Of a DNA stretch of 64,000 bases, positions 1-64,000 are shown piece after piece. Origin of the DNA: Rhodocyclaceae bacterium (lineage in GTDB: Bacteria > Pseudomonadota > Gammaproteobacteria > Burkholderiales > Rhodocyclaceae); NCBI GenBank assembly GCA_030824275.1, contig JAVBXY010000005.1, forward strand, positions 1 to 64,000. Direction: 5' to 3'. The translations under genes and the position numbers were made by a program. Positions within the stretch are counted from its first letter, which is position 1. Each line of letters begins with the position of its first letter. The notes below the pieces were generated by a model, which saw nothing but the letters and a program-made list of their open reading frames with translations, searched no databases and was not told where the DNA came from.

Positions 1-118
1 CATCGCCATGACGGTGAAACTGATCGCCCCGATCGCCATGGAAGAAGGTCTGCGCTTCGCCATCCGTGAAGGCGGTCGTACCGTCGGCGCCGGTGTCGTG
101 GCTAAGGTCATCGAGTAA
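1..118 (+). CDS. tuf: Elongation factor Tu, C-terminal end (partial)
   Basis: Only the last 38 codons are in the window, reading in frame from base 2 to the TAA at 116-118. The peptide ([15 protein letters not shown], then [12 protein letters not shown]) is the end of EF-Tu domain III, which contacts tRNA. EF-Tu delivers aminoacyl-tRNA to the ribosome. Its place directly before rpsJ is the usual str-S10 junction in proteobacteria. The start lies outside the window. Confidence 0.97.
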
Positions 119-123
119 CTTTG

Positions 124-152
124 TTGCAAAGCGGCGGAAAGGGCGATACAAT
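124..152 (+). promoter_or_regulatory. Putative sigma-70 promoter of the S10 operon
   Basis: TTGCAA at 124-129 and TACAAT at 147-152 are separated by 17 bases, a good match to a housekeeping promoter. The -10 box lies in the loop of the tuf terminator hairpin. A similar GGATACAATC sequence occurs before rpsM, which supports a shared promoter style. Inferred from sequence only. Confidence 0.6.
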
Positions 153-170
153 CTCGCCCTTTCGCTTTTT
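137..170 (+). terminator. Rho-independent terminator after tuf
   Basis: A perfect 10-bp stem, GAAAGGGCGA (137-146) with TCGCCCTTTC (154-163), has a 7-base loop and is followed by GCTTTTT. It lies 18 bases after the tuf stop and overlaps the putative S10 promoter. Confidence 0.8.
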
Positions 171-196
171 GCTGCTCCGCTCTTTAAGGATTTTTC

Positions 197-508
197 ATGC
201 AAAGTCAAAAAATTCGCATTCGACTGAAGGCATTCGACTATCGGTTGATTGATCAGTCCGCTTTGGAAATCGTCGAAACCGCGAAGCGTACCGGCGCTGT
301 TGTTCGTGGCCCGGTGCCATTGCCTACCCGTATTGAGCGTTTTGACGTGCTGCGCTCGCCGCACGTAAATAAGACCTCGCGGGATCAGTTCGAAATTCGC
401 ACTCACCTCCGCTTGATGGACATCATTGATCCGACGGATAAGACTGTCGATGCGTTGATGAAGCTGGATCTGCCGGCTGGTGTGGATGTCGAGATAAAGT
501 TGCAGTAA
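197..508 (+). CDS. rpsJ: 30S ribosomal protein S10
   Basis: The 103-residue protein matches S10 in length and sequence (starts [26 protein letters not shown] in the middle). S10 sits in the head of the small subunit and, as NusE, also takes part in Nus-dependent antitermination. It is the first gene of the S10 operon. A leader of about 35 to 40 bases separates the predicted promoter from the ATG, so there is little room for an E. coli-like S10 leader. A 107-bp spacer without a gene separates it from rplC. Confidence 0.98.
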
Positions 509-615
509 TGGGTTTTGGTCTCCTTATATTTTGAGGAGGCTGTTTCGGCAGTGCTGATTTGCTGTCGTTTTTGAAGTGGGTCCGGCCAATCGTAGCCGGG
601 TTTTAGGAGAATAAA

Positions 616-1254
616 ATGAGTCTAGGCCTTGTTGGACGCAAGGTCGGCATGACGCGCATTTTTGCCGAAGACGGTACATCCGTTCCGGTCACAGTGCTCG
701 ATGTGTCGAATAATCGCGTCGCACAAATCAAGACGCCTGAGGTTGATGGCTATTCGGCTATTCAGGTGGCTTTCGGCAAGCGTCGCGCCAGTCGTGTCAA
801 TAAGTCGGCAGCGGGGCATCTTGCCAAAGCGGGTGTGGAAGCTGGCACCGTCCTTAAGGAATTTCGCGTCGACCCCGATCAACTCGCCAGCCTGAAGGCT
901 GGTGACGTGGTTGCGGTGTCGATTTTTGCTGTCGGTCAGAAGGTGGATATCAGCGGAACGTCGATCGGTAAGGGGTATGCCGGCGCGATTCGTCGTCACA
1001 ACTTCTCGTCGAACCGTGCGTCGCACGGTAACTCTGTGTCGCACAACTCTGCTGGCTCCATCGGTATGGCGCAGGATCCGGGTCGGGTGTTTCCGGGTAA
1101 GCGCATGGCGGGTCATCTTGGTGATGTTGCCTGCACGACGCAGAATCTCGAGGTTGTGCGGATCGATGAAGCTCGCCAGTTGTTGCTGGTGAGGGGTGCT
1201 GTTCCTGGTGCCAAGGGTGGCGATGTTGTCGTCAAGCCCGCGGTCAAGGCATAA
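616..1254 (+). CDS. rplC: 50S ribosomal protein L3
   Basis: A 212-residue L3 beginning [16 protein letters not shown]. The loop that reaches the peptidyl-transferase centre is present ([22 protein letters not shown] region), including the Gln that is methylated by PrmB in other bacteria. An AGGAGA Shine-Dalgarno precedes the ATG. It is the second gene of the S10 operon, 9 bases before rplD. Confidence 0.98.
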
Positions 1255-1263
1255 GGAGGAGCC

Positions 1264-1884
1264 ATGGAACTCAAACTAATTAATGCGCAGGGTCAATCGT
1301 CTTCGACGATGTCGGCCTCTGATGCGCTGTTCGGTCGTGAATTCAACGAGGCCTTGGTTCATCAGGTGGTTGTTGCCTATCAGGCCAATGCGCGCTCTGG
1401 TAATCGCAAGCAGAAAGACCGCGAAGAGGTGCATCACAGTACCAAGAAGCCTTTCCGTCAGAAAGGTACTGGTCGCGCTCGTGCTGGTATGACTTCGTCG
1501 CCTTTGTGGCGTGGCGGCGGTCGCATTTTTCCGAATTCGCCGGAAGAAAACTTTACCCAGAAAATCAATCGCAAAATGTATCGTGCGGGCGTTGCTGCCA
1601 TCTTGTCGCAGCTTGCACGTGAAGAGCGTTTGGTGGTTGTCGAGAATTTCGCTGTAGATGCGCCGAAGACCAAGCTGGTGGCGCAGAAGCTGAAAGCGAT
1701 GGGTTTTGACTCGGTTCTGGTGGTCACGGATTCGCTGGATGACAATCTTGCATTGGCTTCGCGAAATCTGCCGAATGTGCTGGTACTTGAGGCTCAGCAG
1801 GCTGATCCCGTGTCATTGGTGCGCTTCCCCAAGGTTTTGTTCACCAAGGGTGCGGTTGCCAAGATTGAGGAGATGCTGGCATGA
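1264..1884 (+). CDS. rplD: 50S ribosomal protein L4
   Basis: A 206-residue L4 with the conserved extended loop ([14 protein letters not shown]) that lines the exit tunnel. In E. coli L4 also represses its own operon at transcription and translation. No obvious S10 leader hairpin is visible here, so that regulation cannot be assumed. Its last four bases overlap the start of rplW (ATGA). Confidence 0.98.
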
Positions 1885-2195
1885 GCAAGAATTTCAATCA
1901 AGAGCGCCTGTTGCAGGTGTTGGTTGCTCCCCAGATATCTGAAAAAGCAACCTACATTGCTGATAAGAACGAGCAGGTAGTGTTCATCGTTATTCCTGAT
2001 GCGACCAAGCCGGAAGTCAAGGCTGCGGTTGAGTTGCTCTTCAAGGTCGAGGTCAAGTCGGTCCAGATCGCGAATCTCAAGGGCAAGACTAAGCGTTCGG
2101 CTCGTGGTGCCGGGCGTCGTAGCGACGTCAAGAAGGCCTTTGTCTGCTTGAAGCCGGGTCAGGAAATCAATTTTGCTGAAGGGGGGGCTGCATAA
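1881..2195 (+). CDS. rplW: 50S ribosomal protein L23
   Basis: A 104-residue L23 ([18 protein letters not shown] near the start). L23 lies at the tunnel exit and is the docking site for trigger factor and SRP. The gene overlaps rplD by 4 bases, which points to translational coupling. It ends one base before the rplB start. Confidence 0.98.
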
Positions 2196-2196
2196 A

Positions 2197-3024
2197 ATGG
2201 CTCTCGTAAAAGTCAAGCCGACATCGCCTGGCCGTCGTGGCGTCGTCAAGGTTGTCAACGCTAGTTTGTACAAGGGGCGTCCCCATGACAAGCTGGTGGA
2301 GAAGAAGACCAGTACTGCTGGTCGCAATGCGCATGGCCGTATCACCACGCGCCATATGGGTGGTGGGCACAAGAAGCATTATCGCGTGATCGATTTTCGT
2401 CGCAACAAGGACGGTATCGTTGGCAAGGTTGAGCGCCTGGAGTATGACCCCAATCGCACTGCGAATATCGCATTGGTGTTGTATGCGGATGGTGAGCGCC
2501 GCTACATCATTGCCACGAAGGGAATGGTCGTTGGTCAGGAAGTGATCAGCGGAGCTGAGGCCCCAATCAAGTCGGGCAACGCATTGCCGATTCGTAATAT
2601 TCCGGTTGGTACGACAATTCACTGTGTCGAGATGATTCCTGGCAAGGGTGCTCAGATTGCACGCTCCGCCGGGACGTCTGTACAGTTGCTGGCGCGTGAA
2701 GGCATCTATGCTCAGATTCGTATGCGTTCTGGCGAAATCCGCCGAGTTCATGTCGAATGTCGGGCGACGGTAGGTGAAGTCGGTAACGAAGAGAATAGTC
2801 TTCGCAAAATCGGCAAGGCTGGTGCCCAGCGTTGGCGTGGTATTCGTCCGACCGTTCGCGGTACGGCAATGAACCCGGTGGATCACCCGCATGGTGGTGG
2901 CGAGGGCCGTACCGGCGAAGGCCGCGTCCCCGTCAGTCCGTGGGGTACGCCGACCAAGGGCTACCGTACCCGTAACAATAAGCGCACCGACGTGATGATC
3001 GTCCAGCGCCGTCACAAGCGTTAA
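2197..3024 (+). CDS. rplB: 50S ribosomal protein L2
   Basis: L2 is needed for subunit joining and peptidyl-transferase activity. The ATG at 2197 gives [15 protein letters not shown] and 275 residues, the usual length. An upstream in-frame start at 2173 would add eight residues lying inside rplW and is rejected. The C-terminal [17 protein letters not shown] motif holds the functionally important His of bacterial L2. The start is preceded by GGGGGG at the end of rplW. Confidence 0.97.
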
Positions 3025-3034
3025 GAGGTAAGAC

Positions 3035-3316
3035 ATGGCACGTTCTATCAAGAAGGGCCCGTTTGTCGATGGCCACCTGCTGAAGCGGGTGGACGCGGCG
3101 CGCGCTTCCAACGACAAGCGTCCGATCAAGACCTGGTCCCGTCGTTCGACGATTCTTCCGGATTTTGTTGGCTTGACGATTGCTGTGCATAACGGCAAGC
3201 AGCACATCCCGGTCTATGTGTCGGAAAACATGGTCGGCCACAAACTTGGCGAATTCGCGTTGACGCGTACGTTCAAGGGTCACACCGGCGGCAAGAAAGC
3301 CGCGGCGAAGAAGTAA
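3035..3316 (+). CDS. rpsS: 30S ribosomal protein S19
   Basis: A 93-residue S19 ([19 protein letters not shown]). It binds the 30S head with S13 and contacts the A-site tRNA region. The C-terminus is Lys/Ala-rich as usual. It is spaced 10 bases from rplB and 9 from rplV, in a tightly packed operon. Confidence 0.98.
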
Positions 3317-3325
3317 GGAGCGACA

Positions 3326-3655
3326 ATGGAAACCAACGCAACTCTGCGCGGTGTTCGCCTGTCCCCTCAAAAGGGACGTCTTGTCGCCGATCTCGTGCGC
3401 GGCAAGAGGGTGGATCAGGCATTGAGCATTCTTGCCTTCTCCCCGAAAAAGGGTGCTGGCATCATTAAAAAGGTACTGGAGTCAGCCATCGCCAACGCCG
3501 AGCATAACGACGGCGCCGATATCGATGCGTTGAAAGTGACGCGCATCTACGTCGAAAAGGGCACGGTGTTGAAGCGCTTCACTGCGCGGGCTAAGGGGCG
3601 CGGTAACCGCATCCTGAAGCCGACCTGCCACGTTTATCTGACTGTCGGCGACTAA
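3326..3655 (+). CDS. rplV: 50S ribosomal protein L22
   Basis: A 109-residue L22 ([23 protein letters not shown]). Its beta-hairpin (around residues 80-100, [18 protein letters not shown]) lines the exit tunnel near the macrolide site. Length and position are normal. Confidence 0.98.
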
Positions 3656-3664
3656 GGGGATCCC

Positions 3665-4546
3665 ATGGGACAAAAGATTCATCCGACCGGCTTTCGGCTT
3701 TCGGTCACCCGCAACTGGTCTTCGCGCTGGTACGCCAGCAGCAAGGCTTTCCCGCAGATGCTCAAGGAAGACATTGAGGTCCGCGAATATCTGAAAAAGA
3801 AGCTGGCTCACGCTTCGGTTGGTCGCGTGGTCATCGAGCGTCCTGCAAAGAACGCACGGGTTACGGTATACAGCGCGCGTCCTGGTGTTGTGATTGGCAA
3901 GAAGGGCGAAGACATCGAAAGCCTGAAGGCTGATTTGCAGCGCAAAATGGGCGTGCCGGTGCATGTGAATATTGAAGAAATTCGCAAGCCCGAAGTCGAT
4001 GCACAGTTGATCGCTGATTCGATTGCTCAGCAACTCGAAAAGCGGATCATGTTCCGTCGTGCAATGAAGCGAGCAATGCAGAACGCTATGCGCCTTGGTG
4101 CCCAGGGCATCAAGATCATGAGCGCTGGGCGCTTGAACGGTGCAGAAATTGCTCGCACTGAGTGGTATCGCGAAGGCCGTGTGCCTTTGCATACCCTGCG
4201 CGCCGATATCGATTACGGTACCTCGGAAGCCAAGACCACATACGGCATCATCGGTATCAAGGTATGGGTATTCAAGGGCGAGGTGCTTTCTCGTGGTGAG
4301 GCGCCGGTTGCTGCTCCCGAGCCTGCCGCCGATGATCAGCGCAAGCCCCGTCGTGGCCCGGTCAAACCCCGCGATGGTGAAGGTGGTGATGCCAAGCCCG
4401 CCGCCCGTCGCGCCCCCGTAAAAAAGGCTGAAGATGTGAAGCCGGAGGCTGCTGCAGTTGCGCCGAAGGCTCCCGTCAAGCGTGTCCGCAAGTCTCCGGC
4501 GAAAGCCGAAGGTGCTGACGCCGCCGTGAAAGAAGGCAAGGAGTAA
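3665..4546 (+). CDS. rpsC: 30S ribosomal protein S3 with long C-terminal tail
   Basis: S3 forms part of the mRNA entry channel. Residues 1-215 form the normal core, with the KH domain [15 protein letters not shown] at about residues 77-91 and the C-terminal domain ending at about [13 protein letters not shown]. About 75 residues rich in Ala, Pro, Lys and Arg follow, so the protein is 293 residues against 233 in E. coli. Low-complexity S3 tails are known in betaproteobacteria, so I read this as lineage-specific rather than an error. It lies 3 bases before rplP. Confidence 0.97.
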
Positions 4547-4549
4547 AGC

Positions 4550-4963
4550 ATGCTGCAACCTTCCCGCAGAAAGTATCGCAAAGAGCAGAAGGGCCGCAAT
4601 ACCGGGCTAGCTACGCGAGGCGCCAAGGTCAGCTTTGGCGAGTACGGCTTGAAGGCCATCGGCCGTGGCCGTCTGACCGCACGCCAGATCGAGGCAGCTC
4701 GTCGCGCTATGACGCGTCATATCAAGCGCGGTGGTCGTATCTGGATTCGCATTTTCCCGGACAAGCCGATCTCCAAGAAGCCCGCTGAAGTTCGTATGGG
4801 TAACGGTAAAGGTTCGCCTGAATATTGGGTCGCGGAGATCCAGCCGGGCAAGGTTCTTTATGAAATGGACGGTGTTGACGAAGCACTGGCTCGCGAGGCG
4901 TTCAAACTGGCTGCGGCCAAGCTTCCCCTCGAGACCACATTCGTTACTCGTCATTTGGGGTAA
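4550..4963 (+). CDS. rplP: 50S ribosomal protein L16
   Basis: A 137-residue L16 ([17 protein letters not shown]). It binds near the A-site finger and helps to place tRNA in the A and P sites. The start is 3 bases after the rpsC stop, consistent with coupling. Confidence 0.98.
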
Positions 4964-4966
4964 GTC

Positions 4967-5161
4967 ATGAAAGCTATCGATTTGAGAGCAAAGTCTGACG
5001 AGGACCTGCAAAAGGAGCTGCTCGAGTTGCGACGTGCGCAATTCGGTCTCCGCATGCAAGTGGCCACGCAGCAGCTGACCAATACGAGTCAGATAGGGAA
5101 AGTGCGCAAGGATATCGCGCGTGTAAAAACCATCCAGCGTGAAAAGGCGGCGGCAAAATGA
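4967..5161 (+). CDS. rpmC: 50S ribosomal protein L29
   Basis: A 64-residue, mostly alpha-helical L29 ([18 protein letters not shown]). It lies near the tunnel exit next to L23. The last 4 bases overlap the rpsQ start (ATGA). Confidence 0.98.
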
Positions 5162-5430
5162 CCGAAGCGACCACACAAACCGTACGTCGCACCCTTCAGG
5201 GCCGTGTCGTGTCGGACAAAATGCAGAAAACCGTCACCGTTTTGGTTGAGCGTAAAGTCAAGCATCCGGTCATCGGCAAGATATTGACCCGCTCGAAGAA
5301 GTATCACGCTCACGTCGAAGGCCTGGAAACGGTTGAGGGCGATCTGGTTCAAATCGAGGAATGTGCACCGATCTCGAAAACCAAGGCTTGGCGTGTTGCT
5401 CAGGTTTTGGAAAAAGCCCGTATCGTTTGA
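5158..5430 (+). CDS. rpsQ: 30S ribosomal protein S17
   Basis: A 90-residue S17 with the OB-fold core ([20 protein letters not shown]) that binds 16S rRNA early in assembly. It is the last gene of the S10 operon and is followed by a hairpin and a new promoter. Confidence 0.98.
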
Positions 5431-5436
5431 TGTAAG

Positions 5437-5466
5437 CCGGAGACTCCGGTAGCCCGCAGTCTCCGG
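5437..5466 (+). terminator. Perfect inverted repeat after rpsQ (weak terminator or RNA stem)
   Basis: CCGGAGACT (5437-5445) pairs with AGTCTCCGG (5458-5466) across a 12-base loop. No T-run follows, so intrinsic termination is uncertain. It may be an mRNA-stabilising 3' stem at the S10/spc boundary. Confidence 0.45.
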
Positions 5467-5481
5467 AAGTACAAATAGTAG

Positions 5482-5509
5482 TTGACAACGCGGTGGTGAG
5501 GTGTAAAAT
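5482..5509 (+). promoter_or_regulatory. Sigma-70 promoter of the spc operon
   Basis: A consensus TTGACA (5482-5487) is followed after 16 bases by TAAAAT (5504-5509). This is the best -35 box seen in the window. The predicted start leaves a leader of about 110 bases before rplN. Confidence 0.75.
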
Positions 5510-5624
5510 CTCGCCTCTTTGCTCCGTCGGGCCAGAGGATTTGGTTCCGGCATTCCAGCCCCTAGCGGGCTCCAAGACTGACTGCAGCTGCCAAGCGGAT
5601 GCGGATTAAGTTGGAGATGAAAAT

Positions 5625-5993
5625 ATGATTCAAATGCAGTCAATGCTGGACGTCGCCGATAATACCGGTGCGCGCTCCGTCATGTGCATCAAGGTTCTTG
5701 GTGGCTCCAAGCGTCGGTACGCCGGCATTGGTGATGTCATCAAGGTCAGCATCAAGGATGCTGCACCTCGTGGTCGCGTGAAAAAGGGTGAAGTCTACAG
5801 TGCTGTGGTTGTGCGCACCGCCAAGGGCGTGCGCCGGGCAGATGGTTCGCTCGTTAAATTCGATGGCAATGCTGCTGTGTTGCTGAATAACAAGCTGGAG
5901 CCCATTGGCACCCGTATCTTCGGCCCGGTGACGCGTGAGTTGCGTACCGAGCGTTTCATGAAGATCGTTTCGCTGGCTCCCGAGGTTCTCTGA
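5625..5993 (+). CDS. rplN: 50S ribosomal protein L14
   Basis: A 122-residue L14 ([24 protein letters not shown]). It sits at the subunit interface and is the target of the silencing factor RsfS. It is the first gene of the spc operon, behind its own promoter and a gene-free spacer of 194 bases. Confidence 0.98.
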
Positions 5994-6013
5994 ACCGGAA
6001 CTCGAGGACTCAC

Positions 6014-6331
6014 ATGAACAAGATTCGCAAAGGGGATGACGTCGTTGTCCTGACCGGTAAAGACAAGGGTAAGCGCGGTGTTGTGCTGGCCTGGCTCGAT
6101 GATGAGCATTTGGTTGTCGAGGGTATCAACCGCGTCAAGAAGCACACCAAGCCCAACCCTCTCAAGGGTAACCCGGGGGGCATTACCGAGAAGGAAATGC
6201 CCATCAATATTTCCAATGTGGCGCTGTTCAATCCTGCCACCCAGAAAGCGGATCGCGTCGGTTTCAAGTTTCTCGACGATGGCCGTAAGGTTCGGGTGTT
6301 CAAGTCGAACGGCGAAGTTGTCGACGCGTAA
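6014..6331 (+). CDS. rplX: 50S ribosomal protein L24
   Basis: A 105-residue L24 with the N-terminal KOW motif ([17 protein letters not shown], about residues 5-21). It initiates 50S assembly near the tunnel exit. Length is standard. Confidence 0.98.
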
Positions 6332-6340
6332 GGATCAGTC

Positions 6341-6880
6341 ATGGCGCGCTTGCAGGAATATTACAAACAGACGGTGGCACCTGAGCTTCTAGCGAAGTTC
6401 GGCTACAAGTCCATCATGGAAGTTCCCCGTATCACCAAGATCACGCTGAATATGGGCGTGGGCGAGGCTGTCGGCGACAAGAAGGTATTGGAGCATGCGG
6501 TTGGTGATATGACCAAAATCGCTGGTCAAAAGCCTGTCGTTACTAAGGCTCGCAAGGCTATCGCGGGATTCAAGATTCGCGAAGGTTATCCGATTGGCTG
6601 CATGGTGACTTTGCGGGGCAATCAGATGTACGAGTTTCTCGATCGTCTGGTGACTGTTGCGATGCCTCGAATTCGTGACTTTCGAGGTATTTCCGGTAAA
6701 GGCTTCGATGGCCGCGGAAACTACAACGTAGGGGTTAAAGAGCAGATCATTTTCCCTGAGATCGAGTACGACAAGATTGATGCGTTGCGCGGCATGAACA
6801 TCAGCATCACCACAACTGCGAAGACGGACGACGAAGCTAAGGCGCTTCTCGCTGCTTTCAAGTTCCCCTTCAAGAATTGA
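6341..6880 (+). CDS. rplE: 50S ribosomal protein L5
   Basis: A 179-residue L5 ([21 protein letters not shown]). It binds 5S rRNA in the central protuberance and contacts P-site tRNA. The conserved end [18 protein letters not shown] is intact. Confidence 0.98.
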
Positions 6881-6887
6881 GGGACAT

Positions 6888-7193
6888 ATGGCGAAACTAG
6901 CTCTTATTAATCGCGAAGAGAAGCGTGCGAAGACGGTGGCGAAGTATGCTGCCAAGCGCGCTGCACTGATTGCGGTGATCAATAACGTAAGTCTGTCGGA
7001 AGAGGAGCGTATGGATGCGCGCCTCAAGATGCAGCAGCTTCCGCGCAATGCAAGTCCTTCGCGTCAGCGTAATCGTTGTGCGCTGACGGGACGTCCGCGT
7101 GGCGTGTTCCGCAAATTCGGCCTGTGCCGCAACAAGCTGCGCGAGATTGCTATGCGCGGCGAAGTGCCTGGCATGACCAAGGCAAGCTGGTAA
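6888..7193 (+). CDS. rpsN: 30S ribosomal protein S14 (long, zinc-free form)
   Basis: A 101-residue S14 of the long C-minus type: the short zinc-binding form would have paired CxxC motifs, which are absent. The C-terminal motif [19 protein letters not shown] is typical. It acts in the 30S head. Confidence 0.98.
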
Positions 7194-7203
7194 GGAGACC
7201 GAT

Positions 7204-7599
7204 ATGAGTATGACCGATCCGGTTGCCGATATGCTGACCCGCATCCGCAATGCGCAGATGGCGGAGAAAGTATCAGTATCCATGCCTTCTTCCAAGCTCA
7301 AGGTGGCGATTGCCAAGGTGCTGAAGGATGAGGGTTACATTGATGATTTCGCTGTACGCGAAAACGGTGCAAAGCCCGAGCTTGATTTGGCGCTGAAGTA
7401 CTACGCCGGCCGTCCGGTGATCGAGCGTATCGAGCGTATTTCGAAGCCTGGTCTTCGTGTCTACCGCGGCAAGGATGATCTTCCGCGCGTCATGAACGGG
7501 CTAGGTGTTGCCATCGTCTCTACGCCGAAGGGTGTGATGACTGACCGCAAGGCGCGGGCTGGCAACATGGGTGGCGAAGTTCTCTGCATCGTCGCCTAA
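7204..7599 (+). CDS. rpsH: 30S ribosomal protein S8
   Basis: A 131-residue S8 ([18 protein letters not shown]). In E. coli S8 binds its own mRNA near rplE and represses the spc operon. Whether this holds here needs a structure comparison of the rplX-rplE junction. Length and C-terminal motif ([17 protein letters not shown]) are normal. Confidence 0.98.
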
Positions 7600-7611
7600 G
7601 GGAGCTCAAAA

Positions 7612-8145
7612 ATGTCACGTATTGCAAAATATCCCGTAGATGTGCCGAAGGGTGTCGAAGTGGTCCTGGGAGCGACTGAGATCAGCATCAAGGGTCCGTT
7701 GGGCACCTTGAAGCAGGCGATGCTTCCCGCTGTCAAAATTGATCGCGAAGGCGAGCAGTTGATGTGTCGCGCCCTCGAAGGGCAGCCGAATGCAGGCGCG
7801 ATGTCCGGCACCATGCGTGCGCTGGTCAATAACATGGTTGCCGGTGTCACCAAGGGCTTCGAGAAGAAGCTCACTCTGGTTGGCGTCGGCTATCGTGCCC
7901 AGGCGCAAGGTAGCAAGCTGAATTTGACGTTGGGCTTCTCGCACCCGGTGGTGCATGACATGCCGAATGGCATCAAGGTTGAGACGCCGACCCAGACCGA
8001 GATCCTGATCAAGGGTATCGACAAGCAGGTGGTTGGTCAGGTGGCCGCTGAGATTCGTGCGTATCGTTCGCCGGAGCCCTATAAGGGCAAGGGTGTGCGG
8101 TACTCCGACGAGGTGGTTGTCATCAAGGAAACCAAGAAGAAATAA
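7612..8145 (+). CDS. rplF: 50S ribosomal protein L6
   Basis: A 177-residue L6 made of two similar domains, ending in the conserved region [15 protein letters not shown]. It lies near the sarcin-ricin loop and the L7/L12 stalk base. Confidence 0.98.
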
Positions 8146-8161
8146 TCGAGGCGCGTAAATC

Positions 8162-8515
8162 ATGGACAAGAAACAGAGTCGTCTGCGCAGGGCGCGCAAA
8201 ACCCGCGCCAAGATTGCGGAGCTCAAGATGGTGCGCCTCGCCGTGCATCGGAGCAATACCCACATCTCCGCACAGATTTTTTCCGACTGCGGTACCCGTG
8301 TTTTGGCGGCCGCTTCCACGATGGAACAGGATGTGCGCGGCAAGGTAGCCAACGGCGGTAATGTCGCTGCGGCAAAACTTGTCGGGCAACTCATTGCCGA
8401 GCGAGCCAAGGCTGCCGGTATTGGTGAGGTTGCATTTGATCGTTCCGGGTTCCACTATCACGGCCGCGTCAAGGCGCTGGCTGAAGCCGCCCGTGAGGGC
8501 GGACTTAAGTTCTAA
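8162..8515 (+). CDS. rplR: 50S ribosomal protein L18
   Basis: A 117-residue L18 with a basic N-terminus ([18 protein letters not shown]) that binds 5S rRNA. The C-terminal [23 protein letters not shown] region is conserved. Confidence 0.98.
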
Positions 8516-8526
8516 GCGAGACGGAC

Positions 8527-9054
8527 ATGGCTAAACCACAAGGCAAGAAACAGCAGCAGGCCCAGGAAGAGCGTGATGATGGCATGCGCGAAAAGATGGT
8601 TTCCATCAATCGCGTTACCAAGGTCGTCAAGGGCGGGCGTATCCTCGGCTTTGCCGCTCTGACCGTCGTCGGTGACGGCGATGGTGGCGTCGGCATGGGC
8701 AAGGGCAAGTCGCGAGAAGTTCCCGTTGCTGTGCAGAAGGCAATGGAAGAAGCCCGCCGCAAGATGAACAAGGTTAGTCTCAAGGATGGCACGCTGCATC
8801 ACCCGGTTACCGGCAAGCATGGTGCGACCACCGTTCTGATGTCTCCGGCAGCTGCTGGTACTGGCGTTATTGCCGGCGGCCCGATGCGCGCCGTGTTCGA
8901 AGTCATGGGCGTGACCGACGTGGTTGCCAAGACCATCGGTTCGACCAATCCCTACAACGTGGTTCGCGCCACGCTGAATGGTTTGCTGGCCATGAACACG
9001 CCGGCTGAAATCGCCGCCAAGCGTGGCAAAGCCATTGCAGAAATTCTGGAGTAA
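8527..9054 (+). CDS. rpsE: 30S ribosomal protein S5
   Basis: A 175-residue S5 with the double-stranded RNA-binding-like N-terminal domain (about residues 20-85, including [20 protein letters not shown]). It lies at the mRNA entry channel and helps to control decoding accuracy. Confidence 0.98.
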
Positions 9055-9057
9055 GCC

Positions 9058-9240
9058 ATGGCCGAAAAGAAGATCAAGGTAACGCTGGTGAAAAGCATCA
9101 TCGGCACGAAGCAGGATCATCGCGCTACCGTGCGCGGTCTGGGCCTGCGCAGGCTTAACAGTTCCGCCCTCCTTGAGGATACGCCGGCGGTTCGCGGCAT
9201 GATCCGCAAGGTGGCGTACCTTGTGAAGTGCGAAGGTTAA
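9058..9240 (+). CDS. rpmD: 50S ribosomal protein L30
   Basis: A 60-residue L30 ([19 protein letters not shown]). It is small and dispensable in some lineages but intact here. It starts 3 bases after rpsE. Confidence 0.98.
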
Positions 9241-9251
9241 GGGGAACTCGA

Positions 9252-9707
9252 ATGAGCATGGAACTGAATAACATCAAGCCCGCGGCCGGTGCCAAGCACG
9301 CCGCCAAACGCGTTGGCCGAGGTATAGGCAGCGGGTTGGGCAAAACTGCCGGTCGTGGTCATAAAGGCCAGAAATCCCGCGCCGGTGGCTTCCACAAGGT
9401 CGGTTTCGAAGGCGGTCAGATGCCTTTGCAGCGTCGTCTGCCGAAGCGTGGTTTCGTTTCGCTTACCGCGAGCCGGAACGTCGAGGTTCGCCTGTCGGAA
9501 CTGGACAAGCTTCCCGTCGAAGAAATCGACCTGTTGGTCTTGAAGCAGGCTGGCGTGATTGCCGGTGATGCTCTGTCGGCCAAAGTCATCCTCTCCGGCA
9601 AGCTTAACCGCAAGGTTTCGCTCAAGGGCGTCGGCGCCACCAAAGGTGCTCGTGCCGCTATCGAAGCCGCCGGTGGTTCCGTGGCTGACATCGCTGCTGC
9701 TGCCTGA
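9252..9707 (+). CDS. rplO: 50S ribosomal protein L15
   Basis: L15 with the Gly/Arg-rich N-terminus ([23 protein letters not shown]) that penetrates 23S rRNA. I chose the ATG at 9252 ([13 protein letters not shown], 151 residues) because AAGGGGA lies about 7 bases upstream. A start at 9258 is possible. An upstream start at 9228 would overlap rpmD and adds no conserved residues. Confidence 0.96.
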
Positions 9708-9720
9708 GTAGGTAAACGAC

Positions 9721-11049
9721 GTGGCTAATCCGCAAGCTGCTGCTCTTGGCAAGACCGGAAAGTTCGGCGACCTCTGGCGCCGACTCTGGTTCTTGCTGGG
9801 CGCGCTTGTGGTCTACCGGATTGGTGCGCACATTCCGGTCCCCGGCATCGACCCTGTCAAGCTGGCCGAGTTGTTCCAGTCCCAGCAGGGTGGCATTCTG
9901 GGCATTTTCAACTTGTTCTCCGGCGGCGCATTGTCGCGCTTCACGCTGTTCGCGCTGGGCATCATGCCTTACATCTCCGCGTCGATCATCATGCAGTTGA
10001 TGACGATTGCAGTGCCCTCCATGGAGGCACTGAAGAAGGAAGGTGAAGCTGGACGGCGCAAGATTACGCAATACACCCGCTATGGCACGGTCGCTTTGGC
10101 GCTGTTCCAGGGCATTGGGATCGCTATCGCGCTTGAATCGCAACCGGGATTGGTGCTTGATCCTGGCATGTTGTTCCGCTTCGTTACCGTGATGACCCTG
10201 CTCACCGGAACGATGTTCCTGATGTGGCTGGGTGAGCAGATCACAGAGCGCGGTCTGGGCAACGGTATTTCGATCATCATTTTCGCCGGTATCGCGGCTG
10301 GCTTGCCGAGTTCCCTTGGCGGCTTGTTCGAGTTGGTTCGTACGGGTGCCATGCATCCGGTGTCTGCTCTGTTTATCTGCCTAGTTGCGGTGCTCGTTAC
10401 GGCCTTCGTCGTATTCGTCGAGCGGGGCCAGCGCAAGATTCTGGTGAACTACGCCAAGCGCCAAGTTGGCAATAAGGTGTACGGCGGACAGAGTTCCCAT
10501 CTGCCGCTCAAGCTGAACATGTCTGGCGTCATCCCGCCGATCTTTGCCTCGTCGATCATTCTCTTCCCTGCGACGGCAGCTGGTTGGTTCGGTTCCGGTG
10601 AGAGCATGCGCTGGCTGAAGGATGTTGCTGGCTCCCTGTCGCCCGGTCAGCCTATCTATGTGTTGCTTTACGCGGCTGCTATTGTCTTCTTCTGCTTCTT
10701 CTACACCGCCCTTGTGTTCAATTCCAAGGAGACTGCGGACAACCTTAAGAAGAGCGGCGCCTTCGTCCCCGGCATTCGCCCCGGCGATCAGACCGCTCGT
10801 TATATCGACAAAATTCTGACCCGCCTGACCCTGGCCGGTGCGCTTTACATCACGCTGGTATGTCTGCTGCCAGAGTTTTTGATCCTGAAGTGGAATGTCC
10901 CCTTCTACTTTGGCGGCACGAGTCTTTTGATTATTGTGGTCGTAACCATGGACTTTATGTCCCAAGTTCAGGCCTACATCATGTCGCACCAGTACGAGAG
11001 TTTGTTGAAGAAGGCCAATTTCAAGGGAGCGGGGTTTCCGGCTCGCTGA
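9721..11049 (+). CDS. secY: Protein translocase subunit SecY
   Basis: A 442-residue membrane protein with ten predicted transmembrane segments, forming the channel of the Sec translocon with SecE and SecG. Typical motifs include [14 protein letters not shown] in the first loop, [14 protein letters not shown] (TM2) and [19 protein letters not shown] before TM7. It uses a GTG start at 9721. Placement after rplO in the spc operon is standard. Confidence 0.98.
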
Positions 11050-11051
11050 GA

Positions 11052-11270
11052 ATGGCGAAGGAAGAGTCAATTGAAATGCAGGGAGAGGTTGTCGAGAATC
11101 TCCCGAATGCTACGTTCCGAATCAAGCTGGAAAACGGGCATGTAGTTCTCGGCCATATTTCGGGAAAGATGCGCATGCACTACATACGCATTCTTCCCGG
11201 TGACAAGGTTACCGTGCAGTTGACGCCTTACGACCTATCCAGGGCCCGTATCGTCTTCCGCGCCAAGTAA
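11052..11270 (+). CDS. infA: Translation initiation factor IF-1
   Basis: A 72-residue OB-fold protein ([19 protein letters not shown], ending [13 protein letters not shown]). It binds the 30S A site during initiation. The start at 11052 is two bases after the secY stop. An upstream extension in the same frame would run through secY and is rejected. Confidence 0.97.
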
Positions 11271-11301
11271 GTTAGTAAAGCAACATTTCCGGAGAATTCC
11301 A

Positions 11302-11415
11302 ATGAAAGTTATGGCTTCGGTGAAGCGTATCTGTCGTAATTGTAAAGTCATCCGTCGCAAGGGCGTGGTGAGGATCATTTGTACCGATCCGCGCCACAAG
11401 CAGCGTCAGGGTTGA
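11302..11415 (+). CDS. rpmJ: 50S ribosomal protein L36
   Basis: A 37-residue protein, [19 protein letters not shown] followed by [18 protein letters not shown]. It is the zinc-binding (C-plus) form, with Cys11, Cys14, Cys27 and His33 as likely ligands. A GGAGA Shine-Dalgarno lies upstream. Its stop codon overlaps the -35 box of the next promoter. Confidence 0.97.
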
Positions 11416-11440
11416 TTGATCAATCCGGATCGGATACAAT
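11412..11440 (+). promoter_or_regulatory. Sigma-70 promoter of the alpha operon
   Basis: TTGATT (11412-11417) and TACAAT (11435-11440) are spaced by 17 bases. The -35 box overlaps the rpmJ stop codon. It would drive rpsM-rpsK-rpsD-rpoA-rplQ, with a leader of about 60 bases. Confidence 0.7.
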
Positions 11441-11506
11441 CTACGGTTTCCCGTTTTTCGGCTAGCCCCCAATTAACCGCTCAAGCGGCTACGAACAGGT
11501 AAGCAA

Positions 11507-11872
11507 ATGGCTCGTATTGCAGGCGTCAACATACCGAATCATCAACACACCGAGATCGCATTGACGGCGATCTACGGCATTGGTCGCACCCGCGCACAGA
11601 AGATCTGTGATGCGGCTGGCATCAAGCGTTCGACCAAAATCAAAGAACTCACGGATAGCGAAATGGATCGCTTGCGTGAAGAAGTGGGCAAGTTCACCGT
11701 CGAGGGCGATCTTCGCCGCGAGACGACCATGAACATCAAGCGCCTCATGGACCTTGGTTGCTATCGCGGCGTGCGTCATCGCCGTGGTCTGCCGGTTCGT
11801 GGTCAGCGCACCCGCACGAATGCCCGTACCCGCAAGGGGCCGCGCAAGGCGATTTCGATGGGTAAGAAGTAA
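11507..11872 (+). CDS. rpsM: 30S ribosomal protein S13
   Basis: A 121-residue S13 ([21 protein letters not shown]). It forms intersubunit bridges and touches P-site tRNA with its basic C-terminus ([18 protein letters not shown]). It is the first gene of the alpha operon. Confidence 0.98.
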
Positions 11873-11887
11873 ACCAGGAACGATTAA

Positions 11888-12277
11888 ATGGCCAAGACCG
11901 CAACCAAAGTCCGCAAGAAGGTCAAGAAGAACGTTGCCGAGGGCATTGCCCACGTTCACGCTTCCTTCAATAACACGATCATCACCATCACCGACCGTCA
12001 GGGCAATGCCCTGTCGTGGGCGACCTCCGGCGGTGCCGGCTTCAAGGGCTCCCGCAAGTCGACTCCCTTTGCCGCCCAGATCGCGGCCGAGGCTGCCGGC
12101 AAGGCTGCTCAGGAATGTGGTGTGAAGAACCTCGAGGTTCGCATCAAGGGCCCTGGCCCCGGTCGCGAATCCGCTGTCCGCGCGCTCAATGCGCTGGGCA
12201 TGAAGATCACCAGCATCACCGATATCACTCCGATTCCCCACAACGGATGCCGGCCGCCCAAGCGCCGCCGCATCTAA
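11888..12277 (+). CDS. rpsK: 30S ribosomal protein S11
   Basis: A 129-residue S11 with the conserved [22 protein letters not shown] segment and the [14 protein letters not shown] motif. It lies on the 30S platform near the Shine-Dalgarno helix. Confidence 0.98.
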
Positions 12278-12297
12278 GGCAATAAGGATACGACACC

Positions 12298-12927
12298 ATG
12301 GCCCGCAACCTGGACCCAAAGTGCCGCCAGTGCCGCCGCGAGGGCGAAAAGCTCTTTCTCAAAGGCGAGAAGTGCTTCACTGACAAATGTTCCGTTGAAC
12401 GCCGCGCCTATGCGCCCGGCCAGCATGGCCAGAAGTCCGGCCAGCGCCTGTCCGGCTATGGCACGCAACTTCGCGAAAAGCAGAAGATCCGTCGCATCTA
12501 CGGCATTCTCGAGCGCCAGTTCCGCAAAGTGTTCGGCGAAGCCGAGCGCAAGAAGGGACAGACCGGCGAGAACCTGCTCAAGCTGCTCGAAGGTCGTCTT
12601 GATGCCGTTGCCTATCGCATGGGCTTCGGTGCTTCCCGTGCAGAAGCCCGTCAGATCGTTCGCCACAATGGCGTTCTGGTTAACGGCAAGCGCGTGAATA
12701 TTCCTTCCTACACGCTGCGTCCGGGCGATGTGGTCCAGCTGGTCGATGCAACGCGTGGTCACCTGCGTACCAAGGCTGCTCTCGAAGCCGCCGAGTCGCG
12801 CGGTTTCCCTGAATGGCTGGAAGTGGATGCCAAGGCCGCCAAGGGCGTCTTCAAGTCCTACCCCGCCCGTGAAGACCTGCCGCCTTCGATCAACGAAGGC
12901 CTGGTCGTCGAACTGTATTCGCGCTAA
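12298..12927 (+). CDS. rpsD: 30S ribosomal protein S4 (zinc-binding form)
   Basis: A 209-residue S4, a primary 16S rRNA binder. The N-terminus has Cys9, Cys12, Cys26 and Cys31 ([20 protein letters not shown]), the ligands of the zinc-containing C-plus form; E. coli S4 lacks them. The S4 RNA-binding domain lies at about residues 95-155 ([14 protein letters not shown]). In E. coli S4 represses the alpha operon. Confidence 0.98.
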
Positions 12928-12938
12928 TACGTAGTCCC

Positions 12939-12967
12939 GCGCCTGGCGTCCTGTGGACGTCAGGCGC
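12939..12967 (+). promoter_or_regulatory. Strong RNA hairpin between rpsD and rpoA
   Basis: GCGCCTGGCGTCC (12939-12951) pairs with GGACGTCAGGCGC (12955-12967) over a 3-base loop; in RNA all 13 pairs form, one as G-U. Only ATTTCC follows, not a T-run, so it looks more like an attenuator, processing site or stability element than a full terminator. Confidence 0.55.
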
Positions 12968-12988
12968 ATTTCCTTTGAGGGAATGCTG

Positions 12989-13966
12989 ATGCACACACTT
13001 CTGAAGCCCCGCAGTATCGATGTCCAGCAGCTTTCGCCGGTCCATGCCCGCGTGGTCATGGAGCCGTTCGAACGTGGCTATGGCCACACGCTTGGCAACG
13101 CGCTGCGCCGCATCCTGCTGTCGTCCATGGAGGGCGTTGCGCCCACCGAGGTCTCGATTGAAGGCGTTCTGCACGAGTACTCCACGCTGGAAGGCGTGCG
13201 TGAGGACGTCGTTGATATCCTCCTGAACCTCAAGGGCGTCGTGCTGAAGATGCACAATCGTCGCGAAGCCACCCTGAGCCTGTCGAAAGACGGCGAAGGC
13301 ATCGTGACCGCTGGCGACATCGAGACCACTCACGACGTCGAGATCGTCAATCCCGATCACGTCATTGCCCGCATCGCCCCCGGCGGCAAGCTGAAGATGC
13401 AGATCCGTGTTGAGTCCGGTCGTGGCTACGTGCCCGCCAACCAGCGTCAGATCGCCCGCGAGAACCTGGCCATCGGCCAGATCATGCTGGATGCCTCCTT
13501 CAGCCCGGTGCGTCGCGTCAGCTATCACGTCGAGTCCGCCCGTGTCGAACAGCGTACCGACCTGGACAAGCTGATCCTTGACATCGAGACCAACGGCGCC
13601 ATCGACAATGCCGAAGAGGCTGTGCGTACCGCCGCTCGCATCCTGATGGAACAGCTGACGGTGTTTGCGGACCTCGAAGGCACCCCGATGACCACCGATA
13701 CGCCGAAGGCCACCTCGGTGGACCCGGTGCTGGTGCGTCCTGTGGACGATCTGGAACTGACCGTGCGCTCCGCCAACTGCCTCAAGGCCGAGAACATCTA
13801 TTACATCGGTGATCTGATTCAGCGCACCGAAACCGAGCTGCTGAAGACTCCGAACCTGGGTCGCAAGTCGCTCAACGAAATCAAGGAAGTGCTGGCTTCG
13901 CGTGGCCTGACCTTGGGAATGAAGCTGGAAAGCTGGCCGCCCGCCGGTCTCGAAAAGCTCTCCTGA
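12989..13966 (+). CDS. rpoA: DNA-directed RNA polymerase subunit alpha
   Basis: RNA polymerase alpha, 325 residues from the ATG at 12989 ([15 protein letters not shown]). This start has GAGGGA six bases upstream; the ATG at 12983 would have none. The N-terminal domain (1-235) dimerises and holds the beta subunits ([21 protein letters not shown]). The C-terminal domain (about 250-325, ending with [14 protein letters not shown]) binds UP elements and activators. Confidence 0.97.
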
Positions 13967-14041
13967 TCTTTTTTAATACTCGACAACCATTAACCGGCCC
14001 TTTGCATTGCGCGGGGGCCGCAAAAAAACGAGGAATACATC

Positions 14042-14437
14042 ATGCGTCACGGTAACGGACTCCGCAAACTCAACCGCACCTCGGCTCACCGCCAGGCGAT
14101 GCTGCGCAACATGGCAGTTTCCCTGCTGCGCCACGAGGCCATCAAGACCACCCTGCCGAAGGCCAAGGAACTGCGCCGCGTCGTTGAGCCTCTGATCACC
14201 CTGGGCAAGAACCCGAGCCTGGCCAACCGCCGCCTCGCGTTTGACCGCACCCGTGATCGCGACATCGTCGGCAAGCTGTTCAACGAACTCGGCCCGCGTT
14301 ACGCTGCCCGCAATGGCGGCTACCTGCGCATCCTGAAAATGGGCTTCCGCGTTGGCGACAATGCACCGATGGCTTTCGTTGAACTGATGGACCGCCCGGC
14401 TGCTGACGAAGCTGCCGAGGTCGCAACCGCCGAATAA
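14042..14437 (+). CDS. rplQ: 50S ribosomal protein L17
   Basis: A 131-residue L17 ([21 protein letters not shown]). It sits near the tunnel exit. It is the last gene of the alpha operon and is followed by a strong terminator shared with the convergent cysN. Confidence 0.98.
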
Positions 14438-14453
14438 GTTTTCCGGCGCCAAC

Positions 14454-14482
14454 AAAAAAGCCAGGCATTGCCTGGCTTTTTT
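14454..14482. terminator. Bidirectional terminator between rplQ and cysN
   Basis: AAAAAAGCCAGGC and GCCTGGCTTTTTT form a stem with a 3-base loop and T-runs in both directions. It can end the ribosomal transcript from the left and the cys transcript from the right. Confidence 0.9.
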
Positions 14483-14499
14483 GCTTTCTGCGACGGCGT

Positions 14500-15792
14500 T
14501 CAGAGAATCATGCCGGCGCCGACCGTGTTGTTGGTGGATTCGTCAATGATGATGAAGGCACCGGTGGCGCGATTCTCGGCGTAGCGATCCACGCACAGAG
14601 GTTGGGCCAGCTTGAAGGAGACCTTGGCGATGTCGTTCATGGCGAGGCGCTCCGCCGGAGCTTGCTCCAGACTGTTGATGTCCACGCGATAGCTGATGCC
14701 GCCAACCATGGCTTTGCTTTCCCGGGTGGTTTGGCGTACTAGGTACTTGCGCTGGGGATCGAGGGGTGCTTCGGCCAACCAGCAGACCATGGCGTCGATT
14801 TGCCGTGTCACCAGGGCCGACTTCTCCGGATGCACCATCATGTCGCCGCGGGATATGTCGATCTCGTCCTCCAGCAGCAGCGTCACTGACTGCTCGGCGA
14901 AGGCGCGCGGAAGGGACTGGCCGTAGAGCTGGATGTCCTTGATCCGCGTGCGCCGCTCGGAGGGCAGCACCACGATCTCGTCGCCGACGGCCACTTCGCC
15001 GGATTCGACGCGGCCCATGAAGCCCCGATAGTCGTGCAGCTTGGGATCATCGGCCTTCTGCGGGCGGCAGACGTACTGCACGGGGAAGCGGAAGCGTTCA
15101 TCGCTCTCCGTATGCGCCGCCGGTGCCGATTCCAGAATGTCCAGCAAGGTCGGGCCCTGATACCAGCCGAGACGCTCGCCCCGATCCACGATCATGTCGC
15201 CGTTGAGGGCGGATAGCGGAATGAAGCGCACGTCCTTGATGCCGAGCTGTGCGGCGAAGGCGAGGTACTCGCCACGGATGCGCTCGAACACGGCCTGGTC
15301 GTAATCAACCAGGTCCATCTTGTTGATCGCCACGACCAGATGCGGGATGCCGACCAGGTGCGCCAGGTAGGAGTGACGACGGGTCTGGGTCAGGATGCCC
15401 TTGCGCGCATCCACCAGGATGATCGCCAGATTGGCCGTCGAGGCCGCCGTCACCATGTTGCGGGTGTACTGCTCGTGGCCCGGCGCGTCGGCGATGATGT
15501 ACTTGCGGCGGCCGGTGGTGAAGTAGCGGTAGGCCACATCAATGGTGATGCCCTGCTCGCGCTCGGCCTGGAGGCCATCGGTGAGCAGGGACAGATCCAC
15601 CGCTTCGAGGCCGCGCCGATGCGAGGTGCGCTCGATGGAATGCAGGGTGTCGGCGAGGATGGTCTTGGTGTCGAACAGCAGTCGGCCGATCAGCGTGCTC
15701 TTGCCGTCGTCCACGCTGCCGCAGGTGAGAAAGCGCAGCAGGCCGTTATCCACGGGCTGTTCGAATTCGGGCAGACGTTCAATCGCGCTCAT
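14500..15792 (-). CDS. cysN: Sulfate adenylyltransferase subunit 1 (GTPase)
   Basis: CysN is the GTPase subunit of ATP sulfurylase and couples GTP hydrolysis to APS synthesis. The 430-residue protein has G1 GSVDDGKSTLIGRLL (about 32-46), G3 DAPGHEQY and G4 NKMD, then EF-Tu-like beta-barrel domains. No APS kinase (CysC) domain is fused at the end. The ATG at 15792 overlaps the cysD stop (TGATG). An upstream extension would run inside cysD and is rejected. Confidence 0.96.
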   Translation of the reverse strand: MSAIERLPEFEQPVDNGLLRFLTCGSVDDGKSTLIGRLLFDTKTILADTLHSIERTSHRRGLEAVDLSLLTDGLQAEREQGITIDVAYRYFTTGRRKYIIADAPGHEQYTRNMVTAASTANLAIILVDARKGILTQTRRHSYLAHLVGIPHLVVAINKMDLVDYDQAVFERIRGEYLAFAAQLGIKDVRFIPLSALNGDMIVDRGERLGWYQGPTLLDILESAPAAHTESDERFRFPVQYVCRPQKADDPKLHDYRGFMGRVESGEVAVGDEIVVLPSERRTRIKDIQLYGQSLPRAFAEQSVTLLLEDEIDISRGDMMVHPEKSALVTRQIDAMVCWLAEAPLDPQRKYLVRQTTRESKAMVGGISYRVDINSLEQAPAERLAMNDIAKVSFKLAQPLCVDRYAENRATGAFIIIDESTNNTVGAGMIL

Positions 15793-16712
15793 CAGAAATA
15801 TCCTTCCTTCTTGCGTTGTTCCATCGAGGCTTCCGAGGTCTGGTCGTCCAGGCGCGTGGCGCCGCGTTCGGTGACGGTGGTGGTGGCGGTTTCGACGATG
15901 ATGGCCGCCACCGTGGCGGCATCGGATTCCACCGGCGCCGTGCAAGTGATGTCGCCGACGGTGCGGAAGCGCACCAGCACGTCCTCGATCACGTCGCCGG
16001 GCTTGACCGGGGTGATCTCGGTCACCGGTTGCAGCAAACCACCCTTGCGTACCACCGGCCGCGTGTGGGCAAAGTAGATCGAGGGCAGTTGCAGCTTCTC
16101 GCTCTCGATGTATTGCCAGACGTCCAGCTCGGTCCAGTTCGAGATCGGGAAGACGCGGATGTTCTCGCCTTTATGCACGCGGGCGTTGTAGAGGTCCCAC
16201 AGTTCCGGGCGCTGGTTCTTCGGGTCCCACTGTCCGAACCCGTCGCGGAAGGAGAACAGGCGTTCCTTGGCGCGGGCCTTTTCCTCATCGCGGCGGGCGC
16301 CGCCGATGCAGGCGTCGAAACCGAATTCCTCAATGGCTTCGAGCAGCGTCACCGACTGATGCTTGTTGCGCGACTCGTCGGCGGATTTGAGCACCACGGT
16401 GCCGCGACGCATGGAGTCTTCCACCGAACGCACGATCAGGCGCTCGTTCAGCTCACAGGCGCGGGCGTCGCGGAAGTCGATCACTTCCGAATAGTTGTGG
16501 CCGGTATCCACGTGCAGCAGCGGGAAGGGAAAGCGGCCGGGGCGGAAGGCCTTCTCCGCCAGGCGCAGCATCACGATGGAGTCCTTGCCGCCAGAAAAAA
16601 GCATGGCCGGATTGGCGCACTGGCCGGCGACTTCGCGCAGGATGTGGATGGACTCGGCTTCCAGCCAGTCGAGGTGCGACAGTGTGGAATGGGATTGCGT
16701 GGCGGTGCTCAT
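15792..16712 (-). CDS. cysD: Sulfate adenylyltransferase subunit 2
   Basis: The 306-residue catalytic subunit of ATP sulfurylase, which adenylates sulfate. The PP-loop SGGKDSIVML lies near residues 45-55, and the conserved RRDEEKARAKERLFSFRD region is present. The ATG at 16712 (MSTATQSHS) overlaps the cysH stop by 4 bases, so cysH-cysD-cysN are probably translated as a coupled unit. Confidence 0.97.
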   Translation of the reverse strand: MSTATQSHSTLSHLDWLEAESIHILREVAGQCANPAMLFSGGKDSIVMLRLAEKAFRPGRFPFPLLHVDTGHNYSEVIDFRDARACELNERLIVRSVEDSMRRGTVVLKSADESRNKHQSVTLLEAIEEFGFDACIGGARRDEEKARAKERLFSFRDGFGQWDPKNQRPELWDLYNARVHKGENIRVFPISNWTELDVWQYIESEKLQLPSIYFAHTRPVVRKGGLLQPVTEITPVKPGDVIEDVLVRFRTVGDITCTAPVESDAATVAAIIVETATTTVTERGATRLDDQTSEASMEQRKKEGYF

Positions 16713-17473
16713 GCGTCGGCTCCTTCTTTCTTGATGCGTTGCAGGCGGCCATCGACAAAATGCAGCCCGCATTCCTTGGTTTCCGGGTTCTCCCACCACC
16801 AGCGGCCGGCGCGCACATCCTCGCCGGGCTGGATGGCACGGGTGCAAGGGCCGCAGCCGATGCTGGGATAGCCCTTGTCGTGCAGTGCGTTGTAGGGCAC
16901 GTGGTTGGCGTTCAGGTAAGCCCACACTTCGGCCTCGCTCCAGTCGGCCAGCGGGCTGATCTTGAGCAGGCCGTTGGCGGCATCGTCGGCGATCACCGCC
17001 AGGGCTTCGCGTGTCGTGGACTGCGCCGCGCGCAGGCCGGTGACCCAGGCGCTCTTGCCGGCAAGGATGCGGCGCAGGGGTTCGACCTTGCGCGCATGGC
17101 AGCAGGCCTTGCGTGCCTCGATGCTGTCGTAGAAGCCGTTGATGCCGTGGGCGGTGACGAAAGACTGCACCGAGCCGGCCTCGGGAAAGCGCACATCGAT
17201 GCGCTTGCCGTAGTGCTGCTCGGCGCGGGCAATCAGTTCGTAGGTTTCCGTGGGCAGGCGGCCGGTGTCGAGGGAGAAGATGGCGATGTCGATGGCCTCG
17301 CGCCAGATCAGGTCGGTCAGCACCATGTCCTCGGCGCCGAGGCTGTTGGCGAAGACGACCGGCGCGTGGTCGGTAGCCACCTGGCGCAGCAGGCGGATTG
17401 CGGCGGCGGCCTTGGCGGCGACGGCGTCCACCAGGGCGGGGTCGGCGAGGGGAGGGAGATTGTCGCGGATCAT
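16709..17473 (-). CDS. cysH: Adenylyl-sulfate (APS) reductase, iron-sulfur type
   Basis: Reduces activated sulfate to sulfite with thioredoxin. The 254-residue protein has Cys124-Cys125 and Cys207-x2-Cys210, the four ligands of a [4Fe-4S] cluster that mark APS (not PAPS) reductases, and the catalytic ECGLH motif (Cys235). No cysC is seen nearby, which fits direct APS reduction. It lies in the cys operon between cysD and the DUF934 gene. Confidence 0.95.
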   Translation of the reverse strand: MIRDNLPPLADPALVDAVAAKAAAAIRLLRQVATDHAPVVFANSLGAEDMVLTDLIWREAIDIAIFSLDTGRLPTETYELIARAEQHYGKRIDVRFPEAGSVQSFVTAHGINGFYDSIEARKACCHARKVEPLRRILAGKSAWVTGLRAAQSTTREALAVIADDAANGLLKISPLADWSEAEVWAYLNANHVPYNALHDKGYPSIGCGPCTRAIQPGEDVRAGRWWWENPETKECGLHFVDGRLQRIKKEGADA

Positions 17474-17481
17474 GTTTTCTC

Positions 17482-17994
17482 TCAGGCGGCGCGGCGACGG
17501 AACAGCGGTAGGGGCTGGTCGGTGCCGGTCTGGTAGACCTCGGGGAAGTCGGTGAAGGCGGCCAGGGCCTCGTCGATATTGCGTTCTTCAGGAATCAGGA
17601 AGCTGTCGAAGCCGACGCGCTGGAGCAGGAAAATCTGGTCGCGGCCCACATCGCCGACGGCGCGCAACTCGCCCTTGTAGCCATGGCGTTCGCGCAGCAG
17701 GCGGGCGGTGGAGTAGCCGCGACCATCGGTGAATTTCGGGAACTCGACGGCGATCAACGCGAAGCGGCCGAGGTCGCCGGCAATCTCGGCCGGATCAAAA
17801 GTCGGCCCTAGCGAGACGGCGATATCACCGCCTCGAGCCAGCAGTTCGTCGCGCCGGGCAAGCCACAGGGGAGCCGGAATCAGCACCGGCCCCGGTGGCA
17901 GGATCACCAGTGTCGGGTCTTCGCCTTTCGTCAGTTCGATGCGCAACCACCGATTACCGACGGCGCCGCTCTTGCGGATGAGTTGATCAGGCAT
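17482..17994 (-). CDS. DUF934 family protein of the sulfur assimilation operon
   Basis: A 170-residue protein starting MPDQLIRKSGAV at 17994. It carries the family signature FPKFTDGRGYSTARLLRER (about residues 89-107). DUF934 genes lie next to cysI and cysH across proteobacteria and are assumed to help sulfite reduction, but the reaction is not known to me. It overlaps the cysI-like gene by 8 bases. A copy of the 25-bp repeat lies at 17797-17821 and encodes AVSLGPTF-like residues in a variable segment. Confidence 0.85.
   Translation of the reverse strand: MPDQLIRKSGAVGNRWLRIELTKGEDPTLVILPPGPVLIPAPLWLARRDELLARGGDIAVSLGPTFDPAEIAGDLGRFALIAVEFPKFTDGRGYSTARLLRERHGYKGELRAVGDVGRDQIFLLQRVGFDSFLIPEERNIDEALAAFTDFPEVYQTGTDQPLPLFRRRAA
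17797..17821 (+). repeat. 25-bp dispersed repeat, copy within the DUF934 gene
   Basis: It begins AAAAGTCGGCCCT and ends AGCGAGACGGCG, three differences from the family pattern (left half AAAAGTCGGCGCT, right half GGCGGGACGGCG). It is the leftmost copy. Orientation is opposite to the host gene. This copy is more diverged, so membership is likely but less sure. Confidence 0.6.
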
Positions 17995-19666
17995 AACGGC
18001 GCTCCTCGGTGGCGGCGGTGTTGTAGACGGCATCGCGGAAGGGCTCAAGACCGAGACGATCCACGGTATCGGCGAAGCGCTCGTCGGCGTGACGCTGGGC
18101 GAGATAGACGTCGATGAGCTTCTCGATCACATCCGGCACATCCGTGGCGGCGAAGGAACGACCGATCACCTCGCCGATCACGGCCTGGTTGCCCTGGCGA
18201 CCGCCGAGGGTGATCTGGTACCACTCCTCGCCATGCTTATCGACGCCGAGGATGCCGATGGCGCCAAGATGATGGTGGCCGCAGGAGTTCATGCAGCCGG
18301 AGATGTTGAGCTCCAGTTCGCCGATGTCGTGCAGGTAATCGAGATCCTCGAAACGCTCCTGGATGGCGGCGGCGATGGGCAGCGATTTGGCGTTGGCCAG
18401 GGCGCAGAAGTCGCCGCCGGGGCAGGCGATCAGGTCGGCCAACAGACCCACGGTCGGGCTGGCGAGGCCGGCAGCCTTGGCGCGTTGCCAGACGGTGTAG
18501 AGGTCGGCCTGGGCCACGTCGGGCAGGATCAGGTTCTGCTCGTGGGAGACGCGCAGTTCGCCGAAGCTGAAGCGCTCGCTCAGTTCGGCGGCGGCTTCCA
18601 TCTGTTCGGAACTGGCATCCCCGGGGGCGGCGCCGGGCTTCTTCAGCGATAGCGTGACGGCGGCATAGCCCGGCACCTTGTGGCCATGCACATTGCGCTC
18701 CACCCAGCGGGCGAAGGCGCGGTCGTCCTTGAGGTTGGCCAGATGGCACAGGTCGTCGCTGGCGCGGGTTGCGTAGGCCGGGGCGCTGAAGCGGGCGGCG
18801 ACGCGGGCGACTTCGGCCTCGGTCAGGGTCAGCGGGCCGTCCTTCAGGTGCTGCCATTCCTCATCCACCTGGCGGGCAAACTCCGCGCCGCCGATGGACT
18901 TGACCAGGATCTTGATGCGTGCCTTGTAGGCGTTGTCACGACGGCCATAACGATTGAAGACGCGGACCAGGGCCTCGCTGTAGGTCAGCAGATGCTGCCA
19001 GGGCAGGAAGTCCACCAGCTTCTGGCCGATCAGTGGCGTGCGGCCGAGACCGCCGCCGGCATAGACCGTGAAGCCAATTTCACCGGCCGCGTTCTTGAGA
19101 ATTTGCAGGCCTAGGTCATGTACCTGGATCGCCGCGCGATCTTCCGTCGCACCGCTGATGGCGACCTTGAACTTGCGCGGCAGGAAGGCGAATTCGGGAT
19201 GGACGGTGGACCACTGGCGCAGGATCTCGGCCCATGGGCGCGGATCGGCGATCTCGTCGGCGGCGACGCCGGCGAAGTGGTCGGTGGTGACGTTGCGGAT
19301 GCAGTTGCCCGAGGTCTGGATGGCGTGCATCTCGACGGCGGCCAGTTCTTCGAGGATGTCCGGCACCTGGGGCAGTTGCACCCAGTTCAGTTGCAGGTTG
19401 TGGCGCGTGGTGAAGTGGCCGAAGCCCCGGTCGTAGCGGCGGGCGATGTCGGCCAGCTTGCGCAGTTGCACGGCCGACAGTACGCCGTAGGGCACGGCGA
19501 TGCGCAACATGGGGCCATGGCGCTGGATGTAGAGGCCGTTCTGCAAACGCAGGGGGCGGAAGTCGTCGTCGGAGAGCGTACCGGCCAGGTTGCGCCGGGT
19601 CTGGTCGCGGAACTGGGCGACGCGGGCGCGGACGATGGCGTGGTCGTAGTCGTCGTAGATGTACAT
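17987..19666 (-). CDS. cysI: Siroheme-dependent sulfite (or nitrite) reductase, beta subunit
   Basis: Reduces sulfite to sulfide. The 559-residue protein has the duplicated ferredoxin-like and siroheme-binding halves. The cluster and siroheme ligands appear as CPGGDFC (about 414-420) and CMNSC (about 457-461). Residues RHNLQLNWVQL and NCIRNVTTDH match the family. The neighbouring cysH, cysD and cysN make sulfite the likely substrate. No flavoprotein CysJ is seen, so electrons may come from ferredoxin or another carrier. Confidence 0.92.
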   Translation of the reverse strand: MYIYDDYDHAIVRARVAQFRDQTRRNLAGTLSDDDFRPLRLQNGLYIQRHGPMLRIAVPYGVLSAVQLRKLADIARRYDRGFGHFTTRHNLQLNWVQLPQVPDILEELAAVEMHAIQTSGNCIRNVTTDHFAGVAADEIADPRPWAEILRQWSTVHPEFAFLPRKFKVAISGATEDRAAIQVHDLGLQILKNAAGEIGFTVYAGGGLGRTPLIGQKLVDFLPWQHLLTYSEALVRVFNRYGRRDNAYKARIKILVKSIGGAEFARQVDEEWQHLKDGPLTLTEAEVARVAARFSAPAYATRASDDLCHLANLKDDRAFARWVERNVHGHKVPGYAAVTLSLKKPGAAPGDASSEQMEAAAELSERFSFGELRVSHEQNLILPDVAQADLYTVWQRAKAAGLASPTVGLLADLIACPGGDFCALANAKSLPIAAAIQERFEDLDYLHDIGELELNISGCMNSCGHHHLGAIGILGVDKHGEEWYQITLGGRQGNQAVIGEVIGRSFAATDVPDVIEKLIDVYLAQRHADERFADTVDRLGLEPFRDAVYNTAATEERRYA

Positions 19667-19679
19667 ATGGTGTTACCTC

Positions 19680-20468
19680 TCAGGCGAGAATCAGTTTGCC
19701 GCCGACCAGCAGCAGCACGGCGGCGAGCAGGGGACGTAGCGCGCGCTCGGGGACGCGGGCGGAAAGATGGCTGCCGATGGCGATGCCGGGCAGGGAGCCG
19801 ATCAGCAAACTGGCCAGCAGCGACATATCGACGGTACCCAGCCACCAATGACCGAGGCCGGCTACCAGGGTCAGCGGCACCGCGTGGGCGATGTCGGAAC
19901 CGACGACGCGCACGGTGGCGAGGCGCGGGTAGAGGAAGGTCAGCGCCGTGACGCCCAGGGCGCCGGCGCCGACGGAGGAAATCGATACCAAAGTACCGAC
20001 GATGGCGCCGGTCAGCACGGTCAGGATCACCGTCTGGCGCTCCGGGCGGTTGGTATTGGAGCGACTCTGGGCCAGCTTCAGCAGGCGCTGGCGGAAAATC
20101 AGGGAGCCGGCGGTCAGCACCAGGGCGATGCCGAGAGCGAAGGAAATCGCGTAGGAGGCGCCATGCCCATCGACGCCAAGGCGGGACAGGATGAACAGGG
20201 TCACGGCCGCGGCCGGCACGCTGCCCGCCGCTAGGCGGCCGGTGATGCGCCAGTCGATGTGGCCGTGACGGTGATGCACCCAACTGCCACCACTCTTGGT
20301 GATTGCGGCGTACAGCAAGTCAGTGCCCACTGCGGTGGCCGGCTTGATGCCGAACAGCAGTACCAGTAGCGGCGTCATCAGCGAGCCGCCGCCGACGCCG
20401 GTCAGGCCGACCAGCAGGCCGACGACGAGGCCGGAAAAAGAGAGAGCAGGATTGATGGCGAATTCCAT
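19680..20468 (-). CDS. TSUP (TauE/SafE) family membrane transporter
   Basis: A roughly 262-residue membrane protein with about eight hydrophobic segments and the family motif GLLVGLTGVGGGSLMTPLL near the N-terminus. Members export or import sulfite, sulfonates and other organosulfur anions. It is the first gene of the cys transcript, 13 bases before cysI, so sulfite or sulfate handling is the natural guess. The ATG at 20468 (MEFAINPAL) was chosen; ATG at 20480 is an alternative. Confidence 0.85.
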   Translation of the reverse strand: MEFAINPALSFSGLVVGLLVGLTGVGGGSLMTPLLVLLFGIKPATAVGTDLLYAAITKSGGSWVHHRHGHIDWRITGRLAAGSVPAAAVTLFILSRLGVDGHGASYAISFALGIALVLTAGSLIFRQRLLKLAQSRSNTNRPERQTVILTVLTGAIVGTLVSISSVGAGALGVTALTFLYPRLATVRVVGSDIAHAVPLTLVAGLGHWWLGTVDMSLLASLLIGSLPGIAIGSHLSARVPERALRPLLAAVLLLVGGKLILA

Positions 20469-20542
20469 GATGCAGCGCATCGTAGAGAAGTTATATAGTT
20501 CTGAAAAATACTTATCAGCTATTTTCATATCGCCATCGGTTA

Positions 20543-20548
20543 TATACT
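20543..20548 (+). promoter_or_regulatory. Putative -10 box of cysB (possible leaderless start)
   Basis: TATACT ends 7 bases before the cysB ATG, so transcription would start at or next to the start codon. No convincing -35 or Shine-Dalgarno was found. The AT-rich 87-bp gap also has to hold the divergent cys promoter and any CysB sites. Confidence 0.4.
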
Positions 20549-20555
20549 GGGCGAC

Positions 20556-21497
20556 ATGAAACTCCAGCAACTGCGCTACCTAGTGGAAATCGAGCGGCGG
20601 GGCCTGTCCGTGTCCGACGCCGCCGAGGCGCTGTTCACCTCCCAGCCCGGCATCTCCAAGCAGGTGCGCATGTTGGAGGAGGAACTCGGCGTGACGATCT
20701 TCGAGCGCAGCGGCAAGCGCCTCACCGGCATCACAGAGCCGGGCCGGCTGGTGCTCGACATGGCCGAGCGCATGCTGCGCGAGGCGCAGAATATGAAGCG
20801 GGTCGGCGAGGATTTCGCCGCCGAAGCGACGGGCGCCCTGTCCATCGCCACCACCCACACCCAGGCCCGCTATACATTACCGCCGGTGATCCGCCGTTTC
20901 GTGGATCGCCACCCCGGCGTCAAGCTGCACGTGCAGCAGGGCAGCCCGGTGCAGGTGGCCGAATGGGTGATCGACGGCACGGCCGATCTCGGCATCGCTA
21001 CCGAGGCTTTGGATCGACACCATGAACTGCTGACCCTGCCGTGTTACCAATGGTCCCATCTGGTGGTGGTACCGAAGGGCCACCCCTTGCTGGCGCGCGG
21101 GCCGGCAAGCCTGGCGACCCTGGCCGAATATCCGCTGATCACCTACGATGCCACCTTCACCGGCCGCTCGCATATCGACCGGGCCTTCGAACGCCAGGGC
21201 CTGCGGCCCAACGTCATGCTCACCGCCATCGATTCCGACGTGATCAAGACCTACGTCGAGTTGGGCCTGGGCGTCGGCATCATCGCCGAGATGGCCTTCG
21301 ATCCGCTGCGTGACACGGCCCTGGCCTCCGTGCCGGCCAATCACCTGTTCGAGGCCAACACCACGCGCCTGGCCTTCCGCCGCGATGCCTGGCTGCGAGC
21401 CTACGAATACGACTTCCTGGAACTGCTGGCGCCGCAACTGACGCGGCGCGTGGTGGAGGCGACCTTGCGAGGCGAAGGCGCCGATCCGGGTCTGTAA
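20556..21497 (+). CDS. cysB: LysR-type regulator CysB
   Basis: A 313-residue LysR-family protein. The N-terminal helix-turn-helix (about residues 3-60: LRYLVEIERRGLSVSDAAEAL) and the inducer domain with TTHTQARYTLPPVI and LPCYQWSHLVVVPKGHPL match CysB. CysB activates sulfate assimilation when sulfur is scarce and responds to N-acetylserine. It is divergent from the cys operon, as expected for its regulator. Its TAA is followed at once by the long form of the dispersed repeat. Confidence 0.94.
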   Translation: MKLQQLRYLVEIERRGLSVSDAAEALFTSQPGISKQVRMLEEELGVTIFERSGKRLTGITEPGRLVLDMAERMLREAQNMKRVGEDFAAEATGALSIATTHTQARYTLPPVIRRFVDRHPGVKLHVQQGSPVQVAEWVIDGTADLGIATEALDRHHELLTLPCYQWSHLVVVPKGHPLLARGPASLATLAEYPLITYDATFTGRSHIDRAFERQGLRPNVMLTAIDSDVIKTYVELGLGVGIIAEMAFDPLRDTALASVPANHLFEANTTRLAFRRDAWLRAYEYDFLELLAPQLTRRVVEATLRGEGADPGL

Positions 21498-21580
21498 AAG
21501 TCGGCGCTGATGAAGCTACTGCGCTACAAGGCGGTCGAGCAAAAAATGCTCTCCTCGCCGTAGCGGATGGCGAGACGGCG
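21496..21580 (+). repeat. 85-bp long form of the dispersed repeat, copy 1
   Basis: The left end (AAAAGTCGGCGCT) and right end (GGCGAGACGGCG) are those of the 25-bp form. Between them is a 60-bp cassette that folds: CGCTAC (21522-21527) with GTAGCG (21560-21565), GGCG (21530-21533) with CGCC (21556-21559), and GAGCA (21537-21541) with TGCTC (21547-21551), loop AAAAA. It begins within the cysB stop codon and fills most of the gap to the cyclase gene. Confidence 0.85.
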
Positions 21581-21588
21581 ATGGCAAA

Positions 21589-22479
21589 ATGAAGTCCATG
21601 TCCAGCACCCGCTTCGCCGCCATCCTGTTCGCCGACATCGCGGGCAGCACCAGCCTTTACGAAACCTCCGGCGATGCCGTGGCCATGACGGCGGTCACCC
21701 GTTGCCTCGATACCCTGAAGCAGATCGCTCGCACCTATCAGGGCGAAGTGATCAAGACCATCGGCGACGAAGTCATGTGCATCTTCGCCGCAGTCGACGA
21801 CGCGATCCGGGCCGCCAACGAGATGCAGGCCAAGGTCGAGGGCGACAAAGTGCTGCACCTGAAAATCCGCGTCGGCGTCCATGCCGGTTCGGTGATGACA
21901 GCCGACGGCGATGTCTATGGCGATACCGTCAATCTCGCGGCGCGCCTCGTGCAATTGGCCAACCCCGGCCAGATACTGACCTCGGGCCAGGTCTTCGATT
22001 CCCTCTCCGCCTATCTCCAGGTGACCTGTCGGCGCCTGTACGCAACCTCCGTCAAGGGCCGTAACGAGAAAGTGACGATCTTCGAGGCGCTCTGGCAGCA
22101 GGACGACGGCATGACCATTGTCACCAGCGCCCATGCCGTGGCGGCGCTGCCGGCATCGCGGTTGTTGCTGGTCCATCGCGAGCAGACGTGGACCGTGTCC
22201 GAGGAGGCCAATGCGTTGACGGTCGGGCGCGACGCCAGCAACGACGTGGCCATCGACATTCCCACCGCCTCGCGCCAGCATTTGCGAATCGAGTTCCGCA
22301 AGGGCCGTATTGTGCTGGTGGACCGGTCGAGCAATGGTAGCTTCATCACCCTCGGCACGGGGGAGAACATCGTGCTGCGCCGGGAGGAGTTTGTTCTTAC
22401 CGGCAGTGGTCGCATTGGACTTGGGTGTCTTGCTGCGGACTGTGGTGAGGATGCTTTGGGGTTCGAGATATGGTGCTGA
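21589..22479 (+). CDS. Class III nucleotide cyclase with C-terminal FHA domain
   Basis: Probably makes cAMP. The 296-residue protein has a class III cyclase domain (about 8-165): metal-binding Asp16 in LFADIAGSTSLYE and Asp60 in KTIGDEVMCIF, with the adenine-selecting type Lys56, and YGDTVNLAARL holding the catalytic Asn. An FHA domain follows (about 196-285; VGRDASNDV, SRQHLRIEF, DRSSNGSFI), which binds phospho-Thr. This suggests control by a Ser/Thr kinase. No transmembrane segment is visible. A start at 21598 is also possible. Confidence 0.88.
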   Translation: MKSMSSTRFAAILFADIAGSTSLYETSGDAVAMTAVTRCLDTLKQIARTYQGEVIKTIGDEVMCIFAAVDDAIRAANEMQAKVEGDKVLHLKIRVGVHAGSVMTADGDVYGDTVNLAARLVQLANPGQILTSGQVFDSLSAYLQVTCRRLYATSVKGRNEKVTIFEALWQQDDGMTIVTSAHAVAALPASRLLLVHREQTWTVSEEANALTVGRDASNDVAIDIPTASRQHLRIEFRKGRIVLVDRSSNGSFITLGTGENIVLRREEFVLTGSGRIGLGCLAADCGEDALGFEIWC

Positions 22480-22483
22480 TCGT

Positions 22484-22508
22484 CGCCGTGTCGCTAGCGC
22501 CGACTTTT
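22484..22508 (-). repeat. 25-bp dispersed repeat, intergenic copy
   Basis: It reads, on the minus strand, AAAAGTCGGCGCT then AGCGACACGGCG. It starts 4 bases after the cyclase stop codon and lies exactly at the left edge of the AT-richer accessory patch. Confidence 0.75.
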
Positions 22509-22528
22509 AAGTTTGGCCGTAACTGATC

Positions 22529-23530
22529 ATGGCTCATTTTCCCTGCGTCAAGAGACTGCTCGATAGCGGCAAATTCGCTGCCAATCATTTTGCAGCGAAT
22601 CTCAGTCTTGACGACCCAATTGTTCCTGCGCTTGAATATTTCCTATCGTTGGAGCATGTAGATGGGTTCTCAGAAAAGTTCCATGAACTACGGACTAAGC
22701 CTGTTGGTACAGGGCACACTAATAATCCCCGTGTGCAGTGGGCTAGCATGTGCGCCGAGCTTGGAGCCATTCATCTTCTTGGATGCGCCCTAGGAGTTCC
22801 TCTGGTCGGATTCGACAAACCTTCTCCGAAGGCCCTTCGCCTTCATTCCAACTGCGATATTGTCGCAAGTATCAATGACCGTCTTGTACATGTTGAGGTT
22901 AAACGAAATGCCAAAGAAGATAGTCAGATGCTTCCTGAGTTACTTGATGATCGCCTACAGGAACTAGGGGCAGAGCTAGACGCCGGCATTACAGGTGAGC
23001 TATTGGACCGGCGGTATGACTGTTCCGACATTGAGGCGAGACTGATCCAGGTTAGGCAGCATGTTGAGACCCAGCGTGCCACGACACATGGGCTACAGCC
23101 GTCAATCATTTCATTGGGCGCATTTCGGGTACATCTTTCAGATGGCGATTTTCCAATGCAGTTCTACACGCCGCTGTCGCTAAACGAGGTGCGAAAGAAG
23201 CTTCTTGGCCCGGGTGGTATTGGCCGTGATGGCGAACCAATGCAGCCACTGGTTCCACAAGCAATCGACAAGGGCGCCGACTATCTGTTTCTTCGAATAC
23301 CAAGAGTCGAATCCGCCGAGTGGGGAGAAATCGTTCAAGGGCTCTTTCTCAACCAAGCGTACAAGCTTAGATGCGACAGACTGTACGTTACCTCCGATCA
23401 AGCATTACAAGGGCTGTGCGGCATCGTCTTGTTCGCTCGATATGATGACTTTTGCATTGTTGGTACATCTGAGGCTGAGGCTGCAATGTGGATACCGTAT
23501 GCCATCGAAAAAGGGCGAATTGATGCTTGA
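22529..23530 (+). CDS. PD-(D/E)XK nuclease-like protein of unknown function
   Basis: I do not recognise the family of this 333-residue protein. The segment NCDIVASINDRLVHVEVKR has Asp110, Glu123 and Lys125 spaced like the D...ExK site of PD-(D/E)XK nucleases, with Glu77 in the preceding helix (CAELGAIHLLG) as a possible fourth residue. No transmembrane segment or signal peptide is seen. Base composition is clearly richer in A+T than the flanks, and the gene sits beside ccdAB, so it was probably acquired. It could be a defence nuclease, a solitary restriction-like enzyme or a degraded remnant. No methyltransferase or helicase partner is nearby. Confidence 0.6.
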   Translation: MAHFPCVKRLLDSGKFAANHFAANLSLDDPIVPALEYFLSLEHVDGFSEKFHELRTKPVGTGHTNNPRVQWASMCAELGAIHLLGCALGVPLVGFDKPSPKALRLHSNCDIVASINDRLVHVEVKRNAKEDSQMLPELLDDRLQELGAELDAGITGELLDRRYDCSDIEARLIQVRQHVETQRATTHGLQPSIISLGAFRVHLSDGDFPMQFYTPLSLNEVRKKLLGPGGIGRDGEPMQPLVPQAIDKGADYLFLRIPRVESAEWGEIVQGLFLNQAYKLRCDRLYVTSDQALQGLCGIVLFARYDDFCIVGTSEAEAAMWIPYAIEKGRIDA

Positions 23531-23550
23531 AGCTGTAGTACGAGTGTTGG

Positions 23551-23568
23551 CGTATGATCATACGTATG
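23551..23568 (+). promoter_or_regulatory. Overlapping palindromes, probable ccd operator
   Basis: CGTATGATCATACG (23551-23564) is a perfect palindrome and overlaps a second one, CATACGTATG (23559-23568). They lie 25-43 bases before ccdA. CcdA-type antitoxins autorepress at such sites. TATGAT inside the first could serve as a -10 box. Confidence 0.6.
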
Positions 23569-23593
23569 AATATGCCCAATAGGGGGTTCCGCC

Positions 23594-23845
23594 ATGCTAA
23601 AAAACTTCGATACCCCAGCCCGGAAAGGACGACTCTCTCTGTCCATTGATCAGCGACTGCTTGAACGACTGGAGCCCTTCAAGGGAATGGTCAATCTTTC
23701 CGCACAGGCAGAGAGCTTCCTTGCCGGCATGCTTGATGACCTGGAAAACCGCGCTTGGGCGGAGCGCAATGTCGGGGCGCTGGAAGCTCATGGGCGCGAC
23801 ATCGCTGCAACCGGTTTGGCTGGTGAAGAGTTCGAACGGATCTGA
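23594..23845 (+). CDS. ccdA: CcdA-like antitoxin
   Basis: An 83-residue protein with an N-terminal ribbon-helix-helix-like DNA-binding part (KGRLSLSIDQRLLERL, about 11-26) and a C-terminal part (ENRAWAERNVGALEAHGRD) typical of CcdA, which wraps around and neutralises CcdB. AGGGGG lies at good distance before the ATG. Its TGA touches the ccdB ATG directly. Confidence 0.85.
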   Translation: MLKNFDTPARKGRLSLSIDQRLLERLEPFKGMVNLSAQAESFLAGMLDDLENRAWAERNVGALEAHGRDIAATGLAGEEFERI

Positions 23846-24157
23846 ATGGCCCAGTTCGACATTTATCCAAACCCCGGTACGAAGCAGGCGGCGATTCCCT
23901 ATCTTGTTGCCGTGCAGAACGACCACATCACGAGCCGAACAGGCGCTTGCGTGGTGATTCCCCTGCGGGCCAACGCGCAGCCAGTCGAGATCATGGCGCC
24001 ACTGGTCGAGGTGTCCGGCGTCGGCGCTTTCGTCCTTTCGGCCGACGAGATTTTTGCCATCGATGTGGCCCGTTTGAGAAATCCGGTGGGCTGCTTGAGT
24101 GTGGCTGACCGTGCCAAGATCAGGCCGGCCATCGATAAGGTAATCGGCGAGTACTAG
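23846..24157 (+). CDS. ccdB: CcdB-like gyrase toxin
   Basis: A 103-residue CcdB homologue (MAQFDIYPNPGTKQAAIPYLV, then RTGACVVIPL). CcdB poisons DNA gyrase by trapping the cleaved complex. F-plasmid CcdB ends in Trp-Gly-Ile, residues needed for killing; this protein ends in VIGEY and lacks that triad. It may still inhibit gyrase differently, or be weak. Two bases separate its stop from the end of the opposing gltL. Confidence 0.85.
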   Translation: MAQFDIYPNPGTKQAAIPYLVAVQNDHITSRTGACVVIPLRANAQPVEIMAPLVEVSGVGAFVLSADEIFAIDVARLRNPVGCLSVADRAKIRPAIDKVIGEY

Positions 24158-24159
24158 GC

Positions 24160-24888
24160 CTAGTGGTGCAGTATCTTCGACAGAAATGCCTGCGCCCGTT
24201 CGCTCTGCGGGGCCTCGAAGAACTGCATTGCCGGCGCTTCCTCGACGATGTGGCCGTGATCCATGAATACCACGCGCTTGGCTACCTTGCGGGCGAAACC
24301 CATTTCGTGGGTGACGCACATCATGGTCATGCCTTCGGCGGCGAGTTCGACCATGACGTCGAGTACCTCGCCGATCATTTCCGGGTCGAGGGCCGAGGTG
24401 GGTTCGTCGAAGAGCAGGCAGACCGGGTCCATGGCCAGGGCGCGGGCGATGGCGACGCGCTGTTGTTGGCCGCCGGATAGCTGGGCGGGGAATTTTTCGG
24501 CATGGGCCTTGAGGCCGACGCGCTCCAATAGCGCCAGGCCACGGGTCGCGGCTTCGTCCGGGTTGCGGCCGAGCACCTTGATCTGCGCCAGCATCAGGTT
24601 CTTAAGCACGCTCATGTGCGGAAACAGTTCGAAGTGCTGGAAGACCATACCGACGCGGGCGCGCAGGCGCGTGAGATCGGTCTTGGCATCGCCGAGGGAG
24701 ACGCCATCGACGACGAGTTCTCCTTGCTGGAAGCCTTCGAGGCCGTTGACGCATTTGATCAGCGTGGATTTACCCGAGCCGGAGGGGCCGCAGACCACTA
24801 CCACCTCGCCCTTGGCGACGTGGGTTGAGCAGTCGTCGAGCACCTGGGTCGGGCCGTACCATTTGGAGAGATGGCGGATCTCGATCAT
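24160..24888 (-). CDS. gltL: Glutamate/aspartate ABC transporter, ATP-binding protein
   Basis: A 242-residue ATPase of the polar amino acid importer family. Walker A is CGPSGSGKST (about 33-42), the signature is LSGGQQQR and Walker B is CLLFDEPTSALD. The start at 24888 (MIEIRHLSKWYG) overlaps gltK by 4 bases. It is the last gene of a gltI-gltJ-gltK-gltL operon. Confidence 0.93.
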   Translation of the reverse strand: MIEIRHLSKWYGPTQVLDDCSTHVAKGEVVVVCGPSGSGKSTLIKCVNGLEGFQQGELVVDGVSLGDAKTDLTRLRARVGMVFQHFELFPHMSVLKNLMLAQIKVLGRNPDEAATRGLALLERVGLKAHAEKFPAQLSGGQQQRVAIARALAMDPVCLLFDEPTSALDPEMIGEVLDVMVELAAEGMTMMCVTHEMGFARKVAKRVVFMDHGHIVEEAPAMQFFEAPQSERAQAFLSKILHH

Positions 24889-25541
24889 TGCTGACCTCGT
24901 TTCTGTATCTGCCTGACCGCTATCGACAGGGAAAAGCAGATGGCGAAATAAATGAGGGCGGAGAGCACGATCATCTCCACCGGCCGGTTGTAGTTCTTGC
25001 CCGCGACGTCGGCGGCTTTCAGCAAATCCTTGGCGCCGATGGCCCAGACCAGCGAGGTGTCCTGGAACAGTACGATGGTCTGCGTCAGCAGCACCGGCAG
25101 CATGTTGCGCACCGCCTGCGGCAGCACCACATGGACCATGGTTTGCGTCGACGACAGGCCGAGTGCCTGCGCCGCCGCCACCTGGCCGCGCGGGATGCCC
25201 TGGATGCCGGCGCGCATGATCTCGCAATAGAACGCGGCCTCGAAGGCGGTGAAGGTGATCATGGCCGAGGTCTCGGCGCCCACCGGCTTGCCGGTGAGGT
25301 AGGGAATGACGAGGAAGAACCAGAGAATCACCAGCACCAGCGGAATCGAGCGCATGGTGTTCACATAAAGGCTGGCGGCGTTGGCGAGCCAGCGATTGGG
25401 CGAGAGTCGGGCCAGGGCCAGCAGGGTGCCGAGGACGATGCCGCCGCTCATGGCGATCAGGGTGAGACGAAGCGTAAACAGCAGGCCGTCGCGGATGAAG
25501 GGCAGGCTGGGTTGCCAGACGCTGAAATCGAAATCGCCCAT
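24885..25541 (-). CDS. gltK: Glutamate/aspartate ABC transporter, permease GltK
   Basis: A 218-residue permease with five or so transmembrane segments. The inner-loop coupling motif (EIMRAGIQGIPRGQVAAAQALG) contacts the ATPase. It overlaps gltL by 4 bases, and its ATG overlaps the gltJ stop (TGATG). Confidence 0.92.
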   Translation of the reverse strand: MGDFDFSVWQPSLPFIRDGLLFTLRLTLIAMSGGIVLGTLLALARLSPNRWLANAASLYVNTMRSIPLVLVILWFFLVIPYLTGKPVGAETSAMITFTAFEAAFYCEIMRAGIQGIPRGQVAAAQALGLSSTQTMVHVVLPQAVRNMLPVLLTQTIVLFQDTSLVWAIGAKDLLKAADVAGKNYNRPVEMIVLSALIYFAICFSLSIAVRQIQKRGQQ

Positions 25542-26278
25542 CAGTGACTTCCGCCGATGAGTCCGGGTATGCGGCTACGGGCTTCGATGACGGCCATGCC
25601 CCGGTTGGCGATGATGGCGCAGAGGAAATAGAGGATGGTCACCGCTACATAGGTCTCGATGCCCTGTTCCGAATCCTCCTGCATCTGTCGCGCCTGGAAG
25701 GTGAGTTCCATGACGCCGATGGCAAAGGCCACGGACGAGTTCTTGAACACGTTCATGAACTCCGAGGTCAGCGGCGGGATCACCCGGCGCAGGGCCTGCG
25801 GTAGCAATACGTGGCGATAGGCCTGTGGCAGCGTGAAGCCCATGGCCAGGGCGGCGTGCATCTGGCCGCGCGGCAGGCTCTGGATGCCCGAGCGCACCTG
25901 CTCGGCGACGCGGGAGGAGGTGAACAGGCCCAGGCACACGGCGGCGGTGATGAACTCCTTGGCCGGCATGTCGCGCTTGACCCACAGGCCCCAATCCTTG
26001 GGCAGCAGTTCGGGGACGACGAAGAACCAGAGGAACATCTGCACCAGTAGCGGCAGGTTGCGAAACAGCTCGACCCAGGCCGCGCCGAAGGTTGCCAATG
26101 GACGCGAAGGCAGTGTGCGCAATGTGCCGATGGCGATGCCAAGCAGCAAGGCCATCAGCCAGGCGGTGAGCGACACGGCGACGGTCCAGCCCAGGCCCGT
26201 CGCCAGCCAGTCGAGATAGGTTTCGTCGCCGCCCTTGACCTGGTCGAGGAAGATGCCCCAGTTCCAGTTGTAATTCAT
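25541..26278 (-). CDS. gltJ: Glutamate/aspartate ABC transporter, permease GltJ
   Basis: A 245-residue permease beginning MNYNWNWGIFLDQV, as in GltJ. The coupling loop EQVRSGIQSLPRGQMHAALAMG is clear. It pairs with GltK in the inner membrane. A 44-base gap with a repeat copy separates it from gltI. Confidence 0.92.
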   Translation of the reverse strand: MNYNWNWGIFLDQVKGGDETYLDWLATGLGWTVAVSLTAWLMALLLGIAIGTLRTLPSRPLATFGAAWVELFRNLPLLVQMFLWFFVVPELLPKDWGLWVKRDMPAKEFITAAVCLGLFTSSRVAEQVRSGIQSLPRGQMHAALAMGFTLPQAYRHVLLPQALRRVIPPLTSEFMNVFKNSSVAFAIGVMELTFQARQMQEDSEQGIETYVAVTILYFLCAIIANRGMAVIEARSRIPGLIGGSH

Positions 26279-26298
26279 GGATGCCTAGCGCCGCTTAT

Positions 26299-26323
26299 CG
26301 CCGTCCCGCCAGCGCCGACTTTT
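26299..26323 (-). repeat. 25-bp dispersed repeat at the gltI stop codon
   Basis: A full-consensus copy on the minus strand (AAAAGTCGGCGCT then GGCGGGACGGCG). Its A-run shares a base with the gltI TAA, so it sits exactly at the 3' end of the gene, between gltI and gltJ in one operon. Confidence 0.85.
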
Positions 26324-27213
26324 TACTTCTTGTTGAAGGCTTCGGCCGGGGCGTCGCTGGGTGCCTTGATCAGTTCCTTGAGCTTGTCGCTCATGGGGAA
26401 ATTGAGGCTGGCGTTGCGCGGCGGGATCGGTGCCATGAACCACTTGGCGTAGAGCTTGTCGATCTCGCCGCTCTTCATCAGCGCTTTCACGGCCTCATCG
26501 ACCAGTTTCTTGAAGGCCGGGTCATCCTTGCGCAGCATGATGGCGATGGGCTCGACGCTGAGCACTTCGCCGACGATGGCGTAGTCGGCCGGTGCCTTCG
26601 ATGTGGCGATCAGGCCGGCGAGCAGGTTGTCGTCCATGACGAAAGCCACGGCGCGATCCGTCTCCAGCATCAGGAAGGAGTCGGCGTGGTCCTTGCCGTA
26701 GACCTCCTTGAAGTCCACTCCCTTGCCCTTTTCGTGGCCGCGCATCAGTTGCACGCTGGTGGTGCCGGTGGTGGTGGCCACCGGCTTGCCGTTCAGTTCT
26801 GGCAGGCCCTTGATGCCGGAGGACTTCTTCACCGCCATGCGCACGTTGGTAACGAAGGTGGTCGGCGCGAAGGCGACTTGCTTCTGGCGTGCTTCGTTGT
26901 TCGTGGTCGAGCCGCATTCGAGATCCACCGTGCCGTTGGCGACCAGCGGAATGCGGTTCTGTGAGGTCACCGCCTGATGCTGCACCTTTAGGGCTGGCAG
27001 CTTGAGCTGGGTTTTGACCGCATCGGCGATGCGGTTGCAGATGTCGATGTGGTAGCCGATGGGCTTCTGGCTGGCGTCCAGATAGGACAGCGGGTAGGAG
27101 GATTCGCGGATGCCCAGGGTGATGGCGCCGCTGTCCTTCACTTTGGCCAACGTATCGGCGAGGGCAGGGGCTGCAAGCAGAACGGAACAGGCGGCGATGG
27201 CAATACGTTTCAT
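26323..27213 (-). CDS. gltI: Glutamate/aspartate ABC transporter, periplasmic binding protein
   Basis: A 296-residue solute-binding protein (family 3). MKRIAIAACSVLLAAPALA is a clear signal peptide with cleavage after ALA. The mature part begins DTLAKVKDSGAITLGIRESS. The ATG at 27213 was chosen because it starts the signal peptide; an upstream extension is not credible. First gene of the operon. Confidence 0.93.
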   Translation of the reverse strand: MKRIAIAACSVLLAAPALADTLAKVKDSGAITLGIRESSYPLSYLDASQKPIGYHIDICNRIADAVKTQLKLPALKVQHQAVTSQNRIPLVANGTVDLECGSTTNNEARQKQVAFAPTTFVTNVRMAVKKSSGIKGLPELNGKPVATTTGTTSVQLMRGHEKGKGVDFKEVYGKDHADSFLMLETDRAVAFVMDDNLLAGLIATSKAPADYAIVGEVLSVEPIAIMLRKDDPAFKKLVDEAVKALMKSGEIDKLYAKWFMAPIPPRNASLNFPMSDKLKELIKAPSDAPAEAFNKK

Positions 27214-27230
27214 GGCGGACTCCTTGGGTG

Positions 27231-29039
27231 TCAGGTTTCGGCGGGGACTTCCTGCTGCTGCAAGGCCCACATTTGAGCATACATGCCATTGCGTTCGAGC
27301 AGATCGCGATGGCTGCCGCGTTCGATGATGCGGCCGGCGTCCATGACGAGAATCTCGTCGGCGTTCATTACCGTCGACAAACGATGGGCGATGGTCAGCG
27401 TGGTGCGGCCGACGGCGGCCTGCTCGAGTTCGGCCTGGATGGCCTTCTCGGTCTTTGAATCGAGGGCCGAGGTGGCTTCGTCGAAGATCAGGATGGGCGG
27501 GTTCTTCAGCAGGGCGCGGGCGATGGCGACGCGCTGCTTCTCGCCACCGGAGAGCTTGAGGCCGCGTTCGCCGACGCGGGTTTCGTATTTTTCCGGCAGG
27601 CCTTCGATGAAGTCGTGGATATGGGCGGCGCGGGCGGCGGCGAAGACTTCCTCGCGGGAGGCGGTGGGCCGGCCGTACTGGATGTTGTAGAAGATGCTGT
27701 CGTTGAACAGCACGGTGTCCTGCGGCACGATGCCGATGGCGGCGCGCACGCTGGATTGGGTCAGCGCGCGCAGGTCGCTGCCATTGATTTTCACCGCACC
27801 GGTCGTCGTGTCGTAGAAGCGGAACAGCAGCCGGGCCAGCGTGGACTTGCCCGAGCCACTGTGACCGACCACGGCCACGGTACGCCCGGCGGGAATGGTG
27901 AAGCTGACGTCGAAGAGAATCTGTCGCGTCGGCTCATAAGCGAAATTCACCTGCTCGAAACTGACCGCGCAGGGGCCGGGCGCCACATCGCGGGCGTCGT
28001 CGGCGTCGCGCACCTCGCGGTTGCGATGGAGTAAGCCGAACATGCGCTCGATGTCCGTCAGCGACTGGCGGATCTCGCGGTAGAGAACACCGAGGTGGTT
28101 CAGCGGCATGTAGAGCTGGATCAGGAAGGCATTCACCAGCACGATGTCGCCGACCGTCATGCGGCCTTCGCTAGCGCCCACCGCCGCGCGCCACATCATC
28201 AGGCTGACGCCGGCGGCAATGATTATCGACTGGCCCAGGTTCAGCCAGGAGAGGGAAATCTGGCTGCGGATCTGCGCCGTTTCCCATTTCATCATCTGCT
28301 CGTTGTAGCGGTCGTGTTCCCAGCGCTCGTTGTTGAAATACTTGACCGTCTCGTAGTTGAGCAGGCTGTCGATGGCGCGGATGTTGGCCGCCGAATCCAG
28401 TTCATTGACTTCGCGCCGCAGCACCGTACGCCAGTTGCTGACGAGGATGGTGAAGATCACGTAGAGCGTCAGTGTGCTCAGCGTGATCAGGGTGAAGGTC
28501 CAGTCGTAGCGCGCGATCAGGATGCCCAGTACCAGCGCGATCTCGACCAGCGTCGGCAGGATCGAATACAGCGTGTAGTTGATCAGCGAACTGACGGAGC
28601 GGGTGCCGCGCTCGATGTCCCGCGTCAGCCCGCCGGTCTGGCGTTCGAGATGGAAGCGCAGGGAAAGGGCATGCAGATGCTCGAAGACCTGGAGCGCGAT
28701 GGTGCGCACTGCGTGCTGGGTGACGCGAGCGAAGAAGATTTCCCGCAATTCGGTGAACAATGCCGTCGAGAAGCGCAAGGCGCCATAGGCGGCCAGCAGG
28801 CCCAGCGGCACCAGCAGCAGGGCCTGGTCGCGGGTCAGCGAAAAACTGTCGATGATGTCCTTGAACACCAGCGGCACAGCCACATTGGTGAGCTTGGCGG
28901 CGAGCAGGCACGACAGCGCGAAGATCACCCGCCCTTTCCATGCCCACAGATAGGGCAGTAGGGACTTTATGGTGTGCCAGTCGTGGCGGGAATCGAGATC
29001 GGGGCCCGGCAGGGCCATGGTAGGAGGGCTGCGGCGCAT
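27231..29039 (-). CDS. ABC exporter of the ATM1/HMT1 (AtmA) type
   Basis: A 602-residue half-transporter with an N-terminal six-helix domain (about 35-330) and a C-terminal ATPase. Walker A is VGHSGSGKSTLARLLFRFYD (about 390-409), the signature is LSGGEKQRVAIARALL and Walker B is ILIFDEATSALD. The segment FALLNYETVKYFNNE-like (here SLLNYETVKYFNNE) is typical of mitochondrial Atm1 and HMT1 relatives, which move glutathione-linked or metal-thiol compounds. It is divergent from the tetR gene. Confidence 0.88.
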   Translation of the reverse strand: MRRSPPTMALPGPDLDSRHDWHTIKSLLPYLWAWKGRVIFALSCLLAAKLTNVAVPLVFKDIIDSFSLTRDQALLLVPLGLLAAYGALRFSTALFTELREIFFARVTQHAVRTIALQVFEHLHALSLRFHLERQTGGLTRDIERGTRSVSSLINYTLYSILPTLVEIALVLGILIARYDWTFTLITLSTLTLYVIFTILVSNWRTVLRREVNELDSAANIRAIDSLLNYETVKYFNNERWEHDRYNEQMMKWETAQIRSQISLSWLNLGQSIIIAAGVSLMMWRAAVGASEGRMTVGDIVLVNAFLIQLYMPLNHLGVLYREIRQSLTDIERMFGLLHRNREVRDADDARDVAPGPCAVSFEQVNFAYEPTRQILFDVSFTIPAGRTVAVVGHSGSGKSTLARLLFRFYDTTTGAVKINGSDLRALTQSSVRAAIGIVPQDTVLFNDSIFYNIQYGRPTASREEVFAAARAAHIHDFIEGLPEKYETRVGERGLKLSGGEKQRVAIARALLKNPPILIFDEATSALDSKTEKAIQAELEQAAVGRTTLTIAHRLSTVMNADEILVMDAGRIIERGSHRDLLERNGMYAQMWALQQQEVPAET

Positions 29040-29093
29040 GGCCGGATTCTATCAGCCGGGGGTTGACAGCCAGGGTTCATTACGGGCACCATT

Positions 29094-29106
29094 CAAACGC
29101 TTGTTT
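29094..29106. promoter_or_regulatory. PsrA-like operator before the TetR and beta-oxidation genes
   Basis: CAAACGCTTGTTT contains AAAC-N4-GTTT, an inverted repeat that matches the published PsrA box of Pseudomonas (CAAAC-N2-4-GTTTG type). It lies 30-42 bases before the tetR ATG, where it could control tetR and the fad genes. A further half-site TGTTTG follows at 29115-29120. Confidence 0.55.
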
Positions 29107-29135
29107 AAATCCACTGTTTGGAACCCGGTTCGATT

Positions 29136-29828
29136 ATGGCCCTCGCCGAAGCAGATACCCGCTCCCGCATCCTCAATGCCGCCGAACACCTGTTCATGGA
29201 ACACGGCTTCGAGGCGACGACGCTGCGCATGATCACCACCGATGCCGGCGCCAACCTGGCGGCGGTGAATTACCACTTTGGATCGAAGGAAGCCTTGATC
29301 GCCGAGGTCTTCCGCCGTCGCCTGACCTGGCTCAACGAGCAGCGCCTCGCCGCACTGGAGGCAGCAGAAGTCGGCGCTGGCGACACGGCGTTGAAGCCCC
29401 GTCAGATCGTCGAAGCCTTCTTCGGTGTCGCCATCCGCATGGCGGCGGACGTGGAGGGCGGCGGCCGCACCTTCATGCGCCTGCTCGGCCGCACCTATAC
29501 CGAGCCCTCCGAATTCGTTCGCGGCTTTCTCGCCGAGGAATACGCCGCCGTGGTGATCCGCTTCAAGGCGGCCCTGGTGCGCGCCCTGCCGGACGTGCCG
29601 CAGGAGGAAATTCTCTGGCGCTTCCATTTCATGATGGGTGCCATGTCCTACGCCATTTCCGGTGCCGATGCGCTGCACATCCTCAGCGATGTGCAGCTCG
29701 ACGACGCCAATACCGAGGCGCTCTACGCCCGCCTGATGAGTTTCCTCATCGGCGGCCTGCGGGCACCGCTCCCTGATATCCAACCCAAGAAGAAACCGTC
29801 CAAGTCGCGTACGCGCAAGGCGGCCTGA
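29136..29828 (+). CDS. TetR-family regulator, PsrA/FadR-like
   Basis: A 230-residue repressor. The N-terminal helix-turn-helix (about 8-55: ILNAAEHLFMEHGFEATTLRMITTDAG, then NYHFGSKEALIAEVFRRR) is typical TetR. The adjacent fadE-thiolase-fadJ genes and the PsrA-like box point to control of fatty-acid degradation by an acyl-CoA ligand. Residues 78-84 (VGAGDTA from Val79) come from a copy of the 25-bp repeat, between the DNA-binding and ligand domains. The C-terminal tail is very basic. Confidence 0.85.
   Translation: MALAEADTRSRILNAAEHLFMEHGFEATTLRMITTDAGANLAAVNYHFGSKEALIAEVFRRRLTWLNEQRLAALEAAEVGAGDTALKPRQIVEAFFGVAIRMAADVEGGGRTFMRLLGRTYTEPSEFVRGFLAEEYAAVVIRFKAALVRALPDVPQEEILWRFHFMMGAMSYAISGADALHILSDVQLDDANTEALYARLMSFLIGGLRAPLPDIQPKKKPSKSRTRKAA
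29366..29390 (+). repeat. 25-bp dispersed repeat within the tetR gene
   Basis: Reads AGAAGTCGGCGCT then GGCGACACGGCG, in sense orientation. It encodes Glu-Val-Gly-Ala-Gly-Asp-Thr-Ala in the same frame as copies in five other proteins. Confidence 0.8.
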
Positions 29829-29854
29829 AACGCAAGCTCTAAAAAGGAGACATC

Positions 29855-32158
29855 ATGATCTGGTTACTCGTACTTATCGCCGCCCTTGCGGCTGTGTTGT
29901 TCGTGCCGCCCCTGCGCCGCGCCGTCCTCACCGGCCCGGTGTTTGCGGTGTACAAGAAAATCCTGCCCTCCATGTCGCAGACCGAGAAGGAGGCTCTCGA
30001 AGCCGGCACGGTCTGGTGGGAGGGCGAGATGTTCTCCGGCAAGCCGCAATGGGAAAAACTGCTGGCCTATCCCAAGCCCACGCTCTCCGCCGTCGAGCAG
30101 TCCTTCCTCGACAACGAATGCGAGGAACTATGCCGCATGGTCAGCGACTGGGATACCACCCAGGTGCATCAAGACCTCGCGCCCGAGGCCTGGCAGTTCG
30201 TCAAGGACAAGGGCTTCCTCGGCATGATCATTCCCAAGCGCTACGGCGGCCTGGAGTTCTCGGCGCTGGCCCACTCGGCGGTGGTGCAGAAGCTGTCCAC
30301 CCGCTGTTCGGCCGCCGCCGTCTCGGTGATGGTGCCCAACTCCCTCGGCCCGGCGGAACTGCTGCTGCATTACGGCACCGAGGAACAGAAGAACCACTAT
30401 CTGCCGCGTCTGGCCAAGGGCCTGGAAATCCCGGCTTTCGCCCTGACCAACCCGAACGCCGGCTCCGACGCCGCCTCCATTCCCGACACCGGCATCGTCT
30501 GCAAGGGCATGTGGCAGGGCAAGGAAGTGCTGGGCATGCGCGTCACCTGGGACAAGCGCTACATCACGCTGGGCCCGATCTGCACCATTCTCGGCCTGGC
30601 CTTCCGCCTGAAGGACCCGGAGCATCTGCTCGGTGAGGTGGAAGATATCGGCATCACCTGCGCCCTGGTGCCCACCGACCATCCCGGCGTGAACATCGGC
30701 CGCCGCCACTTCCCGCTCAATGCCGTGTTCCAGAACGGCCCGAACTGGGGCAAGGACGTGTTCATGCCTCTGGAGTGGATCATCGGTGGCACCGCCATGG
30801 CTGGTCAGGGCTGGCGCATGCTGATGGAGTGTCTGGCGGCGGGTCGCTCGATTTCGCTGCCTTCGTCGAACACCGGCATGGCCAAGCTGGCGGTGCGCGG
30901 CACCGGCGGTTATTCGCGCGTGCGCAGCCAGTTCAAGACCGCCATCGGCAAGTTCGAGGGCATCGAAGAACCGCTGGCCCGCATGGGCGGCTACACCTAC
31001 ATGATGGATGCGGCGCGGACCATGACTGCCGGCGCCATCGACCTCGGCGAGAAGCCCTCGGTGGTCTCCGCCATCGTCAAGTACCACGTCACCGAGCGCG
31101 CCCGCACTGTCGTCAATGACGCCATGGATGTCCTCGGCGGCAAGGGCATCTGCCTGGGCCCCAACAACTTCATGGGCCGCGCCTACCAGCAGATTCCCGT
31201 CGCCATCACCGTCGAAGGCGCCAACATCCTGACCCGCAGCCTGATCATCTTCGGCCAGGGTGCGATCCGCTGCCATCCCTATGTGCTGGCCGAGATGCGC
31301 GCCGCGCAGGATGTGAACAACAATGCTGGCCTGCTGGCTTTCGATCAGGCGCTGGCCGGTCACGCCAGCTTCGCCGTCGGCAATGCACTGCGCGCGTTCT
31401 GGCATGGCCTTACCGGTTCCAATTTCGTTTCCGTGCCGGCCAACGTGGCGCCGGAAGCCAAGCGCTACTACCAGCAGCTCACCCGCTTCTCGGCCGCCTT
31501 CGCCTTCCTCTCCGACGTCTCCATGCTGGTGCTCGGCGGCGGTCTCAAGCGTCGCGAGAAGCTGTCGGCGCGTCTGGGCGACATCCTGTCGCTGATGTAC
31601 CTTGCATCCGCCACCCTCAAACGATACGAGGACGACGGTCGCCAGCAGGCCGATGCGCCGCTGCTGCACTGGGCCATCTGGGATGCGATGTTCAAGGCGC
31701 AGAACGCCTTCGAGGGCGTGCTCGCCAACTATCCGAGCAAGTTCGTCGCCTGGCTGCTGGCCCGCGTGATCTTCCCGCTGGGCCGTCCCTACGTCGTGCC
31801 CGCCGACGACCTCGGCCATGAAGTGGCGAAACTGCTCATCGCACCGTCCGCCACCCGTGATCGTCTGACCACCGGCATGTATGTGCCGCGTGATGAGAAC
31901 GATGCCATCGGTGTCATCGAACTGGCGCTGGAGGCCACGCTCGCCGCTGAGCCCATCGAAGCCAGGCAGCGCGCTGCGGCGAAAAAAGTCGGCGCTGGCG
32001 GAACGGCAATTTCTTTAACGGCGGAAGAAACCGCCCTGCTGCAACGACGCAACAGCCTGCGCGACAAGGTCGTCCGCGTCGATGACTTCCCCCAGGACTA
32101 CTCCGTCGAAGCCAACGGCGATGCGGGCGCTGCCGAAGCGCTGCGCCGTGCAGCCTAA
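29855..32158 (+). CDS. fadE: Long-chain acyl-CoA dehydrogenase, FadE type
   Basis: Catalyses the first oxidation step of beta-oxidation. The 767-residue protein has the large FadE layout: an N-terminal hydrophobic segment (about 2-22), the dehydrogenase core (about 80-500, with PNSLGPAELLLHYGTEEQ and ALTNPNAGSDAASIPD) and a C-terminal domain special to FadE. A strong AAGGAG precedes the ATG. The repeat at 31984-32008 adds VGAGGTA at about residue 712, in a linker near the end. It is the first structural gene of the fad operon. Confidence 0.95.
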   Translation: MIWLLVLIAALAAVLFVPPLRRAVLTGPVFAVYKKILPSMSQTEKEALEAGTVWWEGEMFSGKPQWEKLLAYPKPTLSAVEQSFLDNECEELCRMVSDWDTTQVHQDLAPEAWQFVKDKGFLGMIIPKRYGGLEFSALAHSAVVQKLSTRCSAAAVSVMVPNSLGPAELLLHYGTEEQKNHYLPRLAKGLEIPAFALTNPNAGSDAASIPDTGIVCKGMWQGKEVLGMRVTWDKRYITLGPICTILGLAFRLKDPEHLLGEVEDIGITCALVPTDHPGVNIGRRHFPLNAVFQNGPNWGKDVFMPLEWIIGGTAMAGQGWRMLMECLAAGRSISLPSSNTGMAKLAVRGTGGYSRVRSQFKTAIGKFEGIEEPLARMGGYTYMMDAARTMTAGAIDLGEKPSVVSAIVKYHVTERARTVVNDAMDVLGGKGICLGPNNFMGRAYQQIPVAITVEGANILTRSLIIFGQGAIRCHPYVLAEMRAAQDVNNNAGLLAFDQALAGHASFAVGNALRAFWHGLTGSNFVSVPANVAPEAKRYYQQLTRFSAAFAFLSDVSMLVLGGGLKRREKLSARLGDILSLMYLASATLKRYEDDGRQQADAPLLHWAIWDAMFKAQNAFEGVLANYPSKFVAWLLARVIFPLGRPYVVPADDLGHEVAKLLIAPSATRDRLTTGMYVPRDENDAIGVIELALEATLAAEPIEARQRAAAKKVGAGGTAISLTAEETALLQRRNSLRDKVVRVDDFPQDYSVEANGDAGAAEALRRAA
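31984..32008 (+). repeat. 25-bp dispersed repeat within fadE
   Basis: AAAAGTCGGCGCT then GGCGGAACGGCA, sense orientation, encoding Lys-Val-Gly-Ala-Gly-Gly-Thr-Ala near the C-terminus. Confidence 0.85.
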
Positions 32159-32173
32159 TCAACTGGAAAACCC

Positions 32174-33460
32174 ATGAGCTTCCAACCCGTCTATATCGTC
32201 GATGGCGCCCGTTCGCCGTTTCTGAAATCGCGCAATCTGCCGGGGCCGTTTTCGGCCTCGGACCTTGCCACCGCCTCCGGCCGCGCGCTGCTGGCGCGCC
32301 AGCCCTTTGCGCCGGAGGACCTTGATGAAGTCATCGTCGGCTGCGCCAGCCCGAGCGTGGACGAAGTGAACATCGGCCGCGTCATTGCCCTGCGTCTGGG
32401 CTGCGGCAACAAGGTGCCGGGCTGGACGGTGATGCGCAACTGCGCCTCCGGCATGCAGGCCATCGACTCGGCCATTGCGAACATCCAGAACGGTCGTTCC
32501 TCTCTGGTCATGGCCGGCGGCGTCGACGCCCTGTCGCGGGCGCCGCTGCTGTACTCGGACAAGATGGTGCTGTGGTTCTCGCGCATGGCCGGTGCGCGCA
32601 CCCTCGGGCAAAAGCTTGCGCTGTTCGCCGAGTTGCGGCCGGGCATGCTGCTGGCGCCCGTGATCGGCATCGTCAAGGGCCTCACCGATCCGGTGGTCAA
32701 TCTGCTGATGGGCCAGACTGCCGAAAACCTGGCCTGGAAATTCGGCATCTCCCGCGAGGAGATGGACGCCTTCTCCGTCGAGAGCCACAGGAAGGTAGCT
32801 GCCTCGCAGGACGCCGGTCACCTCAAGGAAATCGTGCCGCTGGTCGGCACTGACGGCAAGGTTTACGCAGAGGACGACGGCGTGCGCCGCGATGCGGATG
32901 CCGCCAAGCTCGGCAAGCTCAAGCCATTCTTTGATCGCAAGTACGGCAAGATCACGCCGGGCAACAGCTCGCAGATCACCGACGGTGCGGCCTGGCTGTT
33001 GCTGGCTTCGGCGGACGCGGTGAAGAAATGGAATCTTGAGCCCATCGGCAAGATCACCGACACCCAGTGGGCCGGTCTCGATCCGGCGCAGATGGGCCTC
33101 GGCCCCGTCCATGCCGCCACGCCCATCCTGCGTCGCCACGGTTTCGGCCTCAACGACGTGGATACCTGGGAGATCAATGAAGCCTTCGCCGCGCAGGTGC
33201 AGGGTTGCATCCGCGCCTGGGCCGACGAGACTTACTGCAAAGAGCAGCTCGGCCTCGGCGGCGCCTTCGGCCAACTCGACACCAGCAAGCTCAACGTTGA
33301 TGGCGGTGCCATTGCGCTGGGTCACCCGGTGGGCGCTTCCGGCGTGCGCATCGTGCTGCATGCCTTGCAGGTGCTACGGCGAACCAACAAGAAGCGTGGC
33401 ATCGCCACCATATGCATCGGCGGCGGCCAAGGCGGCGCCGTACTCGTGGAGACCGTTTGA
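32174..33460 (+). CDS. fadI: Acetyl-CoA acyltransferase (thiolase), FadI-like
   Basis: Cleaves 3-ketoacyl-CoA to acetyl-CoA in beta-oxidation. The 428-residue protein has the acylated Cys in NCASGMQAID (about residue 91), the His in GGAIALGHPVGASG and the C-terminal CIGGGQGGAVLVE. The length fits FadI/trifunctional-type thiolases better than FadA (about 390). Its TGA overlaps the fadJ ATG, so the two partners are translated together. Confidence 0.93.
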   Translation: MSFQPVYIVDGARSPFLKSRNLPGPFSASDLATASGRALLARQPFAPEDLDEVIVGCASPSVDEVNIGRVIALRLGCGNKVPGWTVMRNCASGMQAIDSAIANIQNGRSSLVMAGGVDALSRAPLLYSDKMVLWFSRMAGARTLGQKLALFAELRPGMLLAPVIGIVKGLTDPVVNLLMGQTAENLAWKFGISREEMDAFSVESHRKVAASQDAGHLKEIVPLVGTDGKVYAEDDGVRRDADAAKLGKLKPFFDRKYGKITPGNSSQITDGAAWLLLASADAVKKWNLEPIGKITDTQWAGLDPAQMGLGPVHAATPILRRHGFGLNDVDTWEINEAFAAQVQGCIRAWADETYCKEQLGLGGAFGQLDTSKLNVDGGAIALGHPVGASGVRIVLHALQVLRRTNKKRGIATICIGGGQGGAVLVETV

Positions 33461-35379
33461 TGAAACACTGGACACTGCAACGCGACGCCGACGGCATCAC
33501 CTGGGCCATCCTCGACAAGGCCGGCGCCTCGACCAATACGCTGGGCGCCGAAGTCATGGCCGAACTGGGTCAGGTGCTCGACGAGTGCGACCGCAACCCG
33601 CCCAAGGGCCTGATCTTCAAGTCGGGCAAGGAAGCCGGCTTCATCGCCGGTGCCGACATCGAGGAGTTCACCACCCTCGACAGTCCGGAAAAGGCCCGCG
33701 CCCTGGTCCAGCGCGGCTGGGACATCTACAACCGTCTCGCCGCCGTGCGCTACCCGACCCTGGCCCTGGTGCGCGGCCACTGCATGGGCGGCGGCACGGA
33801 GCTGGCGCTGGCTTGCCGCTACCGCATCGCGGTGGATGAGCCGGGCACCAAGCTCGCCCTGCCCGAGGTGATGCTGGGCATCGTCCCCGGCTGGGGTGGC
33901 ATGCTGCGCCTGCCGCAGATCGTCGGTCCAGCCGCTGCGCTGGACATGATGCTGACGGGCAAAAACATCGACGCCAAGCGGGCCAAGCGCATGGGCCTGG
34001 CCGATGAATGCGTACCGCCTCGCGTCATGGAAAACGCGGCGCGCATGCTGGTGCTCTCCGGACAGTCGCCGCGCGAACTGCCCTTCATGCAGAAGCTGAT
34101 GAACGGCCCGCTCAAGTCCATGGTCGCCAACAAGGCCCGCGACCAGGTGGCCAAGCGCGCCAGCCCGCGCCACTACCCGGCGCCCTACGCCATCCTCGAT
34201 ATGTGGGCCAATTACGGCGGCAACGCGCTGGCCGTGCCGGTGGATAAACCGACCTCACTGGATTCAATCTTCGTTTCGCCGACGACCAAGAATCTGGTTC
34301 GCGTGTTCTTTTTTCAGGAGCGCCTGAAGGGCTTCGGCAAGGAGGCAGGAAGTTTTGCACCCCGTCACGTGCATGTGATTGGCGCCGGCGTCATGGGTGG
34401 CGACATCGCCGCCTGGTGTGCCCTGCGCGGCATGACGGTGACGCTGCAAGATCAGACCGTGGAGCGCATCGCGCCAGCCATGGCGCGTGCCGCCAAGCTG
34501 TTCGAGAAGAAGCTGCGTGACAAGAAGCTCGCCCGCTTCGCCCTCGACCGCCTGATCCCCGATCCGGCCGGCGACGGCGTGCGTCAGGCCGACGTGATCA
34601 TCGAAGCCATCTTCGAGAATCTGGAGGCCAAGCGCGCGCTCTTCGCCGACATTGAGCGCCGTGCCAAGCCCTCGGCTCTGCTGGCCTCGAACACCTCGTC
34701 GCTGAAACTTGCCGACATCGCCACTGCCCTGCAACAGCCGCAGCGCCTGGTCGGCATCCACTTCTTCAATCCGGTGGCGATGATGCCGCTGGTGGAAGTG
34801 GTGGCCGGCGCTACGACCTCACCGGATGTGGCCAAACAGGCTGCCGCCTTCGTGCGCAAGATCGACAAGCTGCCGCTGCCGGTCAAGGACGCGCCGGGCT
34901 TCCTCGTGAATGCCGTACTGGCGCCCTACATGAACGAGGCCCTGCGCTGTATCGACGAAGGCATGTCGCCCGAGACCATTGACGCTGCCATGCTGGCTTT
35001 CGGCATGCCCATGGGGCCGGTGGAGTTGGCTGATACGGTGGGCCTTGATGTGGCGGTGGCCGTCGGCGAGCAACTGGTCGGTGGCAACGATGCCCCGAAG
35101 AAAGTGCTTGAACTCGTCAAGGCCGGCAAGCTGGGCAAGAAATCCGGCGAAGGCTTCTATCGCTACGTGGACGGCAAGGCGCAAAAAGTCGGCGCTGGCG
35201 GGACGGCGCCGGAAGAACTCGCGCAGCGCCTCGTCGCACCGCTGCTGCAAGCGGCCAAGCGCCTGGTCGAGCAGGGCGTTGTCGCCGATGCGGAACTGGC
35301 CGATGCCGGGGTGATTTTCGGCACGGGTTTCGCGCCCTATACTGGAGGCCCGCTGAACTATCTCCAAAGCCGACCATGA
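33460..35379 (+). CDS. fadJ: Enoyl-CoA hydratase / 3-hydroxyacyl-CoA dehydrogenase (FadJ/FadB type)
   Basis: The bifunctional alpha subunit of the beta-oxidation complex, 639 residues from the ATG at 33460. The N-terminal crotonase domain (1-190) has FIAGADIEEF and GHCMGGGTELALACRYRIA. The NAD-binding domain starts near residue 305 (HVIGAGVMGGDIAAWC), with SNTSSLKL and HFFNPVAMMPLVEVV. It is shorter than E. coli FadJ (714). A repeat copy adds VGAGGTA at about residues 577-583, in the C-terminal dehydrogenase region. Confidence 0.94.
   Translation: MKHWTLQRDADGITWAILDKAGASTNTLGAEVMAELGQVLDECDRNPPKGLIFKSGKEAGFIAGADIEEFTTLDSPEKARALVQRGWDIYNRLAAVRYPTLALVRGHCMGGGTELALACRYRIAVDEPGTKLALPEVMLGIVPGWGGMLRLPQIVGPAAALDMMLTGKNIDAKRAKRMGLADECVPPRVMENAARMLVLSGQSPRELPFMQKLMNGPLKSMVANKARDQVAKRASPRHYPAPYAILDMWANYGGNALAVPVDKPTSLDSIFVSPTTKNLVRVFFFQERLKGFGKEAGSFAPRHVHVIGAGVMGGDIAAWCALRGMTVTLQDQTVERIAPAMARAAKLFEKKLRDKKLARFALDRLIPDPAGDGVRQADVIIEAIFENLEAKRALFADIERRAKPSALLASNTSSLKLADIATALQQPQRLVGIHFFNPVAMMPLVEVVAGATTSPDVAKQAAAFVRKIDKLPLPVKDAPGFLVNAVLAPYMNEALRCIDEGMSPETIDAAMLAFGMPMGPVELADTVGLDVAVAVGEQLVGGNDAPKKVLELVKAGKLGKKSGEGFYRYVDGKAQKVGAGGTAPEELAQRLVAPLLQAAKRLVEQGVVADAELADAGVIFGTGFAPYTGGPLNYLQSRP
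35184..35208 (+). repeat. 25-bp dispersed repeat within fadJ
   Basis: Full-consensus copy in sense orientation, encoding Lys-Val-Gly-Ala-Gly-Gly-Thr-Ala. It follows the conserved GEGFYRYVDGK segment by a few codons. Confidence 0.88.
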
Positions 35380-35771
35380 GTGAAGACCACGTGACCCTGC
35401 CGCCCGAAGCGCCCGAGCTTCGCGTAGTTCCGATGCCCGCCGATGTGAATATGGCGGGCGACATCTTCGGTGGCTGGGTCATGTCGCAGGTGGACATCGC
35501 CGGCGGCTTTGCCGCCGCCCGGCGTGCCAAGGGCCGCGTCGCCACGGTGGCGGTGAACTCCTTCGTTTTCAAGCAGCCCATTTCCGTCGGTGACCAGGTC
35601 AGCTTCTACAGCCAGATCGTCAAGGTCGGCCGCACCTCCATCGCCGTCGATGTGCAGGTCTATGCCGTGCGCAATCCCTCGGCGCCCTTCGTGGTCAAGG
35701 TCACCGAGGCCGTGCTCACCTACGTCGCCCTCAACGCCGACGGCAGCAAGCGGGAAGTACCTCCGGGCTAA
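35376..35771 (+). CDS. yciA: Acyl-CoA thioesterase, YciA-like hotdog fold
   Basis: A 131-residue protein with the hotdog motif NMAGDIFGGWVMSQVDIAGG (about 25-44) and NSFVFKQPISVGD. It hydrolyses acyl-CoA to free acid and CoA. It overlaps fadJ by 4 bases (ATGA) and closes the operon, perhaps draining excess acyl-CoA and freeing CoA. Substrate chain length cannot be told from sequence. Confidence 0.88.
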   Translation: MSEDHVTLPPEAPELRVVPMPADVNMAGDIFGGWVMSQVDIAGGFAAARRAKGRVATVAVNSFVFKQPISVGDQVSFYSQIVKVGRTSIAVDVQVYAVRNPSAPFVVKVTEAVLTYVALNADGSKREVPPG

Positions 35772-35844
35772 GCGCCGAAGGGGCGCGCGCCAGCAACGGC
35801 GGGCTCCGGCTTTCCTGCATATATCACCAAGGCAATATGCCTTT

Positions 35845-35967
35845 GGTTTGCATTGTTTTTGCGGGTGCAAACCTGCAATATCCCTGCTCACAAAGGGGAA
35901 CCATTCCGCAGCTACCAAGGGCATGAATCACTGCCTGTTGCGGATCGATCCCCCTCCATTCAAGGGG
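35845..35967 (+). promoter_or_regulatory. Foldable leader before the HD-GYP gene
   Basis: Several stems stack up in this gene-free region of 224 bases. GGTTTGCA (35845-35852) pairs with TGCAAACC (35866-35873). CCGCA (35906-35910) pairs with TGCGG (35939-35943) and encloses GGCA/TGCC (35920-35923, 35932-35935). CCCC (35951-35954) pairs with GGGG (35964-35967) just before the start region. It may be a structured 5' UTR. It does not clearly match the c-di-GMP riboswitch consensus. Confidence 0.35.
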
Positions 35968-35995
35968 CAGACATGCACGGCACAGGGGTGGTTTC

Positions 35996-37213
35996 GTGAT
36001 CAGGAAAATTGCCGTCGACCAGCTTGCGGTAGGCATGTTCATTCATGACTTCAACTGCGGCTGGATGGATCATCCCTTCGTCACCAACCAGATGCTGATC
36101 AAGGATCAGGCCAACATCCAGAAGGTGATCGATGCGGGGATTCGCGAGCTCTACATCGATACGCAGCAGGGCAAGGATGTGGCCACCGCAGAAGGCGAAG
36201 CACCGCCACCGACCGCGGAGGAGGTGCGCGTCGAGATTGATCAGAAGATCGCGGAAATCGTCGCGGCGGCACCGATCGTCATCCCGGTGCCGACACTCGC
36301 CGAAGAGGTCAAGCGGGCCCGCAAGCTCCATCACGATGCCAGCAAGCTGATCGGCACCATGATGACCGACATCCGCCTCGGCAAACAGATCGAGGTGGAT
36401 CAGTGCGAGCCCCTGGTCGAGAACATCATCGACTCGATCTTCCGTGTTCCCGGCGCGCTTTTGCCGCTGGCCCAGGTCAAGACCCAGGACGAGTACACCT
36501 TCCAGCATTCGGTGTCGGTGGCGGCGCTGTCCGTGGCTTTCGGCCGTGCCCTCGATCTGCCGCGCGAGGAAATCAAGCAACTGGCGCTGGGCGGCCTGCT
36601 GCACGATGTCGGCAAGGCAAAGGTGCCGCTGGTGATTCTCAACAAGCCGGGCAAGCTGACCGACGAGGAGTTCGGCGTCATGAAGCGCCACGCCCGGGCC
36701 AGTGCCGAGTTGCTGGAAAAGACGCCGGGCGTCAGCGAGATCGCCCTCAAGGCCGCCGCCCAGCACCACGAACGTTACGACGGCACCGGCTATCCGCTGG
36801 GTCTGAAGGGCGACGAAATCAGCCTGCATGGACAGATGCTGGCCATCGTTGATGTCTACGACGCCATCACCTCATTGCGCATTTACCACAAGGGCATGCC
36901 GCCGACGGAAGCGCTGCGCAAGATGTTCGAGTGGAGCAAGTTCCATTTCAATCCGCGCCTGGTGCAGGCTTTCATCAAGGGCATCGGCATTTATCCGGCG
37001 GGCTCGCTGGTGCGCATGGAGAGCGGGCGGATGGGCATCGTCCGCGAAGTAGTGGCGGCCAAGCTGCTCCAGCCAGTGGTGAAAATTTTCTTCCATGCCG
37101 AACGCCAGTGCTATCTCGATCCGGAAACCATCGACCTGTCGTTGTCTCAGGACAAGATCGTTGCCCACGAATCCTTCGAGAAGTGGAAGATCGACCAGGC
37201 GCAGTGGCTGTAA
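35996..37213 (+). CDS. HD-GYP domain c-di-GMP phosphodiesterase
   Basis: Probably hydrolyses cyclic di-GMP. The 405-residue protein has an N-terminal DUF3391 domain (about 1-130) and an HD-GYP domain (about 160-340): LLHDVGKAKVP with the HD pair, and QHHERYDGTGYPLGL with the HHExxDGxGYP signature. It starts with GTG at 35996, with AGGGGTGG upstream. It could link to the c-di-GMP-binding pilus ATPase gene mshE 20 kb to the right, but that is inference. Confidence 0.93.
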   Translation: MIRKIAVDQLAVGMFIHDFNCGWMDHPFVTNQMLIKDQANIQKVIDAGIRELYIDTQQGKDVATAEGEAPPPTAEEVRVEIDQKIAEIVAAAPIVIPVPTLAEEVKRARKLHHDASKLIGTMMTDIRLGKQIEVDQCEPLVENIIDSIFRVPGALLPLAQVKTQDEYTFQHSVSVAALSVAFGRALDLPREEIKQLALGGLLHDVGKAKVPLVILNKPGKLTDEEFGVMKRHARASAELLEKTPGVSEIALKAAAQHHERYDGTGYPLGLKGDEISLHGQMLAIVDVYDAITSLRIYHKGMPPTEALRKMFEWSKFHFNPRLVQAFIKGIGIYPAGSLVRMESGRMGIVREVVAAKLLQPVVKIFFHAERQCYLDPETIDLSLSQDKIVAHESFEKWKIDQAQWL

Positions 37214-37231
37214 GGCCCGCTGCGACCTGAA

Positions 37232-37822
37232 CTACTCGTCGGTGTCGTCGGTCGCCGTCTCACCAGCACCGACTTTTTCTGCAGACTGCTCTTCCAGCTC
37301 CCGCAGTTCTTTGAATAGCTCGCGAAAAGCGCGCGGTGGCTTTTTCTGCTCAGCTTCCTTCACGGCATTGCGACGCAACTGGCGCAGGCGCGTGATGTCG
37401 GCGCCGGGATAATCGCGGGCGACTTCCTGAAATACCCCATCGTCTTCGATCAGCCGGGCACGCAGGCGCTCCAGCCGGTGCTGCTTGGCGTTGGCGGCGG
37501 CGGAGACGCCACGAACTTCGTCTAGGGCTGCTTGCAGCGGTTCGACGTCGACGCCACGCATGAGCTTGCCGATCAGTTGCATCTGGCGGCGCTTGGCTTC
37601 GTGCTTGGTGAAACGCTGAGCATCGGCGATGGCGTCGCGCAGGTTTTCCGGCATTTCGATCTTCTTCAGCCTATCCGACGACAGGGCGACCAACTCGGCG
37701 CCCATGGCCTGGAGCGCCGCCATGTCACGCTTTCTTTGCGATTTGCTGGGGCCGTCGTAGAGATCGTCGCCGGATTCCATGGCCTCGTCGGCATCCGCGG
37801 GTAAGATTGGTGTTTTGTTCAT
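37232..37822 (-). CDS. darP: Ribosome-associated protein DarP/YjgA (DUF615)
   Basis: A 196-residue protein of the DUF615 family, which helps late 50S subunit assembly. The core has GPSKSQRKRDMAALQAMGAEL and FTKHEAKRRQMQLIGKLMR. The last 13 residues include VGAGETA from a repeat copy, so the C-terminus has been extended or replaced. It is convergent with the HD-GYP gene and divergent from pmbA. Confidence 0.92.
   Translation of the reverse strand: MNKTPILPADADEAMESGDDLYDGPSKSQRKRDMAALQAMGAELVALSSDRLKKIEMPENLRDAIADAQRFTKHEAKRRQMQLIGKLMRGVDVEPLQAALDEVRGVSAAANAKQHRLERLRARLIEDDGVFQEVARDYPGADITRLRQLRRNAVKEAEQKKPPRAFRELFKELRELEEQSAEKVGAGETATDDTDE
37253..37277 (-). repeat. 25-bp dispersed repeat at the end of darP
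   Basis: On the minus strand: AAAAGTCGGTGCT then GGTGAGACGGCG. It is in sense orientation and encodes Lys-Val-Gly-Ala-Gly-Glu-Thr-Ala close to the C-terminus. Its substitutions keep the reading frame open. Confidence 0.8.
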
Positions 37823-37837
37823 GGTAAGGATTGTCGC

Positions 37838-39175
37838 ATGTCCCAGGGTTTCAGCCATTCCCAAGACGCCTTGCGCCAGTTGGCGCAGGACGTGCTCGAT
37901 CACGCCGCCGGTATCGGCGCCACGGCCTGCGAGGTCGATGTTTCCGAGGGTTTCGGCCAATCGGTGACGGTACGCAAGCAGGCGGTGGAGACCATCGAAT
38001 ACAACCGCGACAAGGGCCTCGGCGTCACCATTTATGTCGGCCAGCGACGCGGTTATGCCAGCAGCTCCGATTTTTCCGCAGCGGCCGTGCGGGCCACGGT
38101 GGATGCGGCCCTGTCCATCGCCCGCTTTACCGCCGAGGACGATTGCGCCGGCCTGCCCGACGCGGCCCTGCTGGCGAAGACGCCGATGGACCTGGATCTG
38201 TTCCACCCCTGGCACATCAGCATCGAAGAAGCCATCGAGACGGCCCGCCGCTGCGAGCAGGCGGCCTTCGACGTCAGTCCGCTGGTGAAGAACTCCGAGG
38301 GCGCCAGCATTTCCGCGCAGCAGTCCCAATTCATTTCCGCCAACAGCCTGGGCTTCATGGACGGCTTCGCCACCTCGCGGCACTACGTGTCTGCCTCGGT
38401 GATTGCTGGCGAGGGCGACGAGATGCAGCGCGACGACTGGTACGTGACCAAGCGCGATGCCGGCGAATTCCCGGCGCCCGAAGCCATCGGCGCCTACGCG
38501 GCGCGGCGAGCCCTGTCCCGCCTGGGCGGACGCAAGCTGGGGACGCGCAAGTGCCCGGTGATTTTCGAGGCGACTTTGGCGGCGGGTCTGATCGGCAATT
38601 TCACCCACGCCATCTCCGGTGGTGCGCTGTATCGCAAGACCTCCTTTCTGGTCGACAGCCTCGGCAAGCAAATCTTCCCCGACTTCGTCCAGATCGAGGA
38701 GCAGCCCCATCTGCGCGGCGCGCTGGCCTCGTCACCTTTCGACGACGACGGCGTGGCGACGCGAGATCGCGTGCTGGTGAAGGACGGCGTGGTCGAAGGC
38801 TATTTGCTCTCCACCTATTCGGCGCGCAAGCTGGGCATGCAGACCACGGGCAATGCCGGTGGCGCCCACAACATGCTGATCAAGTCGGGCAAGCACGACC
38901 TCAAAGGCCTGCTCAAGGAAATGGGCACCGGCCTGCTGGTTACCGAACTGCTCGGCCAGGGCGTGAACTACGTGAACGGCGACTACTCGCGCGGCGCCGC
39001 CGGCTACTGGGTGGAGAAGGGTGAAATCGCCTACCCGGTGGAGGAGATCACCATCGCCGGTAACCTCAAGGATATGTTCAAGAACATCAGTGCCATCGGC
39101 AACGATGTGCTGGTGCGCGGCTCGAAACAGGTGGGCTCCATCCTTGTCAGCCGCATGACCGTGGCTGGTAACTGA
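37838..39175 (+). CDS. pmbA: Metalloprotease PmbA (TldE)
   Basis: The 445-residue TldE partner of the TldD/TldE protease, known for microcin B17 maturation and CcdA degradation in E. coli. Family motifs QAVETIEYNRDKGLGVTIYVG and TTGNAGGAHNML are present. The active-site HExxxH belongs to TldD, not to this subunit. That TldE helps to degrade CcdA is notable because a ccdA gene lies 14 kb upstream. Confidence 0.93.
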   Translation: MSQGFSHSQDALRQLAQDVLDHAAGIGATACEVDVSEGFGQSVTVRKQAVETIEYNRDKGLGVTIYVGQRRGYASSSDFSAAAVRATVDAALSIARFTAEDDCAGLPDAALLAKTPMDLDLFHPWHISIEEAIETARRCEQAAFDVSPLVKNSEGASISAQQSQFISANSLGFMDGFATSRHYVSASVIAGEGDEMQRDDWYVTKRDAGEFPAPEAIGAYAARRALSRLGGRKLGTRKCPVIFEATLAAGLIGNFTHAISGGALYRKTSFLVDSLGKQIFPDFVQIEEQPHLRGALASSPFDDDGVATRDRVLVKDGVVEGYLLSTYSARKLGMQTTGNAGGAHNMLIKSGKHDLKGLLKEMGTGLLVTELLGQGVNYVNGDYSRGAAGYWVEKGEIAYPVEEITIAGNLKDMFKNISAIGNDVLVRGSKQVGSILVSRMTVAGN

Positions 39176-39196
39176 GGACTGTCGTTGCGTAAAAAC

Positions 39197-39222
39197 AAAA
39201 GGCCCGCATTCGCGGGCCTTTT
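39197..39222. terminator. Bidirectional terminator between pmbA and dctP
   Basis: AAAAGGCCCGC and GCGGGCCTTTT form an 11-bp stem around ATTC, with T-runs on both sides. It lies in the 65-bp convergent gap. Confidence 0.9.
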
Positions 39223-39240
39223 GCATGGAGCTACAAAAGC

Positions 39241-40353
39241 TTACTTCTTCTTCGGAGCGGCCTTGGCAGTACCGCGACCGGTCTGCATGAAGTTGTCGAA
39301 GCCTGCCTCGGTAAAGCGGAACCACATGTTCTGCTCGTCGCGGAAGGCGGCGTAGTCACTGTAGATTTTCTTCCAGGCCGGGTTCTTGGCGGACAGGTCG
39401 GAGTACAGATCCATGGCGGCGGCGTGCGCAGCTTGCAAAATCGGCTTGCTGAAGGGGTGCAGCTTTGCGCCGTTAGCCACCAGGCGCTTGAGGGCGGCCG
39501 GGTTCTTGACGTCGTACTTGGCCTGCATGTCGATGTGGGCATGGGATGCGGCGGCGGCGAGGATGGCTTGATAGTCCTTGGGCAGCGCGTCGTAGGCCTT
39601 CTGGTTGACGTAGAGGGTCAGCTGCGGGCCACCTTCCCACCAGCCCGGGTAGTAGTAGTGCTTGGCAACCTTCTGGAAGCCGAGCTTCTCATCGTCATAA
39701 GGGCCAACCCACTCGGTGGCGTCAATGGTGCCTTTTTCCAGCGCTTGATAGATCTCGCCGCCGGGGATGTTCTGCGGCACGCCGCCGATGGCCGACAGCA
39801 CCTTGCCGCCGAAGCCGCCGATGCGCATTTTCAGGCCCTTGATGTCGGCCAGGGTCTTGATCTCCTTGCGGTACCAGCCGCCCATCTGGGCACCGGTGTT
39901 GCCGAGCGGGAAATTGACGATGTTGTACTGCTTGTAGAACTCGCGGAACAGCTTGAGACCATTGCCTTCGTACATCCAGGCGGTCATCTGGCGCGAATTC
40001 AGGCCGAAGGGAATTGCGCAGTCCATGGCGAAGGTATCGTCCTTGCCGAAGAAATAGTAAGGCGCGGTATGGGCGCACTCGACGGTGCCCTGCTGGACCG
40101 CGTCGACGACGCCGAATGCGGGCACCAGTTCGCCGCCGGCATGGACAGAGATGGTGAACTTGCCACCAGTGGCTTCACTCACGGTCTTGGCGAAGACGTC
40201 TGCGGCGCCGAAAATGGTATCGAGCGCCTTGGGGAAGCTGGATGCGAGACGCCAGCGGATTGCCGGGGCGGTTTGCGCATGAACTGCCGGTGCGGCACCG
40301 GCCGCCAGAATGCCGGCGATGCCGGCGTTTTGCAAAAATTTGCGACGTTCCAT
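39241..40353 (-). CDS. dctP: TRAP transporter solute-binding protein
   Basis: A 370-residue DctP-family periplasmic receptor. The N-terminus MERRKFLQNAGIAGILAAG has a twin-arginine motif and a cleavage site near VHAQ, so it is probably exported by Tat. Regions ASSFPKALDTIFGAADVFAK and GNTGAQMGGWYRKEI fit receptors for 2-oxo or other carboxylates with divalent cations. AGGAGA lies before the ATG. It is encoded after dctQ and dctM. Confidence 0.92.
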   Translation of the reverse strand: MERRKFLQNAGIAGILAAGAAPAVHAQTAPAIRWRLASSFPKALDTIFGAADVFAKTVSEATGGKFTISVHAGGELVPAFGVVDAVQQGTVECAHTAPYYFFGKDDTFAMDCAIPFGLNSRQMTAWMYEGNGLKLFREFYKQYNIVNFPLGNTGAQMGGWYRKEIKTLADIKGLKMRIGGFGGKVLSAIGGVPQNIPGGEIYQALEKGTIDATEWVGPYDDEKLGFQKVAKHYYYPGWWEGGPQLTLYVNQKAYDALPKDYQAILAAAASHAHIDMQAKYDVKNPAALKRLVANGAKLHPFSKPILQAAHAAAMDLYSDLSAKNPAWKKIYSDYAAFRDEQNMWFRFTEAGFDNFMQTGRGTAKAAPKKK

Positions 40354-40415
40354 GAAGTAATCTCCTGTTTTGTGGTTTGGTTGCTGCTGGTGTTGCTTGC
40401 TACTTGCGACCTTCG

Positions 40416-42179
40416 CTACTTGCCCTCTTTGAGTGACTGTTGCAGGGCTTTGGCTGGGTCTTCCTCCTCCTCCGAATTTTCTTCGGCATCCTTGTCTTCC
40501 TCTGTACTGGTGTCGTCCTCGATCGCTGGCTCCTCTACATCCATCGGGGCAGCTTCGAGTTGGATGTTATCCACGTTGGTGATTGGCTTACTGTCCAGGT
40601 TGCCAATTACGAGTGACGGCCAGGCGATCACGACGGCGACCATGATCAATTGCAGGACGATGAAGGCAATCGATCCCTTGTAGATCTGGTTGGTGGTGAC
40701 TGCCGGGATGCGCTGATTGGTGACCCGGTCGTTGTAGTCGCTCTTGGCGGCCACACTACGCAGGTAGAACAAAGCGAAACCGAAGGGTGGCGTGAGGAAG
40801 GAAGTTTGCAGGTTCATGGCGATGATGACGCCAAACCAGATCAGGTCGATTCCCATCTTCTCGGCCACCGGCGCCAGCAGCGGAACGACGATGAAGGCGA
40901 TCTCGAAGAAGTCGATGAACATGCCGAGAACGAAGACCAGCAAGGTGACGACGAGGATGAAGCCAAGTTGTCCGCCCGGTAGCTTGTCGAACAGGTGCTC
41001 GACGAAGAGATGGCCATCTGCGGCATTGAAGGTGAAGGAGAATACCGTCGAGCCGATCAGGATGAAGAGGACGAATACGGAGAGCTTGGTGGTGTTCTCC
41101 AGCGCCTGCGTTAGCAGGCTCATCGACAGCTTGCGTCGTGCCAGGGCCATGATGAAGGCTCCCAGCGCGCCCATGGCACCGCCTTCGGTCGGTGTGGCCA
41201 GACCGAGGAAAATGGTGCCAAGTACCAGGAAAATCAGCACCAGCGGCGGGATCAGGACGAAGGTGACGCGCTCGGTCAGCTGCGACAGCAGGCGCAGGCG
41301 GAACAGCCGGTTGGCCAGTGCCAGGCCGAGCGCCGTGAAGGAGGCGATGGTCATCGACAGGATCAGTATCTCGTCGGCGGGGGCATCGTTCTCGCGGCCA
41401 AGCCAGCTCTTCATCAGGCCGTCGTGCTGGGTGCTCCAGACATAGGCGACGCCGGCGGCGACCAGCAGCAGCAGGGCCAGTGACTTGTGGCCGGAGGCGC
41501 CGTTGGTTTCTTTGTAAATGCGGGCTTCGGCGGGCAGGGCGGGAACCCATGCGGGCTTGACGATGGCCACCGCGATGACGAACAGGGCATACAGCCCGAC
41601 CAGCAACAGGCCCGGCACCAGGGCGCCGGCATACATGTCGCCGACCGAGCGACCGAGCTGGTCGGCCATCACGATCAGCACCAGCGAAGGCGGGATGGCC
41701 TGCGCCAGGGTACCGGAAGCGGTGATGACGCCGGTGGCGATGGTGCGGTTGTAACCGTAGCGCAGCATGATCGGCAGCGAGATCAGGCCCATGGAAATTA
41801 CGGCTGCGGCGACGACGCCGGTAGTGGCGGCGAGCAGGGCACCGACGAAGATCACCGCGAGGGCGAGACCGCCGCGCACGGGGCCGAAGACCTGTCCGAT
41901 GGTCTCCAGCAGATCCTCGGCCATGCCGCTCTTCTCCAGGATGATGCCCATGAAGGTAAAGAACGGAATGGCCAGCAAAGTGTCGTTCTGCATGATGCCG
42001 AAGACACGCAGTGGCAGTGCCTGGAACAGCGAGGGCGGGAACATCCCCGCCTCCATGCCGAGGAAGCCGAAGAAGAGACCGCAGGCGGCCAGCGCGAAGG
42101 CAACGGGGAATCCCGTCAGCAGGAACAGCAGCAGACCGCAAAACAGCAGCGGGACAAAATTCTGGGCAATAAATAACAT
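40416..42179 (-). CDS. dctM: TRAP transporter large permease, with acidic tail
   Basis: The 587-residue large membrane subunit, with 12 or more hydrophobic segments and the DctM motif LLAIPFFTFMGIILEKSGM. It drives solute uptake with a sodium or proton gradient. It is about 150 residues longer than the usual DctM: an extra membrane and loop region lies near residues 210-290, and about 45 residues at the end are mostly Glu and Asp (EEPAIEDDTSTEEDKD region). Long DctM forms occur in several subfamilies. Confidence 0.92.
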   Translation of the reverse strand: MLFIAQNFVPLLFCGLLLFLLTGFPVAFALAACGLFFGFLGMEAGMFPPSLFQALPLRVFGIMQNDTLLAIPFFTFMGIILEKSGMAEDLLETIGQVFGPVRGGLALAVIFVGALLAATTGVVAAAVISMGLISLPIMLRYGYNRTIATGVITASGTLAQAIPPSLVLIVMADQLGRSVGDMYAGALVPGLLLVGLYALFVIAVAIVKPAWVPALPAEARIYKETNGASGHKSLALLLLVAAGVAYVWSTQHDGLMKSWLGRENDAPADEILILSMTIASFTALGLALANRLFRLRLLSQLTERVTFVLIPPLVLIFLVLGTIFLGLATPTEGGAMGALGAFIMALARRKLSMSLLTQALENTTKLSVFVLFILIGSTVFSFTFNAADGHLFVEHLFDKLPGGQLGFILVVTLLVFVLGMFIDFFEIAFIVVPLLAPVAEKMGIDLIWFGVIIAMNLQTSFLTPPFGFALFYLRSVAAKSDYNDRVTNQRIPAVTTNQIYKGSIAFIVLQLIMVAVVIAWPSLVIGNLDSKPITNVDNIQLEAAPMDVEEPAIEDDTSTEEDKDAEENSEEEEDPAKALQQSLKEGK

Positions 42180-42778
42180 CAGCGGATTTCCTCGGCGGCG
42201 TGGGCTGCGTGTTCCTCGATCTCGTGCCCGATCTCGTCGGTCGATTCGGTTTCAATATGGCTGATGGCATCCGGTCCCTGTCCCCGCAGGAAGGCAACGC
42301 GTTTGATCAGCTCCGATACGCCTTGCAGCAACAGCAGGGCAAAGCCCGCCGGGATCATGAGGAAGACCGGCCAGCGGATCAGACCGCCGGAGTTCTGCGA
42401 CATCTCGCCGCTGTTCCAGGCATTGACGAACGTCGGCCAGGACAGATCGATCAGCATGTAGCAGAGGGGAAACAGGAAAACGACGATGCCGACGATGTCG
42501 ATCCAGTTACGGGTCCGTGCCGACAGGTGGTTGGAGATGAAGTCGATGCGCACATGTGCATTCTTGAGGAATGCATAACCGGCGCCGAGGGTGAATACCG
42601 CAGCAAACAGGTACCACTGGATTTCCAGCAGGGCGTTGGAGCTGTTGTTGAACACTTTGCGCACGATGGCATTGCCGGCGCTGATGATCACGGCGGCGAG
42701 GATCAGCCAGATGATGTTGCGGCCGATCAGGGTGTTGATGCCGTCGACAGTACGGGAAACGCTTAGCAGTCCCTGCAT
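42179..42778 (-). CDS. dctQ: TRAP transporter small permease
   Basis: A 199-residue membrane protein with four hydrophobic segments, the scaffold subunit of the TRAP transporter. The ATG at 42778 (MQGLLSVSRTVDGI) was chosen because GGAGGAG lies 9 bases upstream; a GTG at 42796 would include the Shine-Dalgarno itself. Its stop overlaps the dctM start (TGATG). Confidence 0.88.
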   Translation of the reverse strand: MQGLLSVSRTVDGINTLIGRNIIWLILAAVIISAGNAIVRKVFNNSSNALLEIQWYLFAAVFTLGAGYAFLKNAHVRIDFISNHLSARTRNWIDIVGIVVFLFPLCYMLIDLSWPTFVNAWNSGEMSQNSGGLIRWPVFLMIPAGFALLLLQGVSELIKRVAFLRGQGPDAISHIETESTDEIGHEIEEHAAHAAEEIR

Positions 42779-42888
42779 TGAAGTTTTCTCCTCCACCGCG
42801 TGTGCGGTTGTTCTATTACCGGATGCGCGCCCGGGCAGAATGAAAGCTGCGCGCTAGTTTAACCATGAAACATGGGCGGAAAGCCGTA

Positions 42889-42904
42889 TTGTGGAAATCC
42901 ACAA
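42889..42904. promoter_or_regulatory. Perfect 16-bp palindrome upstream of dctQ
   Basis: TTGTGGAAATCCACAA, about 110 bases before the dctQ ATG. It may be an operator for the dct operon; the protein that binds it is unknown. Confidence 0.4.
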
Positions 42905-42947
42905 GGCGCTGGGTTAATCCTTGCAGCGACAGGGGTTTGCGGGGTGT

Positions 42948-42960
42948 TTCATGTCATGAA
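42948..42960. promoter_or_regulatory. Perfect 13-bp palindrome in the dct-lysR gap
   Basis: TTCATGTCATGAA, symmetric about the central T. It lies about 170 bases before dctQ. Function unknown. Confidence 0.3.
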
Positions 42961-43211
42961 CCGCGCATTCCCTCATCATGCTGTTGTGGCGCTTCGCTCC
43001 CGGTCGAAATTTGCGCGTCAGCCGATGCGCGCTGTCGGGCGCAAATTCTGGACTGAATGTTTTTGCATTTAAATAGGGATTTTTGTCGTACCGCTGTGCG
43101 TAAATGCAGAGGGGTTTGGGTACATTCATCCCAGAGGAATGTCTTGCGGAAACATGTACAGGGGTGCCGGGTATTGGCAGCGGCATGATTCGGTCTCCAT
43201 ATGATTGGTCT

Positions 43212-43226
43212 AGTGGTAAGACCACT
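43212..43226. promoter_or_regulatory. TGGT-N3-ACCA operator-like palindrome 1
   Basis: AGTGGTAAGACCACT fits the TGGT-N3-ACCA pattern bound by FadR/FCD-type GntR regulators such as PdhR, LldR and GlcC. It lies about 150 bases before lysR. Confidence 0.5.
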
Positions 43227-43306
43227 TATTTTTTGTGACTATATGAATTTTTCTGATTCTGGTCAAGAAATATTTTGTGGTTTGAACGGTTTGTTCCGAT
43301 TTGTAG

Positions 43307-43323
43307 AATTGGTCAGACCAATT
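43307..43323. promoter_or_regulatory. TGGT-N3-ACCA operator-like palindrome 2
   Basis: AATTGGTCAGACCAATT is a perfect 17-bp palindrome that closely fits the PdhR/LldR-type operator. It lies 53 bases before the lysR ATG. No GntR gene is in the window, so the regulator would be encoded elsewhere. Confidence 0.55.
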
Positions 43324-43375
43324 AAGGGGTTTGAGATAGGGCGAGCATGAAAATCACACAGCAAGGGGCCGGAGC

Positions 43376-44281
43376 ATGAGCGAGCTTCCAGAATGGACGG
43401 ATCTGCGCTATTTCCTCGAACTGGCCCGCGCCGGCACGCTGTCGGGCACGGCCCGTCGGCTGGGCGTCGAGCACACCACGGTGGCACGGCGCATCCAGCG
43501 CCTGGAGGCGGAGCTGAAAACGCCGCTGTTCGACCGTCGTCGCGAGGGCTATCAACTCACCGAGCTTGGTCAGGCCCTGCTGCCCCATGCCGAGGCCATG
43601 GAAAGTGCGGTGCTGGCTGCTGCCGAGCAGTTGGGCGGACCGCAGACGGCTGCGCGCGGCGCTGTCCGCCTCGGTGCGCCGGAGGTGTTCGGCACGCTGG
43701 TAGTGGCGCCGCGCATGCTGGCGCTGTTCGAGCAGCACCCGGACCTGCGCGTGCATCTGCTGCAACTGCCGCGCTTTGCCAACCTGGCCAACCGCGAGGC
43801 CGACCTCGGCGTCATGCTCGATCCGCCCGAGAGCGGCCGTTTCGTGGTCACCCGGCTGGTGGACTTCCATTACTACCTCTATGCCGCGCCAGCCTATCTC
43901 GCCGCCCATCCGCCCATCCATGGCCGCGATGACCTGGAGGGCCATGTCTTCGTCGACTACGTGCAGGACCAGTTGATGAGCGCCGGCCTCAACTACCTGG
44001 ACGAGTTTGGTTTCGAGCCGCAGCGACGCTTTTGCTGCACCGGCATGCTGGCCCAGTACGAGGCGGCGGTGAGTGGACTGGGCTTGGTCATGGCGCCGCC
44101 TTATGCGGTGGCCGCTGGCGACAGCCGCCTGGTGCGGGTGCTGCCCGAGAAAATCCGCGCCGAACGCAGCCTCTGGCTGGTGGCGCCCACCGACCTGTTC
44201 CGCCTGCGCCGGGTGCGGGTGGTGTGGGACCACCTGCGTCGCATCGCCGAGCAGAACCCGGGCCTGTTTCGCAGTTTATGA
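43376..44281 (+). CDS. LysR-family transcriptional regulator
   Basis: A 301-residue regulator with the N-terminal helix-turn-helix (about 8-60: GTLSGTARRLGVEHTTVARRIQRLEAEL) and a LysR substrate-binding domain. It is divergent from dctQMP, so control of the TRAP transporter or an uptake-linked pathway is a fair guess. The ligand cannot be told from sequence. GGAGC precedes the ATG. Confidence 0.88.
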   Translation: MSELPEWTDLRYFLELARAGTLSGTARRLGVEHTTVARRIQRLEAELKTPLFDRRREGYQLTELGQALLPHAEAMESAVLAAAEQLGGPQTAARGAVRLGAPEVFGTLVVAPRMLALFEQHPDLRVHLLQLPRFANLANREADLGVMLDPPESGRFVVTRLVDFHYYLYAAPAYLAAHPPIHGRDDLEGHVFVDYVQDQLMSAGLNYLDEFGFEPQRRFCCTGMLAQYEAAVSGLGLVMAPPYAVAAGDSRLVRVLPEKIRAERSLWLVAPTDLFRLRRVRVVWDHLRRIAEQNPGLFRSL

Positions 44282-44308
44282 TGCGGCTTTTGTTGCCACT
44301 CCTGCCCC

Positions 44309-44941
44309 ATGCCCACCCGCATCTGCCTCGTCCGCCATGGTGAAACCGACTGGAACGCCGAAAAGCGGCTCCAGGGCCAGATCGACATCGATCTCAATGC
44401 CGTTGGCGAATCCCAGGCCGCCGCCGTGCGCCCCGGCCTCGTCCATCACCGATTCACTGCCGCCTACAGCTCCGACCTGAGTCGTGCCTGGCGTACGGCG
44501 CAGATCGCCACGCATGGCCTCGGGCTCGCCGTGTCGCCAGCGCCGACTTTGCGTGAGCGCCACTACGGCGACTATCAGGGGCTGACCACGGACGAGGCGG
44601 TCCATCGCCATCCTGAAATGCATCGCCAGCATGCGGCCCGCAGCCTGCACTACGACTATGGCAGCGGCGAATCCCTGGCGGACTTCGCGCAACGGGTGAT
44701 GGACAGCTTGGCCGAACTTGCGGCCCGTCATCGTGGCGAGAGCATCCTGGTCTTCACCCATGGCGGCGTGCTCGATGTCGTCTATCGCGCCGCCGTCGGC
44801 CGCGACCTGGAAGCGCCCCGTGATTTCCCCATCCCCAACGCGGCGCTGAACTGGCTGGAGCATCGGGACGGACACTGGCAGCTGATTTCCTGGGCCGATC
44901 GCGCCCACCTCGAACGCGCGCTGGACGAGGTCGCGGAGTAA
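44309..44941 (+). CDS. Histidine phosphatase family protein (GpmB/CobC-like)
   Basis: A 210-residue member of the phosphoglycerate mutase-like phosphatases. His10 in [11 protein letters not shown] is the phospho-acceptor; the second His lies in FTHGGVLD, and the [11 protein letters not shown] segment holds the acid residue. The Ser-Pro-Ala-Pro-Thr-Leu stretch just before LRER is encoded by an antisense copy of the 25-bp repeat. The substrate is unknown; it could be a cobalamin-pathway or general phosphatase. Confidence 0.87.
44527..44551 (-). repeat. 25-bp dispersed repeat in the phosphatase gene
   Basis: On the minus strand it reads CAAAGTCGGCGCT then GGCGACACGGCG, opposite to the gene. It lies at a loop just before a conserved catalytic motif. 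Confidence 0.7.
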
Positions 44942-44988
44942 AATCACGCCCTTTTCCCCCTTCCCTTCCTTTTTCGCAGGAACCCGCC

Positions 44989-46236
44989 ATGTTTGCCAAG
45001 CAGAACACCCTTGCCAAGACCGACGCCGAACTCTGGGCTGCCATCACCGCCGAGAATCATCGTCAGGAAGAGCACATCGAATTGATCGCCTCGGAGAACT
45101 ACGTTTCCTGGGCCGTCATGGAAGCGCAGGGTTCCCAGCTCACCAACAAGTACGCCGAAGGCTATCCGGGCAAGCGTTACTACGGTGGTTGCGAGCATGT
45201 GGATGTGGTCGAGCAGCTCGCCATCGACCGCCTGAAGAAGCTCTTCGGCGCCGAGGCTGCCAACGTCCAGCCCAATTCCGGTTCCCAGGCCAACCAGGCC
45301 GTGCTGATGGCCTTCGCCAAGCCCGGCGACACCATCATGGGCATGAGCCTGGCCGAAGGCGGCCACCTGACCCACGGCATGGCGCTGAACATGTCCGGCA
45401 AGTGGTTCAACGTCGTCTCCTATGGCCTCAACGAGAAGGAAGAGATCGACTATCCCAAGATGGAAGCCCTGGCCCGCGAGCACAAGCCGAAGATCATCGT
45501 CGCCGGTGCTTCCGCCTACGCCCTGCGCATCGACTGGGAGCGCTTCGCCAAGATCGCCAAGGAAGTCGGCGCCATTTTCTGGGTGGACATGGCCCACTAC
45601 GCCGGCCTGATCGCCGCCGGCTATTACCCCAACCCGGTGCCCCACGCCGACGTGGTGACATCGACCACCCACAAGACCCTGCGCGGCCCGCGCGGCGGCA
45701 TCATCCTGATGAAGGCCGAGCATGAGAAGGTCCTCAACTCCGCAATCTTCCCCGGCCTGCAAGGTGGCCCGCTGGAGCATGTGATCGCCGCCAAGGCCGT
45801 CGCCTTCAAGGAGGCCATGACTCCCGAGTTCAAGAACTATCAGGAACAGGTGATCGAGAACGCCTTGGTCATGTGCAAGACGCTGACTCAGCGTGGCCTG
45901 CGCATCGTCTCCGGTCGCACCGAATCCCATGTTTTCCTGGTCGATCTGCGCGCCAAGAAGATCACCGGCAAGGAAGCCGAGGCGGCGCTGGGCAAGGCCC
46001 ATATCACGGTGAACAAGAACTCCATCCCCAACGATCCCGAGAAGCCCATGGTTACCTCCGGCATCCGCATCGGCTCGCCGGCCATGACCACGCGCGGCTT
46101 CACCGAGATCGAGGCCGAGATGATCGCCAACCTGATCGCCGACGTGCTCGACGCGCCGGCCGACGAGGCGGTGCTGGCGAAGGTGCGCGGCGAAGTCTCC
46201 GCGTTATGCAAGAAATTCCCGGTCTACGGAGCGTAA
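44989..46236 (+). CDS. glyA: Serine hydroxymethyltransferase
   Basis: A 415-residue PLP enzyme that converts serine and tetrahydrofolate to glycine and methylene-tetrahydrofolate. The PLP-Lys motif [14 protein letters not shown] (Lys at about 229) and the start [19 protein letters not shown] are typical. AGGAA precedes the ATG. It is followed after 3 bases by nrdR, a common betaproteobacterial order. Confidence 0.97.
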
Positions 46237-46239
46237 TTC

Positions 46240-46710
46240 GTGAAGTGTCCCTTCTGCGCTGATCCCAATACGCAGGTAGTGGACACCCGCGAGAACGACG
46301 ACGGCGACACCGTACGTCGTCGTCGTCGCTGCATGGCTTGCGACAAGCGCTTCACCACCTACGAACGGGTGGAGTTGCAGTTGCCGCAGGTGGTGAAGAA
46401 GAACGGCAGCCGCACCGACTACGAGCGCGAGAAGCTCCAGGCCAGCATGATGCTGGCCCTGCGCAAGCGTCCGGTGACCACCGAGAGCATCGACGCGGCG
46501 CTGGATCGCATCGAGGAAAAGTTGGTGCAGCTGGCCGTACGCGAAGTGCCCTCCGACCGCATCGGCGAACTGGTGATGCGCGAACTGAAGAAGCTCGACA
46601 ACATCGGCTACATCCGCTTCGCCTCGGTCTATCGCAACTTCGAGGACGTGGACGAATTCTCCGACGCGATTCGCGAGATCAAGAAGCCCCGCGTCAAACG
46701 CACGACGTGA
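46240..46710 (+). CDS. nrdR: Transcriptional repressor NrdR
   Basis: A 156-residue repressor of ribonucleotide reductase genes. The N-terminal zinc ribbon has CPFC (residues 3-6) and CMAC (31-34); the ATP-cone domain follows (about 49-140), which senses ATP and dATP. It starts with GTG at 46240. It sits between glyA and ribD. Confidence 0.96.
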
Positions 46711-46717
46711 GTTTGCA

Positions 46718-47821
46718 GTGACGTTTTCGGCAGCCGACCATGCCTTCATGGCCCGCGCCCTGCAACTGGCGGAGCGAGGGCTGTTCACCACCACACCCAA
46801 TCCCCGCGTCGGCTGCGTCCTCGTCCGCGATGGCGTGGTCATCGGCGAAGGCTGGCACGAGAAGGCCGGCGAGCCCCACGCGGAAATCAACGCGCTGAAA
46901 AAAGTCGGCGCTGGCGGGACGGCGAATGCGGCGAAAGGGGCCACCGCTTACGTTACGCTGGAGCCCTGTTCCCATTTCGGCCGCACGCCGCCCTGCGCCG
47001 ACGCCCTGATCGCCGCCGGCGTCGCCCGCGTGGTGGGGGCCATGACCGACCCGAATCCGCAAGTGGCTGGTGCCGGTCTGGCGAAGCTGGCCGCCGCCGG
47101 TATCGCGACGGCCAGTGGCCTGATGGAAGCACAGGCCCGCGAACTCAACATCGGTTTCATTTCCCGCATGACGCGGGGCCGGCCCTGGCTGCGGCTCAAG
47201 GTCGCCGCCAGCATCGACGGCAAGACAGCGCTCAATAACGGCGTCTCGCAATGGATCACCGGCCCCGACGCGCGGCGCGATGCCCACGCCTGGCGCGCCC
47301 GTTCCTGCGCCGTGCTGACCGGCATCGGCACGGTCAGGGACGACAACCCGCGCCTCAACGTGCGTGAGGTGGCGACGACCCGCCAGCCATTGAAAGTGGT
47401 GATCGACAGCCGCCTGGAAACGCCGCTCGATGCCGCCGTGCTGGAGGGCGGGCCGCTGTTGATTGCTGCTGCCGTCGACGACAAGGAAAAGGCTGTGGCC
47501 CTGCGAGCGCGTGGCGCCGAAGTTCTCGTCCTGCCCAATCCCGCCGGCAAGGTGGAACTCGCTGCGCTGTTGGCCGAACTCGGTCGCCGTGGTATCAACG
47601 AAGTGCTGGCCGAAGCCGGCATGAAGCTCAACGGCTCGCTGTTGCGCGAAGGCTGCGTGGACGAACTGCTGATCTACCAGGCACCCCTGATCATGGGCGA
47701 TGCGGCGCGCGGCATGTTCGGCCTGCATGAACTCACCGACCTGGCCGGCGCGCGCCGGCTGGAGATCATCGAGCGCCGGGTCGTCGGCGCCGACTTTCGC
47801 ATCCGCGCCCGACTGAGTTGA
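46718..47821 (+). CDS. ribD: Riboflavin biosynthesis deaminase/reductase RibD, with loop insertion
   Basis: The 367-residue bifunctional enzyme carries out deamination and reduction in riboflavin synthesis. The deaminase zinc site is His54-Ala-Glu56 with Cys84 and Cys93 (PCSHFGRTPPC). The reductase domain starts near residue 150 (RPWLRLKVAASIDGK). A repeat copy inserts KVGAGGTA at residues 62-69, in the loop between HAE and the PC motif. E. coli RibD is about five residues shorter there. The start is GTG at 46718. Confidence 0.94.
   Translation: MTFSAADHAFMARALQLAERGLFTTTPNPRVGCVLVRDGVVIGEGWHEKAGEPHAEINALKKVGAGGTANAAKGATAYVTLEPCSHFGRTPPCADALIAAGVARVVGAMTDPNPQVAGAGLAKLAAAGIATASGLMEAQARELNIGFISRMTRGRPWLRLKVAASIDGKTALNNGVSQWITGPDARRDAHAWRARSCAVLTGIGTVRDDNPRLNVREVATTRQPLKVVIDSRLETPLDAAVLEGGPLLIAAAVDDKEKAVALRARGAEVLVLPNPAGKVELAALLAELGRRGINEVLAEAGMKLNGSLLREGCVDELLIYQAPLIMGDAARGMFGLHELTDLAGARRLEIIERRVVGADFRIRARLS
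46900..46924 (+). repeat. 25-bp dispersed repeat within ribD
   Basis: Full-consensus copy in sense orientation, encoding Lys-Val-Gly-Ala-Gly-Gly-Thr-Ala between two parts of the zinc site. Confidence 0.88.
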
Positions 47822-47905
47822 AAAGTCGGCGCTGATGAAACAACTGCGCTACAGGGCGGTCGAGCAAAAGACGCTCTCCTCGCCGTAGCGGATGGCGCTA
47901 CGGCG
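47821..47905 (+). repeat. 85-bp long form of the dispersed repeat, copy 2
   Basis: Same length as copy 1 and, by eye, seven differences in 85 bases. The stem arms CGCTAC/GTAGCG, GGCG/CGCC and GAGC/GCTC are kept, while changes fall mostly outside them. Its first base is the last base of the ribD stop codon, and its last bases contain the stop codon of the convergent receiver gene. Confidence 0.88.
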
Positions 47906-48902
47906 CCGCCGTGTCCAGATAGGCGAGCAGCGCCGCGTCCAGCTCGCCGACGGCCTGTTTGAGTTCCGTCATGGTTTGCGCGTTGATGTACTCGCCGGCG
48001 CGCACGCCGGTTTCGATTTTCGCCATGCGCGCGGCCAGGCGCAGGCCACCGATCTGGATGGCCTGCGACTCCAGGATGCCGGCCAGGTTCTGCACCTTTT
48101 CCCAATCGGCGGCGACCATGGCCTTTTCCATTTGGCCGAGGCGTTTGGGTAGTTCGCTGCGGGTGGCGACGACGATCTGGCGGGCAAAGCTCTGGTCGTC
48201 GCCGAAACCATCAAGCATGGCCTTGGCATCGAAGACCGGGGCCTGCGTCGCGGTGGGCGCTGGCGCCGGTGGTGATGGAGGCGGCTTGCGCCCCGGCGGC
48301 GTCGGCTTTCCGGCGGGCTTGGCGGGGGCTTCTTCGGTCTGTGGTGCCGGCTCGGGTAGCGCTTCCTCGATCTCCTCTTGCTCAGCGTCGGCGACGGGTG
48401 CAGCAGCGTAGCCCGGCAGGTTGCCGGCCAGCAGCGGCGTCAGTTGTTCGGCGATCAGCGGTTTGGACAGTATCTGGTTCATGCCGGCGACCAGACCGTG
48501 GGGGCCGTTCTGACTGGTCGCGGCGATCATGCCGAGAATCGGGATGTCGATGTTTTCCGTGCCGGCCTTGCCGGCCCGGATTGCCCGTGCGGTATCGGGG
48601 CCATCCATCACCGGCATGTCGCAGTCCATCAGGATCAGGTCGAAGCGCAGGCCGCGCAGCATAGCCAGAGCCTCCTCGCCGCTGCCGGCAACTGTGGCGC
48701 GCAGCTCGATGCTGGCCAGCACCGCGATGGCGGTTCGCTGGTCGACGATGTCGTTGTCCACCACCAGCACCTGGGCCGGGCGACGTCGGGTTTCAGGCGT
48801 GACTGGCGGCGTGGGCGGCTCGGCGGCGGCGGCCAGGCGGGCGGCCAGCCAGGCCAGGCCACGGGACAGCGCCTTTAGCGTCGCCCGTTGCAGACCGTGC
48901 AT
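47898..48902 (-). CDS. Response-regulator receiver protein with degenerate HPt-like domain
   Basis: A 334-residue protein. The receiver domain (about 43-160) has Asp49/Asp51, phospho-acceptor Asp93 in LILMDCDMPVMDG and Lys147 in LSKP. A long Pro/Ala/Glu linker (about 168-222) leads to a four-helix HPt-like domain (225-330). The HPt motif HxLKG appears as QNLAG (271-275), so the phosphorylatable His is absent. It may work as a phosphate-insensitive docking module. The start at 48902 overlaps moeB by 28 bases. Confidence 0.8.
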   Translation of the reverse strand: MHGLQRATLKALSRGLAWLAARLAAAAEPPTPPVTPETRRRPAQVLVVDNDIVDQRTAIAVLASIELRATVAGSGEEALAMLRGLRFDLILMDCDMPVMDGPDTARAIRAGKAGTENIDIPILGMIAATSQNGPHGLVAGMNQILSKPLIAEQLTPLLAGNLPGYAAAPVADAEQEEIEEALPEPAPQTEEAPAKPAGKPTPPGRKPPPSPPAPAPTATQAPVFDAKAMLDGFGDDQSFARQIVVATRSELPKRLGQMEKAMVAADWEKVQNLAGILESQAIQIGGLRLAARMAKIETGVRAGEYINAQTMTELKQAVGELDAALLAYLDTAAP

Positions 48903-49627
48903 GCGGGATCGCGGGGGACGCGGATTTCGCGCCACTCCATGCCGAGGCCGTCGAGCAGCAGCAGTCGTCCGGCGAGCGGTGTGCCGATGCCGGCGATGAG
49001 TTTGAGTGCCTCGGCGGCCTGGGTGGCGCCGATGATGCCGGTGAGCGGGGCGAAGACGCCCATCACGGCGCAGCGTACTTCCTCGACATCCTGCCCTTCG
49101 GGGAAAAGGCAGTTGTAGCAGGGCGCATCGCTCTGGCGCGTATCAAAGACGGCGACCTGGCCGTCGAAGCGGATCGCGGCGCCGGAGACCAGCGGCTTGC
49201 CGAAGCGGAAACAGGCCCGATTGACGGCGTGGCGCGTGGCGAAGTTGTCGCAGCAATCGAGCACCACGTCAGCGGCGGCGATCTCGGCATCAAGCCGTTC
49301 GCCTTGCAGACGCTCGGTGACAGGAATCACTGTGCATTCGGGATTGATGCCGGCCAGTGTCTGGCGGCCTGACTCGGCCTTGGGCTGGCCTACCGATTCG
49401 GTGCGATGCAGGATCTGGCGTTGCAGATTGGTCAGGTCCACCGTGTCGCCATCGGCCAGCACCAGGGTGCCGACGCCGGCGGATGCCAGATAGTAGGCCG
49501 CTGGCGAACCCAGGCCGCCAGCGCCGATGACCAGTACGCGCGCGTCGACGATGGCCTGCTGCCCCTCGATGCCGATCTGCGGCAACAGGATGTGTCGGCT
49601 GTAGCGCAGCAGTTTTTCGTCGTTCAC
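48875..49627 (-). CDS. moeB: ThiF/MoeB/HesA family adenylyltransferase
   Basis: A 250-residue E1-like enzyme that activates the C-terminus of a sulfur-carrier protein (MoaD or ThiS type). The nucleotide loop is GAGGLGSPAAYYLASAG (about 36-52), with NLQRQILH after it. Zinc ligands are CYNC and the final CTVC pair. It starts with GTG at 49627. The partner cannot be told without its context gene. Confidence 0.92.
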   Translation of the reverse strand: MNDEKLLRYSRHILLPQIGIEGQQAIVDARVLVIGAGGLGSPAAYYLASAGVGTLVLADGDTVDLTNLQRQILHRTESVGQPKAESGRQTLAGINPECTVIPVTERLQGERLDAEIAAADVVLDCCDNFATRHAVNRACFRFGKPLVSGAAIRFDGQVAVFDTRQSDAPCYNCLFPEGQDVEEVRCAVMGVFAPLTGIIGATQAAEALKLIAGIGTPLAGRLLLLDGLGMEWREIRVPRDPACTVCNGRR

Positions 49628-49642
49628 GAGCGCCTTACCCGC

Positions 49643-50116
49643 TCAACGGTCCTGCCGAAGTTCAGGCGGAGTGTCGTCGTGGTCGCCGTGGGAATGGTGC
49701 TCCCAGGCCTTGGAATATATGTCGTGAGACTTTTTGATCAGGCGCTCGGGCACGCGCATGTTGCGTAGCTGGGTTTCTTCGCAGTAATAGACGAAGCCAC
49801 GGATCAGTCGATGGGTGAAGCTGGCGTCAAGATGGAAACCCTGGCTGCGCAGGGCGCCTTCGAGACCTTGGAAGGTGTATTCGGTGACTTCGTACCAGAC
49901 CGACAGGCTGTGTGGGTGCATGCCATCGTCGATATCGAGACCATCGAGACCCGCCAGGAGTTGGCGTGCCCGCTTGACTTCCTTCTCGCCATGGAGACGG
50001 TCGAAGCGCAGTTCGCGGTGCTTGCGCGTACCCGGCTGTGGCGCGAATGCTGCGCGCCGCTCACGACGCCCAGCCGCGCGAAGATCGCGAGCTTTTTCGA
50101 GCGTCATCTTGCTCAT
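49643..50116 (-). CDS. Uncharacterised conserved-looking protein with His/Asp-rich tail
   Basis: I do not recognise this 157-residue protein. It is basic at the N-terminus (KARDLRAAGRRERRAAF), has a middle domain with WYEVTEYTFQGLEGALRSQGFHLD and ends in a His/Asp-rich stretch (EHHSHGDHDDTP) that might bind metal. No signal or membrane segment is seen. It lies between moeB and ctpA, all on the same strand. Good codon use and spacing support a real gene. Confidence 0.75.
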   Translation of the reverse strand: MSKMTLEKARDLRAAGRRERRAAFAPQPGTRKHRELRFDRLHGEKEVKRARQLLAGLDGLDIDDGMHPHSLSVWYEVTEYTFQGLEGALRSQGFHLDASFTHRLIRGFVYYCEETQLRNMRVPERLIKKSHDIYSKAWEHHSHGDHDDTPPELRQDR

Positions 50117-50122
50117 GATGGC

Positions 50123-51499
50123 TTACCTCTTGATGATCTGCCAGGCCTTTAGCAGATTCATGGCCTGAGAGAGCTGGTAGTCGTTCTTCGAGGCGAATTC
50201 GATGGGCTTGGCGTTGGCGGCCTCCTCGTCGGCATCGCTCTTCTTCTTGCCGTTCTTGACCGGCTTGGCCTCGACCGCCTTGTCCTTGTCGTTTTCGAGA
50301 TGGCGTTCGAGGTCGGCCTCGCGCAGGCGCTCGCGGGTTTCGCCGTTGGGCGTTTCTTCCACGATCACATCGGGGGTGATGCCCTTGGCCTGAATCGAGC
50401 GCCCCGAGGGGGTGTAGTAGCGCGCGGTGGTCAGCTTGATGGCGGCATTGTTGGATAGCGGCAGGATGGTCTGCACGGAGCCTTTGCCGAAGGTCTGGGT
50501 GCCAAGCACGACGGCACGCTTGTGGTCCTGCAAGGCGCCGGCGACGATTTCCGAGGCGGAAGCGGAACCGCTATTCACCAGTACAACCATGGGCACGGTC
50601 TTGGCCAGGGCCGGCAGGTTCTTCATGAAGTCGTCCTTGTGGCCGCGCAGATAGTCCTCGGGGCTGGCGGTGTAGCGGCGCTTGGCGTCCTCGGTGCGGC
50701 CGTCGGTGGAGGTGACCAGGGTCTTGGCTGGCAGGAAGGCGGCAGAGACGCCGATGGCGCCATTGAGCAGACCGCCCGGATCGTTGCGCAGGTCGAGCAC
50801 CAGGCCCTTCAGGCCGTCCTTTTCCTTGGCCAGTTTTTCCAGGTGCTTGACCACGTCGGGGGCGGTCTCCTCCTGGAACTGGGTGATGCGCAAGTAGCCA
50901 AAGCCGGATTCGAGCACCTTGGACTTGACGCTCTGCACTTTGATCTTGTCGCGGATGATGGCGACTTCAAAGGGCTTGGGCTCGCCCTTGCGCACGATCG
51001 TCAGGCGAATCTGCGTCTTCGGCTTGCCGCGCATCTTCTTCACGGCGTCGTTGAGGGTCAGGCCCTTCACCAGGGTGTCGTCGAGCTTGATGATGAGGTC
51101 GCCGGGTTTGAGGCCGGCCTTGTAGGCGGGCGTGTCCTCGATGGGCGAGACCACCTTGACGAAGCCGTCTTCCATGCCGACTTCGATGCCGAGGCCGCCG
51201 AATTCACCCTGGGTGCTGACCTGCAAATCCTTGAAGGCGTCGGCGTCGAGGTAGGTCGAATGCGGATCAAGGTTGGACAGCATGCCGCTGATGGCATGGG
51301 TGATCAGCTTCTTGTCCTCGACCGGCTCGACGTAGCCCTGTTTGATGGCGTTATAGACATCGGCGAAGCTGCGCAACTCCTCGATCGGCAAGGCATTGGC
51401 GGCGTCCTTGGCCGCCGTGGCGGAGAAATTGAGGCTGACGAGAACGCCGGCGACGAGGCCGATGCCGACCAGACCGACTTTTTGCAGCTTGTTTCGCAT
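50123..51499 (-). CDS. ctpA: Carboxy-terminal processing protease (S41 family)
   Basis: A 458-residue periplasmic protease. A signal or anchor segment lies at about 8-30, a PDZ domain at about 95-180 (GLGIEVGMEDGFVKVVSPI) and the catalytic domain follows, with Ser in NSGSASASEI and Lys in QTFGKGSVQ. A Lys/Glu-rich insert lies near the C-terminus. It is followed upstream by envC and gpmA, a common order (gpmA-envC-ctpA). This suggests a role in cell-wall or envelope turnover. Confidence 0.94.
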   Translation of the reverse strand: MRNKLQKVGLVGIGLVAGVLVSLNFSATAAKDAANALPIEELRSFADVYNAIKQGYVEPVEDKKLITHAISGMLSNLDPHSTYLDADAFKDLQVSTQGEFGGLGIEVGMEDGFVKVVSPIEDTPAYKAGLKPGDLIIKLDDTLVKGLTLNDAVKKMRGKPKTQIRLTIVRKGEPKPFEVAIIRDKIKVQSVKSKVLESGFGYLRITQFQEETAPDVVKHLEKLAKEKDGLKGLVLDLRNDPGGLLNGAIGVSAAFLPAKTLVTSTDGRTEDAKRRYTASPEDYLRGHKDDFMKNLPALAKTVPMVVLVNSGSASASEIVAGALQDHKRAVVLGTQTFGKGSVQTILPLSNNAAIKLTTARYYTPSGRSIQAKGITPDVIVEETPNGETRERLREADLERHLENDKDKAVEAKPVKNGKKKSDADEEAANAKPIEFASKNDYQLSQAMNLLKAWQIIKR

Positions 51500-51559
51500 G
51501 GAAACTCCGATGGGATGAAGGCGCCGAGTGACGCCGGTGAGGCACTGATGGCGCCTATC

Positions 51560-52774
51560 TTAGCGGCCCAGCCACTTCAATGGGTCGAAGGGTTGGCCCC
51601 GGTGCCTTAATTCAAAGTATAAACCCGACTCCGGGTTGCCGCCGCTGTTGCCGGCGGTGGCGACCTGCTCGCCGGATTTGACGGCGCTGCCGACGGCGGT
51701 GAGCAGGGATTCGTTGTTGCCGTAGACCGACAGGAAGTCGTCGCCGTGATCCACGACGAGCAGGTTGCCGAAGCCGCGCAGCCAGTCGGAAAAGACCACT
51801 GTACCGGCGGCCACAGCGCGGACTTCGGCACCTTCGCCGGCGCGGATGAACAGACCTTTCCAACTCGTGCCACCCTCGGCACGCGGGCTGCCGAAGCGGC
51901 CGGCGAGATCGCCCTTCACCGGCCAGCGCAGCTTGCCGCGCAGGGCGCCGAAGGCACCGATGGCGCCGGGATCGTTGTTCTTCAGCGTCGGGGCGTGCGA
52001 TTTTGCGTGACTCGCCGTCCCGCCAGCGCCGACTTTTGGCGCCGCGCCCTTCTTCGACGGCGCGATGCGGGCCAGTCCGGCGATCAGCTTGCCCAGGCGC
52101 TGTTCGTCGCGCTTGAGGGAATCGATTTCACGTCGCTGCGACTTGATGCGGTCGGCGATTTTCGCCAGAGTGGTCTGCCGTTGTTTCTTGCGGTCGAGCA
52201 GCTGGGCACGGCTTTCCTGGGCGCGACGTTCAATATCGGCGAGTTTCGCCTGGCGCTCACGGGCGTCGTCGGCGAGCTTTTTCTTCTCGGCGGCGACGCC
52301 GCGCAACTGCTGGATCAGATCGGCCTTGGCCTGCGAAAGCTGGGTCAGGAAATAGCGGTCGCGGGCCGCCTGATTGGGATCGCGGCCAGCGAGAATGAGC
52401 TGGAGGGCGTCGGAGTCGCCGCCGACGAACTGGCGGCTCAACAGGCGGGCGAGCTGGTTCTGCTGCGCGGCGGTCTGGCGGTCGAGGCGCTGGCCCTGGG
52501 TTTCCAGTTCGCCGAGTTGGCCCTGTACCTGGGTCCGCTCGCCGCCGAGTTCGTGCAGGCGCCGATTGGTGTCGGAAATCGCCGACTCGGTTTCGCGTAA
52601 CTGGTCGGCGGCGTAGCTCTTCGATTCCTCGGTCTTGGCGAGGTCGCGGCGCAGGCTGTCGATGCGGCCGCGCAGTTCGCCCTGCTGTTCTTTCAGCTCG
52701 CTTTTCTTGGCCGCCGCAAACAGTTGCGGCGGCAAGAGGATCAGCAGGGCGAGAAGCAGGGCCCGATGTTTCAA
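51560..52774 (-). CDS. envC: Murein hydrolase activator EnvC
   Basis: A 404-residue periplasmic protein with a signal peptide (about 1-20), a long coiled coil (about 22-240) and a C-terminal LytM/M23 domain (about 280-400). The LytM metal residues are missing: the usual HxxxD site reads as WKGLFIRA and HxH as YFELRH. This is expected for EnvC, which activates amidases at the septum rather than cutting murein itself. The start is TTG at 52774, overlapping the gpmA stop. A repeat copy adds VGAGGTA at about 248-254 between coiled coil and LytM. Confidence 0.92.
52013..52037 (-). repeat. 25-bp dispersed repeat within envC
   Basis: Full-consensus copy in sense orientation with envC, encoding Lys-Val-Gly-Ala-Gly-Gly-Thr-Ala in the linker between coiled coil and LytM domain. 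Confidence 0.88.
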
Positions 52775-53526
52775 ACCTTGGCTTTGCCCTGGTTCGCCAC
52801 GGCCTGCATGGCGGCCTTGATGGCTTCCTGGTCGCCCAGGTAGTAGTTGCGGATCGGCTTCAGGTTGGCATCCAGTTCATAGACCAGGGGCTGGGCGGTG
52901 GGAATGTTGAGGCCGACGATATCGGCATCGGAAACACCGTCCAGATACTTGATCATGGCCCGGATGCTGTTGCCGTGGGCGGCGATAAGCACCCGCTTGC
53001 CGGACTTGATGGTCGGCGCGATGGTCTCGTTCCAGTAGGGCAGGACGCGGGCGACGGTGTCCTTGAGGCATTCGGTGCGCGGCGACTGGTCGGCGCTGAG
53101 TCCAGCGTAGCGGCGATCCTGACGCTGGGCGAGCAGGCGCTCGTCGTTCTCGTCCAGGGCCGGCGGCGGCGTGTCATAGGCGCGGCGCCAGATCAGCACC
53201 TGTTCGTCGCCAAACTTGGCGGCGGTCTCGGCCTTGTCGAGGCCTTGCAGGGCACCGTAATGGCGTTCGTTCAGGCGCCAGGAGTGCTGTACCGGAACCC
53301 ACAGCCGGTCCATTTCCTCCAGCACGGTGAACAGGGTCTTGTTGGCGCGCTTGAGCACCGAGGTGAAGGCGATGTCGAAGTCGTAGCCTTCGGTTTTCAG
53401 CAACTGGCCGGCGGCCTTGGCTTCGGCCAGGCCTTTTTCGGTGAGGCCGACGTCGGTCCAGCCGGTGAAGCGGTTTTCCTGGTTCCAGGTGGATTCGCCG
53501 TGGCGCAGCAGAACGATCTTGTACAT
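52771..53526 (-). CDS. gpmA: 2,3-bisphosphoglycerate-dependent phosphoglycerate mutase
   Basis: A 251-residue glycolytic enzyme that interconverts 3- and 2-phosphoglycerate. The phospho-His is in [18 protein letters not shown] (His9 by my count), and the second His is in [10 protein letters not shown]. The ATG at 53526 ([10 protein letters not shown]) has GAAACTCCC-type weak context; an upstream extension has no family match. Confidence 0.95.
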
Positions 53527-53592
53527 GGGAGTTTCGCCGTGCAAAAAATGATATTTTAGCCTGCGCGGCTGGCTTGCCATGTATCAGCGAAG

Positions 53593-53598
53593 TATAAT
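53593..53598 (+). promoter_or_regulatory. Consensus -10 box next to the ArsR-type gene
   Basis: TATAAT ends 6 bases before the ATG at 53605, so transcription probably starts at the start codon (leaderless). No clear -35 box at the right distance was seen. Confidence 0.5.
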
Positions 53599-53604
53599 AT
53601 TCCG

Positions 53605-53937
53605 ATGGAAGCCCCCGCCAATCTCGCCGATCTGATGGACAAACGCGAGCACATCGAAACCGCTGCTCGTGCGCTCAAGGCGATTTCCCACCCCCTGCGC
53701 CTGAAGATACTTTGCGTCGTCGGCGATCAGGAAGTCTGCGTGCAGGACATCGTCGACGCCGTCGGCACCTCGCAGAGCAATATTTCCCAGCATCTGGCCA
53801 TCCTGCGCGACAAGGGCGTGCTCAATACCCGCAAGGATGCCAACCGCGTTTACTACCGTGTCGCCGACCAGCGCACCCTTCAGCTCATCGTCCTGATGCG
53901 TGAGGTGTTCTGCGGCGTACCTACCCGTCACCACTGA
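53605..53937 (+). CDS. ArsR-family winged-helix regulator
   Basis: A 110-residue protein with the ArsR fold: ISHPLRLKILCVVGDQEVCVQDIVDAVGTSQSNISQHLAIL with the recognition helix near residues 55-70. Two Cys residues (in LCVVGDQEVC) near the first helices could be a redox or metal site. The downstream rhodanese and glutaredoxin genes suggest a sulfur- or redox-linked role, as with SqrR/BigR relatives, but this is inference. Confidence 0.87.
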   Translation: MEAPANLADLMDKREHIETAARALKAISHPLRLKILCVVGDQEVCVQDIVDAVGTSQSNISQHLAILRDKGVLNTRKDANRVYYRVADQRTLQLIVLMREVFCGVPTRHH

Positions 53938-53951
53938 AGGAACCCGAAGCA

Positions 53952-54362
53952 ATGGAATTCGTGCAGCAGAACATCATGTGGGTGGCGCTCGCCATCGTTT
54001 CCGGCACCATGCTGGTGTGGCCGATGATCACCGGCGGCGGCTCTCAGGGCCTTTCTCCCGCGCAGGCCACCTTGCTGATGAATCGCGAGGACGCGGTGGT
54101 GATCGACGTGCGCGAAACCGGCGAATGGAGTTCCGGCCATATCGCCGGCGCCCGCCACATCACGCTGGGCCAGCTCGACAAGCGGCTGTCCGAGATCGAG
54201 AAATTCAAGGGCCGGCCGATCATCGTCTGCTGCGCCTCGGGCAATCGCTCGTCCTCCGCATGCAGCCAGCTCAAGAAGGCCGGCTTCGACAAGGTGTACA
54301 ACCTGTCCGGCGGCATCTCGGCCTGGCTTGAAGCCAGCCTGCCCGTCACTACGAAAGGCTGA
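53952..54362 (+). CDS. Membrane-anchored rhodanese-like protein
   Basis: A 136-residue protein with one N-terminal transmembrane segment (about 8-26) and a rhodanese domain. The active-site loop is CCASGNRSS (Cys near residue 93-94). It may carry sulfur as a persulfide. It lies 14 bases after the ArsR gene and 5 before grxC in a likely operon. Confidence 0.88.
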   Translation: MEFVQQNIMWVALAIVSGTMLVWPMITGGGSQGLSPAQATLLMNREDAVVIDVRETGEWSSGHIAGARHITLGQLDKRLSEIEKFKGRPIIVCCASGNRSSSACSQLKKAGFDKVYNLSGGISAWLEASLPVTTKG

Positions 54363-54367
54363 ATGCC

Positions 54368-54625
54368 ATGCCCAAGGTACTCATGTATTCGACCGGCGTC
54401 TGCCCCTACTGCGTGCGAGCTGAGCAACTGCTGACCCGCAAGGGCGTGGCCGAGATCGAGAAGGTACGCATCGACCTTGATCCCGAGCGTCGCGATGAAA
54501 TGATGGAGCGCACCGGTCGTCGCACCGTGCCGCAGATTTACATCGGCGACACCCATGTCGGTGGCTGCGACGATCTCTACGAACTCGACCGTCAGGGCAA
54601 GCTCGATCCTCTGCTCGCTGCGTGA
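54368..54625 (+). CDS. grxC: Glutaredoxin 3
   Basis: An 85-residue dithiol glutaredoxin with the active site CPYC (residues 12-15), the cis-Pro TVPQIYIG and the GGCDDLY motif that binds glutathione. It reduces disulfides with glutathione. Located before secB, as in many proteobacteria. Confidence 0.96.
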   Translation: MPKVLMYSTGVCPYCVRAEQLLTRKGVAEIEKVRIDLDPERRDEMMERTGRRTVPQIYIGDTHVGGCDDLYELDRQGKLDPLLAA

Positions 54626-54655
54626 CGGTAGAATGCCGGCTTTCTCTCTTCCGGC

Positions 54656-55132
54656 ATGAGTGACATGAGCGACCAGCAACCCGTATTCAGCATCGAAAAG
54701 ATCTACGTCAAGGATCTTTCCGTCGAAGTGCCCAACGCGCCACAGATTTTCCTTGAGCGCGACACCCCCGATATCGAAGTGCAGATCGGCAGCGCCACGA
54801 CGCCCGTCGGCGATGGCCTGTTCGAGGTGGTGCTGACCGTCACCGTGACGGCCAAGCTGGGCGAGGGCGAGGCTGCCAAGGCCTTCTTCCTGGTCGAAGT
54901 CGCCGAAGCCGGCATTTTCCAGATCCGCAACGTGCCGGATGAAGACCTCGAAGCCATCGTCGCCGTGGCCTGCCCCAACATCCTCTTCCCCTATGCCCGC
55001 GAAACCGTTTCCGATGCAGTCAATCGCGCCGGCTTCCCGCCCGTCATCCTCGCCCCGGTGAATTTCGAGGCGCTCTACCAGCAGCGTCTGATGGAGCAGC
55101 AGCAGGGCGAGTCGCGGATTCAGCTTCAGTAA
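54656..55132 (+). CDS. secB: Protein-export chaperone SecB
   Basis: A 158-residue SecB, the tetrameric chaperone that holds preproteins for SecA. Family motifs FSIEKIYVKDLSVEVPNAP and NILFPYARETVSDAVNRAGFP are present. A second ATG at 54665 (MSDQQPVFS) would give 155 residues and is equally possible. The TAA at 55130-55132 lies in a repeat copy. Confidence 0.95.
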   Translation: MSDMSDQQPVFSIEKIYVKDLSVEVPNAPQIFLERDTPDIEVQIGSATTPVGDGLFEVVLTVTVTAKLGEGEAAKAFFLVEVAEAGIFQIRNVPDEDLEAIVAVACPNILFPYARETVSDAVNRAGFPPVILAPVNFEALYQQRLMEQQQGESRIQLQ

Positions 55133-55155
55133 AAGTCGGCCATGGCGATACGGCG
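55131..55155 (+). repeat. Diverged 25-bp repeat joining secB stop and the next start codon
   Basis: It reads AAAAGTCGGCCAT then GGCGATACGGCG, four differences from the consensus. Its first two bases are the end of the secB TAA, and the ATG within it (55142) starts the SH3-domain gene. Confidence 0.65.
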
Positions 55156-55576
55156 ATTTCTCGTTTCCCTGCTGCTTGTCAGCGGCACGGCCTTGGCGCT
55201 GGATTACCGTTCCGTCAGCGAAGGCGCGCCGATGTTCGACGCGCCTTCAGCTAAAGCCAAGCCCCTGTTCGTCGTTGCTGCCGGCACGCCGGTGGAACTG
55301 GTGGTCAGCCTCGACGGCTGGTCCAAGGTGCGTGACAACCGGGGCGATCTGGTCTGGATCGAAAAGAAGCACCTCAGCGAAAAGCGCACCGTCATCATTC
55401 GCGCGGATCGCGCCCAGGTGCGTTCTGCCGCCGAAGACAAGGCCGCCGTCGCCTTCGAGGCCGAACGCGACGTGGTGCTCGAACTGCTCGAAGCCGTCCC
55501 CGGCGGCTGGGCGAAGGTGAAGCATCGCGACGGCCAGAGCGGCTTCGTCAAGGCCTTCCAGGTCTGGGGTCTCTGA
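55142..55576 (+). CDS. Secreted SH3-domain protein
   Basis: A 144-residue protein with a signal peptide ([19 protein letters not shown]) and two bacterial SH3 segments (about 30-80 and 85-140, each ending in a W-x-K-V pattern). Such domains bind peptidoglycan or proteins in the envelope. Its start codon and first few residues are encoded by a diverged repeat copy. It lies between secB and gpsA. Exact role unknown. Confidence 0.85.
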
Positions 55577-55583
55577 TTCCCGT

Positions 55584-56561
55584 ATGAACATCGCCGTGCT
55601 CGGTGCCGGCGCCTGGGGAACAGCGCTGGCCATGACCATGGCCTTCGCCGGCCGTCACCAGGTCAGCCTGTGGGCTCGCGATGTCGATCAGGCGGCATCG
55701 ATGGCCGCCCACCGCGAAAATGCCCGCTACCTGCCGGGCTGCCCTTTTCCCGATGCACTAACCGTTACCGCAGATTTCTCCGCCGCGCTGGCCGGTGCTG
55801 ATCTTGCGCTGCTCGCCACGCCCTTGTCGGGCTTGCGGGCGACCCTGCAAACGCTACCCTCGACACTGCCTTTCCTTTGGGTTTGCAAAGGTCTGGAAGC
55901 GGGCAGCGGTCTGTTACCGCATCAGGTAGTCACCGACGTACTGGGACCGGCCACCTGCGGTGTGCTGACCGGGCCGAGCTTCGCGATTGAAGTTGCCCGT
56001 GGCCTGCCGACGGCGATCACGCTGGCGGCTACTGATGCCGGCTTTGCCGCCGCGACGGCGCAGCAATTGCATGGTGGCAACTTGCGCATCTACGCCAACG
56101 ACGATCTGGTCGGCGCCGAAGTTGGCGGTGCGGTGAAGAACGTGCTGGCCATCGCCACCGGTATTTGCGACGGCCTCGGCCTGGGTCACAATGCCCGCGC
56201 CGCGTTGATCACTCGGGGTCTGGTGGAAATCACCCGCTTCGGCATGGCACTGGGCGCGAAGCGCGACACCTTCACCGGCCTTGCCGGTATGGGCGATCTG
56301 ATCCTCACCTGCACCGGCGACCTCTCGCGCAATCGCCGCGTCGGCCTGCTGCTGGCCGAGGGGCGGACCCTGCCGGATATCGTGGCGGCCCTCGGGCATG
56401 TGGCGGAAGGCGTTCCTGCCGCCCGCGAGGTGTCGCGGCGAGCCGGCGAATTACAGGTGGACATGCCGATCACCACTGCTGTGACGGCGGTTCTCGATGG
56501 CCGCCTGACGCCTCGTGATGCGGTGGAGCGTCTGATGGCGCGCGATCCCAAGCCCGAATAA
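55584..56561 (+). CDS. gpsA: Glycerol-3-phosphate dehydrogenase [NAD(P)+]
   Basis: A 325-residue enzyme that makes glycerol-3-phosphate for phospholipids. The N-terminal NAD(P) loop is [11 protein letters not shown] (about 5-15). [15 protein letters not shown] and [28 protein letters not shown] match GpsA. It runs directly up to the end of the convergent trmL without a gap. Confidence 0.96.
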
Positions 56562-57026
56562 TCAGACGCTGCCCGCGTAGCCCTGCTGTCGCCAGGCCTC
56601 GAAGACCATTACGGCGACAGCATTTGAGAGGTTAAGGCTGCGATTGCCCGCTACCATTGGCAGGCGCAGCCGGTGTTCTGGCGCAATCTGTTCCAGTACC
56701 TCGGGCGGCAGGCCTTTCGATTCCGAACCAAAAATGAAGGCATCCCCCGGAAGAAAGTCGGTGCTGGCAGGACGGCGACTTGCCTTGGTGGTCAGGGCAA
56801 ACAGCCGGGCATCGCCGAGGGTGGCGCGGCAGGCGGCCCAGTCGGGGTGCACGGTGACCGTCGCCAGTTCCGCGTAATCCATTCCCGCGCGCCGCACCGC
56901 TGCTTCGGAAACGCTGAAACCCAGGGGCTCCACCAGGTGCAGCCGGGCGCCGGTGTTGGCGCAAAGGCGGATCACATTGCCGGTGTTGGGTGGAATTTCG
57001 GGTGCGACGAGGACGACGTGAAACAT
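56562..57026 (-). CDS. trmL: tRNA (cytidine/uridine-2'-O) methyltransferase TrmL
   Basis: A 154-residue SPOUT methyltransferase that modifies the wobble base 34 in some leucine tRNAs. Motifs IPPNTGNVIRLCANTGARLHL, FGSESKGLPPE and MVAGNRSLNLSNAVAVMVFE are intact. A repeat copy, antisense to the gene, adds RRPASTDF at about 84-91, between beta strands before the knot. It is divergent from mshE. Confidence 0.93.
   Translation of the reverse strand: MFHVVLVAPEIPPNTGNVIRLCANTGARLHLVEPLGFSVSEAAVRRAGMDYAELATVTVHPDWAACRATLGDARLFALTTKASRRPASTDFLPGDAFIFGSESKGLPPEVLEQIAPEHRLRLPMVAGNRSLNLSNAVAVMVFEAWRQQGYAGSV
56753..56777 (+). repeat. 25-bp dispersed repeat within trmL
   Basis: GAAAGTCGGTGCT then GGCAGGACGGCG. 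It is antisense to trmL, so the residues encoded (Arg-Arg-Pro-Ala-Ser-Thr-Asp-Phe) differ from the common Val-Gly-Ala-Gly peptide. Confidence 0.75.
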
Positions 57027-57131
57027 GGTGGATACCTGTAAAACTGCACGTGATCGGTTGATTGCCCAGCCCGCGCCGGCCTGGGGTGCGGTGTCACAAT
57101 GGCGGGTGTACGCCGCACTGGAGATTGCCTG

Positions 57132-58838
57132 ATGGCCCGCCCGGAAAAAATACGCCTTGGTGACATGCTGGTTCAGCAGAACCTTATCACCGGCGAACAA
57201 CTCAAATTTGCCCTCGACGAACAAAAACGCACGGGGCGCAAGCTGGGGCGGGTGCTCGTCGAAAGCGGCTTCGTTACCGAGGAAGGCATCTCCACCGGCC
57301 TGTCGCGCCAACTCGGCGCCGACTTTGTCGATCTCAAGACGTTTCAGCCAAAGCCGGAGTTGATCAAGCTCTTGCCGGAAGCCCAGGCACGCCGCCATCG
57401 TGCGTTGGTGCTGAAAGAGCACGACGGAATGTTGGTCGTCGGCATGGCCGACCCGACCGACCTCGCCGCCTTCGATGAACTGGCCCGCGTGTTGAAGCGC
57501 GAAATCGACCTCGCCGTGGTCACCGAAAGCCAGCTGCTCTCGGCCATCGACCGGGTCTATCGCCGCACCGAGGAAATCCAGGGCCTGGCCAAGGAACTGA
57601 CGGCCGACATGGGCGACATGCCCACCGAGTTCGGCAACATCCTCGGCCTCACCGCCGGTGCCGAGGACGCGCCGGTGGTCAAGCTGCTCAACACGGTGTT
57701 CGAGGAAGCCCTGAAGCTGCGCGCCTCCGACATCCACATCGAGCCGCAGGAAAAGTCCCTGATCATCCGCTTCCGCATCGACGGCGTGCTGCACATCCAG
57801 ACCGAGGCCGACTCGAAGATTTCCACCGCGGTGGTGCTGCGCCTGAAGCTGATGTCCGGCCTCGACATCTCGGAAAAGCGCCTGCCGCAGGACGGCCGCT
57901 TCAACATCAAGCTGCGCAGCTCGCCCATCGATATCCGTATCTCGACCATGCCCACGCAGCATGGCGAATCGGTGGTCATGCGTCTGCTGGCGCAGAACAC
58001 CGGCCTGCTGCAACTGGACAAGCTGCACATGCCGCCGAAGGTGTTGGAACGCTTTCGCCATGCCATCGCGCGGCCCTCGGGCATCGTGCTGGTCACCGGC
58101 CCGACCGGCTCCGGCAAGACCACCACGCTCTATGCCGCGCTGAACGAACTCAACACACCGGAAAAGAAAATCATCACCGTCGAAGATCCGGTCGAATACC
58201 GCCTGCCCGGCCTCAACCAGGTGCAGGTGCACGAGAAGATCGACCTATCCTTTTCCCGCGTGCTGCGCACCGCCCTGCGTCAAGACCCGGACATCATCCT
58301 GCTCGGCGAAATGCGCGACCAGGACACTGCCGAGATCGGCATGCGTGCCGCCATGACCGGCCACCTGGTGCTCTCCACTCTGCACACCAACGATGCCCTG
58401 TCCACGCCGATTCGTCTGCTCGACATGGGCGTGCCGCGTTACATGGTGGCGCTGTCGATTCAGATGGTGCTGGCCCAGCGTCTGGTGCGAGTGATCTGCG
58501 AAAACTGTTCCTCGCCCTATACCCTGGCGCCCCACGAGCACCTCTGGCTCAAGGCCGAACTGGGCGAGCGGGTCGATAATTTTCAGTACAAGCACGGACA
58601 GGGTTGCAGTCACTGCGCCAACACCGGCTATCAGGGCCGTCAGGCCGTGTACGAATTGCTGGAGATGACCAACGTCCTCGTCGAAGCCGCCAACCGGGGC
58701 GATCCCAACGAATTCATGCAGGCCGGTCGCGAGCAGATGGGTGGCAATACTTTGCGCCGCGACGCGATCCGCTTGGTGGTGAGCGGCCGTACTACCGTGG
58801 ATGAAGCCATGCGCATCAGCACCCAGCTCGACGAATAG
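57132..58838 (+). CDS. mshE: MSHA-type pilus assembly ATPase MshE
   Basis: A 568-residue GspE/PilB-family ATPase. The N-terminal MshEN domain (about 1-140) has RLGDMLVQQNLITGEQLKFAL and a second RKLGRVLVESG repeat, the pattern that binds c-di-GMP. The ATPase has Walker A GPTGSGKTTT (about 323-332). The zinc-binding C-terminal part has CENC (about 456) and CSHC (about 492). The ATG at 57132 was chosen over an upstream one at 57099 because GGAG precedes it. It drives pilus extension. Confidence 0.93.
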   Translation: MARPEKIRLGDMLVQQNLITGEQLKFALDEQKRTGRKLGRVLVESGFVTEEGISTGLSRQLGADFVDLKTFQPKPELIKLLPEAQARRHRALVLKEHDGMLVVGMADPTDLAAFDELARVLKREIDLAVVTESQLLSAIDRVYRRTEEIQGLAKELTADMGDMPTEFGNILGLTAGAEDAPVVKLLNTVFEEALKLRASDIHIEPQEKSLIIRFRIDGVLHIQTEADSKISTAVVLRLKLMSGLDISEKRLPQDGRFNIKLRSSPIDIRISTMPTQHGESVVMRLLAQNTGLLQLDKLHMPPKVLERFRHAIARPSGIVLVTGPTGSGKTTTLYAALNELNTPEKKIITVEDPVEYRLPGLNQVQVHEKIDLSFSRVLRTALRQDPDIILLGEMRDQDTAEIGMRAAMTGHLVLSTLHTNDALSTPIRLLDMGVPRYMVALSIQMVLAQRLVRVICENCSSPYTLAPHEHLWLKAELGERVDNFQYKHGQGCSHCANTGYQGRQAVYELLEMTNVLVEAANRGDPNEFMQAGREQMGGNTLRRDAIRLVVSGRTTVDEAMRISTQLDE

Positions 58839-58846
58839 GCCCGTCG

Positions 58847-60085
58847 ATGCCAAATTTCTCCTATCGGGGTCGCAATGGTGCCGGTCAGGTCGTCCAGGGC
58901 GTGATGGAAGGCGCGACCGCTGGTGTCGTCGCCGACCTGCTGGTCGGTACCGGCGTCACACCGATGGAGATCAAGCCGACCAAGGCCGCCGCTGGCGATG
59001 CGGGTGGCGGCAGCATGAACATCAACATTAGTATCTTCAAGGAAAAGGTACAGCACATCGATGTGCTGCTCTTCTCCAAGCAAATCTACACGCTGCTGAA
59101 AGCCGGCGTGCCCATCATGCGTGCCCTGGCGGGCTTGCAGGAATCCAGCTCGAACACGGCGATGAAAGCCTTGTTGCAGGACGTGCGCGAGAGCCTCGAT
59201 TCCGGCCGCGAACTCTCCATGTCCCTGGCTCGGCATCCGAAGGTGTTCACGCCCTTCTATCTTTCCATGGTACGCGTCGGCGAGATGACTGGCCGACTCG
59301 AAGAAGTGTTCATTCGCCTCTTCGATCACATGGAGTTCGAGCGCTTCATGAAGGAGCAGGTGAAGTCGGCGCTGCGTTATCCATCGTTTGTGATCGCCGC
59401 CATGATCATCGCCATGGTGGTGGTCAACATCTTCGTGATTCCAGCCTTTGCCAAAGTGTTCGCAGGCTTCAAGGCTGAGTTGCCGTTGATGACGCGGATA
59501 CTTCTAGCCATTTCAAAGTTCTGGCTGGACTGGTGGCATGTCATGCTGGTGGGCGCTGTGGGTACTGTCTTCGGTTTCAATTTCTGGCGGCGAAGCAGCA
59601 AGGGGCGCTATGAATGGGATCGCATCAAGCTCAAGTTTCCGATTGCCGGAAAGATCGTCCTGAAGGCGACCCTGGCGCGCTTTGCGCGCAGCTTTGCCCT
59701 GGCATCCCGCAGTGGTGTGCCCATCATCCAGGCGCTATCCAATGTCGCGGTCACAGTGGATAACGACTACATCTCCGACAAGATCGAGAAAATGCGGGAT
59801 GGCGTCGAGCGCGGGGAGAGCATCCTGCGCACCTCCATCGCCGCCGGTGTATTTACGCCAGTGGTGTTGCAGATGATTGCCGTCGGCGAAGAATCCGGTG
59901 CGCTTGATGACATGATGCAGGAGGTCGCCGACATGTACCAGAGCGAAGTCGAATACGAACTGAAGACCCTGGCACAACAGATCGAACCCATCCTGATTAC
60001 CATGCTCGGTGCGATGGTCCTCGTTCTGGCCCTCGGCATCTTTCTGCCGATCTGGGATCTGGGCAAGGTGGCGATCAAGAAGTGA
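58847..60085 (+). CDS. mshG: Pilus assembly inner-membrane protein MshG (GspF/PilC family)
   Basis: A 412-residue platform protein. It has the two GspF domains (about 75-200 and 275-400) and three transmembrane segments. Motifs FSKQIYTLLKAGVPIMRALAGL and AVGEESGALDDMMQEVADMY are typical. Its TGA overlaps the GTG of the next gene. It organises the pilins above the ATPase. Confidence 0.92.
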   Translation: MPNFSYRGRNGAGQVVQGVMEGATAGVVADLLVGTGVTPMEIKPTKAAAGDAGGGSMNINISIFKEKVQHIDVLLFSKQIYTLLKAGVPIMRALAGLQESSSNTAMKALLQDVRESLDSGRELSMSLARHPKVFTPFYLSMVRVGEMTGRLEEVFIRLFDHMEFERFMKEQVKSALRYPSFVIAAMIIAMVVVNIFVIPAFAKVFAGFKAELPLMTRILLAISKFWLDWWHVMLVGAVGTVFGFNFWRRSSKGRYEWDRIKLKFPIAGKIVLKATLARFARSFALASRSGVPIIQALSNVAVTVDNDYISDKIEKMRDGVERGESILRTSIAAGVFTPVVLQMIAVGEESGALDDMMQEVADMYQSEVEYELKTLAQQIEPILITMLGAMVLVLALGIFLPIWDLGKVAIKK

Positions 60086-60549
60086 CACCAACGGTCGGCC
60101 TTCGAACTCAGCGCGGCATCGGCAAGTTCGAGTTTGCCATCGTCGTGATCATCATCGGGGTGGCATCCTTGCTGTTGGCGGAGCGTTTAAACCACATCGA
60201 GATGGAGGTGGAACGTACCGAAGTTGATCTCACCATCAGAAACATACGCGCCGGTATCCAACTGGCCGTCGGCGAGCATGTGATGCATGGCGAGGATGCG
60301 CGGGTCGCGGAGATTACTGACGCCAGCCCGGTGGCCTTTCTAGGCGACCTGCCGCGCGGATTTCGTGTCGGTGCTCCGTATCCAGAAGCCGCCGGGGAAT
60401 GGACCTACAACGCAACCCGACGTGAATTGGCCTATCGCCCGCGCCTGCCGGAAGCCTTTGAAGGGCGCGAAGAACTTCGTTGGCGTTACGAGCGGCGGGT
60501 GGCACCCGACGGACGGTTCTTGGGGCCGCTTTTGAAGGCGGAAAATTAG
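60082..60549 (+). CDS. Atypical type IV pilin-like (pseudopilin) protein
   Basis: A 155-residue protein. After GTG start, RTQRG^IGKFEFAIVVIIIG looks like a prepilin: Gly12 before the cut and Glu at +5 in IGKFE, but Ile replaces the usual Phe at +1. A hydrophobic helix follows, then a soluble domain. It overlaps mshG by 4 bases and is likely a minor pilin of the same machine. I do not know a named family. Confidence 0.7.
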   Translation: MTPTVGLRTQRGIGKFEFAIVVIIIGVASLLLAERLNHIEMEVERTEVDLTIRNIRAGIQLAVGEHVMHGEDARVAEITDASPVAFLGDLPRGFRVGAPYPEAAGEWTYNATRRELAYRPRLPEAFEGREELRWRYERRVAPDGRFLGPLLKAEN

Positions 60550-60678
60550 AGCATGTCAGTGCGCAAAGATACATACAGTCCGTTGAATTAGTGCGAGTAT
60601 TTGTGAGTAATTTGGCGTTAGTAACTACTACCATCGTGCTAACCTTTCCATCATCGTTGCATTAGATTTTTCATCCGA

Positions 60679-61200
60679 ATGACTCTTGGTCGTCGTCCAT
60701 CCGTATCCCGTCAATCAGGCTTCACCCTGATCGAACTGGTCATCGTCATCACCATCATCGGCATCCTTGCTGCCGTGGCGTTACCCCGGCTTATTGACGC
60801 CCAGCGTGATGCGCGGGTCGCCAAGGCCCACGCGATTTACGGTTCCCTGCGCTCTGCCGCAGCCTTGGCCCGCTCGCGCTGTGAACTCGACAACTCCGGA
60901 TCGGCATCCTTGTTGACGACACCGAACTGCACCTCGGCGACGCCCAAGGTCAACATGGATGGAACGATGGTTGACATCGTCAATCGTTATCCGGCGGCCA
61001 CCGCTCTTGGCATTGATTCAGCGGCGGCGCTCAATCTGGCTTCAGATGGTCTCGTGGCTGCCGTTAGTGGCAATGTGCGGACATTCGATATTTCTGGCGG
61101 CACCGTACCCAACTGCCGGATTTCGTATCAGGAAGCGACTCAACCCACGGTGGGTGTGATTACTGCCCCCGTGATTTCGGTAGTAACCACGGGCTGCTAG
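60679..61200 (+). CDS. Type IV pilin-like protein, MshA family (larger)
   Basis: A 173-residue prepilin. The leader ends at G14 and cleavage gives FTLIELVIVITIIGILAAVALP. The body has Cys pairs (SRCELDNSG..NCTSA and PNCRISYQ..TTGC) that can form disulfides. It precedes the shorter pilin by 35 bases. It may be a second major or minor pilin. Confidence 0.85.
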   Translation: MTLGRRPSVSRQSGFTLIELVIVITIIGILAAVALPRLIDAQRDARVAKAHAIYGSLRSAAALARSRCELDNSGSASLLTTPNCTSATPKVNMDGTMVDIVNRYPAATALGIDSAAALNLASDGLVAAVSGNVRTFDISGGTVPNCRISYQEATQPTVGVITAPVISVVTTGC

Positions 61201-61235
61201 GGCAAGGAACAGCAAGTTTTTATTAGGAGATGGAC

Positions 61236-61595
61236 ATGAAACAAAAAGGTTTTACGCTAATCGAACTGGTCGTCGTGATTGTGATTCTCGGGATTTTGGC
61301 GGCGACGGCGTTGCCGAAGTTTATTAACATGTCTAGCGAGGCTCAGACCGCTGCGACAAAAGGCGTTGCTGGTGCCATGGCTTCTGCAATGACTATCAAT
61401 TATGCGGCTCGTAAAGCCAGCGCGACCGGTTCTGCTGCGGTCACCGACTGCGATTCAGGTAGTCTTTTGCAGGGTGGTCTGCCAAGCGGCTATACGATTA
61501 CTGCCGCTGCAATTACTGCTGAATCCACGGCTACTTGCACGGTGAACGGCCCAAGCAGTACCAGCGCAACCTTTACTGGACTGGGCGTCAACTAA
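61236..61595 (+). CDS. mshA: Type IV pilin, MshA-like (major candidate)
   Basis: A 119-residue prepilin starting MKQKG^FTLIELVVVIVIL. AGGAGA lies 5 bases before the ATG at 61236, better than the ATG at 61230 inside it. Two Cys (TDCDSG, TATCTVN) form the likely D-loop disulfide. The C-terminus is rich in Ser and Thr (NGPSSTSATFTG), possible glycosylation sites for the neighbouring PglL-like enzyme. A strong terminator follows, so it may be highly expressed. Confidence 0.88.
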   Translation: MKQKGFTLIELVVVIVILGILAATALPKFINMSSEAQTAATKGVAGAMASAMTINYAARKASATGSAAVTDCDSGSLLQGGLPSGYTITAAAITAESTATCTVNGPSSTSATFTGLGVN

Positions 61596-61625
61596 TCCAA
61601 GTAAGTGCAACAGGTGCTGGAAAAG

Positions 61626-61660
61626 CAATGGCCCGGAGGTGACTTCGGGCCATTGTTGTT
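61626..61660 (+). terminator. Rho-independent terminator after the major pilin
   Basis: CAATGGCCCG (61626-61635) pairs with CGGGCCATTG (61646-61655), loop GAGGTGACTT, followed by TTGTTTG. It separates the pilin genes from pglL. Confidence 0.8.
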
Positions 61661-61714
61661 TGCTGGTGGCTTGCGTGATGAAGGTCGCGACAGCAGTTTG
61701 GTCTGTCGCGCTTG

Positions 61715-63544
61715 ATGACGGCGGGTAGCCTCGGTCTGCTCGCCTTGATGGCGTCAGTCCCTTTTCTTTTCCCGTCGCATACATTTCCAATTTCGAGTTT
61801 CTGGAGTGAGTGGTGGGCGGGCGTCCTCGGCCTCTGTGCTGCCGCTGTCGGTTTGCTTGTGACGCGTAGCTCTGCGCTTCTCCTACCGAAGACTCTATGC
61901 ATCCCCCTCATCCTGTTGAGCGCAGTTCTGGTTCAATTCCTGATGGGGCGCCTAGCATTTCCTCAATTGGGTCTATTGCTGGCGATTTATCTTTTATGGG
62001 GCGGATTGCTGATAGTCCTGGGGCGGCACCTAGCCGAAACCATCGGGATGGAGCGCCTTGCTGATACTCTCGCGGGTGCAATTGCTATTGGTGCGCTGAT
62101 TGGAACACTCATTGCGCTTGGTCAATGGATGGGCGTGATCAACGGACTACCTTGGATATTTTCGGCCAATACTGGAGTCGCTTACGGCAATCTAGCCCAG
62201 TCAAACCACCATACTCATTATTCCTGGCTTGGTATTGCCTCGGTCTTATATCTAAAGGGGCGCGGCCTGCTCGGTCGAGTGGTGCTTTGGCCGGTCATCA
62301 TATTAATGGCATTGGGAAGTGTTCTGAGCGGGTCGCGGAGCGTGCTTCTCTACCCAGTTGTTCTTCTTGCTGCTGTAGTCTGGTTAAGGTTGCGAGCCCC
62401 ACGAGGTGAGGGCGATTCGCTGCTTGTAGATGTGGCCATTTTGTTACCACTTGTAGTGGTCCTGAATGGCGTGGTTGTATGGGTATCTCCTCGACTCCCG
62501 GAAATATTGGAGATGCTTGGCCGCGAGTTTTTCCCATTGGGAACGGGAGGCTTCTTTGCCCCGCCGGCTACGCCAGCGACAGCGATCACTCGGCTCTATG
62601 AGCCGATCTCTGGTCCCAGTGAACGGCTTGCAATTGCCCGCGCTGCGTGGTCAGCATTTGTAGATAGTCCATGGCTTGGGCAAGGACTGGGGAACTACGC
62701 ATGGGCAAGTTTTCTTGCTGCGTCGACGTCGACAGGTCCGTCAATGATGGCCGAGCATGCCCACAATTTCGTGCTGCATTGTCTTGCGGAATTTGGTGCC
62801 CCAGTCACCATTGTGGTCCTGCTATCACTTGCAATTTGGGCAAGGCGATTTGCTGTACAGCCTTGGGGACTTCCGCAACTGTGGTGTGCCGGGGTTTTAG
62901 GCATTGGGGCGGTGCATTCGCTGCTCGAATATCCGCTCTGGTACAGCTATTTTCTCGGGCCGACGGCATTGCTGCTTGGCGCTAGTGATACGAGCAAGGC
63001 CTTTGTGATGGAAGGTCGGCGGATGAAGGCCTACTTGTCTGTACTTGCGTTGGTTGGAGTGGTGGTTCTGGCGGATCTGCGCAAGGATTACATGGTGATC
63101 GAAGCTGCTTCCTACCAGCCTTTGGCAGCGCATCCCGACCGGGAACGTGCGTGGCGAATTTCCATGGATCGGTTGCTTGTCGTCTTTCAAGATTCCTTGC
63201 TGTCGCCATGGGCGATGGAGGCATTCGTAAATCTGGCAGAACCGAGCCGTCATTTGGCTGAAGATCGTGCTGCCTTGTGCGAGAAGGGCATTCGGTTTGC
63301 ACCGGCACGAACTCTGGTCGCCCGCTGCGCCATGCACCTCGCCATCGCGGGACGAAATGCCGATGCGCAGCAACTCGGGCGGGCGGTGTTGGCGGCATTC
63401 CCTGCTGAACGGGAAGCGACCATCGCGGAATGGCAACGGGGGGCGAGGATATTCCCGGAGGTGCTTGGGTTGATCGGCGATACGACCAGCGCTCCCTTTC
63501 CCGAACTGTCGCAAAAAAAGTCGGCGCTGGCGGAACGGCGGTGA
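61715..63544 (+). CDS. pglL: PglL-like O-oligosaccharyltransferase (Wzy_C family)
   Basis: A 609-residue membrane protein with about 11-12 hydrophobic segments up to residue 440, then a soluble C-terminal domain. The Wzy_C core has the loop HNFVLHCLAEFGAP and EHAHNF. Next to pilin genes, such proteins (PglL, PilO/TfpO) attach glycans to pilin; a Wzy polymerase or O-antigen ligase is the alternative. The last residues KKSALAERR come from a repeat copy in another frame. The start is ATG at 61715. Confidence 0.8.
   Translation: MTAGSLGLLALMASVPFLFPSHTFPISSFWSEWWAGVLGLCAAAVGLLVTRSSALLLPKTLCIPLILLSAVLVQFLMGRLAFPQLGLLLAIYLLWGGLLIVLGRHLAETIGMERLADTLAGAIAIGALIGTLIALGQWMGVINGLPWIFSANTGVAYGNLAQSNHHTHYSWLGIASVLYLKGRGLLGRVVLWPVIILMALGSVLSGSRSVLLYPVVLLAAVVWLRLRAPRGEGDSLLVDVAILLPLVVVLNGVVVWVSPRLPEILEMLGREFFPLGTGGFFAPPATPATAITRLYEPISGPSERLAIARAAWSAFVDSPWLGQGLGNYAWASFLAASTSTGPSMMAEHAHNFVLHCLAEFGAPVTIVVLLSLAIWARRFAVQPWGLPQLWCAGVLGIGAVHSLLEYPLWYSYFLGPTALLLGASDTSKAFVMEGRRMKAYLSVLALVGVVVLADLRKDYMVIEAASYQPLAAHPDRERAWRISMDRLLVVFQDSLLSPWAMEAFVNLAEPSRHLAEDRAALCEKGIRFAPARTLVARCAMHLAIAGRNADAQQLGRAVLAAFPAEREATIAEWQRGARIFPEVLGLIGDTTSAPFPELSQKKSALAERR
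63516..63540 (+). repeat. 25-bp dispersed repeat forming the end of pglL
   Basis: AAAAGTCGGCGCT then GGCGGAACGGCG, sense, but read in a different frame from the other copies (Lys-Ser-Ala-Leu-Ala-Glu-Arg). The stop codon TGA lies two bases after it. Confidence 0.85.
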
Positions 63545-63737
63545 GTGCTCCGGCGTACCGACAGGGCCGGGTAAAAAAAGTAAAACGAATGTAAATGCTT
63601 GCGAAACCTCACATTTCCCGCCCGGGTTGTACTTGTGCTCCCTGATTCGTCAATAAGCCAAGCTTCCCCCCTGATATCCCGGCTTTCGTATTTCTTTCGA
63701 TGGGTATAGTTCAGGGAAACCTGACCATATTGACCGC
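63545..63737 (+). other. 193-bp gap before mshI
   Basis: No gene is seen. An A-rich stretch (63572-63590) and a possible -10 box TATAGT at 63705-63710, 28 bases before the GTG of mshI, suggest a promoter; no good -35 was found. Confidence 0.5.
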
Positions 63738-64000
63738 GTGCCCATTTCTGTCAAAAAATCTTTCGAGCCAGGCTGGCTGGCGATCGCTCCCGGAGAGGGG
63801 CGGGCTGATTTCATTCACGTGCAGCGTGTGAAGGGATCGGCGCCGAAAGTTCTATTGGCCGAATCGATGGAGCGGGGGGGCGACGATGTGCTGATGCTGT
63901 CCTCGCTACGCAAGCCCTTCGGCCTTGGCGGGAAAAGATGCACGGCCTTGCTTCGGCATGGGGAATACCAGTTCATCCAGACCGACGCTGTCGAAGGCGA
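63738..64000 (+). CDS. mshI: MSHA biogenesis protein MshI (partial)
   Basis: The first 87 codons of a gene that runs off the window. From GTG at 63738 the protein begins MPISVKKSFEPGWLAIAPGEG. MshI is a PilM-like actin-fold protein that works in the inner membrane assembly platform with MshJ and MshK. The length and C-terminus cannot be seen. The name rests on this start and on the neighbouring msh genes. Confidence 0.75.
   Translation, partial: MPISVKKSFEPGWLAIAPGEGRADFIHVQRVKGSAPKVLLAESMERGGDDVLMLSSLRKPFGLGGKRCTALLRHGEYQFIQTDAVEG

Follow-up and report, generated by a model that had tools for sequence, protein, structure and literature searches.

Several kinds of small repeats and mobile sequences bear on the locus described here. 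Insertion sequences of the IS200/IS605 family insert after a short preferred sequence without target duplication and need a hairpin, and very small hairpin repeats are known as the small dispersed repeats of cyanobacteria and the GC clusters of yeast mitochondria, the latter of which nest. Uptake sequences are, to our knowledge, established in two families only. Concerted change of a short motif across the genome characterises the uptake-sequence dialects of the Neisseriaceae (PMC3630211), and a bias toward gene ends, resembling the enrichment that we report below, has been described for the uptake sequences of Pasteurellaceae (PMC2346458). Rickettsia palindromic elements (RPE) lie in frame within protein genes, with a conserved peptide in one frame (PMC10969869), and in a REP study of SBW25 14 of 1,067 16-mers overlapped genes (PMC3116915). 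The partial library that was searched contained no paper dealing with REP or uptake sequences for Rhodocyclales.

The window, by which we mean the whole 64,000-nucleotide stretch of DNA that was analysed, belongs to a 3.58 Mb assembly that is 85% complete and contains a repeat in a short and a long form. Our reading, to which we give a probability of roughly 0.58, is that two things are superposed at this locus: a short motif that appears to be an uptake-sequence-like tag with genus-level dialects, for which sequence patterns suggest a role in DNA uptake, and a 60-bp mobile hairpin that targets the centre of the tag. If the motif is an uptake tag, the two would form a pair, a tag and its parasite, that has not been described before.

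Architecture of the Long and Short Copies

The two long copies in the window are, as the original prediction stated, exactly 85 bp each, and they are 92% identical to one another. Each begins with a left arm of 13 bp (AAAAGTCGGCGCT), continues with the cassette of 60 bp (GATGAA...GCGGAT), and ends with a right arm of 12 bp (GGCGNNACGGCG). Joined directly, the two arms give the short element (AAAAGTCGGCGCTGGCGNNACGGCG / AAGTCGGCGCTGGCGNNACGGCGA), so the first 13 and last 12 bases are indeed its halves. With up to three mismatches allowed, the window contains 14 short copies, against 0.00 expected from 100 shuffles. The whole assembly contains 746 short copies (368 forward, 378 reverse; 0 in a backwards control) and about 14 full long copies. 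The features of the window are as follows.

21496-21508, plus strand: left arm of long copy 1 (first half of the short motif), starting inside the TAA stop of a LysR-type gene (20556-21497)
21509-21568, plus strand: 60-bp cassette of long copy 1, with stems 21522-21527/21560-21565, 21530-21533/21556-21559, and 21537-21540/21548-21551
21569-21580, plus strand: right arm of long copy 1 (second half of the short motif)
47821-47833, plus strand: left arm of long copy 2, starting at the final base of the stop codon (TGA) of a ribD-like gene (46748-47821)
47834-47893, plus strand: 60-bp cassette of long copy 2
47894-47905, plus strand: right arm of long copy 2, running into the end of a minus-strand gene predicted at 47898-48902
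14800-14823, minus strand: short motif, 3 mismatches, within an EF-Tu-like GTPase gene, frame KSALVTRQ
17799-17822, plus strand: short motif, 2 mismatches, antisense to a DUF934 gene
22483-22506, minus strand: short motif, 1 mismatch, intergenic, with a stop codon 3 bp before
26298-26321, minus strand: short motif, exact, between two minus-strand genes, adjoining a stop codon
29368-29391, plus strand: short motif in a TetR gene, frame VGAGDTA; equal length at the site in relatives
31986-32009, plus strand: short motif in an acyl-CoA dehydrogenase gene, frame KVGAGGTA
35186-35209, plus strand: short motif in a fadB-like gene, frame KVGAGGTA
37252-37275, minus strand: short motif, 2 mismatches, intergenic
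44526-44549, minus strand: short motif, exact, antisense to a phosphoglycerate-mutase-like (histidine phosphatase) gene
46902-46925, plus strand: short motif, exact, in the ribD-like gene, frame KVGAGGTA
52012-52035, minus strand: short motif, exact, in an M23 peptidase gene, frame KVGAGGTA
55133-55156, plus strand: short motif, 2 mismatches, adjoining a TAA stop codon
56755-56778, plus strand: short motif, 2 mismatches, intergenic
63518-63541, plus strand: short motif, 1 mismatch, close to the window end

Positions 1-14437 contain no motif copies, and the 14 short and 2 long copies lie in the remaining 49.6 kb; the ribosomal protein operon region with secY and rpoA spans 197-14437. We considered this motif-free stretch as a prophage and rejected the idea, as Pfam identifies ribosomal protein and secY/rpoA genes there; the ribosomal protein operon is a highly constrained region. 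A plasmid search with the long form as the query gave no match.

The Cassette Hairpin

All three stems named in the original prediction (CGCTAC/GTAGCG, GGCG/CGCC, and GAGC/GCTC) are present in the cassette. Folding of single cassette sequences is only moderately better than that of shuffles (z -1.8 to -2.25). Across 94 distinct cassettes, 99.1% of the stem cells hold standard pairs and 63 changes affect both sides of a pair, against 20.1 +/- 3.0 after shuffling. Kinship among the copies inflates such counts, yet controls in which the stem partners are slid retain the kinship and drop to 0-2. The predicted three-part hairpin is real, with strong covariation, and is under constraint as a paired stem. 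Its stem occurs in the subtypes CTAC/GTAG, CAGC/GCTG, and, rarely, CAAC/GTTG. Classical MITE features are absent: the cassette ends GATGAA/GCGGAT are not inverted repeats, and the target is not duplicated at the IS91 codon described below.

Long and Short Forms at Orthologous Sites

A scan with the cassette core led to loci of about 30 Rhodocyclales-related assemblies. The relatives that carry the cassette are mainly Rhodocyclales MAGs and isolates, e.g., Sulfuritalea, Sulfurisoma, and Rugosibacter; some contigs are labelled Novosphingobium or Gammaproteobacteria, possibly through binning errors. Judged by these relatives, the host of the window very probably belongs to the Rhodocyclales. Comparison of flanks identified 14 orthologous sites with the long form in one Rhodocyclales species and the short form in another, in the same orientation, with a length difference that is mostly exactly the 60 bp of the cassette and in a few cases is accompanied by extra flank differences. 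Among them are nuoG (L093 long, G000 short), an intergenic site (L067/L173), and a thioredoxin-like gene that is long in L148 and L191 and short in G001. These pairs bear out the proposal that the two forms differ by a foldable 60-bp cassette, by which the short one is opened. The suggestion that the two forms are switchable found no support; differences were seen between species only and never within one genome.

Both halves of the short motif are found at the joints in 110 of 139 classified cassette-like hits, a set that includes a few chance matches. Long copies lacking the short-copy ends, which the original prediction had named as counterevidence, are thus not the rule, nor did short copies whose halves misalign to the joints occur as a rule. 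Because a minority of cassettes sits outside the short motif, either within another cassette or in sequence unrelated to it (IS91 codon, L153 site, L078), the cassette is an entity separate from the short element. Nesting occurs in 14 of the 139 hits, at GCTCT^CCTC, the inner cassette being mostly of the CAGC/GCTG subtype and the outer of the CTAC/GTAG subtype. In L167, a cassette splits a TAT codon of an IS91-family transposase gene; the flanks, when rejoined, align to the intact gene of an Azonexus plasmid with no base duplicated or lost. At another locus, L153 has a single cassette, G001 has two nested, and G000 and G008 are empty. GCT or TCT precedes the cassette in nearly all copies, the exception being the L153 type.

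Further arrangements were seen among the copies. L126:230-330 has an apparent triple nesting with three successive right arms (CCTCGCCGCTGCGTAT repeated). Copies in L128, L139, and L186 have one left arm and two right arms each, as expected from recombinational loss of one left arm in a nested pair. In L118:5580-5700 and L169:2810-2960, another hairpin (AAGAAGGGGCAGGACANAACCCTGCCCGCTTCGCTGCGGAT) abuts the cassette and replaces its first bases, and this hairpin is possibly a second small element family.

Cassettes Inside Protein Genes

The cassette is exactly 20 codons long and is free of stops in its common frame (DEATALQGGRAK[DN]ALLAVAD). Of 30 same-strand long copies inside one predicted gene, as called by a simple self-trained codon-usage model rather than a standard annotator, 27 share a single phase, which reads KVGADEATALQGGRAK[DN]ALLAVADG.TA. 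The host genes, named from family knowledge rather than by profile search, are presumably valS (L102), ileS (L120), ksgA (L124), and nuoG (L093), and we take two further hosts to be formate dehydrogenase (L155) and moaE (L178). Since 60 bp corresponds to 20 codons without stops, the cassette survives in frame within essential genes. One long copy in comEC of G000 is read in a second frame and has a GTTG/CAAC stem; the common GTAG stem would produce a TAG stop in that frame, which the GTTG/CAAC stem avoids. It is one of two long copies of the CAAC/GTTG type, L014 and L013 (G000 C20:152238 and 154177), that lie ~2 kb apart at comEC.

Distribution, Dialects, and Origin of the Short Motif

The short motif, approximately AAAAGTCGGC-GCTGGCGNN-ACGGCGA, has about 20 fixed bases and is bipartite, its two outer blocks being fixed and its middle loose. 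Its density is ~0.2 per kb. In 864 kb of G000, for which the predicted coding share is 90%, 72 copies are sense in genes, 68 antisense, and 60 intergenic (70% genic). The reading frames of the 72 sense copies are distributed 60:10:2 (chi-square p 1e-18), giving KVGAG.TA. Sense copies are enriched at the 3' ends of genes (last quintile) and antisense copies at both ends. Head-to-head pairs, which would be terminator-like, number only three in the 864 kb.

Copy numbers among the relatives are patchy, with about 720-750 in G000, G001, and G008, 187 in G019, 43 in G023, and few or none elsewhere. Neither of the complete genomes G019 and G023 contains a cassette; the short motif, this survey suggests, exists without it. 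G014 has a single match to the motif together with 529 copies of a variant, AGTTGGTGCTGGTGNNACGCCG, and its cassettes are flanked by arms of that same dialect.

At the TetR gene, many relatives have other sequence of the same length where the motif stands, and in an ABC transporter gene the motif coincides with the usual lead-in to the Walker A region, with no length change relative to relatives. Eleven of 17 genic motif sites are common to G000 and the other genus G001. Small indels against relatives are more frequent at short-motif sites than at control sites; the motif sites were compared at the protein level, and raw blastn gap counts are noisy. The short motif may arise by substitution at tolerant places and not by insertion, with pure substitution demonstrated at only a few sites.

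Because the motif is abundant on both strands, sits in genes, and has a frame bias, a gene-end bias, and a genome-wide dialect, its profile is that of an uptake sequence. ComEC was found in all eight genomes tested, including two without motif copies, and its presence is therefore not discriminating for an uptake role. The motif could instead be a binding site for another genome-wide process, such as segregation, nucleoid organization, or a repair or recombination hot spot, in which case the cassette would still target it. A long bipartite motif on both strands across the genome, with fixed outer blocks and a loose middle, is consistent with such a site, but the balance between strands is not, and the frame bias, gene-terminal bias, and genome-wide dialect replacement resemble uptake sequences. 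We regard this alternative as rather unlikely.

Direction of Change and Mode of Transfer

The original prediction left open whether short copies come from exact loss of the cassette or long ones from its insertion. The clean split of the IS91 codon, the locus that is empty, single, or double in different species, and the nesting favour insertion, and the direction of change is probably insertion for the most part. Were the long form ancestral, the short copies would be exact deletions of the cassette, e.g., between the GAT repeats. GAT does occur at both joints, as was noted originally, and this and the exact 60-bp differences between species agree with such a route; however, deletion between these repeats would leave one GAT, and no such product was present in the 1.87 Mb searched. 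Short copies outnumber long ones (746 vs ~14), those in the TetR and ABC genes align to relatives without length change, and clean insertions exist outside the motif, all of which makes the deletion route highly improbable. We give next to no credence to a regulatory RNA or terminator repeated by chance; several copies start at stop codons and the stems covary, but copies are frequent in frame in core genes and on both gene strands, and nothing around long copy 1 reaches the gathering score of any Rfam family. Spread as a REP/REPIN by a REP-associated tyrosine transposase (RAYT), with the long form as the mobile unit, agrees with the hundreds of short copies, the hairpin of the long form, and the Y1 genes present in 18 of 25 cassette-bearing genomes. 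With 70% of the short copies inside genes rather than extragenic, it is largely refuted and very unlikely. None of the enzymes of the kind that the original prediction proposed to look for (TnpA-REP, Y1) could be tied to the cassette. No RAYT was detected at E 1e-6 in G019 (complete, 187 copies) or in G000, where absence proves little because that assembly is incomplete (85%), and no RAYT-flanking pattern appeared elsewhere. Y1 and REP-associated transposase families, searched in the own genome, 299 family members, and the 25 cassette-bearing genomes, had no consistent link to the repeats; cassette copies near Y1 genes are scattered, and the Y1 genes are not flanked by cassettes. A conserved Y1 transposase beginning MPRRPR (about 240-265 aa; L085:1471-2187 in G008; L397-L423) is common in cassette-bearing genomes, with no evident repeat link.

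Exact insertion, nesting, empty sites, covariation, and in-frame placement are all observed. The cassette would be a separate 60-bp mobile hairpin that inserts mostly after ...GCT without target duplication, the latter judged from IS91, the only site where an empty gene is informative. Its preferred target appears to be the short motif at its exact midpoint (GCGCT^GGCG); another cassette (GCTCT^CCTC) is hit sometimes and a site elsewhere rarely. For its transfer we prefer insertion of a single strand on the 3' side of a CT-type site, which may use IS200/IS605-like chemistry supplied in trans, over spread by annealing at other motif copies. In the annealing scheme no enzyme is needed: a cassette-bearing strand pairs through its 13- and 12-nt arms with a short copy, and the folded 60-nt loop is copied in by templated slippage during repair, replication, or transformation. 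Target choice coincides with arm homology in 110 of 139 hits, the arms match the local dialect in G014, target duplication is absent, and no associated enzyme was found. Against it stand the insertions at the IS91 codon, the L153 site, and L078, where the sequence is unrelated, and the nesting at GCTCT^CCTC, all with little or no arm homology. Put together, arm annealing better fits the predominance of sites in the motif and the agreement of the arms with the dialect, whereas single-strand insertion better fits the nonmotif and nested sites; we consider annealing doubtful. No longer autonomous parent element was found between separated cassette halves in the sequence examined.

Taking the preferred reading of a tag and a mobile hairpin further, Rhodocyclales may have independently evolved a dialect-bearing uptake sequence and acquired an in-frame 60-bp hairpin parasite specialised on the tag centre, riding on the DNA that has the best chance of uptake and recombination and sparing the outer recognition blocks. 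We offer this as a tentative proposal, somewhat short of even odds. If true, it would add a third uptake-sequence family with a natural dialect shift, an independent test of uptake-sequence evolution.

Comparison with Known Systems

The cassette may resemble IS200/IS605 (Y1 HUH) elements in following a short preferred sequence, in the lack of target duplication, and in its hairpin, but it has one hairpin only and no enzyme assigned. The cyanobacterial small dispersed repeats and yeast mitochondrial GC clusters differ from it in sequence, host, and target. With REP/REPIN and RAYT the present system shares short repeats in the hundreds and a hairpin form of 80-100 bp, whereas the repeats here are mostly intragenic and have no inverted REP pair and no consistent RAYT. 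DNA uptake sequences (Neisseriaceae DUS, Pasteurellaceae USS) are likewise present in hundreds of copies on both strands, genic and intergenic, with a frame bias, a gene-terminus bias, and dialects common within lineages. Unlike these, the present motif is longer (~20 fixed bases vs the known cores) and bipartite, occurs in another order of Betaproteobacteria, and has a lower density.

The cassette's placement matches the description of the RPE, a small palindromic repeat that sits in frame within genes that are unrelated to one another and often essential (here 27/30 in one phase). The cassette is smaller (60 bp, or 85 bp with arms, vs about 150 bp), its host is Rhodocyclales and not Rickettsia, and it hits one exact point of a host motif and nests in itself. 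The 14 long/short ortholog pairs are natural experiments on protein tolerance and insertion mode. In this group of soil and water bacteria, the motif reaches ~750 copies per genome and the cassette enters at one exact point of it, sometimes adding 20 amino acids to the product of an essential gene. A 20-codon element that survives in tRNA synthetase and respiratory genes would be a second, apparently independent case of the selfish-DNA-in-protein puzzle of Rickettsia, and its target rule is precise enough to be tested.
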